A stretch of DNA of 48,867 nt, from IMG/VR virus record IMGVR_UViG_3300021376_005073, positions 1 to 48,867 of that record. One strand, written 5' to 3'. Below are positions 1 through 48,867 of this stretch, piece after piece (the first letter of the stretch is position 1; each line of letters opens with the position of its first letter). The notes under the pieces were generated by a model. That model was given only the letters and a program-made list of their open reading frames with translations. It ran no database searches and was not told the DNA's origin. The DNA comes from a virus. Both the position numbers and the translations under genes were made by a program.

Positions 1-3000
1 TGCACTATCGCGTCGGCCACGGCGGCGTGGTCGGACGAGTTCATCCACACCGGCCTCGTCTTCTCGTCCATCCCGTAGCCGAACCCGTACGCGGTCCTGC
101 CGGACACCTCGGGTTTGAGCACTATCTCTATGTCCCCGTCGGCATCTACGTCGCCGTGCGGGTTGGAGCCCCTCGGCCACTCAATCGGGGCATCGCCGAC
201 CTGCACGCCCCTCCTGCGCATTGCCTCCCTCGCCGCGGAATCCTGCGACGGGTGGACGACGTAGGCGGCGATCGGCCTGTCGATGTCGTCAACGTCGGGG
301 TGAATCCCGATGAGCGATTGGTACTGTCGCTCGGCCGAGGAGAAGTGCCCAGAATCTTTGTAGTAGCGACCGCCGTCGCTGACAACCTTGCCGAGCTCGC
401 CCTCGGAGACGCGGATCCTCGGGCGCCTGTCAACGCCCTGATGGAAATCAAAGGCCACGTCATCCATGAGCTGGGACACCTGCCTGTCGTCGAGACTCGT
501 TAGCGCCCTTCGTACCTCCGGATCCACGGACGCGTCGTCCCTGATTGACGGCAGGATGCTCGTCGCGCCGGACATCCGGGAGAAGTTCCTCTCCTCCTGC
601 GTTTCTATTTTCCCCATTGAGCTGAAGCCGCGTCCCCTCGTGGTGACGCTGTCCCTGTACGCCTTGGTCGGCTTGGTCGGGCTGCTCCTCTTTGCGGTCT
701 GCCTCGCGTGCACGTCGGCATTCCTCGTCCTTATCCTTCGCACCCCGATCGGGGCGGTCCTGCCGTCGGGCAGTTCGCCCTTGCCCTCGCCCGCAGCGAG
801 GTGCGTGGCGATGACTTCCTCTGCCTTGCGTTTCGACACGGCAATCTTCCTGCCGTCCTTCTCGCCCGACCCGTGCGGCCACTCGTCGAGAATTCTCTCG
901 AGCGTCGTGTCGGAAAATTCTTGGTCGGTCAGCTCGGCCACCCTGCCGTCGCCCTCGTCGAGCACGGCGATCTTCATCGGCGGCATCATCAACAACGACG
1001 TCGAGCCATCGGGTTCCCTGTCAAACGCTCCAGCGTCCACCGGGATGCCGCGAGCATCGGACGGTATGGAGAGGACTACCTCGTCGTCATTCATTGACAT
1101 TCCGTCGTGGTAGATGCGGGCAGTGGTTATCCCCTTCACGGTCACCGACTCGCCGCCCCTCTTGTCCTTCGGCACGGTGACGACGACGCGCATGTCCATC
1201 CCCACCTGCGACTTGTCCAGCGCGGTCAGGGTCGGTATCAGGTTGAACTGGATTTGCTGGGCGATGTCGCCGTCCTCAAGGCTCTTCATGTCAATCTTCG
1301 CGGGAATTCCCTTGAGGAGCGGGTCCGAGACCTCGTGTGTCGCCTTTATCCTGTTCATCTCCTTGCCCTTTGACTCCGCTCTGTACAGGGCCAAGAATTC
1401 CTCCGCCTCCACCCCCTTGTAGTAGTAGGTGCGGCCCGGGTTGCCGTCCTTGTCCTTGTAGGTGACGTAGAGCCTCTTCTTTTTGTCGTCGTACGCGACC
1501 CTCGAGAGCGCCCTGCTGCCGGAGACGTCGACCTCCTGCAGGTCCACCCCGTGCCTGCGCGCGAGCCTGTGCCCGGCATCGATGGACATGATCGCGTGCT
1601 CCGAGTTGGCCGGATCGGACAGCGCCATGACCGAGTGGCGCCTCGGGTCGCCGACCCTCTCCACCGCCTCCTTCTCGCCCTTGTCGAGCCTGTCCATCGT
1701 CGACTTGCGAATGCTCTTGCCGACCTTGTCGGCGCCGGCCGCGTCGGGAACCCTGCGCGCCCTCCTCTTCTTGTCCTTCGGCTTGTCGCCCGGGACGTCT
1801 TCTGGCATCGGCCTCGTCGCCTCGCGCTCGCGCACCCTCGCCCGCTTCCTCTTAATTGATCTCCTCTTCGCGCTGTCCTTCGCCTCGTCGCCGGAGTCCA
1901 TCCAAGAGATGGCCGCATCCACGTCGTCCCCCTCGATGACGCCCATCTGCCTCAGTGCGTACAGTTCGGCGGCCGTCTCCAGCCTCCACAGTTCGTCGAC
2001 GGCCCCGCGTTGTCCGTATGTATCCCTGCCGTACCTGCCGCCGATGAATGCGACCTTGTCGAAGTCGTCAAGGACGAGACCGAGGTCTTCTATGTCTATC
2101 TCGTCGCCCATCCCGATCATTACGTTGACAACGTTCCCGGTGCTCAAATCCCCTGGGCCGGCATCGGATCCGTAAATCTCCATCGCCTTGGCGACGAACT
2201 TGCGAACCTGCTTTACGTGCGCGCCCTCGTGGGCGGCGGTGTGCATGCCCTTGGTGAGGAAGGGATCCTTGCCGAGCGATGCGGTCATGCCGCCGGCCCA
2301 CTGGCTCTCGTTGACCACGAATTTGTGCAGGACGTCGGCGGCCTCCTCGTCGCTGCCCGCGCCAACGACCCTCAGGCCGAGCCTCTGGTGCTCCCTCACA
2401 TCCTCCAATTGGTTGACGACATTGTCCGCCATTTTTAACGGGTTGTACTCTATTTCGGTTCTCATTTCGGAGATCTTGGGTGGCCTGCCATGCTTCCTTG
2501 TTTCCGGAAAAACCGCGCGCGTGTATGCCTCGTTATCTGGATCATCGTTAGGTCTTGCTTTGTAAATGACGCTGTCAATCATGGCGAAATTTTCAGGATC
2601 CTCGATGGCCATTCGCACGATCTGCATGAGGAAGCCTCGCTCCGATTTTCTCAGCGCTTCCTTGTTTATCCCCCGTGACTCCAGCTCGCGTCGTCTGGCT
2701 TCGGGCAGTCTGTTCCACATCTTGTCGATGTCGGGAATAGTCTCGACCAATATCTCTTTGCCCGCTTTGTCCGACAATTTTTCAATCAATGTCTTCAGGT
2801 CTTTGTTGTCCGTCGCGTCGGGCGTTATGCCGTGTTCCCGAAGCAGGTCATCGACGAGATCCACCGTCGCCGCCTCGACCGCCCTCACGCGCGCACGCGC
2901 GCCCGTGAAGACGCGCTTGGTTTCCTGCCGCCCCTCGATTATGTCGACGTTCTCCGTCACGTTCCCGAACTCGTCTATGTAGAACGGCATCCTGCGCTGT

Positions 3001-3740
3001 CTCCACTTGCCGTACCACGAGCCGAGAGAGGCGAACCCCTGTTGCGCCGCGTTTGCGATCTGCGATGCCGAGACGGCGAAGCACGTCGTTCCGAACTCGT
3101 CGGTGAACTGGTTGGCCTGCGGGGTTCCCGGCGGGCACCTGAACTTCCCGAGGTCGTCCATCCACACCCCGAACCGCTTGGCGGCCCTGGCTATGAGGGT
3201 GTTGCCGGGGTTCAACTCCCTGAGCGTGCGGCCCAGCCCCTTGCCCTTGACCCCTTCTTCCTCCTCGTCTTCGTCGTCGCCGTCTTCGTCGTCCGATTTG
3301 TCGTCGTCCGGTTTGACACGCTTGGTCGGGTTGCCGTCGTCGTCGACCTCCCACACTTCTTGGACGACGCGCGGCTTTTTCGTGTACTCGATTAGTGAAT
3401 CAGCGAATTCCTGATTGATCTCCTCTTGCGACCGTTCGCGATTCTCTTTTGCAGGCATCCATCCGAAGTTCGGCTGTCCGTGAAGCGCGTTCCGAGAGGC
3501 GGCACCAGGGAAGAGGTGGAGCTCCATTCCCTCCTCCCACTTGGAGGTCTTGTCGTAGCGACGCCCGCCCGCGCTCACGACGTTCGGCAGCGCCTTCTCC
3601 GGCTGCTTCTGATCCCCGGACTCGGCGATGGTCTTCCCCAGCGCGGCCTTGGTCTCGGGGCAACAGCCGAGCACGCCGTGCTGGAGGAACTCGTCCGCCC
3701 TCTGGCGGATGTCCTTCTTGCCGTCGTCGCCCTGCGACAC
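1..3740 (-). CDS. Large multidomain head-region protein with HEGAH zincin-like motif and KTSC domain (3' end outside window)
   Basis: An uninterrupted frame of 1246 codons runs from a GTG at 3740 off the left edge. A GAGGAG ribosome binding site overlaps the end of the upstream gene, six bases before the GTG. Visible parts in order: an N-terminal region with CC at about residue 27; a strongly acidic Asp/Glu tract near residues 145-165; a short Cys-containing block; GFASLG (residues 235-240); HEGAH (504-508) with a possible third zinc ligand Glu592; basic Lys/Arg-rich stretches; a KTSC-like domain with the YxY signature (about 735-805); and GFSSMG (1038-1043). The two GF(A/S)S motifs match those repeated in the giant protein upstream, so this protein may also be a substrate of its protease. 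It lies third after the portal on the leftward strand. No single known family covers it. I infer a packaged polyvalent-type protein; the metallopeptidase call rests on the motif alone. Confidence 0.8.
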   Translation of the reverse strand, partial: MSQGDDGKKDIRQRADEFLQHGVLGCCPETKAALGKTIAESGDQKQPEKALPNVVSAGGRRYDKTSKWEEGMELHLFPGAASRNALHGQPNFGWMPAKENRERSQEEINQEFADSLIEYTKKPRVVQEVWEVDDDGNPTKRVKPDDDKSDDEDGDDEDEEEEGVKGKGLGRTLRELNPGNTLIARAAKRFGVWMDDLGKFRCPPGTPQANQFTDEFGTTCFAVSASQIANAAQQGFASLGSWYGKWRQRRMPFYIDEFGNVTENVDIIEGRQETKRVFTGARARVRAVEAATVDLVDDLLREHGITPDATDNKDLKTLIEKLSDKAGKEILVETIPDIDKMWNRLPEARRRELESRGINKEALRKSERGFLMQIVRMAIEDPENFAMIDSVIYKARPNDDPDNEAYTRAVFPETRKHGRPPKISEMRTEIEYNPLKMADNVVNQLEDVREHQRLGLRVVGAGSDEEAADVLHKFVVNESQWAGGMTASLGKDPFLTKGMHTAAHEGAHVKQVRKFVAKAMEIYGSDAGPGDLSTGNVVNVMIGMGDEIDIEDLGLVLDDFDKVAFIGGRYGRDTYGQRGAVDELWRLETAAELYALRQMGVIEGDDVDAAISWMDSGDEAKDSAKRRSIKRKRARVREREATRPMPEDVPGDKPKDKKRRARRVPDAAGADKVGKSIRKSTMDRLDKGEKEAVERVGDPRRHSVMALSDPANSEHAIMSIDAGHRLARRHGVDLQEVDVSGSRALSRVAYDDKKKRLYVTYKDKDGNPGRTYYYKGVEAEEFLALYRAESKGKEMNRIKATHEVSDPLLKGIPAKIDMKSLEDGDIAQQIQFNLIPTLTALDKSQVGMDMRVVVTVPKDKRGGESVTVKGITTARIYHDGMSMNDDEVVLSIPSDARGIPVDAGAFDREPDGSTSLLMMPPMKIAVLDEGDGRVAELTDQEFSDTTLERILDEWPHGSGEKDGRKIAVSKRKAEEVIATHLAAGEGKGELPDGRTAPIGVRRIRTRNADVHARQTAKRSSPTKPTKAYRDSVTTRGRGFSSMGKIETQEERNFSRMSGATSILPSIRDDASVDPEVRRALTSLDDRQVSQLMDDVAFDFHQGVDRRPRIRVSEGELGKVVSDGGRYYKDSGHFSSAERQYQSLIGIHPDVDDIDRPIAAYVVHPSQDSAAREAMRRRGVQVGDAPIEWPRGSNPHGDVDADGDIEIVLKPEVSGRTAYGFGYGMDEKTRPVWMNSSDHAAVADAIV

Positions 3741-3743
3741 GGA

Positions 3744-5162
3744 CTACTCCTCTTCCGAGTTGAGCTCCTGGAGGAGCTTGTCGAATTCATCGAGGCTCCC
3801 CTGAATTTCAGCGGCCCCGACCTCCGTCCAGGACGGAGGCACCGAGTCCTCGTGCCCGATGGTCTTCGCCCTGAGGATTATGTGTTCGCGCACGTCCTTC
3901 TGGTTGGTGGCGCGCTTCGATGCCTGGACCGCGTTGAGCAGGTCGGCATGCGCGAGTATCGGGAACGACCCGTCCGGCATCGCGATGCCGGCCTTCGCCA
4001 GTTCCGACCTGACGGCGAGGGGGTACGCGCTCTTGAGGGCGATCTCCGCCGCCTCCGCCTCTATCTCCTCTATGTCCGGCTCCTGCAGCGTCTCGTAGCC
4101 GAGGAGCGCCCCATCGATTCCGACGAACACGTCGTAGCTCTCGCCCGTCTTGCACTGGATGTCGACGACGTAAGCCTCGTGCCCCTCGAAGGCGGCCGGC
4201 TGGATGCTGACCACCTCGGCGTCCTTGCGCTGCAGGTGCGACATGGCGATGTTCGCCGCCTCGTCGAAGGTGACCATGGTCAGGTCGTCAACGGCAGGGT
4301 CGTGGATCGTGCTCGCCTTTACGAGGCTGTGCCCGCGTATCTCGCCGGACTTGTCCACGTAGATGTCGAACATCTTTCCGTCCTTGCGCCGTATCGTCGT
4401 GACGAACATGTCGGCCTTGTCGATGAACGCCGACTCGATGACGTCGCCCTTGACCAGCGTCTGCGATATCCCCTCGGCATGGAGTATCGTCACCTCGCCC
4501 TTGACGCCGAAGCACCCGCCCGGGCAGTCGGCGCACGGCGGGGTGCCGCCGGCGTAGACCTTGCCGTCCATCGCGCACTTGTATCCGTGCGAGCCGACAT
4601 CGGCGGACTTCACGCCTATCTGCTGCAGGCGCGCCTTCCTGAACTTGTCCAGCAGGGAGGGACCGCCCTGTCCCGGCATTTCATCCTCGTCCTCTTCCTC
4701 GTCCTCGTCCTCCGGCTCTTCCTCGTCCTCCGGCTCTTCCTCTGGCTCTTCCTCTGGCGCGGCTTCCTCGTCGGCCTCCTCCTCGTCGGCCTCGACTTCG
4801 GCATCTTCCTCGACTTCTTCCTCGGTCTCTTCCTCGTCGTCCTCTGCGAACTCGGCGGCGACGCTCGCCTGCTCCTCCATCTCGTCCTCGGCGTCCTCCA
4901 TCTGCACCTTGCGCGGGGTCTTCCCCTTAGGCTTCTTGGCCGCGGCGAGCTCGCCCTCGAGCTTGGCCACCTTGGCGAGCAGATCCTCGGCGACGGCGAC
5001 GGGCATCACCTTCATCTCCACGGGCACGGCCCCGCACTTGCCGCACACCTTGTCGCCCTTGACGTAGCCGCACTGGGCGAGGTCGGCGCCCTTGGCGCAG
5101 CCCAGAATCCCGCCCTCAGCATCGACGTTGACGGTCGGCACCGATTGTTCCATCATGCTCAT
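3744..5162 (-). CDS. Acidic, cysteine-cluster head-region protein with PepSY-like repeats (472 aa)
   Basis: Not firmly assigned. Residues 22-43 hold four cysteines (C22, C31, C40, C43) in a zinc-ribbon-like pattern. Residues about 88-161 are almost entirely Glu/Asp with some Pro and Ala. A second cluster follows (C196, C210, C213, C217). Two successive beta-rich repeats, about residues 225-350, resemble PepSY domains. The C-terminal ~90 residues contain a DGSFPI...DL..A...HI..RA pattern that I know from actinophage head-region proteins (DUF6582-like). The gene follows the protease polyprotein in the place where scaffold or capsid genes usually sit. The long acidic tract suits a scaffold or internal protein better than an HK97-fold capsid protein. 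The start has GAAGGGA nine bases upstream; ATG codons 3 and 4 are alternatives. The stop is a TAG in the same frame as the next gene. Confidence 0.85.
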   Translation of the reverse strand: MSMMEQSVPTVNVDAEGGILGCAKGADLAQCGYVKGDKVCGKCGAVPVEMKVMPVAVAEDLLAKVAKLEGELAAAKKPKGKTPRKVQMEDAEDEMEEQASVAAEFAEDDEEETEEEVEEDAEVEADEEEADEEAAPEEEPEEEPEDEEEPEDEDEEEDEDEMPGQGGPSLLDKFRKARLQQIGVKSADVGSHGYKCAMDGKVYAGGTPPCADCPGGCFGVKGEVTILHAEGISQTLVKGDVIESAFIDKADMFVTTIRRKDGKMFDIYVDKSGEIRGHSLVKASTIHDPAVDDLTMVTFDEAANIAMSHLQRKDAEVVSIQPAAFEGHEAYVVDIQCKTGESYDVFVGIDGALLGYETLQEPDIEEIEAEAAEIALKSAYPLAVRSELAKAGIAMPDGSFPILAHADLLNAVQASKRATNQKDVREHIILRAKTIGHEDSVPPSWTEVGAAEIQGSLDEFDKLLQELNSEEE

Positions 5163-5206
5163 TTAGCAAAATCCCTTCGTGGAAATCGTGTAATAAACAT
5201 TAGCAC

Positions 5207-8200
5207 CTACTCCGTCGGGGCGGAAGGTGCGCCGTCTGTGAAGTTGTCCGTCCTGCGGAACCACTTCTCGAATTCTTCGGCATCTAGCCCGAGCCTCTCC
5301 ACCATTTCCCTGACCTTGGCCATGGGGAGAAGCACCGACCCCTTCCCGCCGAGCCTGTCGGGTTTTATCCTTAGACGAGCACCCCTGCCCGCACGTCCGA
5401 GGGCCTCCTCGATGGATCTGATGGATCTTCCCTCTTCAAACAGCCCCATTTCGATCAGGGCATCCCTAATCTTCTTCGCGGAACTCCCGCCCAATTCCCT
5501 GAATCCAGGCCACTGGCCGAACTCGCCGTCGGAAATCGCATCCCGTCGCGCGAGGTCACTCTCTTTGAGTATTTTCTTATCGACCAATTCTCTGGCGTAT
5601 CGGTTTGGCAGGTATCCCGCTCTTTGCATTTGCCTGTAACGCTCCTCACTCCAGGGTGTCCCCTTGTCGTTGACGAACGGAAGGCCAGAGGCCCTGACGT
5701 TCCGCATCATCGCACCAGCGCTCAGTGCATTTCCGTTGTCGTCGGTGAGCCTGACCCTTACCCCCGTATTCTCGAACAACTTGTCCTCGAATTCGCGCAG
5801 GCTCATTTCCCCGACTGGTCGGGATGGTTCGGCCGCATCCCGGCGCCTCTCGATGATGTCCCTTTTGCCGGCGCGACCAGCCCGAGCCGCCAGTCTCGCC
5901 GTACGGCGGGCCCTTTCTGCGTCAACGGCGGCATCAATCTCATCCGGGCGATCCACCATTGCACCCGTGTCGTCAAAGTAAGCGAGCGGGTCAAATCCGA
6001 ACAGCCCCTCTCGCTGACCCGTACCAAATCCCAGTTCCAGGGCAATCTTCTCCGCCAAGGACGGGTCATCTATGAAAAACTCCGGGGAACCCTTGCGTCT
6101 GGAGTCAAACAAACGCCTCACCGATTCCTCGTCTAGGCCGACCCTGGAGTCGGGGCCGAAACGTTCCATGAAGTCATCAATGGTTAACGGATAGAACAGG
6201 ACTTCCTCTTCCAAGGTGAACCCGCCGTTTCCGTCGGGTACTTCCACATTGTGGTAGAGCGGCGTGTCCGAGACCAAGGCATCCCATTTTTGTCTTTTAC
6301 CCGATGCGGTTATGCGTTCAAGTTTCTCTCTGTAGTTATCCCACATCTTGTTCAGGGATATGTCCTTGCCCGGCCCGTGCTCGCCGCCCTCGAACACCTT
6401 CGTGGGGTTCACCGGCATTTCGGAATCCCTCTCGGTATCCGCCATCGATGCGAAGCCGTCCCACTCCGATGCGTCTGGGCCGCCGCGGCGCTTGCCCGGT
6501 CGCTTGCGCGACCTCAGTACGTTCCTGTCCGCGATGTTCTGCCTGTCCTCTTCGGAGTAGCGAGTCTTCGGCGCCATGCCCTCGCGCCTCTTGCCCTGGT
6601 TGCGGCGACCGGGGCGGCGGCGACGCCCGCGCGAGGCGAAGCCGTCGCCTTCCAAGGGGCGCGAGGCATTCGCTTTCCTCTCGTCCAGTTCCGCCGTCAA
6701 CCGCTCGACGCGGCGTTTTTCAAACTCGTAGCCGAACAGGCCCTCTTCAATCCAGTCGGCAGAAGGTGGCGTTTTCCAAATTTCCGAATCTGGGTCATCA
6801 AAGAATGTAGTCAAACTGTCCGAGAGCAGATTGTCTGGGACGGACGGAGCATCGTAATCATTGAATGCCTCATCCTCCCTGTACCTCCTCTCGAAGGAGT
6901 CGGGCAATTCTGACACCATGTTGTCCAGATCATCCAGTACGTCGTCGACACCGGATTCGGTTGTGGCTTCTTTGAGTCTCTGCCGAAGTCCATCCAGCTT
7001 TGCCATGTCTACATCCCTCACGTATGTTCCGTGTTCGAGCGTTTCGGATTCCATCCCGTCATAGCTGTCGCCGCTGCTCTCCCCCTCGAAGAAGTCCTCG
7101 ACTTCGTCGATCAGGAGGTCGTAATCCTCCCTCTTGGCATTGATGAATTCCTCATCCGAATCCCACGAGCTACGCCTTTCGCTTGACCCAGCGCGCACCC
7201 TCTTGGCGAGTTCCTGTGCTTCGCCGAGGGCATTCGCCGAGGCATTCATCTTCGCCTCCGCGACAGACTTGTCAGTCTTATACCTGTCAAGCAAGGAGTC
7301 GACAGTATCTATGGCCCTGTCGTACTCATCGAGGAGATCTTGGTCATCCTCGTCTGGCGAGACGTCGTAGATGCTTCGCACCTTCTTGGGGGCAACCCCA
7401 TTCGCGCGCGCCATCTCGCGGGCGGCCTGATTGCGGGCATTGATGAGTCGTTCGCGATAGTCCACTGCCTCTGAGGCATTCATTCGATTTACCGTGCTGT
7501 CCAGCCTTTCAATTTTCCCGAATTCGCGCCTCATGTCATCCGTGCTACGGCGACGGCCGCGCGAGGCGAAGCCATCGTCGTAGAGCATCATGTCGGCCAG
7601 CGCATCGCTTCGACCCCTCCAATCGAGGTAGTCCTTCTGTAGCTGTCGGGCGTACGAGGTGGCCTCGCGCTTGCCCATGCGCTGCCGCTTCATCTCCTTG
7701 GCGATGAGCTCATCCAAGTCCATCGTTCCATCTTCTTCAAAACTTTCGCCGTAGACGCTGCTGAGATACTGCTCCAGGTCCAGGAGTTTTTCCCTCTCCG
7801 CGTTTACGTCAGACGAATAATCATCGTCGTCCCTGTCGAGTGCGTAGTCAAAGCCACTGCGCGAGGCGAGCCCTTCGTACGCAGAGTCGGGCAACTTGCG
7901 GCTCGTGGTGAACTCGTAGTTGTCCCTGACCTCGCGCATCGTCGCGCCGCGGCTGTCCGACGCCTCGATTCTGTCGACCACGTCCGGCTCGACGCCGTCG
8001 TAGGTGTAGACCGTGCCGGTCCCCTTGCCGTCGCGTCCTCGGTACTCGACCGAGAGCCTGCGGTTCATCTCGTCGTACTCGACGGAGTTGAGGGCGGAAC
8101 TGGACGAGACGTCGATCTTGCGCGGCTTGGACGACTGGCCCATCCCGACGGCCTCTCGCTCGAGTTCGGCTATTCGCCTGTCGTCCATCGCCAGCTTCCT

Positions 8201-11200
8201 GGCCTCGTCGAGAATCTGCTCGGTCGTCATCCCGGAGTCGCGGTTGTTCGCCAGCGCCCTCTGGAAGTACATGTTCTGGTCGGCGGAACTGAGGCGGGTG
8301 AAATTGTCAACTGCTCTCTGCGCATTCAGGGCGTCCATGTCGGCGCCGAAGTCGGTATCCTCGCTCGGGCTGAACTTGTCGAGGGAGAAGTTCTTCCTCA
8401 CTCCCTCCGCATCCTCCCCGACCATGTTGAAGCGGCCGGGCACCTTCGGGTTCTGCCAAATCTCAACGGGGGTGAGCTCGCGCTCCTTGCCGTTGTACGA
8501 GAACTTGACCTTCTTGCCGTCCTTCATCGCCTCGCGTATCGCGCCGATGAGGCCGTTCGTGTCGCCGCCCCTCGCCCGGTCGATGACGTCCCTGCCGAGG
8601 GAGACCGGTTGCGGGAGCGTGGTGCGAGAGGCGAGTCCTTCGCCCGGCATTCGTCTTCCCGTGTCCCCGATCGGCGGCAGGCCATCAATCTCTCGCTCGA
8701 TGTTCATCAACTTGCGCTGCGCATCCTCGATGCGCTTTTCCATGTCGTCGTAGGCGCGGCGCTCCATCGGGTTGTCGCGGTCGAGTATCTGCTGATCCTG
8801 GATCATGCTGCGTATCTCCGCGCGCTGCTCGGTCGCCGCCCTCCTCAGGCTCGTCTTGGTCGGTGCGCCGGCGGCGCGCGAGGCGAAGCCGTCGGAACCC
8901 CCGCGGACCGGTTTGCCTCTCGAGAACGTTGCACTGTCCCTGTTCCACCTGTATGTTGTGTCTTTGCCGCGTCCATAATCTGGGTAACGTGCGGTTCCCT
9001 CGTTTAGGTCTTGGAACTCGAAAACTTTGTCGACTTCTTTTTGGATTTGTCTCCAAAGTGCATTTTCTTCCTCTTGGCTAAGAGTGCCATCGCCCCTGTC
9101 CCCCCTGGCTACGTCGCTCAATTGACCCACAAACGCTTCGGGATTGTCTTTCCACCCATACATTCCCATGAGAATGTCGTTAGCAAGTTTCTTTCCAGCT
9201 TCTTGTCTTCGCCGTGCATCGCCTTCATCTTCGCCCGCATCGGTTCCGTCGATCAGGTGCGCGTCATAGAGGGCTGCCAATAGGGCTTGCTTGACGTTTC
9301 TCAATGCCGCCCTATGGGTGTTTATCTCTTTCTCGAGGCGCTTTATCAGTTCGGCATCATCTGGGTCGTCAATATCCGGAAGCATGCCTGCATTGTCCGG
9401 CGTAACTGGGTAAATTTGCTGACCCCCCGCTTCGGCCATTTCGCTGGCGATCAGGTTCCGGAGTGACTCCAATGCCTCCACGTCGTCCACCATCTTCGCA
9501 ATACCCTCTGATGAGGGGACCAAAGAATCGAGCTCGCTGGAACTTAGCCTGTCTACGCTACTTTTTTCTGCAAATTCGCGCACCCTGAGCGATGGACCGT
9601 GCTCTGTGATGGCGTCAGTCACTTCTTCTTCGTACTGCCAAGTGCTGAACCTTCCGGCGCGCGAGGCGAAGCCGTCGGAATCCCTGTTGAGTCTTTCCGC
9701 TCGCTTCCTGACCCCATCCACGATGCTTTGTGCCGAGGCGAGTTCAGAGGAGGAAACGTAATCCGTGTTCTTGATTAGTTCTTCTGCGGTGATGAGGCTG
9801 CCGTATCTCTGGAATCGATTATCGTCATCGACACCTTGGCGAATCAGGCGGTCTATTTGCTTAAGCAACGATTCGGCTGCTTTGGCTCTGGCTGCCTTGG
9901 CATCATTGTTCCATTGATCAATTGCCAAGTCTCTCTCTTCTTCTAGATCAATGTCCGGCTGGGCCACCCTGTCAATGTTGTCAATGCTGTCTTGGATGAT
10001 TTGGTCTTGTACTTCCCAATCCAGCTCATCGAAGTCCATCCACTCGGATTGGATTACCAGTGCCCTTTCTCCGCTCGAGGCGAAGCCGAGATCGTCTTCG
10101 GGATCGAACCCCGGGTCGTCGCTCGGAATTCCACCGTCTTCACCGGTGCCGAAGTCGTCGCCGGCGAGGCCGTCGAAATCCATGAGGCGCCACTCGTTGG
10201 CGTAGTCGTCAATCGCCCTCTCGCGGGCGTCGGCATCGTTCCTGCCGCCCGCCTCTGCGACCCTTCTCTCCTGCTCATCAATCGGCAGGTTGTCAAAAGC
10301 CGCCCTGTCGGCCTCCGAGACTTCCGGGGTCGGGTCGTCAAAATCGTCGTCATCGCCGCGCGAGGCGAAGCCGTCGTCGGTGAATGGGACTCCGCGCTCG
10401 CGCGTGCCTTCGAGCTTCTGGATGCGCCTTATCGCCGCCCCGAGGAAGTCGGTCGTACCGATAACCTCGTAAATTTGACCGTACCCGCCACCATCCGGTG
10501 CTCCGTCGTAGTCGCCGCTCAATTCGACGATTGCGTATCTCTTGTCCCTGGTGGGAACTATGTACCGAACCTTTGCCCCGTCGGCACCTTCGGTGCCAAG
10601 GGCGGCACTGCTGATCTCATCATCGGTATCCGGCGCGAACACGAGAATTCGGTCGAAGATTTCGCCGATGTATTCATCGCTTTCGCCCTCGTTGAACACC
10701 CCGGCGGCAACCATGTCCCGCTCGAATCTCCTCGCTGCCCCGGTATCCTCGAGGTTGACTATCTCAAGCGGTGTCTGAAGTTGCGCGGATTCGTACGAAT
10801 AGTTGCTGGCGAGTTCCTGCTCCCTGATTTCGCCAAGGCGCTGTCCGCGCGAGGCGAAGCCGTCCCTGCCCATCTTCTCCTTGAGTCGCTTGTTGAGTTC
10901 CGCCTTTATCGCTCGCGCCTTCGGTCCCCTGTATGTCTGCAGGTTGCCGAGCGCGTAGGCGACGATGCTCTGCCCGGAATCCTCGCCGAAGCGGTCGTCT
11001 ATGGAATCCATGGTCGACATCGCGTCGATGTACGGAACGGCCCCGAAGTACATTTCCTTGCCCTGCTCGGCGAGGTCCCTCCGGATCATTCGCGCCAGTT
11101 CGCCGAGCGTCGCCCCCTCGATGCGCTTCTGTGTTTCGGCATCGACGGATGGCTTCGTTGACGAACCGCGCGAGGAGAAGCCGTACTTGCCGGAACCCTC

Positions 11201-14200
11201 TAGGTCGCTCAGGTAATCCTCGTAGGCTTTTTCTGCGGCGAGGGAGAACGCACGACCCACGTCACCCTCCGTGTTGCCGATCGCCGCCTCGAAATAATCA
11301 TCCCAGAGGGCATCGCTTCGTTCCCAGTAGTCGGCGATTCGTTCTGCCTCGTCTCGGTCGATATCGCGGAAATCTTCCAAATCGTTGATCAAGTCTTCTT
11401 TGGTGAAACCGCCGTACCATTTGTACTCTGCAGGGACAAGGGAGTCGTCGCCGCGCGATGCGAAGCCGTCGCCTTCGTCACCGAAACGGCGAGGATAATC
11501 GCCGGATCTTCGATCGGCAGCAAAGTGCTTCTTGATTCCCTCTCGCGCCTTGTCCAAGGTGTCGTGGGTGGCGACGACTTCGGTGTTCACGCTTCGACTC
11601 CCGACCAGACGCCCGTAGTCGTTGTAATCGCCGTCAACATCGCCGTGGACCTTGACGACTGCGAAGCGGCCGTCGGGGGTTTTCACGATATACATGGCGT
11701 GTCTGTCAATGTCGTCGGGATCTCCTATGTAGAGGATGTCGTAGGGTCGGGCATTTTGCGCTATGTACACTTCCTTCAGTTCTCCGCCGTCAACCCGCTC
11801 AAGTATCGCATCCACGACACTTTCATCGTCGCTGACGCCGTTCAACTCATCCAGTGCGTCATAGCTGTCGTAGGCTGTCGCTGGGGTGCTGAGTAGGCCG
11901 ACGTTGGCACCGCGCATTGCGAAACCGTCGTCGCCCTCAGGCTCGCGTGAGTCGTCTATGCGACGGACGAAATCCTTCGCTTCTTCGAGGGTGTCGAATG
12001 TTTCGTCAAAGTACTCTTCGTCGTAGTCGGTGCCGCCGTCCCTTTGGTAACTGTAACCGTGGGCCGCATCGACTCCGAATTTTCCATCCTCATCTCGGGT
12101 GATCGTGTAGATGGAGTCGCCACGGCGTGCCCTCGGGTTGTTCCCGACCGCATTCCATGTGCCGCTACCTCGTTTTGTCTCTTCCCAATCAAGTTCACGG
12201 CCGCGCGAGGCGAAGCCGTCAGACCCGCCAGCGGCCCTGCGCATATACCGCTCATGTTCGGCCGTGACCCTTTCCAACAACGGGGTTCCCGGACCCAAGT
12301 CCTGACGCTTTCTCCTGAACTTGTCGTTCGTCGCAGTGAGCCGGTATCCCGAACCCGAATTCAGCTTTTCTTCAACGGCTTCACGAGCAATGTCGCGCGC
12401 CCGTCCGTAATCGCGAACACCTCGCTCGATGATGGATGTCTGGGTTCTGCTTTGATTCCCGGTGCGATCCAAGACATCAGCGTCCTCTAGTTTCCCCCAT
12501 TCTTTGACGACGTCGTATCTGCCGTCGTTCTTGACGATCATCACGTTCCACTGTTTGTAGTTGCCCACCCGGCCGCGGTCACCGGTGCTCGGTGCGAGCA
12601 ACTGCCAGGCATTGATGGAATCGTATTGATTCTCTACTTCTGGGAGATCGTCTGTTTCGTCGTACACACTTCCTTTGCCTTTTTCGTGCATGGCCCGTGC
12701 TCGTTGTCGGGCGTTCGCGCTGACCTCGCGGGGTGTCAAGGGGAATGAGCCATATCCTCCAGATGCGAAGCCGTCGGAGCCCTCCAGGTCGCTGAGGTAA
12801 TCCTCGTAGGCTCTGTCTGCGGCAAGGGAGAACGCCCTTAATACGTCACCCTCCGTGTCGCCGATTGCCGTCTCAAAATACTCATCCCAAAGGGCATCGT
12901 TTTGCTCCCAGTAGTCAGCAATTCGTTCTGCTTCGTCTTGGTCACGATTGCGATCAAGTTCCAAACCATCAAGCAATTCTTCTTTGGAGAAATTGCCGTA
13001 GCGTTCAATCCCGTATCCGACGTACCGTTCTGGGGCAAGATTCCTGCTGGGGTCGTAACCGCGCGATGCGAAGCCGTCGCCGTCCGTGGCGTCGGATCCT
13101 GCTCGATTCCATTGTTCCTCGGTCAGTCCGAAGTTCTCTAGGTAGTGCTCCCTGTGGGCTCGATCTACGTCTTCGCGGGAATCGCCAGGTCCACCGAAGA
13201 GCCGGCCTTCCTCCACCAGCATCCCTTTTATGTCCTTGTAACCTGCGACATCCTGAGACTCGAGCGCGGCATCTGCTTCTTCGTACAACTTTGCCACGTA
13301 ATCCTCGTACGAGGACTCCTCACCCCTCGGGTAGCCCGTGTAGTAGCCATCTTCACCACGGTCGCCTGAGTATGAACCCCTGACCATCTTGAGCGCATCG
13401 GCGAGGCTGCCGATTCGCGTGAAGTCCTTCCTGGCTTTGCCACCCTCCTCTTCGGGGTGGGTTATTTCCCTGACCGCGCGACCCATGCTTTCGGCATCAA
13501 CCAAGTTGGTCATATCTGCCTTCAGCACGTCCTCGTAGTGGTAGATGCTGCCGTTCTTGAACATGACCATTACTTCGTTGTCAAAGTAGCCGATTTCTGT
13601 TCGACCGGGTTTGCCAGATTGACTGCTCCTCTTTATCCACACTCTCTTGACGGCGGAACTGTCGCCCACGCCGATTTCGGCCCATTCACCCTTGGGCAAG
13701 AAGTTGAGCAACCAGTCGTTTTTGGCTCGGACGCCTTTGGAGTTCGGGCGCGAACCCCAGTGGACGGCGGTCGGAACCATGTTTCCGTTACCGTCATCCA
13801 TCATTACGATTTCTTCGCCGAGGTTCTGGTTTACCCTGCTTTCCATGTCGTCGCGAATTTTTCGGGCTCTCGGATCTGGCCTATATGGATCATCAACGTC
13901 CCCGCTGCCCATGTACGGGTAATCTCCGTAATCGTAATTCTGCATTCCGGCGCCTCGGCGCCGCGTGGTCGATCCGCGCGAGGCGAAGCCGTCGCCGTCA
14001 CGAGCCATCCTTGCCTCGGCCTCGCCAACGAAGCGGTTGTCAAGGGCTGACTCAAGGTTGAGGAGTGCGGCCCGATCCTCCATGAGTTCACCAATGCGAG
14101 AGTTCACATCCTGTCCGTAGGTGTCCTCAAATGAGAGTTCCTGGCGTGGGCTCAGTGATTCAAGTCGCCTCATCTCTTTTTCTACTGAGTCAATTTCTGT

Positions 14201-17200
14201 CCCAACTGCTGAGAGCATTTCCCGAGCTTCCGACCTACTCAGTGTGTTGGCGAAAGCGGTCGAGGCTTCCCTGTCGGATGCTTCGTCATCGCCCCACGAG
14301 TATCTGGAGTAGTTTGCTTCTGGATCGGTTCCGCGACTGCGCCTGCCATCTCCGTAAGGATTGTCAATGTACTGCGAAATCCTGTCGCGTATGCTGCCGC
14401 TGCCGCCGCGCGAGGCGAGACCTGCTTCACGATTCTTTTCATCTGAACCGAGGCCGTACACGCGCTTGTCGTAGTCGGTCATTCCCCTGCCCTCGCCGCG
14501 CAGGTTCGGGCCTTCGTCGGAGACGACGTTGTGTCCCTGTCGGCCGGCGTAGGAGCGGGCGCGGATGTAGCCGCGCTTCCTACCAGTTGGCGACTGGCCC
14601 TGCTTCCTACCCTCGTACCAATTCGCAGAACTGCTCGTCAATTCAATTTCGTTGGCATGGAGCAACTCGCCCGTTTCGGCATCGCGAACTGCAATCGTGT
14701 CTGGACCGCGTCTCTTACCCTTTCGCGGACCCTTGGTGTATGTACCGACACCCCTTGCTGCTCGCAGTGCATCAACGGTCGTACCATTGCCTTCTGCTTC
14801 GATTATTTCGTCAAGTGCACCCTGCTCCATGGTGATAGTGACATTCCGGTTGCGGACTCGCTTGCCACCGCGGGGCGGCCTGCGCGTTGGCATCTTCGGC
14901 TTGGCGACTGGTGCCGGGTCAATTTCGGTTGTCGTATCTTCGTCAAGGTTCCCGACCCCGCGAAGTATTCCCTCAAACGACTCAAGGTGATCGCTTGCGG
15001 GCACGGAACGGGCAGCCTCCTGTTCGTACTTTGCACCGTTTGTTCTGTTTGTGGCCAACAAGCCCCTGTAGTTGCCGTCGTCGTCGCTCAAGACCAGAAT
15101 GTCAAAGTCCCCCTTTGACCATTTGCCACCCTCGCCCTTTGACCAACCAGCACTTGCCATATCTGGTTCGCCCTTGGCCTTGGTTGGCACCTTGCGAACA
15201 TCGTGGGTGCGCTTCACGTCGTTGATTGCGCGACCCTTGCTCGGCGCCGAACGGACCGCATCCGCCTCCTCGCGCGTAACGCCCGAGTAGATGTAGCCCT
15301 TGCCGCCGGAGTAGACGACGGTGAGTTCTTCCTTGTCCGGGTCGTAGGTGACCTTCTCGACCGCCTCCGAACCGCGGACGTCGAATTCCTCGATGCCCCC
15401 GTCTTCGTCTCTGCCGCCGGCCCACTCCCCGTCCTTGCGGTACGGGTGCGCTCGCTTGATGTCGTTCATCGCGCGGCCCCTGCTCGGGGAGCCCTTGAAG
15501 CCCTCGAACGTGTCCCTGTCCACGCCCTCGTAGATGTACGTGCCGCCGTCCTTGTACGTGACGCGGAGTTCCTGCGTGGACGGGTTGTAATCGACGGCGT
15601 CCAGCGCCGACGAGTAGGTCACATCGACGGACTCGACCCCCGGTGCGTCGCCGGCCATGTCGAGCTCGCGCCTCGCCTCGTCCAGTTCCCGCTCGACGCG
15701 CGCCTCCGCATCGTCGTCTGCCTCTCTTGCGAGCAGGCGACTCTTTATTTCCTCGACGGCATCCGGAAGGTTGTCAAATCGCGCCGAGTATCCGTCTTCC
15801 CACATTCCTGGGGTTTCACTATCGCCACGATCCCAGTACTCAGGTGTGACCACATACTCACGGGCATCGGGATCGTACTCAACCCTGAACCGCGACTCAT
15901 TCTCTCTCCTGCCAACAAGGAGTTGCGGAAGGCCGTCGGGGGCCTCATCGTCGTACTCGACTCTCGTTCTCGGTGGGTCGTACAGGCCGACGAGAGAGGA
16001 GGCCAATTCGTCCAATTTCTTCCGACGCAATTTATCCTTGTTTTCCGCTGCCTGCCTCGCCTCGCCCTTGTCCGCGTCGGAAAGTCCCACGATCTCCTCT
16101 GGGGTGGCCTTGCGCACGTTCTTGCGGCGCTTGATGTCGTTTATCGCCCTGCCGACGCTCTCTGCATTCTCGACGCCGATTGCGTCGTCCATGCTGACGC
16201 CCTCGTAGACGTACATGTCCCCGCGACCGTCCTCGCGCTTGTAGGCGACGAACAGGCTCTCGCTCTCCGGGTCGTACGAGACGTAGTCGACGGCTTGACT
16301 CGGCTTGATGCCGAGGCGCCTGGTCCGTCTGCCAACGGAGGCGAATCCGTCTTGGTCGCCGTACTGCGCCCGCCGCGCCATGTGGGCGTCCGACATGCGC
16401 GCGTACGCCTGCTCCGCGTAGTTGAGGAGATCCATGTCCGGCCTTGTGCTCAATCTCCTGCCGTTGGCGAGATCCGCAAGGTTGTGACCCATCTCGTTCT
16501 GGTCGAGGTAATCGCCCAGCATCGAGTTGACCCAATCAATTTGGTCGTCCTCCGAGAGGCTCGCAAAGTCGAGGTTCTGCGCGAGGATGCGCTCCTGTGT
16601 CTGGTTGACCCAGTCCCTGTCCTGGTAGCGCGGCTCGACCCCGATTCTCTTCCCCGGTGTGCGGGGCTTCAGCGGCCCGCCGCGCGAGGCGAAGCCGTCC
16701 TCTCCAGCGAACACAAGGTTTCTTTCGGCCATTCTGTCGAGGAAGTTTTTCTTTGCCTCGGTTGGCGAACCACCAACAAGGGTGATTTGCATTCGCCTCG
16801 TTCCGCGGTCCTCCTCGCCTGCGCCGCGCCCGCCCGTGACCATGGCAGAGACGGTTATGTAACCAGTTCCTCTTTCCCTCTGGACCGACATTGGGGTGGT
16901 GTTGGAGCGCGGAACGCGACGTGGCCTTGACGAGCTCGAGGCGAAGCCGTCGCCCAATCCACGCCCAGGACGGTAATCGTTCACCATGTTGACTAGGTCG
17001 GCGATTGCCTGTCTCTGGGTGCTCCTCGTCGAGGGTTTCTCTAGATAGAGATTGGCGAGTTTCCTAATCGCCCTACTCTCTTGTGTCGTGAGTTCTTTGT
17101 CAGAGCCGAAGCGCACCTTGTCAAGACCACTCATTGCGTCCCTGTATTCACGGCTAGAGAATTCCTCAGATAGGAAATCCCTGTTCCCTCGTCGCATCAA

Positions 17201-20200
17201 CCAGATTCCATCGTCTATGAAGATGCCACTAGAAGCGAACCCGTCGGCAGGCTTCGCCTTGGCCACGTCCTGTATCCGCTCGTCCCTTCCGAAGAAGTTG
17301 AAGTTGTCCTCGTCGGTCGCCTTGCGAGCCCTCTTGAGTTTCTTGAGGGCGTTGATGTGCTTGCCCTTGCTCTTTACGGCGGCGAGTTCCTGGACTTCCT
17401 CCATGCTGACATCCGAGTAGACGTACCAGCCGATGTCGCGCGAGTCCTCGTACAGTTCCTTGGCGCGGTCGTCGATTTCCGTGTCCGACAATGGACGCTC
17501 GTAACCGCCCTGACCGCGTCTCGCACTGGCGCGATCAATCCAGTTCTCGCGCTCTTCGTCGCCGAGGTCGTCCCACGACTTGCCCTTCAGGAAGCCGACC
17601 ATGAGCTCGCGGCTGTTGTCGTCGTAGAGGATCCCGCCGAGCGCCGACGATCCCGGCGTGCGGACCCTGTGCAGCGATGCGAACCCGTCGCTCGCCCCGA
17701 CGAGCGCCTCGGCCTTGTCCGGCGCGTCGACCTCCGGTGCCCTCTTCCCAGTGTCAATGCCGCCGAACAGCTTGCGCAGGTTCGGGGACTTCTCGAGCAT
17801 GAAGTTGACGGCCGCCTGCGCATCCTTGAACGCCCTGTTGAGGGCGTCGGGGTCGTCCTTCAGGAGCTGTATCCAGCCCTTGATGTACGGCGCGTGATCC
17901 TGCCGGAACGGTGCCTCTATGCCGTGGGCCGCGAGCACCATCGCCGATCCGATTTCGGCGACGAGTTCCTCGTACGCCCTCACCTTCTTGTCTGACGAGT
18001 ACTCCGCGAGGCTGGCGCGCTTGAGGCGCGAACTGTGCCCCGTCCAGTGGACCGCCTCGTGCGCGAGCGTCGATGTCCACTCGAGCGCGCTCGTCCCCTT
18101 CGCGAAGTCGGGCATCGAGATGTAGTCGCCGTCGGGGCTGTAGTGGGGCGTCATGTCCGCCGTCTGGACGGTGACGCCTAGTTCCTTCAGGGTCTCGTCG
18201 AGTATCGCGATTCTCTCCGACTCTGGGAGGTCGGCGGGGATCGCCCTCAGCGCCTCGTCGCCGCCGTCGGTCTGGTCGACGTTGAATACGGTCGCGCCGC
18301 GGAAGACCACGAACTCCTTGAGGTTGCCGTCTTCGTCTTCCTTCTTGACGAGTTGCGGACGGAGAATCGGGATGCCCTTCTCTCCCTTGCGGACGATCGC
18401 GCCTCGCGCCTTGAGTTGGTTGAAGCCGGCGAACCTTCCGGTGTTGTACTTCCTGTCGGCGGCGGCGAGCATGAGGAAGAACGCATTCATTCCCCTGTAC
18501 GGCTTGCCGGTGGTCGGGTTGATCGGCAGCGAATCGCTGCGCCATGACGGCTTCCATGTCGATGGGTCGGCGGTCTCGAGTTCGGCGATGAGCCTGTCTT
18601 TGACGCCACTTACAAGTTCGTCAAGCTTGGATTGCTTTACTTCTTCGTCGTTGCCGCGGCTGGCGAAACCGAACGGCTCGTCCCAGCCTTCCTCGTCGTC
18701 GTCCGGAACATCAAAGCCCCACATCTTCCAGTACTTCTCAAGTATGGAATCAAATACCTTCGCCGCCGCACTATCTTCTGGCTTGGATCCGAACTCCCCC
18801 TCACCGCGCGAGCCGAAGCCGTCGGAGCCCTCCAGGTCGCTGAGGTAATCCTCGTAGGCTTTTTCTGCGGCACGAGGGAATGCACGATTTACGTCACCCT
18901 CCTCGTCGCTAATTGCCTCCTCAAAATACTTGTCCCAAAGGGCGTCGCTTTGCTCCCAGTAGTCGGCGATTCGTTCTGCTTCGTCTCGGCTGTGATTCCG
19001 ATAATCTTCCAAACCATCAACCAAATCGTCGTAGGAGAAATTGCCGTATCGGGCATACTCCTTGGGAGCAAGATCTGCGGTGGGGTCGTCACCGCGCGAG
19101 CCAAAGCCGCTTGCCTCCTCGGCATCTGCCTCGGCGCGCGCACGATCAGCATCATTCATAAACTCGTACGGGTCGGCGTCCTCGAACGCTTCTTGAACTA
19201 CTTCATCAAGGAGATCGGGGTTGTTGAGAAGGTCGTTCTCGTCGTATTCAGAAAGAAATCTGTCTCTTTCCTCCTGCGACAGGCGCGACCAGTTGATGTA
19301 CGGTCTGTCGTCCGAATCCGGATCAAAGTCAAGCATTGACAAGTCGCCCTTGCGGAACTTGTCCAGCCTCTTCTTGTTCGCTTCGGCCAACTTGCGCGCG
19401 GCGTTCCTCTGCTCCGTCCTCGCCTTCCTGATCTTGGCGTTGCGCTCGTCGCGCGCCTTCAGGAGGGCGCCGACGTACTCCCCGACGTTCGGATCCTCGG
19501 CGGTGAGCAGTCTCGCCTTCCCGGCATCATCCAGTTGCTCCCATGCCTCGACGGCATCGCGCGCTTTCTCCTTGGACGAGTTGGACGGTTCCCTGTTGCC
19601 CCTCCACCCGTCGCGCCTCGCGACCTCGAGCATTATCTCGGTGTTGCTGAATGGCCTTTCGCTGCCGCCGCTCGAGGCGAAACCCTCGTCGTCCTCGCCG
19701 TACTTCTCGATGTACTTCTCGAGCGCATTGTCCAGCGCGGCATCTGCCTGCTCGTCAAGTGCTCTCTCGCGCTCGCGCGAAGCAAGTTCTTCGGCGTCCG
19801 GCTCTTCCTCTGTTATGTCTGGCTTGGCTGGCTTTGGCTTGTCAGTTGCATCCGGCTTGGCCCGATCCGGCTTGGCTGCATCTGGCTTGTCAGCCTCTGG
19901 CTTGTCAACCTCTGGAACCATTGCCTCTGGCACTTCACGCTTTGCTGGCGGAACAAATTCTTGACCGAAGGTTTCTGCATACGAGGCTCGCCTCTGGAAG
20001 TCGTGCGAGACCTTCAGCAACTCCTCGTCGATGCGCTCCTTCTCCGCGCCGGTCGCCTGCCTCCTGGCGTTTACGAGCCTGTTGCCTTCCTTGGTGAGGT
20101 CGGCCTCCGACATGTCCCAGTACTTCGCCAGACCCTCGTTGTCGGGGCGTCGGTTTGCGAGGTAGGCGACGTCCTCCCTCGTCTCCGGCTCGATGGTGCC

Positions 20201-21691
20201 GGCGGTAAGCGCCTCATTGCGCTGAGCGCGAGTCCATGTTTTCCTGTCCTTCGGCAACTTCGGAGCGGAGCGCGGCTTGTCGAGCAGCGCATCGCCGCTT
20301 CGCTTGCGACCACGGACATCCGGCAAATCAAAGCCGGGCTTCTTGATCGGAATGTACGGTCGCATGAATGCGCTGCCGTCCTGCACGAAACCGTCGCCGT
20401 CGCCGTCAAGCGCATACGGGTTGAACGTCTGGGCGAGGTCGCGAATCTTTCCGATTGCCTGACCGATGTTCCCGCCGGCCTGACCGATCGTCGCGCCGAG
20501 CGCCTTGACCGCGTTCTGGAGGGCGTCAAGCGCGTTCGCCGTGAGCAGACCGTCGATGATTATTCCCTTGGTGCTCGGCTTCGCCTTGAGCCTGTGGTGC
20601 CGCAGGACCGGCGAGAGGAAGTCCCTCGCGCTCTGCATGTACACGTCCGGCATCTCGATCAGGTGCGATATGCCCGACTTGCCCCACGGCGATTCGACAG
20701 ATTCGCCGCCGCCGAACATGCCCATCATCTCCATCTGGTCGTCGGTGCGGTAGGCGATGCCGCCGTTCGGTACCACGACCGGCGCGCCTGGTTTCTGCTC
20801 AATGTTCTGAGTCGCCTGCGGTGCCGTCGGCGCGGATGCGTACGGCTCCGGCTTGCCGAACATGTACTGGTTGCCCTCGCGGTGGTACGGGAGCCTGTAC
20901 ATCGACGCCTTGCCGTCCTGTGTCGTGCGCCTGAACACGACGCTGTTCTCCGTCGCATTCATGACTTCTATCTTCGATCCTGTGCGCTCGGCGAGTTCCG
21001 CCTGCAACGCCGCCTTGTCCGGCTGCGAGAGTTCCTGCGACATTCCCTGTGCGAACGGGTCGCCCTCGCTGGATCCGTCGGCGCCTTCCTGCGGCGCGGC
21101 GATGACGACGATCCTCGGGATCTGCGGCATCATCGGCATTCCCATCCCTTGCATCGGGATGACCGGCATGCCGCCTTTCTCGTCCGCCTTTATCGAGATT
21201 GTCCCGGTGAGCTGGTTCGCTCCGTGCAGGACCGGCGAGACTTCGTAGAGTTCGACTTCCTTGAGGATGTTCGCCTGCAGGTTCGGGTCGAACACCGAGT
21301 CGATCGTCTTGTAGCCGATCGACCATTCCTGCTCCTCGCCGAAGAAGGCGACGGTAGCGAAGGCTTCCTTGCCCTTCTCGGAGTTCAGGTTGAATTGGAC
21401 CTTCGCGTAGAGGCCGCCGATGCCGGCGTTGCGCATCTTTGAGGGGAGGCGCGAGTCGCCGACGGGCACCTCGTACATCTCCAGCACCTTGCCGATCGGG
21501 TCATTCCACGAGTGCCCCCACACGACTCGCGGCTTGCGGTGAGTCAGGCTCTTGGCGAACGCGCCGCTGATGACGACGTCGCCCACGGAATCCTTGTTGC
21601 CGATTCCGGCGACGAAGCACTCGACTATCCCCTGCGCCTCGTCTATGTTGACGTTGCCAGAGTTACCAGACTTGAAGAGAAGATTGTCCAT
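5207..21691 (-). CDS. Giant prohead-protease polyprotein, 5494 aa, with 27 GFASRG-type motifs
   Basis: One uninterrupted frame of 5494 codons starts with ATG just after the portal gene. The N-terminus is an HK97-type prohead protease (S78/U35 family); such enzymes are usually about 200 residues, so this protein is some 25-fold longer. After residue 670 the chain is divided by 27 copies of a G-(F/L)-(A/S/G)-(S/M)-x-x motif into segments of 50-642 residues. Recognisable segments are an ArdC-like anti-restriction domain with zincin motif, six KTSC domains, a WYL-like domain, three near-identical 90-residue modules and an Arg-rich peptide. The mix matches the polyvalent proteins described in phages and conjugative elements, which enter the host with DNA. 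I infer a self-processing cargo polyprotein packed in the prohead. The alternative is one enormous repetitive structural protein whose motifs are only linkers. Confidence 0.93.
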   Translation of the reverse strand: MDNLLFKSGNSGNVNIDEAQGIVECFVAGIGNKDSVGDVVISGAFAKSLTHRKPRVVWGHSWNDPIGKVLEMYEVPVGDSRLPSKMRNAGIGGLYAKVQFNLNSEKGKEAFATVAFFGEEQEWSIGYKTIDSVFDPNLQANILKEVELYEVSPVLHGANQLTGTISIKADEKGGMPVIPMQGMGMPMMPQIPRIVVIAAPQEGADGSSEGDPFAQGMSQELSQPDKAALQAELAERTGSKIEVMNATENSVVFRRTTQDGKASMYRLPYHREGNQYMFGKPEPYASAPTAPQATQNIEQKPGAPVVVPNGGIAYRTDDQMEMMGMFGGGESVESPWGKSGISHLIEMPDVYMQSARDFLSPVLRHHRLKAKPSTKGIIIDGLLTANALDALQNAVKALGATIGQAGGNIGQAIGKIRDLAQTFNPYALDGDGDGFVQDGSAFMRPYIPIKKPGFDLPDVRGRKRSGDALLDKPRSAPKLPKDRKTWTRAQRNEALTAGTIEPETREDVAYLANRRPDNEGLAKYWDMSEADLTKEGNRLVNARRQATGAEKERIDEELLKVSHDFQRRASYAETFGQEFVPPAKREVPEAMVPEVDKPEADKPDAAKPDRAKPDATDKPKPAKPDITEEEPDAEELASRERERALDEQADAALDNALEKYIEKYGEDDEGFASSGGSERPFSNTEIMLEVARRDGWRGNREPSNSSKEKARDAVEAWEQLDDAGKARLLTAEDPNVGEYVGALLKARDERNAKIRKARTEQRNAARKLAEANKKRLDKFRKGDLSMLDFDPDSDDRPYINWSRLSQEERDRFLSEYDENDLLNNPDLLDEVVQEAFEDADPYEFMNDADRARAEADAEEASGFGSRGDDPTADLAPKEYARYGNFSYDDLVDGLEDYRNHSRDEAERIADYWEQSDALWDKYFEEAISDEEGDVNRAFPRAAEKAYEDYLSDLEGSDGFGSRGEGEFGSKPEDSAAAKVFDSILEKYWKMWGFDVPDDDEEGWDEPFGFASRGNDEEVKQSKLDELVSGVKDRLIAELETADPSTWKPSWRSDSLPINPTTGKPYRGMNAFFLMLAAADRKYNTGRFAGFNQLKARGAIVRKGEKGIPILRPQLVKKEDEDGNLKEFVVFRGATVFNVDQTDGGDEALRAIPADLPESERIAILDETLKELGVTVQTADMTPHYSPDGDYISMPDFAKGTSALEWTSTLAHEAVHWTGHSSRLKRASLAEYSSDKKVRAYEELVAEIGSAMVLAAHGIEAPFRQDHAPYIKGWIQLLKDDPDALNRAFKDAQAAVNFMLEKSPNLRKLFGGIDTGKRAPEVDAPDKAEALVGASDGFASLHRVRTPGSSALGGILYDDNSRELMVGFLKGKSWDDLGDEERENWIDRASARRGQGGYERPLSDTEIDDRAKELYEDSRDIGWYVYSDVSMEEVQELAAVKSKGKHINALKKLKRARKATDEDNFNFFGRDERIQDVAKAKPADGFASSGIFIDDGIWLMRRGNRDFLSEEFSSREYRDAMSGLDKVRFGSDKELTTQESRAIRKLANLYLEKPSTRSTQRQAIADLVNMVNDYRPGRGLGDGFASSSSRPRRVPRSNTTPMSVQRERGTGYITVSAMVTGGRGAGEEDRGTRRMQITLVGGSPTEAKKNFLDRMAERNLVFAGEDGFASRGGPLKPRTPGKRIGVEPRYQDRDWVNQTQERILAQNLDFASLSEDDQIDWVNSMLGDYLDQNEMGHNLADLANGRRLSTRPDMDLLNYAEQAYARMSDAHMARRAQYGDQDGFASVGRRTRRLGIKPSQAVDYVSYDPESESLFVAYKREDGRGDMYVYEGVSMDDAIGVENAESVGRAINDIKRRKNVRKATPEEIVGLSDADKGEARQAAENKDKLRRKKLDELASSLVGLYDPPRTRVEYDDEAPDGLPQLLVGRRENESRFRVEYDPDAREYVVTPEYWDRGDSETPGMWEDGYSARFDNLPDAVEEIKSRLLAREADDDAEARVERELDEARRELDMAGDAPGVESVDVTYSSALDAVDYNPSTQELRVTYKDGGTYIYEGVDRDTFEGFKGSPSRGRAMNDIKRAHPYRKDGEWAGGRDEDGGIEEFDVRGSEAVEKVTYDPDKEELTVVYSGGKGYIYSGVTREEADAVRSAPSKGRAINDVKRTHDVRKVPTKAKGEPDMASAGWSKGEGGKWSKGDFDILVLSDDDGNYRGLLATNRTNGAKYEQEAARSVPASDHLESFEGILRGVGNLDEDTTTEIDPAPVAKPKMPTRRPPRGGKRVRNRNVTITMEQGALDEIIEAEGNGTTVDALRAARGVGTYTKGPRKGKRRGPDTIAVRDAETGELLHANEIELTSSSANWYEGRKQGQSPTGRKRGYIRARSYAGRQGHNVVSDEGPNLRGEGRGMTDYDKRVYGLGSDEKNREAGLASRGGSGSIRDRISQYIDNPYGDGRRSRGTDPEANYSRYSWGDDEASDREASTAFANTLSRSEAREMLSAVGTEIDSVEKEMRRLESLSPRQELSFEDTYGQDVNSRIGELMEDRAALLNLESALDNRFVGEAEARMARDGDGFASRGSTTRRRGAGMQNYDYGDYPYMGSGDVDDPYRPDPRARKIRDDMESRVNQNLGEEIVMMDDGNGNMVPTAVHWGSRPNSKGVRAKNDWLLNFLPKGEWAEIGVGDSSAVKRVWIKRSSQSGKPGRTEIGYFDNEVMVMFKNGSIYHYEDVLKADMTNLVDAESMGRAVREITHPEEEGGKARKDFTRIGSLADALKMVRGSYSGDRGEDGYYTGYPRGEESSYEDYVAKLYEEADAALESQDVAGYKDIKGMLVEEGRLFGGPGDSREDVDRAHREHYLENFGLTEEQWNRAGSDATDGDGFASRGYDPSRNLAPERYVGYGIERYGNFSKEELLDGLELDRNRDQDEAERIADYWEQNDALWDEYFETAIGDTEGDVLRAFSLAADRAYEDYLSDLEGSDGFASGGYGSFPLTPREVSANARQRARAMHEKGKGSVYDETDDLPEVENQYDSINAWQLLAPSTGDRGRVGNYKQWNVMIVKNDGRYDVVKEWGKLEDADVLDRTGNQSRTQTSIIERGVRDYGRARDIAREAVEEKLNSGSGYRLTATNDKFRRKRQDLGPGTPLLERVTAEHERYMRRAAGGSDGFASRGRELDWEETKRGSGTWNAVGNNPRARRGDSIYTITRDEDGKFGVDAAHGYSYQRDGGTDYDEEYFDETFDTLEEAKDFVRRIDDSREPEGDDGFAMRGANVGLLSTPATAYDSYDALDELNGVSDDESVVDAILERVDGGELKEVYIAQNARPYDILYIGDPDDIDRHAMYIVKTPDGRFAVVKVHGDVDGDYNDYGRLVGSRSVNTEVVATHDTLDKAREGIKKHFAADRRSGDYPRRFGDEGDGFASRGDDSLVPAEYKWYGGFTKEDLINDLEDFRDIDRDEAERIADYWERSDALWDDYFEAAIGNTEGDVGRAFSLAAEKAYEDYLSDLEGSGKYGFSSRGSSTKPSVDAETQKRIEGATLGELARMIRRDLAEQGKEMYFGAVPYIDAMSTMDSIDDRFGEDSGQSIVAYALGNLQTYRGPKARAIKAELNKRLKEKMGRDGFASRGQRLGEIREQELASNYSYESAQLQTPLEIVNLEDTGAARRFERDMVAAGVFNEGESDEYIGEIFDRILVFAPDTDDEISSAALGTEGADGAKVRYIVPTRDKRYAIVELSGDYDGAPDGGGYGQIYEVIGTTDFLGAAIRRIQKLEGTRERGVPFTDDGFASRGDDDDFDDPTPEVSEADRAAFDNLPIDEQERRVAEAGGRNDADARERAIDDYANEWRLMDFDGLAGDDFGTGEDGGIPSDDPGFDPEDDLGFASSGERALVIQSEWMDFDELDWEVQDQIIQDSIDNIDRVAQPDIDLEEERDLAIDQWNNDAKAARAKAAESLLKQIDRLIRQGVDDDNRFQRYGSLITAEELIKNTDYVSSSELASAQSIVDGVRKRAERLNRDSDGFASRAGRFSTWQYEEEVTDAITEHGPSLRVREFAEKSSVDRLSSSELDSLVPSSEGIAKMVDDVEALESLRNLIASEMAEAGGQQIYPVTPDNAGMLPDIDDPDDAELIKRLEKEINTHRAALRNVKQALLAALYDAHLIDGTDAGEDEGDARRRQEAGKKLANDILMGMYGWKDNPEAFVGQLSDVARGDRGDGTLSQEEENALWRQIQKEVDKVFEFQDLNEGTARYPDYGRGKDTTYRWNRDSATFSRGKPVRGGSDGFASRAAGAPTKTSLRRAATEQRAEIRSMIQDQQILDRDNPMERRAYDDMEKRIEDAQRKLMNIEREIDGLPPIGDTGRRMPGEGLASRTTLPQPVSLGRDVIDRARGGDTNGLIGAIREAMKDGKKVKFSYNGKERELTPVEIWQNPKVPGRFNMVGEDAEGVRKNFSLDKFSPSEDTDFGADMDALNAQRAVDNFTRLSSADQNMYFQRALANNRDSGMTTEQILDEARKLAMDDRRIAELEREAVGMGQSSKPRKIDVSSSSALNSVEYDEMNRRLSVEYRGRDGKGTGTVYTYDGVEPDVVDRIEASDSRGATMREVRDNYEFTTSRKLPDSAYEGLASRSGFDYALDRDDDDYSSDVNAEREKLLDLEQYLSSVYGESFEEDGTMDLDELIAKEMKRQRMGKREATSYARQLQKDYLDWRGRSDALADMMLYDDGFASRGRRRSTDDMRREFGKIERLDSTVNRMNASEAVDYRERLINARNQAAREMARANGVAPKKVRSIYDVSPDEDDQDLLDEYDRAIDTVDSLLDRYKTDKSVAEAKMNASANALGEAQELAKRVRAGSSERRSSWDSDEEFINAKREDYDLLIDEVEDFFEGESSGDSYDGMESETLEHGTYVRDVDMAKLDGLRQRLKEATTESGVDDVLDDLDNMVSELPDSFERRYREDEAFNDYDAPSVPDNLLSDSLTTFFDDPDSEIWKTPPSADWIEEGLFGYEFEKRRVERLTAELDERKANASRPLEGDGFASRGRRRRPGRRNQGKRREGMAPKTRYSEEDRQNIADRNVLRSRKRPGKRRGGPDASEWDGFASMADTERDSEMPVNPTKVFEGGEHGPGKDISLNKMWDNYREKLERITASGKRQKWDALVSDTPLYHNVEVPDGNGGFTLEEEVLFYPLTIDDFMERFGPDSRVGLDEESVRRLFDSRRKGSPEFFIDDPSLAEKIALELGFGTGQREGLFGFDPLAYFDDTGAMVDRPDEIDAAVDAERARRTARLAARAGRAGKRDIIERRRDAAEPSRPVGEMSLREFEDKLFENTGVRVRLTDDNGNALSAGAMMRNVRASGLPFVNDKGTPWSEERYRQMQRAGYLPNRYARELVDKKILKESDLARRDAISDGEFGQWPGFRELGGSSAKKIRDALIEMGLFEEGRSIRSIEEALGRAGRGARLRIKPDRLGGKGSVLLPMAKVREMVERLGLDAEEFEKWFRRTDNFTDGAPSAPTE
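5210..6439 (-). other. C-terminal segment of the giant protein (residues 5085-5494)
   Basis: This is the last and second-longest motif-free part after segment 1 and the three-KTSC segment. It contains a Trp/Tyr-rich N-terminal part, an Arg/Ala-rich helix (about 5275-5310) and a compact C-terminal half with VRVRLTDDNGNALSAG, a TPWSEERYRQMQRAGYLP block and a final LLPMAKVREMVERLGL helix. I recognise no family. It is the only segment bounded by the motif on one side only. Confidence 0.5.
6458..6625 (-). other. Arg-rich basic peptide segment (residues 5023-5078)
   Basis: About 56 residues lie between the motifs at 5017 and 5079. They are dominated by Arg, Lys and Gly (RRRRPGRRNQGKRR at the start, RSRKRPGKRRGG near the end). 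This composition is typical of nucleic-acid-binding or DNA-condensing peptides. If released in the capsid it could neutralise packaged DNA; that role is inferred from composition. Confidence 0.6.
7874..8620 (-). other. WYL-like domain followed by KTSC domain (residues 4358-4606)
   Basis: The first ~75 residues read as a small beta barrel of WYL type: I..A...GKKVKFSYNGKERELTPVEIW, a G/V strand pair, then KNFSLDKF, matching the usual v.f.Y.g..R...P pattern and the closing F.ldri element. WYL domains are ligand- or nucleic-acid-binding modules, often in phage-defence regulators. A KTSC domain follows (about 4524-4597) with SSSALNSVEYD and YTYDGV. The WYL call rests on pattern only. Confidence 0.55.
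10373..12754 (-). repeat. Family of beta-rich mini-domain segments (residues 2980-3158, 3165-3255, 3262-3408, 3617-3773)
   Basis: Four segments in this span share one layout: a strand ending in I/V, a charged turn with DGR(Y/F) or DGKF, a second strand such as YDVVKEWG, FGVDAAHG, FAVVKVHG or YAIVELSG, an Asp/Gly/Tyr-rich loop, then a helix such as TLDKAREGI or TLEEAKDFV. Segments 3262-3408 and 3617-3773 are the closest pair (KTPDGRFAVVKVHGD versus PTRDKRYAIVELSGD). I infer duplication and divergence of one small domain of unknown function. A DYWEQ-type module (copy 3) and an unrelated segment (3510-3610) are interspersed. Confidence 0.6.
11183..11449 (-). repeat. DEAERIADYWE module, copy 3 (residues 3415-3503)
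   Basis: Third copy, with DEAERIADYWERSDALWDDYFE, EGDVGRAF and AYEDYLSDLEGSG. It ends in the variant motif GFSSRG. Plus-strand 11185-11234 closely matches the equivalent parts of copies 1 and 2. Confidence 0.85.
12773..13057 (-). repeat. DEAERIADYWE module, copy 2 (residues 2879-2973)
   Basis: Second copy, slightly longer at its N-terminus (an extra GIERYGNF element), with DEAERIADYWEQNDALWD, EGDVLRAF and AYEDYLSDLEGSDGF. The plus-strand DNA at 12776-12825 differs from 18823-18872 at only a few positions. Copy 2 is more than 5 kb away from copy 1, so the duplication moved across other segments. Confidence 0.85.
13076..13972 (-). other. Segment with KTSC-like domain (residues 2574-2872)
   Basis: It starts with a basic and Tyr/Asp-rich region. 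A KTSC-like domain at about 2668-2750 has GDSSAVKRVW, a beta hairpin with MVMFKNGSIYHYEDV (YxY present) and an ESMGRAVREI helix. The C-terminal ~110 residues are acidic and helical with a DYV.KLYEEADAAL block. No enzyme motif is visible. Confidence 0.65.
14423..16330 (-). other. Longest internal segment: three KTSC domains plus basic C-terminal region (residues 1788-2423)
   Basis: This 636-residue stretch has no GFAS-type motif. KTSC copies lie at about 1788-1862 (YVYEGV), 2010-2087 (YIYEGV) and 2100-2167 (YIYSGV), each ending in an (A)NDIKR or (I)NDVKR helix with RK. A WSKG-containing beta-rich part follows, then a highly basic Gly/Lys/Arg region (about 2235-2400) with TYTKGPRKGKRRGP-like composition that could bind nucleic acid. 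Between the first two KTSC copies is an unassigned ~130-residue region with a beta-rich pattern. If motifs are cleavage sites, this would be released as one three-KTSC protein. Confidence 0.75.
17243..17668 (-). other. KTSC domain split by an insertion (residues 1342-1483)
   Basis: An SSALGGILYDD...LMVGF start is separated by about 50 residues from a YVYSDV block and SKGKHINALKK...RKAT end. Both halves match a KTSC domain, in which a beta hairpin with a YxY motif is followed by a basic helix. KTSC is a ~60-residue domain found on some lysyl-tRNA synthetases and as stand-alone bacterial and phage proteins; RNA binding has been suggested but not shown. The insertion contains a charged helical stretch and makes this the most divergent copy. 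Confidence 0.65.
17687..18652 (-). other. ArdC-like anti-restriction segment with zincin-like metallopeptidase (residues 1014-1335)
   Basis: This segment lies between the motifs at 1008 and 1336. The N-terminal half matches the ArdC ssDNA-binding region, with conserved-looking blocks W.P.W, NP.TGKPYRG.N.F.L and GFNQLKA.GA.VRKGEKG. The second half is a polyvalent-protein zincin: HEAVHWTGH beginning at residue 1211, then RL, then a downstream EELVAEIG carrying the expected third zinc ligand. ArdC proteins are known from conjugative plasmids and phages, where they protect incoming DNA from restriction. Its placement in a protease-headed polyprotein suggests release and injection with the genome; that step is inference. 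Confidence 0.88.
18821..19090 (-). repeat. DEAERIADYWE module, copy 1 (residues 868-957)
   Basis: First of three ~90-residue modules, each flanked by the short motif on both sides. Shared blocks are YGNF, DEAERIADYWEQSDALWD.YFE, EGDV.RAF..AA and AYEDYLSDLEGS. The DNA near the C-terminal end of the module is almost identical to copies 2 and 3, which indicates recent duplication. It is predicted helical and acidic. I do not recognise a known family. Confidence 0.85.
19685..21166 (-). other. Linker region of segment 1 with calcium-loop-like DGDGDG motif (residues 176-669)
   Basis: This part follows the protease and precedes the first GFAS-type motif at residue 670. It has a Met/Pro/Gly-rich stretch (about 175-195), an Ala/Gln-rich region, a Gly/Ala helical stretch (about 390-420) and an aspartate-rich loop DGDGDGFVQDGS at residues 429-440 that resembles a calcium-binding EF-hand or dockerin loop. 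A Pro/Lys/Asp repeat region follows around residues 590-630 with recurring KPD/KPE units. I recognise no catalytic domain. It may act as the protease's own delta-like or scaffold-binding part; that is inference. Confidence 0.6.
21167..21691 (-). other. HK97-type prohead maturation protease domain (residues 1-175 of the giant protein)
   Basis: Features typical of the caudoviral prohead serine protease family are present: GDVV..GAF..SL at residues 37-49, the catalytic-His context VVWGH at 56-60 followed by PIG, the catalytic-Ser context EWSIGY at 122-127 (Ser124), and LYEVSPVL..AN at 148-159. In HK97-like phages this enzyme digests the scaffold or delta domain and itself inside the prohead. Its gene normally lies right after portal, as here. 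All expected catalytic-region residues look intact, so I infer an active protease. Confidence 0.92.
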
Positions 21692-21708
21692 CGCCCTGCC
21701 TTGTTGGT

Positions 21709-21755
21709 GTTGCGCTCAGCAATGATAAACCACCATTTATTGGGTTTGGCGCAAC
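21709..21755 (-). promoter_or_regulatory. Nested inverted repeat in the leader of the giant gene
   Basis: Between the portal stop and the giant-gene start is a 93-base, comparatively AT-rich gap. It contains GTTGCGC (21709-21715) pairing with GCGCAAC (21749-21755) and, inside it, AAACC (21727-21731) pairing with GGTTT (21743-21747). The RNA could fold into a two-part stem with an asymmetric internal loop just upstream of the start codon. It lacks the U-run of a classical terminator. It may regulate the ratio of portal to polyprotein; function is inferred. Confidence 0.4.
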
Positions 21756-21784
21756 TACCAATATCAATTCAGTAATCAGACCTG

Positions 21785-23797
21785 CTAATTGCTAAATTGA
21801 TTCCACAGGGACGTGGTGACGAGCTCGGCCAGCGAGTAGCGATCCTTGCCGTCGATCTGGGCGTAGGACTCGATGAGCGTCTCCTTGAACAGGGAGAAGC
21901 GGGGATCGTCCCCGGGCACGGCGAGGGCGGACTTGATCGCGTTGTTGATGTCCCTCTCGACCTGCTCGTTCAGTTCCTGCAATTGGGAGAGGTACCGGAC
22001 CGATGCGTCCTGCATTTCCTTCTTGGACGGCTTCGGTAGTTCTGCCGTCTCGGCGGCATCCTGAATGATCGCGTACAGCACCGGCCTCACGTCGTCCTCG
22101 AGTTGCTTCGCCCATATGTCCTTGCTGAAAACGGACGAGGAATCGAGCGTGCCCGCCGACAGCGACTTCTTCGATTTGATGCCCGAGGACTTCTCCATCA
22201 CGACCCTCTGCTGACGCTCGATGACCCGCTCGAGCGATCGACCGAGTATCTCCGACCACCGGGCGATGGATCTCTCCACGTCGTCGGCCTTCTCCGACAC
22301 CGGGACCTGCCCGATCGGGGCCGCTTCTGCCGTCGCCATCGGTACGTCTGGGGCGCCGGACGGATTCGCCTGCTGCATCGCCGCCGCTATGGCACCGGCC
22401 ATCGTGTCCGGTTCGGCACCCGCCGGCGGTGCTCCGGCTGGCGGTCCCTCGGGCGGCGGGGCGCCCGGCGGCATGCCGGGCATCGGCGGGCCGCCCTGAT
22501 CCATGCCGGGGACGGCACCCTGCGGGGGTCCGCCGGCCATCATCGGGGGCGATTCCATCTTCTTCTTCGTGTTGCCGATCGGCGTCAGGTTGGGGTTGAG
22601 CAGCAGGGAGTCGGCGAGGTCGGATTCGATTTCCTTCCTTCCGCTGCCGGTCCTGTACTCGTTGAGGCTTATGATCCCGCGCGAGAATTCGTCGCTCAGG
22701 TACCTCTCCCGCTCCTGCTTGTAGAGCATGAGCACCGGGACCTCCCTCGTGTCGAAGTCGACGTAGTTGTCCTCGTCGAGCTCGTCGAGCGACCTGGCTA
22801 TGAGGTCGATGTGGGGGAGCATCGTCTCGGTCCAGAAGACCCTTATCTCCTCGGCGGCGTTCGAGAACGTCCTGCCGGAGGCGTTGCCGATGACCGATTC
22901 GGGGACGCCGAAGGATGCCAGTATCTCTTCCTTTGTTATCTGGCGCATCTGTATGTACGCGGCATCCCTGGGCGAGGCCCCGACGTCGACGTACTCGGCG
23001 CCATCGTCCGAGGCGAGCACGGTCGTCTGACCGGCCCTCGACAGGTTCCCCCTGAACCTGTTCTTCAGTTCCTCCTTGTCCTCCTCGTCCATCATCCCGC
23101 GCACGACGAGGATTCCGCCCGGCCTTCCGTCGTTGATGAGGAAGTTCCTGTTGTAGAGTTTCGCGAAGTTCTCTATCTCGATCGCTATGCCCGCGGACTC
23201 CATCGGGGTGAGAGACAGATATGGGTCGAGGGGGTGAGGCCGCCTCAGCCACATGACGTCTTCCGGTTTCAGGATCGTCGTTTTGCCGTGCGGCAGCGTG
23301 ACCTCGTACCCGGACACGAACTTCTTCGGGTCGGGTATCGGCGCAGTCGACTGGGGCGGCAGCAGGTTCAGCCCGACTATCCCGCCGTCGCGTCCCCGGA
23401 TCTTCTCCACGAAGGCCCCGCGCGTTCCGAGCAGAAGTTGCGCCGAGAGCCTGTACCTGAAGATGAACGAGTTCTCGCCGATGTTCGATTTCGTGTTGAG
23501 AACCTCGAGGAGCGGGGACTTGGCCATCTTCTTGTCGGAAAGTATCTCCCCGTCGGGGGAATTGTCCTTCCTGAGGATGATTGGGAGCCTGGCCTGGTTG
23601 CCGGCTATGACGTCGATGCACCTGGCGACCCAGGTGACCCGCTGCATCCCCTCGCGGTACGCGCGCTCTATGTCCCAGGAATCCCTGTACGCCTTGCCCG
23701 TCATGCCCATCGTATGGGCCACCGGGGCGCCGGGTCCCACCGCGGACTTTGAGGATCCGCCGCCGAGGGATTTGTTAGTTGGTGAGTTCCAAGCCAT
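21785..23797 (-). CDS. Portal protein, HK97-type
   Basis: A 670-residue protein forming the dodecameric DNA-entry vertex. The N-terminal ~430 residues match HK97-type portals: an early YREGMQRVTWVARCIDVIAGN helix, LRKD, then FRYRLSAQLLLGTRGAFVEK, DVMWLRRPHPLDPY, NGRPGGILVVRG-like and FGVPESVIGN elements. The C-terminal ~240 residues are an extension with a Pro/Gly/Met-rich spacer (about 430-490) and a helical end; ordinary portals are 400-500 residues. The gene starts three bases after the upstream membrane protein's stop and precedes the protease polyprotein, the canonical portal-protease order. The stop is TAG. Confidence 0.93.
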   Translation of the reverse strand: MAWNSPTNKSLGGGSSKSAVGPGAPVAHTMGMTGKAYRDSWDIERAYREGMQRVTWVARCIDVIAGNQARLPIILRKDNSPDGEILSDKKMAKSPLLEVLNTKSNIGENSFIFRYRLSAQLLLGTRGAFVEKIRGRDGGIVGLNLLPPQSTAPIPDPKKFVSGYEVTLPHGKTTILKPEDVMWLRRPHPLDPYLSLTPMESAGIAIEIENFAKLYNRNFLINDGRPGGILVVRGMMDEEDKEELKNRFRGNLSRAGQTTVLASDDGAEYVDVGASPRDAAYIQMRQITKEEILASFGVPESVIGNASGRTFSNAAEEIRVFWTETMLPHIDLIARSLDELDEDNYVDFDTREVPVLMLYKQERERYLSDEFSRGIISLNEYRTGSGRKEIESDLADSLLLNPNLTPIGNTKKKMESPPMMAGGPPQGAVPGMDQGGPPMPGMPPGAPPPEGPPAGAPPAGAEPDTMAGAIAAAMQQANPSGAPDVPMATAEAAPIGQVPVSEKADDVERSIARWSEILGRSLERVIERQQRVVMEKSSGIKSKKSLSAGTLDSSSVFSKDIWAKQLEDDVRPVLYAIIQDAAETAELPKPSKKEMQDASVRYLSQLQELNEQVERDINNAIKSALAVPGDDPRFSLFKETLIESYAQIDGKDRYSLAELVTTSLWNQFSN

Positions 23798-23800
23798 CTA

Positions 23801-23971
23801 TTACTCGAGTCCTAGCAAGAATCCAAGGATCCCACAGCACAGGCCTGCGACGATTAATCCAGCGGGAGGAAAAATGAGGGCAGTTCCTACTGCGGTCAGG
23901 ACCACGAATGAAACCATTAGAATGTTAGCAACATTTGAACGGCTGGAAAGGAACACCTTTACTCTGTTCAT
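23801..23971 (-). CDS. Small two-helix membrane protein (56 aa)
   Basis: ATG at 23971 has GGGGGTG five bases upstream; TAA is at 23801-23803. The product begins MNRVKVFLSSRSNVANILMV and then has two hydrophobic stretches, about residues 16-34 and 36-54, separated only by a Pro-Pro-Ala-Gly turn, ending FLLGLE. It is first in the leftward operon, three bases before the portal start. A holin-like or virion membrane role is possible, but two short helices alone do not decide it. No lysis enzyme gene is adjacent. Confidence 0.75.
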   Translation of the reverse strand: MNRVKVFLSSRSNVANILMVSFVVLTAVGTALIFPPAGLIVAGLCCGILGFLLGLE

Positions 23972-24037
23972 GTTCACCCCCGTTTGTCCTTGTACATTTT
24001 ACGATACGGGCAAGCATAGTTGAGACAGGAAGTTCGG
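23972..24037. promoter_or_regulatory. Divergent intergenic region between leftward head genes and rightward terL
   Basis: These 66 bases separate the two divergent transcription units and include the ribosome binding sites of both first genes. Promoters for both directions should lie here or just inside the flanking genes. The stretch is AT-richer than its surroundings (TTGTACATTTTACGATA), but I could not pick convincing -35/-10 pairs. Confidence 0.3.
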
Positions 24038-25342
24038 ATGGCCAACTGGCAGTCGATAATTGATTACCTCGAGCCGAAGCCTCCCATCTTCTGCCCGGAA
24101 GAAGCGTCGCTCACGCAGAGGGTGTTCCTCAGGTGCTACTCGCTCGAGGCGCTGTTCGGCGGCGCGGCTGGCGGGGGCAAATCATCGGCGCTGCTGATGG
24201 CCGCGCTGCAGTACGTGGACATCCCGAACTACTCGGCAATCCTGTTCAGGCGCACATTCGCCGACCTGTCCCTGCCCGGCGCCCTGATGGACCGCTTCAA
24301 GACGTGGATAGCCCCGCACGATGAAATTCATTGGAATAATAACAGTTTCATAGCCACCTTCCCTTCGGGGGCGAGGATCTCGTTCGGCTACCTCAACAAC
24401 GCCGGCGACTACCTGCGGTACAAAGGCTCGGAATTCCAGTTCATAGGCATGGACGAGGTGACCGAGATCAGGGAGTCGGACTACCGCTACCTGTTCTCCC
24501 GACTTCGCCGCCCGGTGACCGGCCCCCTGTCCGAGGTCCCCCTGAGGATGAGGGCGGCATCCAACCCGGCACCGAACTGGGTGAGGCAGAGGTTCATCGT
24601 TGAGGGCAAGCAGGAGAAACGGATATTCGTCCCCTCCCGCCTTACGGACAACCCCGGAATAGATGCAACCTCCTACCGGCGCTCGCTCCAGGCCCTCGAC
24701 CCGCTGGAACGGCGCAGGCTGGAGGAGGGCGACTGGTGGGCCACGACCCTCGGCTCGATGTTCGACAGGACGTCCTTCGTCGTCGTCGACCAGCACGAGA
24801 TACCCGTGGTGACCAGTTCCGCCAGGGCGGTCAGGTTCTGGGACCTCGCGGCCACGGAGCCATCCCAGTCCAACCCCGACCCGGACTGGACGGTGGGCAC
24901 CCTCATGCTGTTCGACAAGGGAATCGCCTACATACTCGACGTCAAGAGGGCCAGGGTCAAGGGCGAGAAGGTCGAGCAAATGGTCAGGCAGACGGCGCTG
25001 GAGGACGGGCCGAGCGTGGGCATAAGAATGGAGCAGGAACCCGGATCCTCGGGCAAGGCGCTCGTCGACCAGTACGCGAGGTACGTGGTGCCCGGATACG
25101 ACTTCGTCGGGATTCGGTCAACGGGGGACAAGATCACCAGGGCCAGGCCCTTTGCGGCGGCGGCGGCCAACGGCAACATCAGGGTCCTGCGAGGCCCCTG
25201 GCTGACGGAGTGGTTGGACGAATTGTCCACGTTCCCCGAGGCCGCCAGCCACGACGACCAGGTCGACTCGGCCACCGGGGCCTTCGGCTTCCTGACAGGG
25301 CTCGGGTTGCCGCAGCGCAAGAGGGCTGCTATCATCGTCTAG
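24038..25342 (+). CDS. terL: Terminase large subunit
   Basis: A 434-residue DNA-packaging motor. The ATPase has Walker A GGAAGGGKSS at residues 41-50 and Walker B FIGMDE at 135-140. The nuclease domain shows the first catalytic Asp in RFWDLA (Asp269) and the last acidic pair in SHDDQVDS (Asp406-Asp407). I chose the ATG at 24038 because AGGA lies seven bases upstream; an in-frame TTG at 24020 is less likely. No small-terminase gene is seen next to it. Its direction is opposite to the portal, which is unusual because these genes normally run together. Confidence 0.95.
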   Translation: MANWQSIIDYLEPKPPIFCPEEASLTQRVFLRCYSLEALFGGAAGGGKSSALLMAALQYVDIPNYSAILFRRTFADLSLPGALMDRFKTWIAPHDEIHWNNNSFIATFPSGARISFGYLNNAGDYLRYKGSEFQFIGMDEVTEIRESDYRYLFSRLRRPVTGPLSEVPLRMRAASNPAPNWVRQRFIVEGKQEKRIFVPSRLTDNPGIDATSYRRSLQALDPLERRRLEEGDWWATTLGSMFDRTSFVVVDQHEIPVVTSSARAVRFWDLAATEPSQSNPDPDWTVGTLMLFDKGIAYILDVKRARVKGEKVEQMVRQTALEDGPSVGIRMEQEPGSSGKALVDQYARYVVPGYDFVGIRSTGDKITRARPFAAAAANGNIRVLRGPWLTEWLDELSTFPEAASHDDQVDSATGAFGFLTGLGLPQRKRAAIIV

Positions 25343-25375
25343 GCAAGTTCTATTACGACACGAACGAAGAGGAAC

Positions 25376-25900
25376 ATGGATACCACGCCTACTATTGCCG
25401 ACCTGCTGCTCGGCGACTTCTCGCAGCGGCTCTCCGACCTAGAGGGTCGGCTCAACGATTACCTCGCCGGTTCCCCGCCGCAGGAGGAAGCCTGCGAGGT
25501 TCTCTCGGCATTCAACAAGGCAAAGGCGGATCTCAAATTCGTCTACGACTCCTTCGCCCTCAGGGTCGGATCGACGATGACCGACGACAAGGTGCTTCTC
25601 GCCGGCGGCGGCGAGGTGGAGCGAAACTTCTCCAACAAGAGGACCAAGTGGCAGCACAAGGATTTGGCGAGCGCCGTGGCGCAGAAACTCCACAAGATGT
25701 CCATCGACATGGACACGGGCGAGGTGAAGGTAGACCCAGAGGAGATGGCCAAGTCGATGCTGAATTACGTCCAGCCGTCGTACTGGAAGATCACGCAACT
25801 GGAGAAGCTCGGCATAAACGCCGACAACTACTGCGAATCCGGCGATTCGCGCATGAGTGTAATAGTAAGACAACCACACGGAGGAACAAGCGATGAGTGA
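25376..25900 (+). CDS. Hypothetical protein upstream of Rad52-like gene (174 aa)
   Basis: No family recognised. ATG follows AAGAGGAA. The N-terminal ~60 residues are helical and acidic, the middle has ERNFSNKRTKWQHKDLASAVAQK, and the C-terminal part has KVDPEEMAKSMLNYVQPSYWKI. The composition suggests a soluble, possibly DNA- or protein-binding factor. It overlaps the next gene by eight bases and so is probably co-translated with the single-strand annealing protein. Confidence 0.8.
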   Translation: MDTTPTIADLLLGDFSQRLSDLEGRLNDYLAGSPPQEEACEVLSAFNKAKADLKFVYDSFALRVGSTMTDDKVLLAGGGEVERNFSNKRTKWQHKDLASAVAQKLHKMSIDMDTGEVKVDPEEMAKSMLNYVQPSYWKITQLEKLGINADNYCESGDSRMSVIVRQPHGGTSDE

Positions 25901-26534
25901 AACAACCAAGAAGGACGTATACGGGCTGCTCTCGGAGCCATTCCCGCAGGAGATGGAGCGGACGCTCAACAAGGGCGGGACGAACCTGACCTACATCCCG
26001 GTCAGCGAGGTCATCAACCGGCTCAACAAGGTGCTCGGCGCCGACAGCTGGTCGTTCATCGTCGTGAAGTGCGAGCGAGACGCGATCGACCCCGACTTCG
26101 TCGTCGCCCACGTCCGAATCGATTACAAGACCAGCGAGTCCGGCGTGATTTCGCGCGACGGCATCGGCGGGCAGAAAATCAAGCGCACCAAGCAGGGGTC
26201 GATAGTCGACCTCGGCGACGAGTTCAAGGGAGCCATCTCCGACGCCCTCAAGAAGGCGGCGCAGACGATGGGCGTCGGCCTGTACCTCGCCCGCAGCGAC
26301 GAGGCAATCGAGATCGAGCAGGCCATGGACGCCCCAGTCGACGAGTCGGTTCAGATCTGGGAGAACTTCGTCGGCCTGAGCAAGGGGCTCGACGAGTCAA
26401 AGCGCGCGCAGTTGAACGAATTGTGGGCGAAGATGTCCAACAACGCGCCCAAGCCGCGCAAGCCGAGCGATGCGACACTCGCCCAGCTCAACGAACTGCA
26501 GGCGGAGGCGGTAAGGCTCAGCTTCCAGAAGTAG
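25893..26534 (+). CDS. Rad52/22-family single-strand annealing protein
   Basis: 213 residues. The N-terminal ~130 match the Rad52/22 DNA-annealing fold: YIPVSEVINRLNKVLGADSWSF, a central beta sheet with VVAHVRIDY, the polar GIGGQKIKR turn and the GDEFKGAISDALKKAAQTMGVGLYL helix typical of the family. The C-terminal part is a helical tail. Such proteins anneal complementary ssDNA during phage recombination and replication. The following RecB/Cas4-like nuclease is the natural partner that would produce the ssDNA. GGAGGA lies ahead of the ATG; the gene ends in tandem TAG TAA stops. Confidence 0.9.
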   Translation: MSETTKKDVYGLLSEPFPQEMERTLNKGGTNLTYIPVSEVINRLNKVLGADSWSFIVVKCERDAIDPDFVVAHVRIDYKTSESGVISRDGIGGQKIKRTKQGSIVDLGDEFKGAISDALKKAAQTMGVGLYLARSDEAIEIEQAMDAPVDESVQIWENFVGLSKGLDESKRAQLNELWAKMSNNAPKPRKPSDATLAQLNELQAEAVRLSFQK

Positions 26535-26546
26535 TAAGGTTGTTCG

Positions 26547-27356
26547 GTGACCACTGAACAGCCGCAGGAATTGCGCATGCCCGATTACCTTTCGGCATCG
26601 TCCATATCCACTTGGGAGCAGTGCCCGCAGAGGTACAAGTACAGCCGCATCGACGGCATCCCCGAGCCGGAGACGGAGAGCCAGGTGATGGGCACGTTCG
26701 TCCACGAGGTGCTGGAGAACCTGTACGCGCTGCCCAGCGAGGAGCGCACCATCGGCAACGCGCAACAGGTGTCTCGCTTCGTCTGGGCCAAGGGCTGGGA
26801 AAGCCGGCTGGCCGCAATCGGGTTGGACGAGCAACAAATGCGAGAATTCAGGTGGAAATCATGGTGGTGCGTGGAGAACCTCTGGGCCGTGGAGAACCCG
26901 GCGAAGGTGTCGCCGTTGGGGCTCGAATCCGAGTACAAGGTCGAGGTCTCGCCCGGCGTGGTGGTGCGCGGGTTCGTGGATCGCGTCGCCGAGGCGGGGG
27001 ACGGCCTGAAAGTCACCGACTACAAGACGGGAAAGTTCCCGAAGCCTGCGTACATGGACCAGAAGTGGTTCCAGTTGATGCTGTACAAAATCATTGTCGA
27101 GCGTTCGCCGACCCTGATGACGACCGGTAAATCGGTTGACGAGGTGGAACTCATCTACCTGAAGGACGGTAAGAGCATAAGCAGGAAGATGAAGGACGGC
27201 GACGACGAGCAGACCCTCGCCCGCGTCGTGAAGGTCCACGGCGAGGTAGCGGAGGCGATCGGCACCGGCTCTTTTCCGACGAAGGTTTCGCGCCTGTGCG
27301 ACTGGTGCCACTACAAGAGGATTTGCCCAGCTTGGGCGAACCGAAGGAGTCGTTAG
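26547..27356 (+). CDS. RecB/Cas4-like PD-(D/E)XK exonuclease with probable Fe-S cluster
   Basis: 269 residues. Nuclease core: GTFVHE with His53, VDR with Asp145, and VTDYKTGK with Asp158 and Lys160. Cys26 near the N-terminus and Cys251, Cys254, Cys260 near the C-terminus form the split four-cysteine pattern of AddB/Cas4-type 4Fe-4S nucleases. It likely resects DNA ends for the adjacent Rad52-like protein. The GTG start has AAGG seven bases upstream; an internal ATG at residue 11 is the alternative. Confidence 0.9.
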   Translation: MTTEQPQELRMPDYLSASSISTWEQCPQRYKYSRIDGIPEPETESQVMGTFVHEVLENLYALPSEERTIGNAQQVSRFVWAKGWESRLAAIGLDEQQMREFRWKSWWCVENLWAVENPAKVSPLGLESEYKVEVSPGVVVRGFVDRVAEAGDGLKVTDYKTGKFPKPAYMDQKWFQLMLYKIIVERSPTLMTTGKSVDEVELIYLKDGKSISRKMKDGDDEQTLARVVKVHGEVAEAIGTGSFPTKVSRLCDWCHYKRICPAWANRRSR

Positions 27357-27359
27357 GGA

Positions 27360-27866
27360 ATGGACAACCAAACTTTCGCGAAGATGGTGGCCGAGGAGGT
27401 CAAGAACAAGCTGTCGCCCAGCCAGCGCAAAATCCTGCTGGAAAAAGAAAATTGGGAGAGGTGGAGGCAGAACCTCGAGGCGCTCATAGACAACCTCGAT
27501 TCCCAGATATCCAAGACCGAGAAGGCCAGGCAAGACGACACCGAGAGGTACCAGTCCTTCGGCAACGAGGGACTCGTGCTGCTCGAGAGCGCGAACTCCT
27601 CGTACGACTCGCGCATCAAGAAAATCTCCCGCTTCAGGTTCCACGTCGAGAGGCGGCTCAACGAGGTGGCGACGATGATCGAAACCGGCGAGGTGCTCGA
27701 GAGCAACGGCTGGTCGAACGCGGAGTTCCTGCGCCGCGGCATAGCGAGGCACAAATCGCTCATGCGCGAGTACGAGTTCGAGGAGACGGTGCTCGACAGG
27801 GCTCTGTGGTCCCTGCTGGACGACAGGTGGGATTTCGACGACATACGGGTATCGGATGTCCTGTGA
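27360..27866 (+). CDS. Hypothetical charged helical protein (168 aa)
   Basis: Nearly the whole sequence is predicted helical and highly charged, with coiled-coil-like stretches in residues 10-60 and 85-115. No enzyme motif is visible. It begins four bases after the nuclease gene and overlaps the HNH gene by four bases, placing it inside the recombination operon. Confidence 0.8.
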   Translation: MDNQTFAKMVAEEVKNKLSPSQRKILLEKENWERWRQNLEALIDNLDSQISKTEKARQDDTERYQSFGNEGLVLLESANSSYDSRIKKISRFRFHVERRLNEVATMIETGEVLESNGWSNAEFLRRGIARHKSLMREYEFEETVLDRALWSLLDDRWDFDDIRVSDVL

Positions 27867-28201
27867 AGAAGCGGAAGCCGCTCAAGCGCTCAGGACGGTT
27901 GCGGCAGCGAAGCAAGAAGATGGAGGCGAAGTACGCCGACAGGAGGGTGCTCGTGGCGAAGGTCCTCTCCGAGCGCCCGTACTGCGAGGCGTGCCCGAAG
28001 TTCGCGGCGCACGACGGGCTGAGGACTTACCACCGCCTCGCGTCAAAGGACGTCCACGAACTCGTCCGCCGGTCGCAGGGCGGCTCGATACTCGACGAGG
28101 CGAACGTGATAGCGGTGTGCAGGAAGTGCCACGACAGGATCGGGAGGGAGCCGGCGCTGGCGTTCGACCTCGGTCTGGCAAGGCACGGGTGGGAAAAGTG
28201 A
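27863..28201 (+). CDS. HNH endonuclease
   Basis: 112 residues from a GTG that overlaps the previous stop (GTGA). The core is H65-E66, N81 and H90 in the order H...N...H, with zinc-knuckle pairs C41/C44 and C86/C89. The N-terminal 20 residues are Lys/Arg-rich. Short phage HNH proteins are commonly linked to terminase-dependent packaging or recombination. Here it sits in the recombination block rather than next to terL, so a nicking role in replication or recombination is equally possible. Confidence 0.88.
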   Translation: MKKRKPLKRSGRLRQRSKKMEAKYADRRVLVAKVLSERPYCEACPKFAAHDGLRTYHRLASKDVHELVRRSQGGSILDEANVIAVCRKCHDRIGREPALAFDLGLARHGWEK

Positions 28202-28746
28202 GGAAGGGCGTCGTAGTCACGCTCGGGATAGACCCGTCCCTCACGTCGACCGGCGTGTCGGTGTCGGGGCAGACGTCGAGCATCCGGCGCGACTCGTCCG
28301 GCCCGCAGAGGCTCGTCGAGATACGGGATGAGGTGATGCTCCTCGTCGCCGAGCACGGCGTCGATTGCGTGGCAATCGAGCACTACTCGTACGCCTCGCG
28401 CAACTCGCAGGCGCACTCGATCGGCGAGCTCGGCGGTGTGCTCAGGGTGGCGCTCCACGAGGCCGGCATACCGACCGTTGAGATACCGCCGACGTGCAGG
28501 GCGAAGTTCGCCACTGGCAAGGGGAATGCGGGCAAGGCCGAGGTCGTGTCGGCCATATCGGCGCGCACGGGAATCGTGTGGAACGGCGGCGACGGACCGG
28601 ACAGGTGCGACGCTTGGGTGATCGAGGAAATGCTCAGGTGCAAGCTCGGCCAATCGGCGATCGAGTGGCCGAAATCCCACGCCGAGGGCCTAGAAAAGGT
28701 AGATTGGTCCCCACTAGATCGAATTGCGAAAGGACGGGCGAAATGA
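28198..28746 (+). CDS. RuvC-like Holliday junction resolvase
   Basis: 182 residues, GTG start overlapping the HNH stop by four bases. RNase H-fold signature residues: GIDPSLTSTG with Asp12, VAIEHYSY with Glu61, and a C-terminal acidic pair around DRCDAW (Asp135, Asp138). The family cuts four-way junctions, which in phages must be resolved before or during packaging. Position and overlap place it with the Rad52/RecB-like recombination genes. Confidence 0.88.
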   Translation: MRKGVVVTLGIDPSLTSTGVSVSGQTSSIRRDSSGPQRLVEIRDEVMLLVAEHGVDCVAIEHYSYASRNSQAHSIGELGGVLRVALHEAGIPTVEIPPTCRAKFATGKGNAGKAEVVSAISARTGIVWNGGDGPDRCDAWVIEEMLRCKLGQSAIEWPKSHAEGLEKVDWSPLDRIAKGRAK

Positions 28747-29096
28747 CGGTCGCCAACAGCATGAGAACCTCACCGATAAGCCAGGTGGAAATAGAGGAGC
28801 GGATACTCAGGCTCCTCGACGAACTCGAGTACCACACGGAGGCGTTCGAATCCCTCGCCGAGGACAGCGCGAAGAAGGAATCGAGGCTGAAGGGCGAGTG
28901 GGCGAAGGAATACCTCTCGGCGAAGGGCTCGATTCGCGAGCGCGAGGCATGGGCGGACTACAAGCTTGCCGACATGGACTTCGACTACAAGTGCGCCGAG
29001 GCCCTGGTCAAGGCGAAGCGAGAGAAGTTGCTGACCCTGCGCACCGAGGTTGACGCTCTCAGGACGCTCAACGCAAACGTGCGAGTGCAGGTGTGA
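28743..29096 (+). CDS. Hypothetical coiled-coil protein (117 aa)
   Basis: ATG overlaps the RuvC-like stop (ATGA). After a short polar N-terminus the protein is almost entirely helical with heptad-like spacing (EERILRLLDELEYHTEAF; KREKLLTLRTEVDALRTL). It has no recognised domain. Because of tight coupling on both sides I place it in the same operon as the resolvase and the ParB-like gene. Confidence 0.8.
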   Translation: MTVANSMRTSPISQVEIEERILRLLDELEYHTEAFESLAEDSAKKESRLKGEWAKEYLSAKGSIREREAWADYKLADMDFDYKCAEALVKAKREKLLTLRTEVDALRTLNANVRVQV

Positions 29097-29821
29097 ACGG
29101 GATACACGAGTCGCTCGCCTCCCTGGCGATGCCGCTCGGCAGCCTCGTTCCGCTCAAGGACAACCCCAGGCGCGGCGACGTCGATGCCATCGCATCCTCG
29201 TACAAGGAGTTCGGGCAGATAAAGCCGATCGTCGTCGCCGAGAACGGGGACGGACGCTACGTCATCATCGCGGGCAACCACCAGTACCAGGCGGCGAAGC
29301 GACTCGGATGGGACTCGATCGCGTGCACGGTGCTTGACGCCGACGAGAAGAAGGCGATGGCGTTCGCCTACGCGGACAACAGGACGTCCGACCTCGGCGG
29401 CTACGACGAGGACCTGCTGATGCAGATGATCGGCCAGATCGGGTCGGAATACTCGGAACTGATGAACGGCCTCGGCATAGACGAGTTCGACATGGCATCG
29501 ATAGAGGAAACGGTGTCGAACGCCGAGAGCGAGATACTCACTTCGAGCGAGTTTGTCCCGCCAGTGATCGTCGAACAGCAGGACGCGGTGCCGGTCGTTC
29601 CGAAGGGCGAGGAATTGAACGTCGCCGCCCTCGGGAGCACATCCATACCGGGGATAAAGAAGCCGACCGCCATCGTGCAGTACACGATCGTCTTCGACAG
29701 CGTGGAGCAACAGAGCAGGTGGTACGACTTCGTCAAGTGGCTCAGGTCGGACGCCGAGACGGACGGAAACACAACAGCCGAGAGGCTCCTCAATTACCTA
29801 GAAGCGCACTGCGACTTCTAA
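29093..29821 (+). CDS. ParB/Srx-fold nuclease-domain protein, first copy (IbrB-like)
   Basis: 242 residues, GTG start in a GTGA overlap. The N-terminal ~100 residues are a ParB/sulfiredoxin-like domain: LKDNPRRGDVDAIASSYKEFGQIKPIVV and the GNHQYQAAKRLG box at 61-72, equivalent to the GxRRxxAA motif. The C-terminal half is unassigned. Directly downstream is a PAPS-reductase-like gene and then a second ParB-like gene. ParB-like/PAPS-reductase-like pairs are known as IbrB/IbrA in prophages, where their chemistry is not settled. A chromosome-partition role is unlikely in this setting. Confidence 0.88.
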   Translation: MNGIHESLASLAMPLGSLVPLKDNPRRGDVDAIASSYKEFGQIKPIVVAENGDGRYVIIAGNHQYQAAKRLGWDSIACTVLDADEKKAMAFAYADNRTSDLGGYDEDLLMQMIGQIGSEYSELMNGLGIDEFDMASIEETVSNAESEILTSSEFVPPVIVEQQDAVPVVPKGEELNVAALGSTSIPGIKKPTAIVQYTIVFDSVEQQSRWYDFVKWLRSDAETDGNTTAERLLNYLEAHCDF

Positions 29822-30945
29822 TGCCGCGGCAACGGCTGTTCCTTGATGCCTCCTGCGTGGACGCGGCGCGCGCCAGGATGCGGCACGTGTACGACACCTT
29901 CGACACCGTGTGCGTGCAGTTCTCCGGGGGCAAGGACTCGACGGCGATACTCCACTTGGCGAGGGAAGTACACGAGGAGCGGGGGCTCGGGCCGGTCAAG
30001 GTGATATTTCGCGACGAGGAAATGGTCAGCCCCATGGTCGTCGACTACGTGATGAGGGTGCGCGATTATCCGTGGGTCGACATGGAGTGGTACTGCCTGC
30101 CGTACGGCGCGGAGATATGGATACTCGGCAGGCGCGAGACGGCGTTGCTGTGGAGCGGGAAGCGGGAGCGCGAGGGGAGGTTGGTCAGGCCCATGCCGGA
30201 GTTCGCCATCAGCGCGAGGAATTTCGGCCTGTCGCACGACGAGCCACTCAGGGAGACGATCGACTACTACACGATGCAGGGCAAGAAGGGAAGGACGGCG
30301 TTCATCACGGGAGTGCGCGCGAACGAGTCAATGATCAGGTACAGGTCGTGCGTCCAGAAACTCCACGAGAACTACATAGTCACACCCTTCGGCGTGAAGC
30401 GCGGCCTCCCGCTCAAATTCGCCAAGGTCATCTACGACTGGCAGACGAGCGACGTGTTCAGGTTCATCCACGAATCAGGCGGCGAATACTCGGAGTACTA
30501 CGATGCGGCAGAGATGACGGGTTCCAACACGAGAGTCGGCATACCGCTGCACTCGATAGCCATACGCAGACTCGGCGACGTCATCGCCACCGAGCCCGAG
30601 TTCTACGACCAGCTCGTGAGGGTGTTCCCGCGCATAGATGCGCAGAGGCGGCTCGGCAAGGACTTCGACGCCGACAAGGTGGTCGGGGCCTACTCGCAGG
30701 ACGGGCTGGACGGGGTCAGCCAATTCATTTCCGATTTCATGATTGGCAAGACGATGCAGACGGCGGCCAGACGATACGTCTCGACATTCAAGAAGAAGAT
30801 GGTTCACGACCCCGCCTCGTATCCGATCCACTGGCTGGTGAGGACGCTGTTGCTCAACTCGATACACGTCACCTCGGCGAACCCGGCTGGCCCGGGGACG
30901 AAGGCTGGCAGAATGATAAAGAACCAGGGGGAAACGAATGGCTGA
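29821..30945 (+). CDS. PAPS reductase / DndC-like PP-loop ATPase (IbrA-like)
   Basis: 374 residues. The PP-loop SGGKDST at residues 35-41 follows a VCVQF strand, as in PAPS reductases, DndC and related ATP-pyrophosphatases that activate or transfer sulfur. GVRANES and RYRSC resemble the family's substrate-binding region. The C-terminal ~150 residues, with AEMTGSNTRVGIPLHS and a long helical tail, are longer than in a plain reductase. The ATG overlaps the ParB-like stop by one base. A nucleic-acid-directed reaction, such as a sulfur-dependent modification, is inferred from the DndC likeness and ParB-like partners; there are no dndA, B, D or E genes here. Confidence 0.88.
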   Translation: MPRQRLFLDASCVDAARARMRHVYDTFDTVCVQFSGGKDSTAILHLAREVHEERGLGPVKVIFRDEEMVSPMVVDYVMRVRDYPWVDMEWYCLPYGAEIWILGRRETALLWSGKREREGRLVRPMPEFAISARNFGLSHDEPLRETIDYYTMQGKKGRTAFITGVRANESMIRYRSCVQKLHENYIVTPFGVKRGLPLKFAKVIYDWQTSDVFRFIHESGGEYSEYYDAAEMTGSNTRVGIPLHSIAIRRLGDVIATEPEFYDQLVRVFPRIDAQRRLGKDFDADKVVGAYSQDGLDGVSQFISDFMIGKTMQTAARRYVSTFKKKMVHDPASYPIHWLVRTLLLNSIHVTSANPAGPGTKAGRMIKNQGETNG

Positions 30946-31483
30946 ATCAACCCAGATGAATCCGGGCGATCTCGCGCTTGCACCGTGGCGAACGACCTAC
31001 ACGCTCTCCCCCGACCTGGCGGTGCTGGCGCGCTCGATGTGCAGGCACGGAATCCTCTCCCCGATAGTGGCGAGAAGGCAAGGGCTGACGATTATCGACG
31101 GACACGAACGATGCCTTCTGTCGATGAACAACCAGCAGGTCAGGGAGGCCGTCGGGGCGACCGTGCCGGTTTCGTTGGTGGATTGCACCGAGGCCGAGGC
31201 GATAATCCTCCACGTCCAGATGAACAGGGGCAGGGGATCGGTCGTGTCAAAGAAGCTCTCCTCGGCGATAAGGCGCCTCACTTCGTCCGGCTCGGCGAAC
31301 GAGAACGATCTCATGCTGGCCCTCAACCTCTCGGCCGACGAATTCGACCTGCTGGTGGATGGGACGATAATCAAGCACCGGGCGATAAAGGACCACCTCT
31401 ACTCCCGCGCGTGGGTGCCGATCGAGTCGTCTGCGAAGGTGGACGAGCCGGCCATAGAGGCACCGCCGAACGACGACAGATAG
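30938..31483 (+). CDS. ParB/Srx-fold nuclease-domain protein, second copy
   Basis: 181 residues, ATG with GGGGGAAA-type ribosome binding site, overlapping the PAPS-reductase-like stop by eight bases. The conserved box reads TIIDGHERCLL (residues 51-61), with upstream HGILSPIVARRQGL. It is shorter than and only distantly similar to the first copy. The C-terminal half includes a helical ANENDLMLALNLSADEFDLL part that could be DNA-binding. The flanking of one PP-loop enzyme by two different ParB-like proteins is unusual. Confidence 0.83.
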   Translation: MAESTQMNPGDLALAPWRTTYTLSPDLAVLARSMCRHGILSPIVARRQGLTIIDGHERCLLSMNNQQVREAVGATVPVSLVDCTEAEAIILHVQMNRGRGSVVSKKLSSAIRRLTSSGSANENDLMLALNLSADEFDLLVDGTIIKHRAIKDHLYSRAWVPIESSAKVDEPAIEAPPNDDR

Positions 31484-31532
31484 CGGGCTAGTGATAAAAT
31501 AACAACCGTCGGATTCATCAGACGGAGGAAGC
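31484..31532 (+). promoter_or_regulatory. Possible promoter with extended -10 ahead of the virion-gene block
   Basis: The junction between the ParB-like cassette and the head-completion genes holds TGATAAAAT at 31492-31500, an extended -10-like element, followed by a GGAGGA ribosome binding site. Similar TGCTAAA(G/C)T sequences occur at 36671-36679, ahead of the tape measure gene, and at 35247-35255. No good -35 box is visible, so this is tentative. Confidence 0.25.
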
Positions 31533-31736
31533 ATGCCGCAAGCACTCGTACCCGAAGCAGGCGACGAAGACATCAGCATTCCGAGGAGAATCGGTAGGGT
31601 CCTCGGATTCGCGTTCGGCCGCAACAGAGAGCGCAGCCCGGCGAGGGTGCTCGAGTACGCGCGCAGGCAGACGCGCGAGGAACTCAACGAGAGAAGAAGG
31701 GCGCGCGCTCGCAGGGCGGCCGCTCTCGGCAGGTAA
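31533..31736 (+). CDS. Small basic protein (67 aa)
   Basis: ATG is preceded by a strong GGAGGAA site. The C-terminal 40 residues are Arg-rich (RQTREELNERRRARARRAAALGR-type composition, given here only as its overall pattern). It lies immediately upstream of the head-tail connector gene. No family recognised; binding to DNA or to acidic virion proteins is possible from composition only. Confidence 0.65.
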   Translation: MPQALVPEAGDEDISIPRRIGRVLGFAFGRNRERSPARVLEYARRQTREELNERRRARARRAAALGR

Positions 31737-31740
31737 CCCC

Positions 31741-32385
31741 ATGCCGGTAGCAACAGTCGCCGACCTAAAGACGTACATGGACATAAGCCTGACGAACAGG
31801 CAGGTGGACGCAGCCGAGATGGTGCTCGCCGGACTCCAGAGCGAGATGGAGCTCTACCTCCGCAGGCCCGTCGAGGTCGTCTCGGCGACGGAGCAGCACC
31901 GCATCCCCAGCGAGCACACGGGGATTCCGATGAGCTCCTTTTTCGTGAACTCGAGTCCGACCGGCGATTCCCTCTTCGGGAGCACGGTCGACAACACCAC
32001 CTTCCTCGAACCGCCGACGACCGTGTACCTACTGAACACGCCCGTGGTCAGCGCGTCCGTGGTCAAACTGAAGCGACTGAGGGGGACGGAGAGGACGCTG
32101 GTGGCGGAGCAGGACTACGTCGTGCGCGGGTTCGGCATTGACGTGTTCGGGGCGTACGCGGATGACCTGGTCACCGTCACCTACACGGGCGGCCTCAACG
32201 GGTCGGCGATACCCGCGATCAAGTTGCTCATCCTCCGCGCCGCGACGAGGGAAATGCAGAACATGCACGACGACGTGGTCGGCGTGAAGGATCTGGAGCC
32301 GCGCAACGTCGCTCCGATGCAGACCGGCTTTCTCGAGACGGAGCTGATGTCTCTGAAGAGGTATCGCAAGAATCGGTACGGCTGA
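31741..32385 (+). CDS. Head-tail connector (gp6/gp15-like adaptor)
   Basis: 214 residues. The N-terminal VADLKTYMDISLTNRQVDAAEMVLAGLQSEMELYL helical pair and the C-terminal helix (AIKLLILRAATREMQNM) are typical of the adaptor family that stacks under the portal ring, with a beta-rich insert in the middle (YVVRGFGIDVFG, DDLVTVTYTGG). The following gene order (virion morphogenesis protein, tail terminator, sheath) supports it. Confidence 0.8.
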   Translation: MPVATVADLKTYMDISLTNRQVDAAEMVLAGLQSEMELYLRRPVEVVSATEQHRIPSEHTGIPMSSFFVNSSPTGDSLFGSTVDNTTFLEPPTTVYLLNTPVVSASVVKLKRLRGTERTLVAEQDYVVRGFGIDVFGAYADDLVTVTYTGGLNGSAIPAIKLLILRAATREMQNMHDDVVGVKDLEPRNVAPMQTGFLETELMSLKRYRKNRYG

Positions 32386-32864
32386 TGGCTGACAAACTGG
32401 TCATAAAGGTCGACGCGAAGAAGGCGATTCTCCGCATGGTGATGATGAAGAAGCGGGCGAACGACATGCGCCCGATATTCCGTCGCGCGAGGGTCTGGCT
32501 CAGGTTCGCCAACCAGGAAAATTTCAGGCAGGGCGGCCTGCCATCCGGCGGGTGGTCACCGCTCGACCCGCAGTACGCCGCATGGAAGAGAACGAGCGGA
32601 CAGGGCGGGGACATAATGATCCGCACGGGCAGGCTGTTCAGGAGCCTCTCGTCGCTCAACGGCCCGCCGAACAAAATCGATCTGATGGACGCGACGTTCG
32701 GAACCCGCGTCGAGTACGCGAAATTCCACCAGTACGGAACGACGAGGATGCCGAAGCGCAAGGTCGTCTACGAGCCGGTCGGGTTCGCGAAGAAGTTCGG
32801 CGAGACAGCAGCCACCTACATATGCCACGGTGAGATACGATCCGTCAGGGAGTCAATGCTGTGA
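32385..32864 (+). CDS. Virion morphogenesis / tail completion protein (Mu gpG-like)
   Basis: 159 residues. It matches the phage virion morphogenesis family by WSPLDPQYAAWK, GGDIMIRTGRLFRSL, FGTRVEYAKFHQYGTTRMPKR and the basic N-terminus. Such proteins complete the head-tail joint. ATG overlaps the connector stop by one base and the stop overlaps the next start. Confidence 0.87.
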   Translation: MADKLVIKVDAKKAILRMVMMKKRANDMRPIFRRARVWLRFANQENFRQGGLPSGGWSPLDPQYAAWKRTSGQGGDIMIRTGRLFRSLSSLNGPPNKIDLMDATFGTRVEYAKFHQYGTTRMPKRKVVYEPVGFAKKFGETAATYICHGEIRSVRESML

Positions 32865-33493
32865 CGATGTACCCGATGCACGGGCCTCAGTTCGCCAAGC
32901 AGTACGTGAACGAGTACCTCAAGGTGGAGATGCCGAAGCGGCTGGTCAAGTACAGGAACGGCTGGGGCATCAGCAACGCGGACCTGCCGGATCCCGACGA
33001 GTACCTCGCCTACGAACCGATAGCCCTCGACCGTTGGCCGACGCTCATAACTGTCGCCATATCCACGAACTCGTTCGAGCAAATCGGGTGGGACGAGATG
33101 CACCCGCTCTACCGGGTCCAGTACTCGATGAGGACCTACGCCTGGGCTCGCACCGAGGGGTCTGAGCAGACGACCGTGATGAGGGACAGGCTGACGGTCG
33201 TCGTCAGGTCGGCGCTTCTTGACACCCCGTGCCTCGATGCCGCCGACCCGAGGCAGTCGTTCAGGGTGCAGATAGATCAGACGAGCATGCGCGAGGAATT
33301 CTCCGACGTCACCCTCCTCAAGGGCGACAGGATGCTCGCCGGCGCCTACGTCTCCTACAACCTCAACATAGACGAAATCCTCCACAGGGAGGACATAGCG
33401 GACGTCTCAGAGATAAAGATCGAGTACCAGTCCAAGGGGCCGGGCCAGTCGTTCCCAGACGACGGCTACACCAACCAAATCGTCGTCAATTAG
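32861..33493 (+). CDS. Probable tail terminator protein
   Basis: 210 residues from GTG at 32861 (an ATG two codons on is an alternative). The sequence has an N-terminal helix, then RWPTLITVAIST and YRVQYSMRTYAW strands, and a helix with MRDRLTVVVRSALL, the alpha-beta layout of tail terminators. It lies between the head-completion protein and the sheath, where terminators usually lie. Assignment is by layout and position more than by motif. Confidence 0.6.
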   Translation: MTMYPMHGPQFAKQYVNEYLKVEMPKRLVKYRNGWGISNADLPDPDEYLAYEPIALDRWPTLITVAISTNSFEQIGWDEMHPLYRVQYSMRTYAWARTEGSEQTTVMRDRLTVVVRSALLDTPCLDAADPRQSFRVQIDQTSMREEFSDVTLLKGDRMLAGAYVSYNLNIDEILHREDIADVSEIKIEYQSKGPGQSFPDDGYTNQIVVN

Positions 33494-33507
33494 TCTATTA
33501 TTGTAGT

Positions 33508-33903
33508 ATGTTCAAGCGTCTGTCCAGCCGTGCCGAGGATCCGGGGTTCCCCGACGCGGTGCTGCTCACGAACAAGTCGCAACACTGGATCGAGGTGACG
33601 GATGACGGCATGACGATTCCCCCGCACAGCCACGCGGCCATGGACAAATTGTCGGCCTCGTTGTCGCGACTGATACCCCAACTCATAGACGATGGCCTGC
33701 TGACCCTCTCTGGGGTGGCCCAGGCGCCCGCCCAGCCGCAGAAGACGAAGCGCAAGCGCAGGGGGGACGACGCCCCGTCGACGGAATCGCATCCGGTGGC
33801 AGAGGAACCAGAAGTTGCTAATTTAGTTGCCGAACCCGAACCAGAAAATTGGGTATCATCTAACGAGAGCATAGTCGGGCTTCCGACGACGGACGAAATT
33901 TAG
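33508..33903 (+). CDS. Hypothetical virion-block protein, possibly translated from a leaderless mRNA (131 aa)
   Basis: The frame opens with ATG at 33508. No in-frame alternative start and no ribosome binding site lie between it and the upstream stop. TATTAT at 33496-33501 sits where a -10 box would be if transcription began at the ATG. The N-terminal ~75 residues are a compact fold (SRAEDPGFPDAVLLTNKS, WIEVTDDGMTIPPHSHAAMD), followed by a Lys/Arg patch and a Pro/Glu/Ala tail. It precedes the sheath gene and may be a minor structural protein. Confidence 0.7.
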   Translation: MFKRLSSRAEDPGFPDAVLLTNKSQHWIEVTDDGMTIPPHSHAAMDKLSASLSRLIPQLIDDGLLTLSGVAQAPAQPQKTKRKRRGDDAPSTESHPVAEEPEVANLVAEPEPENWVSSNESIVGLPTTDEI

Positions 33904-33912
33904 CGAGGTATC

Positions 33913-35382
33913 ATGCCAGGCGTAGTCATCAACACTTCGGTCCGCACAGGACCATCGGTCGCACTTCTCAACGAGGCATCGCAGGCGTTCTTCGTCGGCC
34001 TATCCGAGCGCGGTCCGTCAGATAGCGCCGGCCTCTGCACGAGCCTTGAGCAATTCGAAAATGTGTACGGTGGCTACCAGGCCTACTCTCTCCTCCACCC
34101 GACCGTCGAAACCTTCTTCGAGGAAGGCGGAACCCAGTGCTACATCGCCAGGGTCGTCGGCCCGGCCGCGCAAAAGGGCTCCTTGGATCTCGACGATGCC
34201 GACGGCAACGCGACGATAGTTCTCACGGCCAACGGAGCCGGCTCATGGAGCTCGAACCTGTCCGCCCAGGTGGTATCGGGGACAGTGTCCGGTTCATTTG
34301 CGGTCAAGATTTTCCTTTCGGGGACGCAGATTGCCACGACCGGCAACTGCTTCCTGCGCGAACAGGCAGTCGGAAAGATCAACCTGCACGCCACGGCGAG
34401 CAAGTACTTGGTCGCCTCGCTCGGGGCGGACACCAGCGCCCCCGTCGCGATGCCAGCCGCTGTCGCCCTCTCCGCCGGAAACGATGACAGAGCAGCCGTC
34501 GTGGACGCAAATTACGTCACCGCTCTCGCCCTGTTCAACGACGCGCTCGGTTCCGGCTCGGTCTCATGCCCGGAGTCGGGCTCGGCGACCGTGTACTCCG
34601 GCCTCCTCGCGCACGCGAATGCCTACAACAGGATTGCGATTCTGCACGGAGCATCGAATGCGACGATCGCGAACATAAAGTCGTTCGCGCAGACGATCAT
34701 AGCCAACGAGACCAACCTCGAGCACGGCGCCCTCTACTACCCGTGGGTGTACGCACCGACGGCGGTAAACGGAGTGAACAGGCTGATACCGCCGGACGGG
34801 TACGTCGCCGCGGCGAGGTCAAAAACCGTGAACGGTACCGGGTCGCACGTCCCCTTCGCTGGCGCGGTCTCGGAGGCGGCGTTCATCGTCGGCGTGGTCA
34901 CGGACATTGACAGGACGAACGGCAACGCCCTCGACGAAGAGTGCGTCAACGCGATTCGCGTAATCAACAACACGATCCGCGTGTACGGAGCGAGGTCGCT
35001 GTCCCAGGACACGACGAACTTCAGGTACATAACGTCACAGGACACGATCAACGGAGTGGTCACCCTCGCCTACAGGGCGCTGGAGCCGGTGGTGTTCTCG
35101 GCGATAGACGGCCGCGGCACGGTGTTCGCGAACATCGAGTCGCGCCTGATATCGGTCCTCGAGGGATTCCGCATCGCCGGTGCCCTGTTCGAGGCGTTCG
35201 GCACGAACGGCCAGAGGATTGATTACGGCTACACGGTCAAATGTGATGCTAAACTAAATCCAACGTCAGAATTGGCGAATGGCAGAATTAGGGCCAAGGT
35301 CGGCGTCAGAGTGTCCGGCGTCGGCGATCGCATCGAGGTCGAGATAGTCAAGTCCAGCCTGACCGCATCGGTCACCGCGTAA
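33913..35382 (+). CDS. Contractile tail sheath protein
   Basis: 489 residues. It matches myovirus sheath proteins in its start (PGVVINTSVRTGPSVALLNEASQAFFVGLSERGP type, cited as pattern), YGGYQAYSLLHPTVETFFEEGG, a cysteine-containing YIARVVG strand and the C-terminal sheath domain with RYITSQDTINGVV, FANIESRLISVLEGFRIAGALFE and GRIRAKVGVRVSGVGDRIEVEIV. It establishes a contractile tail. GAGGT precedes the ATG, and the tube gene follows after 10 bases. Confidence 0.95.
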   Translation: MPGVVINTSVRTGPSVALLNEASQAFFVGLSERGPSDSAGLCTSLEQFENVYGGYQAYSLLHPTVETFFEEGGTQCYIARVVGPAAQKGSLDLDDADGNATIVLTANGAGSWSSNLSAQVVSGTVSGSFAVKIFLSGTQIATTGNCFLREQAVGKINLHATASKYLVASLGADTSAPVAMPAAVALSAGNDDRAAVVDANYVTALALFNDALGSGSVSCPESGSATVYSGLLAHANAYNRIAILHGASNATIANIKSFAQTIIANETNLEHGALYYPWVYAPTAVNGVNRLIPPDGYVAAARSKTVNGTGSHVPFAGAVSEAAFIVGVVTDIDRTNGNALDEECVNAIRVINNTIRVYGARSLSQDTTNFRYITSQDTINGVVTLAYRALEPVVFSAIDGRGTVFANIESRLISVLEGFRIAGALFEAFGTNGQRIDYGYTVKCDAKLNPTSELANGRIRAKVGVRVSGVGDRIEVEIVKSSLTASVTA

Positions 35383-35392
35383 CGGAGGAAAA

Positions 35393-35908
35393 ATGGCAAA
35401 GGTAGCACAGAGGCAAGTTCTCGCATCGATCGTACCGAGCACGTCGGGCCAGACCACCCTTGGGCCGACCAACATTAAGCCCCCGACTTTCCCGAGCGGC
35501 TTCAAGTTCGCCCAGGTCTCTGGCGGCGAGATAACCGCGTCCGTGGAGAAGATCTACGAGGGCGGGAAGTTCCGACCGACCGTTCTCTGCGCCCCGGCGG
35601 AGATAGGCGACATCACCCTCACCGCGCACTACGACGATGACACCGCGTCCGGCGGAATCGCCACCGTGATCAAGGCCCTGCGGCAGTTCGTCGGGGTCGG
35701 CTTCTACGACGTGACGATTCAGAACTACAACTGCGGCATCACCTCGTCCGCGCACGACCGCCTGTACAAGTCGGCGCTGCTTGTCGGGCTGACCGAGCCG
35801 GATGGCGACTCGTCGTCCGGTGCCCCGACGACCTTCGCCCTGACCTTCTCGATAAGCGACATCGACGTCCCCGCAACAGCCCCGGCGGCGGCAACCACCA
35901 GTTCATAA
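35393..35908 (+). CDS. Tail tube protein
   Basis: 171 residues, strong GGAGGA site, directly after the sheath gene as in myophages. The protein is beta-rich: FKFAQVSGGEITASVEKIYEGG, GDITLTAHYDDD, VTIQNYNC, YKSALLVGLTEPDGD, PTTFALTFSISDID, the alternating pattern of tube subunits. It forms the inner tube surrounded by the sheath. Confidence 0.87.
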   Translation: MAKVAQRQVLASIVPSTSGQTTLGPTNIKPPTFPSGFKFAQVSGGEITASVEKIYEGGKFRPTVLCAPAEIGDITLTAHYDDDTASGGIATVIKALRQFVGVGFYDVTIQNYNCGITSSAHDRLYKSALLVGLTEPDGDSSSGAPTTFALTFSISDIDVPATAPAAATTSS

Positions 35909-36009
35909 GCCACCGACGACGGCCTAGCGGCCCCTCGGATTAGTTGCAGCGGACGGACCTTGTTGTTGCTAGGTTATTGCCGTCACCCCAATTCACCGAA
36001 GGGAATAAT
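35909..36009 (+). promoter_or_regulatory. Largest intergenic gap in the tail block
   Basis: These 101 bases follow the tube gene. They contain GGCCTAGCGGCC, a short self-complementary stem, and a TTG/TTGCTAGGTTATT stretch that could be a -10-like element, then the AAGGGA ribosome binding site of the next gene. A weak terminator or promoter here would set the high level of sheath and tube apart from the downstream genes, but neither element is convincing. Confidence 0.25.
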
Positions 36010-36561
36010 ATGTCAAATGCACTCTACTCCTCCGAAGCCTCCGAGGAACAGCCACAGCCAAAGAACGCCGACAGCAAGAAGGCGCCGAAGCAGCCGGAGA
36101 AGCAGGAGACCCTGCTGGACAAGCTCACGACGGCGATCGGCGAGAAGGTGCGCAGGAAGGACGTGTTCATAAACGTCCCGGAGCGCCCGCGCGTTGCGCT
36201 GCGGATCAGCCCGAACATAACGCAGAGCCAGGTGCGCAAGTGGCGCAAGGAGGCCGGCGAGGAGACGAAGAACGGCATGGACGCGACCAAGTTCGCCACG
36301 TTCGTGATCGGGAACACCACCGAGGGCGTCCTCTTCGGGGACGAGGAAGTGCACGACGAGAACGGATTCCCGCTCAACTTCGCCCACGACCAGATACTCG
36401 CAATGACCAAGACGACGCGGCCAGTACCGGACGCCGTCCGAGCGTTCTTCGGACTAGACCCGCACGTGGAGGCGGCGGCATTGGCGATCCTTGATGCCGC
36501 TGGGTTCGGCGACACCATCGAGCCTGCCGAGGACCCTACGACGAAATCTTCGACGAATTAG
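36010..36561 (+). CDS. Tail assembly chaperone, short form
   Basis: 183 residues from ATG at 36010 (AAGGGA upstream; a TTG-type start at 35944 has no such site). The N-terminus is Ser/Glu/Lys-rich, then VFINVPERPRVALRISPNITQSQVRKWRKEAG and VRAFFGLDPHVEAAALAILDAAGFGD. It sits between tube and tape measure, the classical place of the chaperone that escorts the tape measure. The downstream -1 frame is open, allowing an extended form. Confidence 0.8.
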   Translation: MSNALYSSEASEEQPQPKNADSKKAPKQPEKQETLLDKLTTAIGEKVRRKDVFINVPERPRVALRISPNITQSQVRKWRKEAGEETKNGMDATKFATFVIGNTTEGVLFGDEEVHDENGFPLNFAHDQILAMTKTTRPVPDAVRAFFGLDPHVEAAALAILDAAGFGDTIEPAEDPTTKSSTN

Positions 36562-36725
36562 TCGAAGAGCCGACGATAAAGTCGGCGGCGAGGCTGGGGG
36601 AATTGTGGGGAACCGACCCCATACGCCTGCTCGATTGCACCGATGTCGAGTGGGTCATACGCATGGCTTGTGCTAAAGTAATAGAGCAGGATCGCGCCGC
36701 GGCCGAGAAGAACGCTGGCATTTGA
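36010..36725 (+). CDS. Tail assembly chaperone, -1 frameshifted long form (about 238 aa)
   Basis: The -1 frame, open across the end of the short form, encodes about 62 more residues beginning YDEIFDELVEEPTIKSAARLGELWG and ending EKNAGI before TGA at 36723-36725. It has no start codon or ribosome binding site of its own. Programmed frameshifting that joins two chaperone parts is very widely conserved in long-tailed phages. Reading EDP in frame 0 then YDEI in -1 gives a smooth junction. Confidence 0.75.
36531..36537 (+). other. Probable -1 frameshift site (GGACCCT)
   Basis: In frame 0 the codons are GAC CCT (36532-36537). Slipping back one base after CCT puts the Pro tRNA on CCC and continues with TAC. 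The window open in both frames is limited upstream by a TGA in the -1 frame at about codon 162, and no better heptamer is present in it. It is not the textbook X XXY YYZ form, so the exact site is uncertain. Confidence 0.5.
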
Positions 36726-36760
36726 GCGGCCGGTCACCGTAATCAGACACCGGAGAAGGC

Positions 36761-39700
36761 ATGCCCGACGAGCGCGTTGTAATACAAATCGAGGTCAGAT
36801 CCGACGACCGGGAAATCGACCGCACGAGGCGCAGGCTCGAGCGCCTCTCCGGGGCCAGGGACAGGGACAGGCGGAGGGCCGACAGGGATCGTGGCCTCGC
36901 CTCGCGCGCCGAGCGCCGGCTGGCGAATGAAACGGGAAACCAATTCAACAGGGTGAGCCGCAAGTACAAGAAGAGCTTCGACTCCTTCGACAAGATGATA
37001 AAAATGACGGGCGGCGGGCTGATGAAGTTCCTCGCCCTCAGCGCCAAGGCGGTCGCGCTCGAGATGGCGGCCATGGGCGTCGCGATGATGGCGATCCATG
37101 TCGGATTTGCGGCCGGCAGGCTCATCATGAAGGCGTATCACGGCATGATGAAGATGGTCGCGGCCGGCATGGCGGGCGTCGCGATAGCGGCCGGGACGAT
37201 GGCCGCCGCATTGCGCGAACAGCAGGCGGCCATGTACGCATTCAGCGGCAGGGGACAGGCGACGGAATTCGGCTCGGCCCTCAACCAGACGCGCGTGCAG
37301 ATGCGCGCCCTCACCATGGACGCCGACCTCGCGTCCGTGGGGGTCGAGAACCTGGTCGCCGCATACGCGGAGGTCGCCAAGACGCAGGGCGGGCGTTTCA
37401 CCACGGGGTCGAAATCGACGCTCAAGGGGCTCATGGACTTCGCCAGCGCCGGAATGGATCTCAAGGAGGGCACCAAGCAGGCGGGTTCGCTCATCGCCAC
37501 CCTGCAGGACGCCAAGAAGTCGTACGCGGAGGTCGTCTCGGCCGGCAAGAAATTCAGCCCGCAGATGAAGAAGGCGCTCGAGGAATACGAGAAGTCGGCG
37601 GGCAAGGAGGGCAAGACCAAGGAGGCCCTGACCAAGGCGATAAGGTCGGGCGAGCTCGCCAAGCTCGGCGGAGTTGAGGGGCAATTCGCGGGCGTGTCGG
37701 GGACGCTCATCAGCACGCTGAAGGGGCAGTTCAACCTGCTCCGCGGGCAGTTCGCGGACTTCGGCCAGCAGTTCCTCGCCCCGATGAAGAAGGAGGCGAG
37801 GGAAGTTTTCGATGTCATCAGCACGGCCCTCAAGAGGATGAGCGGGCAGGTGGCGGACTTCGGGAAGTCCGGCTTCATCGACAAGATTTCTGTGATCGTC
37901 GAGAAGATCAGCAATTGGGTCGTCCGCGTGATGCGCGACTACCTCCCCGGCGCCGTCGGGATTTTCGAGCGGATCGGCGACTGGTGGGAAAGGTTCACCG
38001 AAGGCTGGGAGAGGATGAGGTCGGCGCTCGAGCCGTTTATCAAAGGCGCGAAGGTCGTGGAGGGAATTCTCAAACAGGCGTGGTTGCCGGTGTGGGAGCA
38101 AATCAAGGAGAACATGTACACCTTCAACGACCAGCTGCAAGAGAACGAGGGGCCGCTCAGGGATTTCGGAACGAACATAGGCCAGTTGCTGGCGAAGGTG
38201 ATGGAGTATTTCGCGGAGGCAAGAAAACTATTCTTCCAGGCCCTGCCCTTCATCAACAAGGTGATCGGCGGCTTCACGCAACTCATAGAGCTGTTCACCA
38301 GCTTCCTCGGCATGTTCACGCAAATCACGGGGGGCAAGGACGGCAAGGGTGGCATAGGCGGGCTGGGCGGGGTCGGCTCGCTGATGATGCTCATCGGCCT
38401 AGCCAAGGGCATGAAGAACACGAAGGGCTACTTCACGCATGCGCAAAGCCGGTCAGGCATACGCGAGGTTGCGGACATGAAAGTCAATGCCGGCACCGTC
38501 TACATCAACGGCAAACCCGTGGCGCAGTACGGAGTGAGGGGGGCCGGCGGCAGCAGCGGCCTCGTTGCGGGGTCAAACACAATCCAAACCGTACCGATCC
38601 GACCCGGCTCGGGGCCAGCGCCCGGAGCGGGCCGTAGCGTGGGACCGCACACGGGTCCATTCACGGTTCCGGCGGGGGGAGCGCGCGGCGGTGGCGCCGG
38701 TTTTGCTTCTCGCGGCGCGGGTGGCGCCGGCGGAACGGGCGCCGGCGGAGGGCCGCGCAGGGGACAATTCGTTTCCACCCCGTTCGGAAGAGCGCAGGCG
38801 GGTCTGGGACCGAACGGCGGACCGGTGATAACTTCCGGCAAATACAAGGGCATGGAGGTGCTGACGCAGAGGGTGCGAGGGGTGGACATTCCGTACGCCT
38901 ACGGGGGTCGCGGAACCGGTCCGGTCAACAACTCATCAGGGCGCATCGGACAGGGTTTCCGAAGCGGAGTCGTAACGCTCGAGGAACACAGGACGCTCAG
39001 GGGGCACAAAATCGTCGACTCGACGGGAAGGATAATCACAAGACGCGAGCGAATCGCCAGAGCGATAGGGGAGGGGCAGCGCGCCGGTTCGACCGGCTAC
39101 GTGAAGGACGGAAGGCGCAAAACCTTCATGGACAGGTTCCTCGGCGGCGGCAGAAACACGGGAGCCAGCGGGTTCATCGGGCGCGCCGCCGACAGGTACA
39201 GGGACAGGCTGATTCGCAAGAGCGATTACCTCGGTCCCGTGGGTGGTGGCGGTCCTCCCCTTCCTCCCCCTCCCCCTCCGCCGGTCGACCCAGCAACGGG
39301 CCAACCCTACCCACCGGGAACGCCGCAACACAGAGGGTGGGTGCTGAGCACGAACAGGCTGTACGGCCCTGGGGCCATCGATACGAGCACCAGGCGTGGC
39401 AGGCTCAAGATGAGGTACTTCAACAGCAAATTCTACAACAACTTCATGTCGCCGACGTCGGGGATCGAGAAGGACGGCCCAATACAACGGGGCAAGATAG
39501 GTTCGGCCATACAGAACGTAAGGCTTGCCTCACGAGACGCGAGGATAAGCAGGCTCGGCGGCATGGTCTTCGGTAACGAACATAGGAAGGGCTTCCAGCA
39601 ATCGGCCATGGGCGGCATGGGCGTGATGATGGGGATGGGCATGCTCGCGCAGAGCGGTAAGGTGTCCGAGGAGGCGCAGAAGTTCCTGTCGGCCGGCGCG

Positions 39701-41731
39701 ATGATCGGCATGGTCAACCCGCTCGCCGGTCTGGCGGTCGGCCTCGGCGGCACGGCACTGACGGCGAAGACCGTCGGAGGCGGAGCCGTGAGCGGTGCCG
39801 CCGCTGGCGCCGCCATCGGAACGATGATCGCCCCCGGCTTCGGAACGGCGGCGGGCGCGATTCTCGGCGCCGCGGTTGGTGGCTTGATGGGCGGGCTCAA
39901 CAAGGTCAAAGATGAAAAGAAGAAGGCGCGCGAGGCATTTGAGTCCGCGTTCGACAATATTTTCTCCAACGAGATGGTGAACATCCAACGAAAAATGATG
40001 GAGTCTGGCGGCTTCGGCAAGTCAGAGATAGCCAAGGCCGGCAGAAAGGGCGGAAGGCTGGACAGGGAACTACAGACAGTTCTGGACATGTTCTCAGGAG
40101 GCAAATCCAACGAGGAGATAGTTGAATACTTCGCGGCGAACAGGGGCAAGTTCGGGCTGGATGAGAAACAAATAAACGAAATGCGCAAACGACCCGAGGA
40201 GACGACAAAGGCATTACAAAAGACATCGGAAAAACAAAAAGCCATGAACCACCTGACCTCGATATACGAGAAGCGCCTGAGTGCGCTGTCGACCATGACG
40301 GGCAAGTCCGAGCAACAGGTCGAGTTGCTGGCGATGGAATTGGGGGTGGATCTGTACGACTCGACCGTCGACTTCAACGAGGTGATCCAGAAGCTCGGGG
40401 TGAGCGTCGTAAAGACCAGGGAACAGCTCAAAGGCATGCAGATGGACGTCGCGATCAAGGGGCTCGACCAATTCAAGACCAAAATAGTCGACGCGCTAGA
40501 CCCGGAGATAATCAGCGAGAAGGCGCGGTCGTTCCGCGACCTCTTTGATTCCGCCGGCTCGGTGACCGACAAGGAGTTCGGCGAATTCATCAACAGTTTC
40601 GTCCCCGACTTCCTCGATTTCGCTGGCGGGGGTTTCGCCGGCATGCTCCGACTGAAGAGCATGATCGGCGTCGGAGGCACCGAATTCACGAGAAAGTCCC
40701 TGACGGAGAAAGACGCGGATGGGAATCCGATCACGAGCCCGTTCTTCGGGATGGAGAAGACGTTCACGGAGGGGCCCGGAGGCATTGCCCTGCAGGGTTA
40801 CATGAACACCACCCTCGCCGAGCAATCTAGGAATGCCGCCGGACAGCTCAACGCCCTCCTGTTCCAATCGGAAGCGCAGAACAGGTTCATAACGGATGCG
40901 CCAACTTTCGCCAAGGCACTGCAGAGCATGCCCATAGATTTGGCCAGATCATTCGCGCAGGAACTCGAGCAAGGGACGCTGTTCTCCGACATCGACATCA
41001 ACAAAATGACCAAGGTGGAGTTTGCGACGATGATGCGGGAAAAATTCGGGTTCTCGGCATTCCAACTCGGTCTTAGGGACGTGGAGGGACAGGACGGTCT
41101 GAACATCGCCCTCGACAAGATGCCGGAGCAACTCAGGGACACCTACGGCGCAATCATAGAGATGTTCGGCGCGTTCTTCGACAAGCGCGAAGACAAGCCG
41201 GAGTGGATGACCGATAAGTTCATCAAGTTCGTCGCCGAGAACAATGACACCAGCACCCCGAGGGGCAAGGGCATCGGCGACACGACGTCCTCGCGCCTCG
41301 CGCAGACGATGGGCAGGCACGCGGCGATGAACGGGATGCTGACCGGCACGAGGACCGTCACCTCGGCGTACAGGGACTTCGGCCTCGGGTCGATCAACTC
41401 CGACCATGTCATGGGCAGGGCGTACGACCTCACCGGCCAGAACCTCGGCGCATACCAGAGGCTCGTCCGCGCAAACGGCGGGTTCGCTGAGTTCCACGGG
41501 ATCAACGGCGGCAGGCACCTGCACGTCGTACCGGGCCCCGGACGCTACGGCGACGCGGCATCGCCGATGGGGTCGATGCTCTATCGCTCGCGCCCCGGTG
41601 CATCATCCAACGAAAGCGGGGGCATCACGATCAACATGAACGTGACGGGCACGAGCGACCCGAAGGCGACGGCAGACGCGGCGATACGCCAGATGAGACT
41701 GGTGCTCGAGAATGAGAGGCAGAGGTCATGA
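36761..41731 (+). CDS. Tape measure protein with candidate processing motifs and M15-like peptidase end
   Basis: 1656 residues, setting tail length. The N-terminus is highly charged. GLASRA lies at residues 45-50. A long hydrophobic helix region (about 85-155) precedes helical repeats to about 600. A Gly/Ala-rich stretch contains GFASRG at 647-652, followed by Pro-rich and basic parts (about 830-850). A second membrane-like Gly/Ala region lies around 950-1050. The C-terminus (about 1510-1610) has H1549...D1556 in SDHVMGRAYD and H1586-L-H1588, the zinc-ligand pattern of M15 peptidases, which would cut peptidoglycan peptides during DNA entry. GGAGAAGG precedes the ATG; the stop overlaps the next ATG. 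The two G(F/L)ASR motifs match those in the protease polyprotein. Confidence 0.92.
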   Translation: MPDERVVIQIEVRSDDREIDRTRRRLERLSGARDRDRRRADRDRGLASRAERRLANETGNQFNRVSRKYKKSFDSFDKMIKMTGGGLMKFLALSAKAVALEMAAMGVAMMAIHVGFAAGRLIMKAYHGMMKMVAAGMAGVAIAAGTMAAALREQQAAMYAFSGRGQATEFGSALNQTRVQMRALTMDADLASVGVENLVAAYAEVAKTQGGRFTTGSKSTLKGLMDFASAGMDLKEGTKQAGSLIATLQDAKKSYAEVVSAGKKFSPQMKKALEEYEKSAGKEGKTKEALTKAIRSGELAKLGGVEGQFAGVSGTLISTLKGQFNLLRGQFADFGQQFLAPMKKEAREVFDVISTALKRMSGQVADFGKSGFIDKISVIVEKISNWVVRVMRDYLPGAVGIFERIGDWWERFTEGWERMRSALEPFIKGAKVVEGILKQAWLPVWEQIKENMYTFNDQLQENEGPLRDFGTNIGQLLAKVMEYFAEARKLFFQALPFINKVIGGFTQLIELFTSFLGMFTQITGGKDGKGGIGGLGGVGSLMMLIGLAKGMKNTKGYFTHAQSRSGIREVADMKVNAGTVYINGKPVAQYGVRGAGGSSGLVAGSNTIQTVPIRPGSGPAPGAGRSVGPHTGPFTVPAGGARGGGAGFASRGAGGAGGTGAGGGPRRGQFVSTPFGRAQAGLGPNGGPVITSGKYKGMEVLTQRVRGVDIPYAYGGRGTGPVNNSSGRIGQGFRSGVVTLEEHRTLRGHKIVDSTGRIITRRERIARAIGEGQRAGSTGYVKDGRRKTFMDRFLGGGRNTGASGFIGRAADRYRDRLIRKSDYLGPVGGGGPPLPPPPPPPVDPATGQPYPPGTPQHRGWVLSTNRLYGPGAIDTSTRRGRLKMRYFNSKFYNNFMSPTSGIEKDGPIQRGKIGSAIQNVRLASRDARISRLGGMVFGNEHRKGFQQSAMGGMGVMMGMGMLAQSGKVSEEAQKFLSAGAMIGMVNPLAGLAVGLGGTALTAKTVGGGAVSGAAAGAAIGTMIAPGFGTAAGAILGAAVGGLMGGLNKVKDEKKKAREAFESAFDNIFSNEMVNIQRKMMESGGFGKSEIAKAGRKGGRLDRELQTVLDMFSGGKSNEEIVEYFAANRGKFGLDEKQINEMRKRPEETTKALQKTSEKQKAMNHLTSIYEKRLSALSTMTGKSEQQVELLAMELGVDLYDSTVDFNEVIQKLGVSVVKTREQLKGMQMDVAIKGLDQFKTKIVDALDPEIISEKARSFRDLFDSAGSVTDKEFGEFINSFVPDFLDFAGGGFAGMLRLKSMIGVGGTEFTRKSLTEKDADGNPITSPFFGMEKTFTEGPGGIALQGYMNTTLAEQSRNAAGQLNALLFQSEAQNRFITDAPTFAKALQSMPIDLARSFAQELEQGTLFSDIDINKMTKVEFATMMREKFGFSAFQLGLRDVEGQDGLNIALDKMPEQLRDTYGAIIEMFGAFFDKREDKPEWMTDKFIKFVAENNDTSTPRGKGIGDTTSSRLAQTMGRHAAMNGMLTGTRTVTSAYRDFGLGSINSDHVMGRAYDLTGQNLGAYQRLVRANGGFAEFHGINGGRHLHVVPGPGRYGDAASPMGSMLYRSRPGASSNESGGITINMNVTGTSDPKATADAAIRQMRLVLENERQRS

Positions 41732-44700
41732 GCGGGAGATGGGGATCGGGCGACGATTACGCCGAAAGACTCCTAAACATTTGGCTTGGCGACCCCGCCA
41801 AACAATTGGCCCCTGGCCAAATCATCAATGTCCCGGTGTCGGCAAACATGGTGGGGAAACAGGCCGACTTAACAAAACAGGGTTTCGCCTACGGGTACGA
41901 CAACACCATTGAAGATTTCAAATCCAAATACTTCATTGCCGAGAAGCGCATCTGCCTGCAGGCCACCAACTACGCCAAAAAGGTCGAACTCAGAGAATTG
42001 TCGGGGAGCGCGCTCACGTTCTCGGTCACGACCTGGCTTCGCGTCTACAGGGAAATATATTACCCGAGCACCCAAAGTGGCTACCTGTACGCGGCCTCGG
42101 AAGCCCTCGGGCTTGGATTGGAAAAGGTGGACAAGACCAAGTCGGCCTGGCATCTACCCTTCGTTGGAACAGAAATTTTTCCCAACGGGGTTGACAACAA
42201 TTTCGGCAACGGATCCGCCCGCGCTGTCGACGCAAAGTTTCCAAGTTGGACGCCCTACCCGACCGGGCCGGTACAAATGTGCTGGGTTTTCTTCACCATG
42301 CAGAACGGAACACAACGAGGGGCGATGTTTGATTTCTTTCAGCCGAGCTCAAAGGAATGGAACGAATCTCAGGTGCTGCCGCCCACCGATGTCACCCCCA
42401 AAAGCGGGTTGGGCGGCCTGACAAGCAAGGGAGGCGTCACTGGCGGCACCAGCGCCGGGAAAGATTGGTCCGCGACCGGACTCATGACGTGGGGATCCAA
42501 CGGCCTTCCTCTGGGCATAATCACGGGCGAAGAGTTTTCGGGCAAGACGTACTATCTCGCCGATGTCTTCGGCGCCGATGCAAAGCCGAAAACCTCGACC
42601 AGCAGCATCAAACCGTACGGGGACAAAGCATTGTCGATTGTCGAACGACCGCGCACGATACTCGGCACGTCGGCGAACAACAAGGACGTCAGGTTGGAGG
42701 AAATGGTGGATGGGCAATACAGAACTGACCCGACATCCAAAAGCTTGATAGATTCAGCATCAGCGAACGGTCTCAGCATCCAACACGGGCAGACCAAAGT
42801 CCAACTGTTCTACGCGAATTTGTGGGCGCGAGTTGGGTTCAATGGCGGCTGGGTCCCATTGTTCTTCAATCAGGAAGCCGCTAACAACATCAACGAAATG
42901 ATCGCACGATTCAGAACAAAGTCTGCCGAGACCCCATCAAACCTAACCGGGAGCGGCGGCATCAAAATCATCGCCACGGGAGAAACAGCGAACTACGTAA
43001 AGCCGTCGTACGAGTTCCATCCAGATGCGGATCCCGGGAAACTAGTGAATGGAAGGCAGGTCGGCTGGCGCCCAGTGCCGGTTACGGGATCAAAAGATTT
43101 CCTGCCCACCCGGGTCATTGACGGCTCAAGCATCGGAGAAATCCTCACCATAAATTACGAAACCTGGATACCTCCGTACCAACCCGGCCCCAATCCGACA
43201 AATGCCCACTTTGATGCCGCCAGGAGGGCCTACTGGTACGTGCTGCCCACGCAGGCAAGGGACACAAAGACAATCGCAAACGTCTTTACGCCGAACGGAA
43301 CCGTTTTTGACAGTGATTCTGCGGTCATAAATGCCGCTTTCGGTTCGGGGGCACACGCTGGCGCAAAGGGGCTCCACTGGGGCAAGTTCCTGAAAAAGGA
43401 AATCCTCGCCTACGACAACACTCCCGCATTCCTCGCGGCCGACATAGAGGACGACCCCAACCAACCCGGCAGCAAGCGGACGAAAAACTCGCAGATGCCC
43501 CTTGGGATTGCCACGATTCCGACCGGCTACCCCACCAGTGCCCATCTGAGTGAGTGGGTGTCCAACCTCAGCATTGAGGCCTCGAACAGGGTGCAGGCGC
43601 GCCTGCAGGATGCCAAGGCCGTTGCCTACACATTGAGAGTGAGCGGCAGGTATAGGCAAACCAACCTGTCGGTCGTGGACTCGTTTGAGGTGTCTTTGGC
43701 GAACATAGAAGGATTGTCGTACAACTCGTCGGGGCGGATGGGCACATTCATAGGCAACTCGGGTTCGTTGGGGAGAACGGGATACTCGACTCCGGGGGCG
43801 GGGGCAAACGACCCGAACGACTCCGATGATCCCGGTGTGCCAGGTTCTGGGGGCGGCTACACGGGGACCCCGAGAGATTGGCGCAAAACAATTTCCGACT
43901 CCCTCGAAAAATTGGTGACGCCATCGACAGTGATTACCCTCACCGGTGTCGAACTTGTCAAATTCATCGGCAGGCAGGTAAAGATTGGGGCTCCGCTGCC
44001 GCTGGTCAAAGAACTCTTCCTCGAGAACCTGCTCGAAGCGAGGATTGTCTCCCTCATGAACACGGAGGGCATCAGCCGAAAGGCCGCAAAGCAGAAGGTC
44101 AAGAACGACCCCGTCTACCTCGCCCTCGTCGGCGAAATCGACAAGATCAAGAAGAAGGATTTCGCCGGCCCCACCGGCGGGACGAACAGCGGCTCCAGCA
44201 CCCCGAACGAATCGAAGAAGGAACAGACCATAAGAATACAGGTCGTTCGCGGGCTGCCCGGATACATCGAGGGGAACAGGGTCTCGACCATCGCGGAGAA
44301 ACCGGAATTGGTGCAGGTCTACGAGGCATTCGGCAAGGACGGGGAACTCATAGAGCCCACCGAAGCGAGGAGGTTCGTGTTCCCCCTGACGCCCCGCGAG
44401 GTCAACTACACGGGCATCGGCACGAAGTGGACGGAAATAGAGCGAACCGGGAACTACCCGATAGTCGACTGGCAGGGGTTCCAGCTCCTGAAGATCAGTT
44501 TCAATTTCGATCTGGTGAACGGCACGTACGCGGGGAACGCTTCCCGCGGTCCGGCGACTGGGTTCGGCTTCCTGCACGATTGCGAGAAGGACATAGAGAC
44601 GCTGCGTCAGATGGCGCAGGCCCCGTACCCGGTCACCTTCCTCAACATGGACAGGTTCATGGAGAACGAGGTGCGCTGGCCCACCCTGACCGAAGGAAGG

Positions 44701-44988
44701 GGGATCGAGTTCGTGATAGCCGAGTTCAACGTCACCGCCGTGCAGAGGACGCCCGTCGACGGGCTACGCGCCACTGGCGCGGTGGCGAACCGCATATCGC
44801 GCGCTACCTGCAGCATGACGTTGCAGGAGATACCGATTGAGAACGTGAACATCGTCCAGATGCCGAGAATAAAGCCGTGCTTCAAGATCCTTCCGAACGG
44901 GAAAAAGACCTACGACTGCAGCGACAAGACGATCACGAAGGAAAAATTCAAGGAGTACCTGAAACTTGACACGGGGGTGAGTCGCTAA
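41728..44988 (+). CDS. Large baseplate / tail hub-associated protein (1086 aa)
   Basis: ATG overlaps the tape measure stop (ATGA). The N-terminal ~700 residues are beta-rich with many aromatic residues and resemble no family I can name. A Gly/Asp/Pro linker (about 700-720) is followed by a helical part. The C-terminal ~200 residues (FVFPLTPREVNYTGIGTKWTEIERTGNYPIVDWQG; ETLRQMAQAPYPVTFLNMD, cited as patterns) resemble baseplate proteins that sit between tape measure and hub in contractile-tail phages and related particles. The large N-terminal extension may carry host-binding or wall-contact functions; that is inference. Confidence 0.7.
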   Translation: MSGRWGSGDDYAERLLNIWLGDPAKQLAPGQIINVPVSANMVGKQADLTKQGFAYGYDNTIEDFKSKYFIAEKRICLQATNYAKKVELRELSGSALTFSVTTWLRVYREIYYPSTQSGYLYAASEALGLGLEKVDKTKSAWHLPFVGTEIFPNGVDNNFGNGSARAVDAKFPSWTPYPTGPVQMCWVFFTMQNGTQRGAMFDFFQPSSKEWNESQVLPPTDVTPKSGLGGLTSKGGVTGGTSAGKDWSATGLMTWGSNGLPLGIITGEEFSGKTYYLADVFGADAKPKTSTSSIKPYGDKALSIVERPRTILGTSANNKDVRLEEMVDGQYRTDPTSKSLIDSASANGLSIQHGQTKVQLFYANLWARVGFNGGWVPLFFNQEAANNINEMIARFRTKSAETPSNLTGSGGIKIIATGETANYVKPSYEFHPDADPGKLVNGRQVGWRPVPVTGSKDFLPTRVIDGSSIGEILTINYETWIPPYQPGPNPTNAHFDAARRAYWYVLPTQARDTKTIANVFTPNGTVFDSDSAVINAAFGSGAHAGAKGLHWGKFLKKEILAYDNTPAFLAADIEDDPNQPGSKRTKNSQMPLGIATIPTGYPTSAHLSEWVSNLSIEASNRVQARLQDAKAVAYTLRVSGRYRQTNLSVVDSFEVSLANIEGLSYNSSGRMGTFIGNSGSLGRTGYSTPGAGANDPNDSDDPGVPGSGGGYTGTPRDWRKTISDSLEKLVTPSTVITLTGVELVKFIGRQVKIGAPLPLVKELFLENLLEARIVSLMNTEGISRKAAKQKVKNDPVYLALVGEIDKIKKKDFAGPTGGTNSGSSTPNESKKEQTIRIQVVRGLPGYIEGNRVSTIAEKPELVQVYEAFGKDGELIEPTEARRFVFPLTPREVNYTGIGTKWTEIERTGNYPIVDWQGFQLLKISFNFDLVNGTYAGNASRGPATGFGFLHDCEKDIETLRQMAQAPYPVTFLNMDRFMENEVRWPTLTEGRGIEFVIAEFNVTAVQRTPVDGLRATGAVANRISRATCSMTLQEIPIENVNIVQMPRIKPCFKILPNGKKTYDCSDKTITKEKFKEYLKLDTGVSR

Positions 44989-46208
44989 TGCCAAGTTACT
45001 CCGGATACAGGGCGATTTCCTCCTACAAGCCCGACTCGCTCCCCTCGCGCGGGGCGGAGGTGTTCAACGTGTCCTTCGGCGACATACCGACGATGATCAA
45101 GGAGAAAATGAACGACTCAATACTGTCCTGCACCGTCAACTACAGCATGGACATGGCGACGGAGATAACCCTGAAAATCATAGACAGGGACTTCAACCCG
45201 CCGGGCGCAAAGAGGAAATTGAGCGACACGGGAGGCTACGCCCCCAATTCGTTCGCCGAGGGCAACTACTTCAACATCGGCAGGGACGTCACGTACATGT
45301 CGAGGCAGATAGCCAAATCCGAGTTCAACGACGATACAAAGCGGGCGGCGATCACGTTCCAGCCGGTGCTGATGGAGGTGGCGGACATATCCGTCGACCA
45401 GGAGCAGAGCGTCTCGCCGATTTGGACGGTCAAGTGCAGGCCGAAGGCGGTGCAACAGATGAAGCGCGACAGGAAGCCCGAGGTGATAGAAGGCGACGGC
45501 GCCGATTACGTCAGGGCGGCGTGCGCCAAGTACGGCATAAAGTGCGTCGCCGAGAACACGGACAAGAAGAAGAAGATCACCAAGGCGAGCGGGGACAACG
45601 AGGGCGACTCGACGTGGGACGTGCTGGGGAACCTGGCGCAGCAGGCCAAGTTCAAGATGTTCGAGTGCGACGGCACCCTCTACTTCGCGTCCATGAAGTG
45701 GCTCATGTACAAGTGGGGGCCGGACGCGATCACCTACGTCGCCCAGGTCAAGAACGAGAAGACGGGCAGGCTGGAGGACAAGGTGGTGACGCGACGCTAC
45801 ATACCCCTGATGCCGGGCGAGATGGGGGCCGATTACCAGACGCAGAAGATGCCCTCGATGAACAGGTCGGACAACGACGTCATGGAGGGCAAGGGGTCGG
45901 CGACGATAGACAGGACGAACGGCGTCGGCATACGCCCCGGCATGACGGTGTTCGTCGGTGGCATACCGACCTTCGTCGGCTACTACCTCGTGACGGCCGT
46001 GGACTACGAGGAGCGCTCGCCGAACCCGGTCGGAATCCAGTTCAGCACGCCAGAACGGAAACCGAAGGAGAAGAAGATTTACCTCCCGGTCGGGCCGATG
46101 TACGACCAGACCGGCGACCCGATCGGGCCGGACGTCCTCATACCGTACCAAATTAGGAGACAAACCGGCGCCGTCAAGACGACGGGTGGGAAACCCCCCA
46201 CGCCATGA
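44988..46208 (+). CDS. Tail hub protein (gpD/XkdQ-like)
   Basis: 406 residues; ATG overlaps the previous TAA by one base, with a GGGGGTGAG site. The order of elements, MIKEKMNDSILSCTVNYSMDMATEITLKIID, a central WDVLGNLAQQAKFKMFECDGTLYF domain, and the C-terminal GIRPGMTVFVGG..FVGYYLVTAVDYE beta part, matches hub proteins with gp27-like folds. It would connect tube and spike. Confidence 0.83.
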   Translation: MPSYSGYRAISSYKPDSLPSRGAEVFNVSFGDIPTMIKEKMNDSILSCTVNYSMDMATEITLKIIDRDFNPPGAKRKLSDTGGYAPNSFAEGNYFNIGRDVTYMSRQIAKSEFNDDTKRAAITFQPVLMEVADISVDQEQSVSPIWTVKCRPKAVQQMKRDRKPEVIEGDGADYVRAACAKYGIKCVAENTDKKKKITKASGDNEGDSTWDVLGNLAQQAKFKMFECDGTLYFASMKWLMYKWGPDAITYVAQVKNEKTGRLEDKVVTRRYIPLMPGEMGADYQTQKMPSMNRSDNDVMEGKGSATIDRTNGVGIRPGMTVFVGGIPTFVGYYLVTAVDYEERSPNPVGIQFSTPERKPKEKKIYLPVGPMYDQTGDPIGPDVLIPYQIRRQTGAVKTTGGKPPTP

Positions 46209-46612
46209 AGAAGTCCCACCCAGACGTCGTCAGGAAGAGTGGCGGGGCGCCGCTCCCGTTCCGGGGCGGCGGCATCTACCAGGCGAAGGTCACCTCCGCC
46301 GGAAACGGCAACACCGTGCGCATACGCATACCCGGGCTCGGGGTGCACGTGGCCAATGTTTCCGCGCTTGACATCACGGAGGCGAAGAGGCTGGCGGCGG
46401 GGGATTCCGTGATATGCGGGTTCCTCGAGAACGACAACCAGCAGTTGATCGTGTTCGGCAGGAGCAACGTCGTGCCCGATGTTTTCGCCACAAAGGTCGA
46501 ATTGGCGGCGCAGGTCACCCAGCTCCAGGCGCAGATAACCGCGCTAAGCGCCGCCCTGACGGCCCTGACGAACAGGTACAACTCCCACGTGGCCCACCCG
46601 CCGCCGGCATGA
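46205..46612 (+). CDS. Baseplate spike/OB-fold protein (gpV-like)
   Basis: 135 residues, overlapping the hub gene by four bases. The N-terminal ~85 residues look like an OB fold (GIYQAKVTSAGNGNTVRIRIPGLG, AGDSVICGFLENDNQQLIVFGR), then a helical stretch with Leu/Ala heptads (LAAQVTQLQAQITALSAALTAL) suited to trimerisation, ending in His and Pro residues that could bind a metal at a tip. Position after the hub supports a spike role. Confidence 0.72.
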   Translation: MKKSHPDVVRKSGGAPLPFRGGGIYQAKVTSAGNGNTVRIRIPGLGVHVANVSALDITEAKRLAAGDSVICGFLENDNQQLIVFGRSNVVPDVFATKVELAAQVTQLQAQITALSAALTALTNRYNSHVAHPPPA

Positions 46613-46652
46613 CCAACAACGGCACCAGCGACAAGAATGGCAAAATAGACTT

Positions 46653-46952
46653 ATGACGACCCTCAAATTCCCGATAGCATTCAACAGCGACGGTTCCCTC
46701 GCCACGCTGGATGAAGACCAAGACGCCTTCTACGCCCAGTTGCTCAGCATGGCCGCGCTGACGGAACCCGGCACGCACCCGTACTCGCCATCGTTCGGGA
46801 TACTCGACCCTTCCTTCAGGAGCGTTAGCAGGGGGCAATTCATGATTCACGCGAACAGGTTCGTGCCAGAGGTGGAGATAGTGGAGGCCGAGGGTGAGCA
46901 GAACGAGACCACCGGCCAGATCGTGCTGAAAGTCAAGTTTAGGAGGAAGTGA
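46653..46952 (+). CDS. Baseplate wedge protein, gp25-like
   Basis: 99 residues. Compact protein with LKFPIAFNSDGSLATLDEDQDAFYAQLLSMAALTEPG, YSPSFGI and a C-terminal beta strand, matching the gp25 family of wedge components. It lies just before the gpJ-like gene as in many myophages. No clear ribosome binding site is seen before the ATG. The preceding 40 bases hold only a 15-codon frame that I do not regard as a gene. Confidence 0.83.
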   Translation: MTTLKFPIAFNSDGSLATLDEDQDAFYAQLLSMAALTEPGTHPYSPSFGILDPSFRSVSRGQFMIHANRFVPEVEIVEAEGEQNETTGQIVLKVKFRRK

Positions 46953-46953
46953 A

Positions 46954-48165
46954 ATGTCAATAGATTTCAGCCCGTACGTCAACCTTCGCATATACGACAA
47001 GGACCCGATGGAGCTCTACCTGTCGGCCGTCGAACTCATGCAGATGAACGTGCCCCAGTTGAGCATCAGGCCGGGGACCATAGAGGACGGAATGATTCAG
47101 GCATTCTCGTTCCTCACCACGATCGCCATAAACCACATGAACGCGATGCCCGACAGGCTGGCCGAGGCCCTCGCCACCTTCATGGGGGTAGAGAGAATTT
47201 CCAGTTCGTTCGCATCCGTCCCAGTCAGGGTGACGGCTCTTGATTACGCAGGCGGGACGCTCGATGCGGAGACGACGCTGGAGCACAGATACACGGATGG
47301 TGTCGGAAAAGAGGTCAAGGAGTACTACGAACTGCCGTCCAGCACAACGATCGAACCAGTGGAACCAGTGCTGGGCGCCAACCCGCCGACACCGCTCCCC
47401 TACATCGATGTAATTGCCACGGCGATCGGACCAGGTCTCAGAAGGGCGGTAGTGGCCGGGGATGAACTTCTCATATTGAATGCCCAGAGCGTAAGCGATT
47501 CTGGTGTTGCCCTTGATGGCTTTATACAAGGGGGCGAAGAAGAGGATGATTCGTCGTTTCTCGCAAGGTTCGGCACCTTCCTCCAATCAATGACCTCGAC
47601 CTCGGCGACATCAAAGCAGGTGGAGGCATACGTCCTGGCGAATTTCTCATTCGTCGGCAGGGCCAAGGCGTACGACCTGACGAACGGGTTGTCGAATCGC
47701 AATTTCGGGGCGGCGGACGTCCCCGGCTTCGTGACGTTGTACGTGTACGGCAACGGCCGCGCCCTGTCCGAATTTGAGAGGATGAGTATTTACAACGATG
47801 TTAGGGAAAGGATGCTCGCTGGGTTGACCCTTGTGGTCGAGGACATGAAAGTCCTTTCCGTCACTGCAGAGATTACCGTCAGGGTATCCGAGTTCGCCGA
47901 CATAGTCTCCGTCAGCGAAGCAGTCAAGACGAAGCTCGCCACGACCCTGAACCCATCGGCCTACCCACTCAACGACCCAGCCATTCGCAAGACGGCCCTG
48001 CTCGCCCAAGTGACCTCGGTTCCTTTGGTTCTTTACGTCGAGGCAATGACCATGACGTGTGCCGAAACGACGTCCAACGCGGCGGGTGACTTGCTGTTCG
48101 GCCAGAAGGGTTGCCTCCCGGAACTCAGCATTGACAACATAACCGTGACGGCGAACCTCCTGTGA
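46954..48165 (+). CDS. Baseplate J-like protein
   Basis: 403 residues. The N-terminus has a helical part (GTIEDGMIQAFSFLTTIAINHMNAMPDRL), a beta-rich middle, then the J-family core with FLARFGTFLQSMTSTSATSKQVEAYVLANFSFVGRAKAYD, GFVTLYVYGNG and VRERMLAGLTLVVEDMKVLSV. AGGAGG precedes the ATG, and the end overlaps the next start. It forms the baseplate periphery with the gp25-like protein. Confidence 0.88.
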   Translation: MSIDFSPYVNLRIYDKDPMELYLSAVELMQMNVPQLSIRPGTIEDGMIQAFSFLTTIAINHMNAMPDRLAEALATFMGVERISSSFASVPVRVTALDYAGGTLDAETTLEHRYTDGVGKEVKEYYELPSSTTIEPVEPVLGANPPTPLPYIDVIATAIGPGLRRAVVAGDELLILNAQSVSDSGVALDGFIQGGEEEDDSSFLARFGTFLQSMTSTSATSKQVEAYVLANFSFVGRAKAYDLTNGLSNRNFGAADVPGFVTLYVYGNGRALSEFERMSIYNDVRERMLAGLTLVVEDMKVLSVTAEITVRVSEFADIVSVSEAVKTKLATTLNPSAYPLNDPAIRKTALLAQVTSVPLVLYVEAMTMTCAETTSNAAGDLLFGQKGCLPELSIDNITVTANLL

Positions 48166-48867
48166 GCCTGAAGTTACCGCAGCGCAACCTGCTTCTGGCG
48201 ACCTCCGCCATGCGGCGCATGGACGATTCGGGGGCGGACGTGAGTGCGCTGAGTATCGAGCAGAAGTGGGTTGTCGAATCGCCATCGACGGCGACAGTAG
48301 ACGAGACCAAATTCTGGAGGTACGACAAGTACTCCCTAAAAATAACGAACGTCACCCCCCAGCCGACAATCGTAAGGCTGACCGAAGAGGACGTACCCCA
48401 ACCTTACGCGGGTCAGCCGCTGGTTTTCTCGGCGATGGTGTACTCAGATAATGCGACGACCGTATCCTGCTACCTGCACAACGAGTACGCCCCGTACACA
48501 TCGGTGACCCCGAACACGCAGGAGTTGGTGGCCGGCTCGTGGAACGCCGTCTACTCAAACGAGAACGAGTTCGGACAAGTTACCACTGCCGCCACGGATG
48601 TATCCATCACTCTGGTCATCGGGGCGACACAGAGCAAGGTCGTCTGGTTGACCACCCCATGTCTTACCCTGTCCAGACCAGAGAATTTCAACCAGATAAC
48701 GCTGAATGCGAGGCAATTCCTCCCGGACGTAATTCGCGACGCCGACTCCGAGAGCAGCAACCCGACGAGGCCGTTTGCAAAGATGTTCCACTCAATGAGC
48801 GCCGACATGTCAAGGCTCATCGAGATGTACCTCGACATGCAGCCGCTCAGCGCAGCCGAGGTAGGGC
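48162..48867 (+). CDS. Baseplate/tail protein, gpI position (3' end outside window)
   Basis: 235 codons are visible from a GTG that overlaps the J-like stop (GTGA). The middle (about residues 75-165) is a beta-sandwich-like region (PLVFSAMVYSDNATTVSCYL, VSITLVIGATQSKVVWLTT) resembling carbohydrate-binding modules. The last visible part has FLPDVIRDADSESSNPTRPFAKMFHSMSADMSRLIEMYLD, a helical region of the kind found in gpI-type proteins. Position after J and this helix suggest a wedge or fibre-attachment protein with an extra binding module. Confidence 0.7.
   Translation, partial: MSLKLPQRNLLLATSAMRRMDDSGADVSALSIEQKWVVESPSTATVDETKFWRYDKYSLKITNVTPQPTIVRLTEEDVPQPYAGQPLVFSAMVYSDNATTVSCYLHNEYAPYTSVTPNTQELVAGSWNAVYSNENEFGQVTTAATDVSITLVIGATQSKVVWLTTPCLTLSRPENFNQITLNARQFLPDVIRDADSESSNPTRPFAKMFHSMSADMSRLIEMYLDMQPLSAAEVG

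Follow-up and report, generated by a model that had tools for sequence, protein, structure and literature searches.

Positive-strand RNA viruses encode polyproteins in which chains of modules are separated by repeated boundary sites that are uniform within each virus and differ between viruses. Among phages, a comparable arrangement is met in the polyvalent proteins, large multidomain proteins of the late region that include, e. g., ArdC-N and zincin domains, and for which the sections of the original survey considered here propose processing by the zincin and draw an analogy to RNA-virus polyproteins (Iyer et al. 2017, PMC5512222). A second point of reference is gp245 of phage SPN3US, which recognizes one motif (A-X-E) in several packaged proteins and favors Ser at P1′; its 14 sites are distributed over nine proteins, the capsid protein among them, and 13 of them are removals of N-terminal propeptides (PMC10052503). 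In addition, the injected head proteins DarA and DdrB of phage P1 are trimmed by a phage protease before packaging (PMC12810830, PMC5512222). The locus described in the following has several effector-type domains in one late-region polypeptide (ArdC-N, MPTase-PolyVal, and KTSC repeats), as is characteristic of polyvalent proteins. A motif with Glu at P1 that is common to the capsid protein, as in T4, phiKZ, or SPN3US, was not found: the motif recurring here has no P1 Glu and is missing from the capsid protein.

The window, i. e., the whole stretch of 48,867 nucleotides that was analyzed, is a linear viral contig with Pfam matches to terminase and portal (Table 1). It presumably stems from a contractile-tail phage, the sheath and tube being assigned from the gene content and order in common with Gordonia phage DalanDe. 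A scan of genome contigs for portal relatives, meant to point to the host, found none. Between two ParB-like proteins (29093-31483), a PP-loop protein resembling PAPS reductase or DndC was noticed by eye, and these genes possibly serve DNA modification. Next to the portal gene, a single open frame on the minus strand occupies about a third of the window, and the initial annotation was right in describing one frame of 5494 codons headed by an S78 (HK97-type) protease domain with intact His60 and Ser124, both of which are invariant in 27 relatives. A frameshift or assembly artefact was ruled out, as complete relatives have unbroken ORFs of about 2000-4900 codons. The protease assignment is further supported by a match to the head maturation protease family phrog_80 (E 7.3e-26). 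For a putative assemblin-like fold, T4 gp21 was the best PDB match, with a probability of 0.93 but a TM of 0.45 and an E of 0.058, and herpesvirus proteases were among the weaker matches; a sequence search of the PDB with the S78 profile gave no match. Its gene lies between portal and capsid, the portal adjoining it and the capsid gene being found downstream in 18 relatives. Past the protease region, an EF-hand-like loop (DGDGDGFVQDG, aa 429-439, 20375-20407) was noticed that has similar counterparts in several relatives.

Table 1. Features of the window and, in one row, of relatives (positions in nucleotides; residue numbers refer to the polyprotein unless stated otherwise).
Feature	Position	Strand	Remarks
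Portal protein gene	21785..23797	(-)	upstream of polyprotein; Pfam Phage_portal E 1.7e-51
Polyprotein ORF	5207..21691	(-)	5494 codons + stop, single open frame
S78 (HK97-type) prohead protease domain, aa 18-164	21200..21640	(-)	Pfam Peptidase_S78 E 6.7e-12, 46 bits, cut-off 21
Candidate S78 self-release site S-I-K168↓A	21179..21196	(-)	end of protease domain; putative cleavage
Junction motif GFASSG, aa 670	19667..19684	(-)	coil, pLDDT<50
Junction motif GFGSRG, aa 862	19091..19108	(-)	coil, pLDDT<50
Junction motif GFGSRG, aa 958	18803..18820	(-)	coil, pLDDT<50
Junction motif GFASRG, aa 1008	18653..18670	(-)	ArdC module left end; coil, pLDDT<50
ArdC-N + MPTase-PolyVal zincin, aa 1029-1287	17831..18607	(-)	Pfam E 3.5e-22 and 2e-31; anti-restriction-type, 328 aa motif to motif
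Junction motif GFASLH, aa 1336	17669..17686	(-)	ArdC module right end; coil, pLDDT<50
Junction motif GFASSG, aa 1484	17225..17242	(-)	coil, pLDDT<50
Junction motif GFASSS, aa 1582	16931..16948	(-)	coil, pLDDT<50
Junction motif GFASRG, aa 1666	16679..16696	(-)	coil, pLDDT<50
Junction motif GFASVG, aa 1782	16331..16348	(-)	
KTSC domain, best of several	15461..15613	(-)	Pfam E 1.2e-25, 2 stretches in its chunk
Further KTSC domains	near 17348-17431, 16136-16300, 13469-13573, 7943-8104	(-)	Pfam
Junction motif GLASRG, aa 2424	14405..14422	(-)	
Junction motif GFASRG, aa 2568	13973..13990	(-)	
Junction motif GFASRG, aa 2873	13058..13075	(-)	
Junction motif GFASGG, aa 2974	12755..12772	(-)	
Junction motif GFASRG, aa 3159	12200..12217	(-)	
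Junction motif GFAMRG, aa 3256	11909..11926	(-)	
Junction motif GFASRG, aa 3409	11450..11467	(-)	
Junction motif GFSSRG, aa 3504	11165..11182	(-)	
Junction motif GFASRG, aa 3611	10844..10861	(-)	
Junction motif GFASRG, aa 3774	10355..10372	(-)	
Junction motif GFASSG, aa 3869	10070..10087	(-)	
Junction motif GFASRA, aa 4007	9656..9673	(-)	
Junction motif GFASRA, aa 4268	8873..8890	(-)	
Junction motif GLASRT, aa 4352	8621..8638	(-)	
Junction motif GLASRS, aa 4607	7856..7873	(-)	
Junction motif GFASRG, aa 4707	7556..7573	(-)	
Junction motif GFASRG, aa 5017	6626..6643	(-)	
Junction motif GFASMA, aa 5079	6440..6457	(-)	
p470, conserved protein of 472 aa	3744..5162	(-)	no junction motif; candidate conserved K↓S site GVKSADVG at 4593-4616
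ORF3, at least 1246 aa	3..3740	(-)	cut by contig end; holds zincin, KTSC, two junction motifs
ETKAALG near ORF3 start	3636..3656	(-)	candidate S78 site; Lys conserved 20/20
Junction motif GFASLG in ORF3	3021..3038	(-)	
ORF3 zincin region	1836..2588	(-)	HEGAH at 2217-2231, third ligand E588; candidate reader
Junction motif GFSSMG in ORF3	612..629	(-)	
GLASRA in tape-measure protein, aa 45	36893..36910	(+)	
GFASRG in tape-measure protein, aa 647	38699..38716	(+)	
Second giant ORF of relatives	L128-L129 (G001 93698-103153); L136:11525-19603; L142:836-10900; L146:9355-18690		6-10 own-motif copies

Beyond the protease, the polyprotein is divided by a short motif for which 27 copies had been claimed, a count that holds to within one or two: G[FL][ASG][SM] matches 28 times, one match (GLGSDE at aa 2413) being doubtful. 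Chance or low complexity is ruled out as its source by 2000 protein shuffles, in which the mean was 1.1 and the maximum 6. The residue ahead of it is Asp at 20 of 27 sites, in line with the described preference for a preceding Asp or Glu, and the longest segment from motif to motif (aa 1782-2424) indeed has 642 residues. In a structure model of aa 650-1700, which was folded from 17 sequences and is weak overall (mean pLDDT 59.5), all 8 motifs lie between folded blocks in coil with pLDDT<50, a class that comprises 31% of the model residues.

Most of the giant ORF has no family match apart from the Pfam domains in Table 1. Counted from motif to motif, the ArdC module spans 324-330 aa in 7 phages and in several contexts (in G040, it is C-terminal and has 377 aa), and its ends follow the respective phage, being GFASRG-like, LGSR-like, or RLSSG. 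Similarly, the window has three copies of a module of 95-101 aa, which start at aa 866, 2877, and 3413 and all extend from motif to motif. Among homologous internal segments whose neighbors differ on both sides (n=235 pairs), the length ratio is at least 0.9 in 45%, as compared to 9% of random pairs. This comparison with relatives bears out that unrelated domains meet at the motifs, and the inter-motif segments appear to act as exchangeable units that adopt the motif of the local phage. As a blastp self-comparison of the polyprotein listed no paralogue matches, probably due to culling of self matches, the segment comparison was used instead. Single-linkage clustering fused many segments into one family, probably via KTSC domains and multi-module segments, and family numbers were hence used only where lengths and alignments agree.

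Altogether, 473 viral contigs encode a close relative of the S78 protease, and the stretch from portal toward capsid was taken in full or nearly so for 18 of these relatives. Motif discovery was carried out for each phage by an unbiased word count followed by motif refinement. In 19 phages, each phage repeats its own motif, which is uniform within the phage and differs between phages: DGFASRG in the window and G001; G[FL][AG]SRG in G012, G006, G010, and G009; PLGSRS in G018; GLASST in G019 and G037; GLAS in G020; R[FL]SSG in G040; FASTS in G017; GLSSGA in G026; RL[AT]SGR in G030; LRSSG in G038, G028, and G027; SGL[RS]S in G023; and a weak motif with only 6 sites in G015. G029 and G031 have STRS. 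Common to these motifs is a core consisting of a hydrophobic residue (Thr in STRS), any residue, and Ser. Three cultured relatives (Gordonia phage DalanDe, Brevibacterium phage Cantare, and Streptomyces phage Gilgamesh) have homologous S78 and portal proteins as well as large proteins encoded between portal and capsid, in which word counts found no repeated junction motif.

The motif is not confined to the polyprotein, and its further copies in ORF3 and the tape-measure protein go beyond what had been annotated. It is, however, restricted to a few large late proteins: in 8 genomes, the phage's own motif reaches 18-34 copies per 10,000 residues in the portal-to-capsid ORFs vs about 0-5 elsewhere, and the outside matches fall mostly into the tape-measure protein and one second giant ORF. 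It is missing from portal, p470, p660, and capsid protein, save for one match in the G020 portal. The second giant ORF of the relatives (2693-3355 aa) has Pfam matches to RNase_T, GNAT, and NUDIX. When motif models trained on head-region ORFs only were run on both kinds of protein, the own model found 6-10 sites in the second giant ORFs as compared to 0-2 for dissimilar foreign models, and in the tape-measure protein, it ranked first among nine models in 6 of 8 phages. In most phages, the high-scoring tape-measure sites are found around residues 41-58 and 583-684 (48 and 650 in the window; 24, 583, and 592 in G020; only the second region in G028). As far as these distributions indicate, the motif is a genome-wide code that extends beyond any single ORF. 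A different, nearly invariant element with Cys (RCPxG...F.D....TC) was noticed in ORF3 (3120-3140) and its homologues, with similar stretches in p660 and p470 of relatives; possibly, it is a common element for packaging or capsid binding.

We favor, with a probability of roughly 0.58, a reading in which the giant ORF encodes a modular polyprotein of virion-associated proteins and the junction motif is the site for a trans-acting, phage-encoded protease, with the ORF3 zincin as the leading candidate, while S78 most likely acts separately. The motif would mark flexible junctions between folded modules, and the protease would cut them in the polyprotein, the following ORFs, the second giant ORF of the relatives, and the tape-measure protein. 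S78 at the head of the chain would most likely have the usual role of a prohead protease, cutting at conserved K↓[SAG]-type sites and releasing itself after K168, and a second, fast-changing protease would most likely read the motif, with the ORF3 zincin as the best candidate. The products, among them the ArdC anti-restriction/zincin module and the polyvalent-type KTSC modules, are expected to travel with the virion and to act early in the next host. Processing sites are thus our best reading of the motif; the cleavage predicted from it, the enzyme, packaging, and injection are what we infer from the sequences, and the few weak sites of G015 count against it.

The case for the ORF3 zincin starts from its HExxH motif and downstream Glu (H504, E505, H508, and E588), which are invariant in 20 of 20 phages, and from the high divergence of the rest of the domain. 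Zincin identity distinguished pairs of phages of the same motif class from those of different classes with an AUC of 0.991 (0.955 after S78), a correlational value obtained with only 7 same-motif pairs and subject to the caveat that fast-evolving proteins separate close from distant pairs anyway. Among six close phages, zincin identities were 43-55% for same-motif and 20-32% for different-motif pairs, while those of S78, capsid, and p470 overlapped between the two groups. Flanking parts of ORF3 and the p660 protein likewise follow the motif class; after regression on four neighboring proteins, the AUC was 0.653 for the zincin and 0.902 for p660, and across 19 phages the rank correlation of motif distance with zincin distance was weak. 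Given the 7 pairs, the neighbors that follow too, and the modest residual, the ORF3 zincin should be regarded as the leading candidate for the reader of the motif rather than as a demonstrated enzyme.

Alternatively, the fused S78 prohead protease itself may cut the junction motif inside the prohead, as the initial annotation had proposed. In its favor, it is fused to the head of the chain in most relatives, a single motif is known to direct an S78 protease to several packaged proteins in the case of SPN3US gp245 (PMC10052503), and the invariant Ser of the motif could be P1′, for which gp245 prefers Ser. We nevertheless consider this unlikely, since no protein of the cluster is better conserved than S78 (mean difference 0.18 vs 0.24 for capsid and 0.37 for portal) while the motif changes completely. 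Between close phages, S78 is 88-98% identical whatever their motifs and still 88-95% where these differ; G019 and G028, for example, have S78 proteins that are 94% and capsid proteins that are 96% identical, yet their motifs are GLASST and LRSSG. In 24 phages with many motif types, the sequence blocks surrounding His60, Ser124, and E150 do not vary. No covariation of the sites with the fused S78 was found once the zincin had been taken into account (AUC 0.501), and G029 and G031 encode the protease in an ORF of its own (460-478 aa) just upstream of the polyprotein. Finally, a tail protein, the tape-measure protein, has the motif, and the capsid protein has none but keeps a conserved [ST]IG[ED] at its likely delta boundary (preceded by Lys or Arg in about half of the cases) as a candidate site for S78. 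Of the original interpretation, the chain of modules and the non-random junction motif, resembling recognition sites of a trans-acting factor, therefore stand, while the fused S78 as its reader does not; delivery into the capsid stays unproven, as the same motif occurs in the tape-measure protein.

A different set of sites, common to the cultured relatives, looks more like a real S78 specificity. K168 at the end of the protease domain is invariant in 27 relatives, including the cultured Gordonia, Brevibacterium, and Streptomyces phages, in the context S-[VI]-K168; further candidate S78-type sites are a V-K near the start of ORF3 (Lys in 20 of 20 phages) and a conserved MGxK-[SA] in p470. This conserved K↓[SAG]-type set would suit S78 better than the junction motif does. 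E-x-K↓[SAG]-like sequences were also noticed in the capsid and large proteins of the cultured relatives (L122, L123, and L124; e. g., MEAKSLGEAF) and are a possible expression of a conserved S78 specificity. In p470 (4620-4900), a very acidic, propeptide-like stretch is located ahead of the conserved K↓S-like site.

Even less probable is that the motif remains uncut and serves as a conserved flexible linker or as a docking peptide for a phage-specific partner, e. g., the capsid interior or scaffold. Its surroundings are rich in Gly, Ser, Arg, and Asp and are predicted to be coil, and HK97-fold shells bind cargo peptides. A plain linker, however, need not be repeated identically 10-40 times per phage, capsid binding leaves the copies in the tape-measure protein unexplained, and the modules sit cleanly between the motifs.

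Regarding codon use, the motif in the window is unusually uniform (TCG in 14 of 16 Ser codons, CGC in 13 of 13 Arg codons), and some other phages have a codon bias at single motif positions, mostly Ser; modules exchanged recently, in the window by way of short homology, may be the reason. In most relatives, by comparison, motif codons hardly depart from background while the residues stay fixed, which indicates that selection on the motif acts at the protein level. A DNA-level repeat that spreads or recombines without a protein role would account for the uniform codons of the window, but is largely refuted and very improbable, as it is at odds with codon use in the relatives, with the tape-measure GFASRG (GGT TTT GCT TCT CGC GGC, four third positions being unlike the usual polyprotein codons), and with close DNA matches in the window that nearly all lie in one polyprotein reading frame.

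If the protease-site reading is true, the locus would represent in a DNA phage what polyproteins are in other viruses, and its cleavage code would vary by phage and be readable from sequence alone. As the mature ends of dozens of modules could be predicted from each motif, giant unannotated phage ORFs would become lists of separate proteins, many of them probably anti-defense, and the relatives would offer naturally occurring protease-site pairs in which to study specificity. It also becomes a question how cargo of the head and a tail protein can be served by a single code. A bolder version, to which we give clearly less than even odds, is an RNA-virus-like economy in which a dedicated, fast-evolving phage metalloprotease apart from the prohead protease cuts the tape-measure protein and the greater part of the large virion cargo at a single phage-specific motif, and in which modules pass from phage to phage and are adjusted to the motif in use there.

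Within the part of the literature on phage polyproteins that was covered, no precedent was found beyond polyvalent proteins and jumbo-phage head processing. Polyvalent proteins comprise 2-15 domains each and, in the sections of the survey considered here, have an assemblin-like peptidase only at the C-terminus, whereas the S78 domain of the window is N-terminal; the same sections describe no repeated phage-specific junction motif, N-terminal S78 fusion, or tape-measure motif (PMC5512222). Compared to SPN3US, the window has up to about 27 internal sites in one chain and none in the capsid protein, and DarA and DdrB of phage P1 undergo single trimming events as opposed to the chain of modules found here. 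With RNA-virus polyproteins, the chain has in common its modules and boundary sites that are uniform within and different between viruses; it differs in belonging to a dsDNA tailed phage, with several ORFs and a tail protein under one code, and no descent is implied. Summed up, and judged by the portions of these sources considered here, the locus combines the ideas behind polyvalent proteins and jumbo-phage processing with features found in neither, namely dozens of internal sites, a code common to several ORFs and the tape-measure protein, and differences in this code between close phages.

Follow-up and report, generated by a model that had tools for sequence, protein, structure and literature searches.

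A tag-segmented giant open reading frame with an S78 protease domain and an embedded ArdC homologue in an uncultured phage

The giant open reading frame and its neighbours

The window, meaning the whole stretch of DNA that was analysed, is the virus record IMGVR_UViG_3300021376_005073 at its length of 48,867 nt (48.9 kb), which is probably a fragment. A portal gene (21785-23797) adjoins a giant open reading frame fused to an S78 protease domain, followed in gene order by an acidic scaffold-like gene and a large protein truncated by the contig end. The features are:

5207..21691, minus strand: polyprotein-like open reading frame of 5494 aa, G[FL][AGS]S present 27 times at spacings of 11-631 aa
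21200..21640, minus strand: Peptidase_S78 prohead protease domain, residues 18-164 (Pfam E = 3.8e-11)
3744..5162, minus strand: acidic, scaffold-like protein (sequence judged by eye)
3..3740, minus strand: large neighbouring protein, cut by the contig end; two motif copies (residues 235 and 1038), KTSC domain, HEGAHVKQ zincin site

Shuffling the 5494-aa frame 1000 times gave on average 0.83 occurrences of G[FL][AGS]S and never more than 5, against the 27 observed. As read from its sequence, the giant consists of an S78 prohead protease domain followed by approximately 28 units separated by a short tag, which is GFAS-RG in the window lineage. The S78 domain scored 43.8 bits (Pfam cut-off 21), and H60, S124 and H156, assumed by analogy to be catalytic, were invariant in 23 sequences. 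Its AlphaFold2 model was of low confidence (mean pLDDT 64.5) and gave no Foldseek match below 0.001, with herpesvirus proteases appearing only at E ~3. The C-terminus of the scaffold-like protein, compared by eye, resembles the C-terminal part of the capsid protease protein of Gordonia phage DalanDe. The domains are of the mix seen in polyvalent proteins: S78, ArdcN, MPTase and KTSC in the window, and UvrD, RNase T and sigma-r4 in relatives. KTSC was matched five times in the giant (13075-17686 and 5207-9673) and once more in the neighbouring protein. Elsewhere in the window, a PAPS-reductase-like protein (SGGKDS motif) lies between ParB-like proteins at 29093-31483 (by eye), a group that is possibly a DNA-modification or sulfur-transfer set.

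Units of the giant recur as whole blocks. Three are paralogous to one another, with 66-69% identity over nearly the whole motif-to-motif length:

18821..19108, minus strand: paralogous unit 1, residues 862-957, motif-bounded; 68-69% identical to units 2 and 3 along its full motif-to-motif length
12773..13075, minus strand: paralogous unit 2, residues 2873-2973, motif-bounded
11183..11467, minus strand: paralogous unit 3, residues 3409-3503, motif-bounded

Several window units have counterparts elsewhere in the chain of the related record G001, and the unit at residues 1484-1581 was found there at 3720-3815. Over five orthologous giants, the four motif positions were 0.68-0.89 identical, against ~0.45 for the flanks. 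Because motif copies differ in codons among relatives (17 distinct DNA words for 18 copies in G023, and 10 for 10 in G020), selection acts on the protein and not on the codons. A DNA element or recent duplication was considered as the origin of the motif and rejected as a general cause, since the relatives' copies use different codons. Within the window, 11 of the 20 GFAS copies have one common DNA word, which suggests some recent duplication.

The ArdC cassette

On translation of the minus strand, positions 17687-18652 correspond exactly to residues 1014-1335 of the giant, where the preliminary description had placed an ArdC-like unit with an ssDNA-binding part and a zincin site, bounded on both sides by the motif. 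That placement was borne out by Pfam matches to ArdcN (E = 1.9e-22) and MPTase-PolyVal (E = 1e-31), by the presence of both HEAVHWTGH and EELVAEIG, and by GFASRG upstream and GFAS downstream. The elements of the cassette are:

17687..18652, minus strand: ArdC cassette, giant residues 1014-1335 (Pfam, PDB alignment, Foldseek)
18284..18607, minus strand: ArdC-N (ssDNA-binding-type) domain (PF08401 match)
17831..18202, minus strand: MPTase-PolyVal zincin domain with HEAVHWTGH and EELVAE (PF18818 match)
18653..18670, minus strand: upstream boundary motif GFASRG, residues 1008-1013, in predicted disorder (pLDDT <50)
17675..17686, minus strand: downstream boundary motif GFAS, residues 1336-1339, in predicted disorder; kept in orthologues

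Residues 12-294 of the 322 in the segment align with residues 8-293 of the R388 ArdC structures (PDB 6sna/6i89, E ~1e-52), and the best Foldseek match of its predicted model (moderate confidence) was 6i89 (E = 2.4e-19). By alignment, residues 1014-1335 are thus a complete ArdC homologue, equal to free-standing ArdC. HExxHWTG and EEL[VI]AE, which hold the metal ligands including the downstream Glu, were invariant in 11 of 11 aligned ArdC units. The computed mass of residues 1014-1335 is 35.4 kDa, or 36.0 kDa if the chain is cut before the motif Ser.

Both boundary motifs lie inside stretches of predicted disorder in the structure model (residues 1-57 and 351-414, that is, giant residues 960-1016 and 1310-1373). 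The downstream GFAS is followed by LH and not by RG, a GFASLH variant that G001, G004, G005 and G007, all orthologues, retain. When motif positions in the window giant were rotated, 2.2% of rotations placed a motif within 50 aa on each side of the ArdC block with none inside; in three further lineages or clades the same pattern arose in 2.1-2.2% of rotations each.

Relatives were collected by a scan of IMG/VR, which gave 473 loci encoding S78 relatives, of which 80 were kept and only some were tagged; the related records are fragments or of unproven completeness, and all tag-bearing phages found are uncultured. Of 30 related records, 14 had an MPTase match, never more than one each, and wherever this could be checked it lay in the open frame of the S78-fused giant. 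The position of the ArdC unit in the chain varies: one clade has it towards the N-terminus, others towards the C-terminus. In 12 inspected giants it is bounded by the motif of its own lineage, one case (G023) having LSSG in front and the C-terminus of the chain behind. GFAS-, GFGS- or LGSR-type motifs sit 156-164 aa before and ~42-48 aa after the MPTase match in the inspected giants. There is good reason to read these units as released by cleavage.

Iyer et al. propose that MPTase autoproteolysis frees ArdC-N in polyvalent proteins (PMC5512222), and the metal-site residues are intact here; even so, it is highly improbable that the ArdC zincin processes the polyprotein and frees ArdC-N, as the tags bound ArdC-N and MPTase jointly with none between the two, and the zincin is disfavoured as motif reader because the motif system occurs in six records that have no MPTase match (G015, G018, G019, G020, G022 and G024, all fragments).

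Tags across lineages and proteins

S78 is fused to a long chain with a repeated tag in many IMG/VR relatives. The tag is GFAS-RG, LGSRS, [LF]SSG, GLSSG or GLAS[TS] depending on the lineage, and STRS where S78 is unfused. With tag definitions fixed per lineage after the sequences had been inspected, GFAS was found 22 times in non-giant proteins of its own class, where shuffles average 2.6, and 4 times in other classes; GLAS 20 times in non-giant proteins of its own genome (shuffle mean 1.3); and STRS 37 times in five G022 proteins including the tape measure (shuffle mean 0.65) against 2 in 17 other genomes combined. Because the definitions are post hoc the exact counts vary with them; the difference from shuffles and from other lineages holds regardless. 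Outside the giant, the LGSR, [LF]SSG and FAST classes are backed by a smaller number of copies than GFAS, GLAS and STRS. At the level of sequence, the tag thus changes with the lineage in several proteins of one genome.

In the window, the tape-measure-like protein carries two copies:

36893..36904, plus strand: motif GLAS, residue 45 of the tape-measure-like protein (ORF 36761-41731)
38699..38710, plus strand: motif GFAS, residue 647 of the same protein

In the tape measures of the window clade, G023 and G022, the lineage's own tag occupies two sites, at about residues 39-59 and 624-682; the tape measure of G016 has no tag at either. The S78 protein of G022 is separate (460 aa) and the motif system is still there, so fusion to S78 is unnecessary for it. 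The same record encodes four STRS-tagged giants at 6451-24467 (L189, L190), two with pentapeptide repeats, one of which also has a Zeta-toxin-like kinase domain. Five cultured actinophages whose portal and S78 genes are homologous lack the repeated motif, and two matching Gammaproteobacteria MAG contigs encode short S78 proteins with no tag repeats.

The tags fall between recognised domains. Among 19 proteins, none of 284 motifs fell inside a recognised domain (rotation mean 37.6, minimum 21, 2000 rotations), and since proteins of one clade are related and these counts are non-independent, a non-redundant set was used as a check, in which none of 143 motifs did so (mean 18.9, minimum 8, 5000 rotations). 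UvrD units in two lineages and the RNase T unit of G023 are motif-bounded in the same way as ArdC. The S78-fused giants of G023 (L168) and G020 (L170) embed between them a helicase of UvrD type, an exonuclease of RNase T type and segments like sigma-70 region 4, with the helicase and the exonuclease as separate tag-bounded units.

The large tag-bearing proteins also have, at roughly one copy each, a second element, F[DN]PxAxDGDGDGxVQ[DE]G[ST]xFxRPA. It lies at 20375-20407 in the window (giant residues 429-439) and also in G001 (93698-103156), G016 (102525-110606), G018, G015 and G008, and may serve in recruitment or bind calcium.

Proposed processing, candidate proteases and known systems

Proteolytic processing at the tag is likely from these sequence patterns. 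Under the proposed mechanism, the tag would be a processing site, probably cut beside its invariant Ser by a protease of the phage while the head assembles. The S78 domain would most likely be that protease, working in cis as well as in trans. The freed ~36-kDa ArdC would stay in the virion alongside the DNA, enter the host with it, and shield it from restriction by binding DNA and not by proteolysis. HK97 is cut at K103/S104 (PMC10275583); the invariant Ser of all the tags agrees with this cut as an analogy only. R388 ArdC with the metal-ligand mutation E229A retains function, and its role in conjugation is independent of the metalloprotease (PMC7213743). DNA binding is therefore, by analogy, the likelier protective activity, and a mutant of HEAVH would not be decisive for ArdC function because the R388 mutant stays functional.

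The model as a whole, in which a phage protease processes the polyprotein at its tags and frees an ArdC that is kept in the virion, enters the host with the DNA and protects it, is judged slightly on the probable side. An even balance is struck for its extension to a large uncultured tailed-phage group with true polyproteins, in which dozens of exchangeable cassettes (ArdC, UvrD helicase, RNase T, pentapeptide repeats and others) would be joined by a processing tag evolving jointly over a genome's substrates, and would be released into the virion for co-injection by a phage protease that is often fused to them. The identity of the protease, and packaging, injection and anti-restriction, are steps that we infer with uncertainty from the sequences.

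S78 is the first candidate for the motif protease, and the choice between it and the zincin of the neighbouring protein is uncertain from sequence. Three observations count against S78 as cutter. The motif was looked for in the major capsid proteins of ten relatives and was absent (the window's own is off-contig); the S78 domain is 69-96% identical between records with different motifs; and the tape measure, a tail protein normally outside the prohead, is tagged. In the preliminary description the unit was a releasable segment cut out by the prohead protease. The full ArdC homologue and the flanking motifs as cassette boundaries stand across many lineages; the prohead protease as cutter faces this contrary evidence and a rival zincin.

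That rival would have the neighbouring protein (window 3-3740; HExxHxxQ ... E) cut the tags and S78 mature the capsid only. The site, HEGAHVKQ at residue 504 in the window, has HExxHxxQ counterparts in 14 of 14 records examined (the window and 13 others), the protein is itself lineage-tagged in several genomes, and major capsid proteins without the motif fit a separate motif reader. The neighbouring zincin diverges fast, and as its region is 15-51% identical in the less close record pairs against 69-84% for S78, its specificity could drift with the motif. The divergence does not run parallel to motif class (0.33 for G008, GFAS, with G016, LGSR, against 0.25 for G000 with G011, both GFAS-type), the protein has no known protease activity and Pfam assigns it to no peptidase family, and the neighbouring zincin as cutter is regarded as rather unlikely.

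The tag could also stay uncut and serve for docking or packaging in flexible linkers, the giant being one intact polyvalent head protein like the vRNAP of phage N4, which is packaged unprocessed (PMC5512222). Tags in disordered linkers fit docking too, and the tagged tape measure counts for it. Docking would not, however, need tags confined to unit borders, absent from unit interiors and marking off units as long as free-standing proteins, and F[DN]PxAxDGDGDGxVQ[DE]G, at about one copy per protein, fits recruitment better than the tag does. An uncut docking tag is accordingly thought improbable.

If the tags of the favoured processing model are cut, they would amount to a polyprotein strategy in tailed dsDNA phages by which one gene sends in several early effectors, made beforehand, together with the genome. 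In that case the cargo of many uncultured phages, unknown anti-defence proteins among it, could be read simply from the tags, whose switches between lineages would be a natural experiment on the co-evolution of protease and substrate. No such phage polyprotein was reported in the titles of the open-licence literature searched.

Among known systems, the polyvalent proteins of Iyer et al. 2017 (PMC5512222) are likewise multidomain, combine ArdC-N and MPTase with other counter-defence domains, and are thought to enter with DNA. They have 2 to 15 domains, whereas the window giant has ~28 tag-delimited units fused to a prohead protease and a lineage-specific tag common to other large proteins of its genome. 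R388 ArdC (6i89, 6sna; PMC7213743) shares the domains, length, zinc site and fold of the window unit, but is a free-standing plasmid protein needed in the recipient cell, in contrast to a unit embedded in a phage giant. Phages of Gordonia, Brevibacterium and Streptomyces (DalanDe, GMA6, Cantare, Gilgamesh) have a homologous S78 protease and portal, yet their S78 is at most 41% identical to that of the window and they have no repeated tag.

The Dar system of P1 (DarA, Hdf, DdrB and others) consists of anti-restriction proteins in the head, as the freed ArdC would be under the proposed mechanism. The prohead protease trims its DarA, which leaves the head together with the DNA (PMC12810830), but the Dar proteins come from separate genes, DarA sheds an N-terminal fragment, and there is no cassette polyprotein. 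In SPN3US, the prohead protease gp245 cuts many head proteins at one motif, AXE (PMC10052503); its major capsid protein is cut at that motif and mostly N-terminal propeptides are removed, whereas the major capsid proteins of window relatives are tagless. Processing of the T4/SPN3US type is alike in that one motif is common to several proteins of one genome, and differs in that the ten relatives' major capsid proteins do not share it. P1 DarA and the SPN3US ejection proteins set a precedent for head proteins that are processed and then enter the host.
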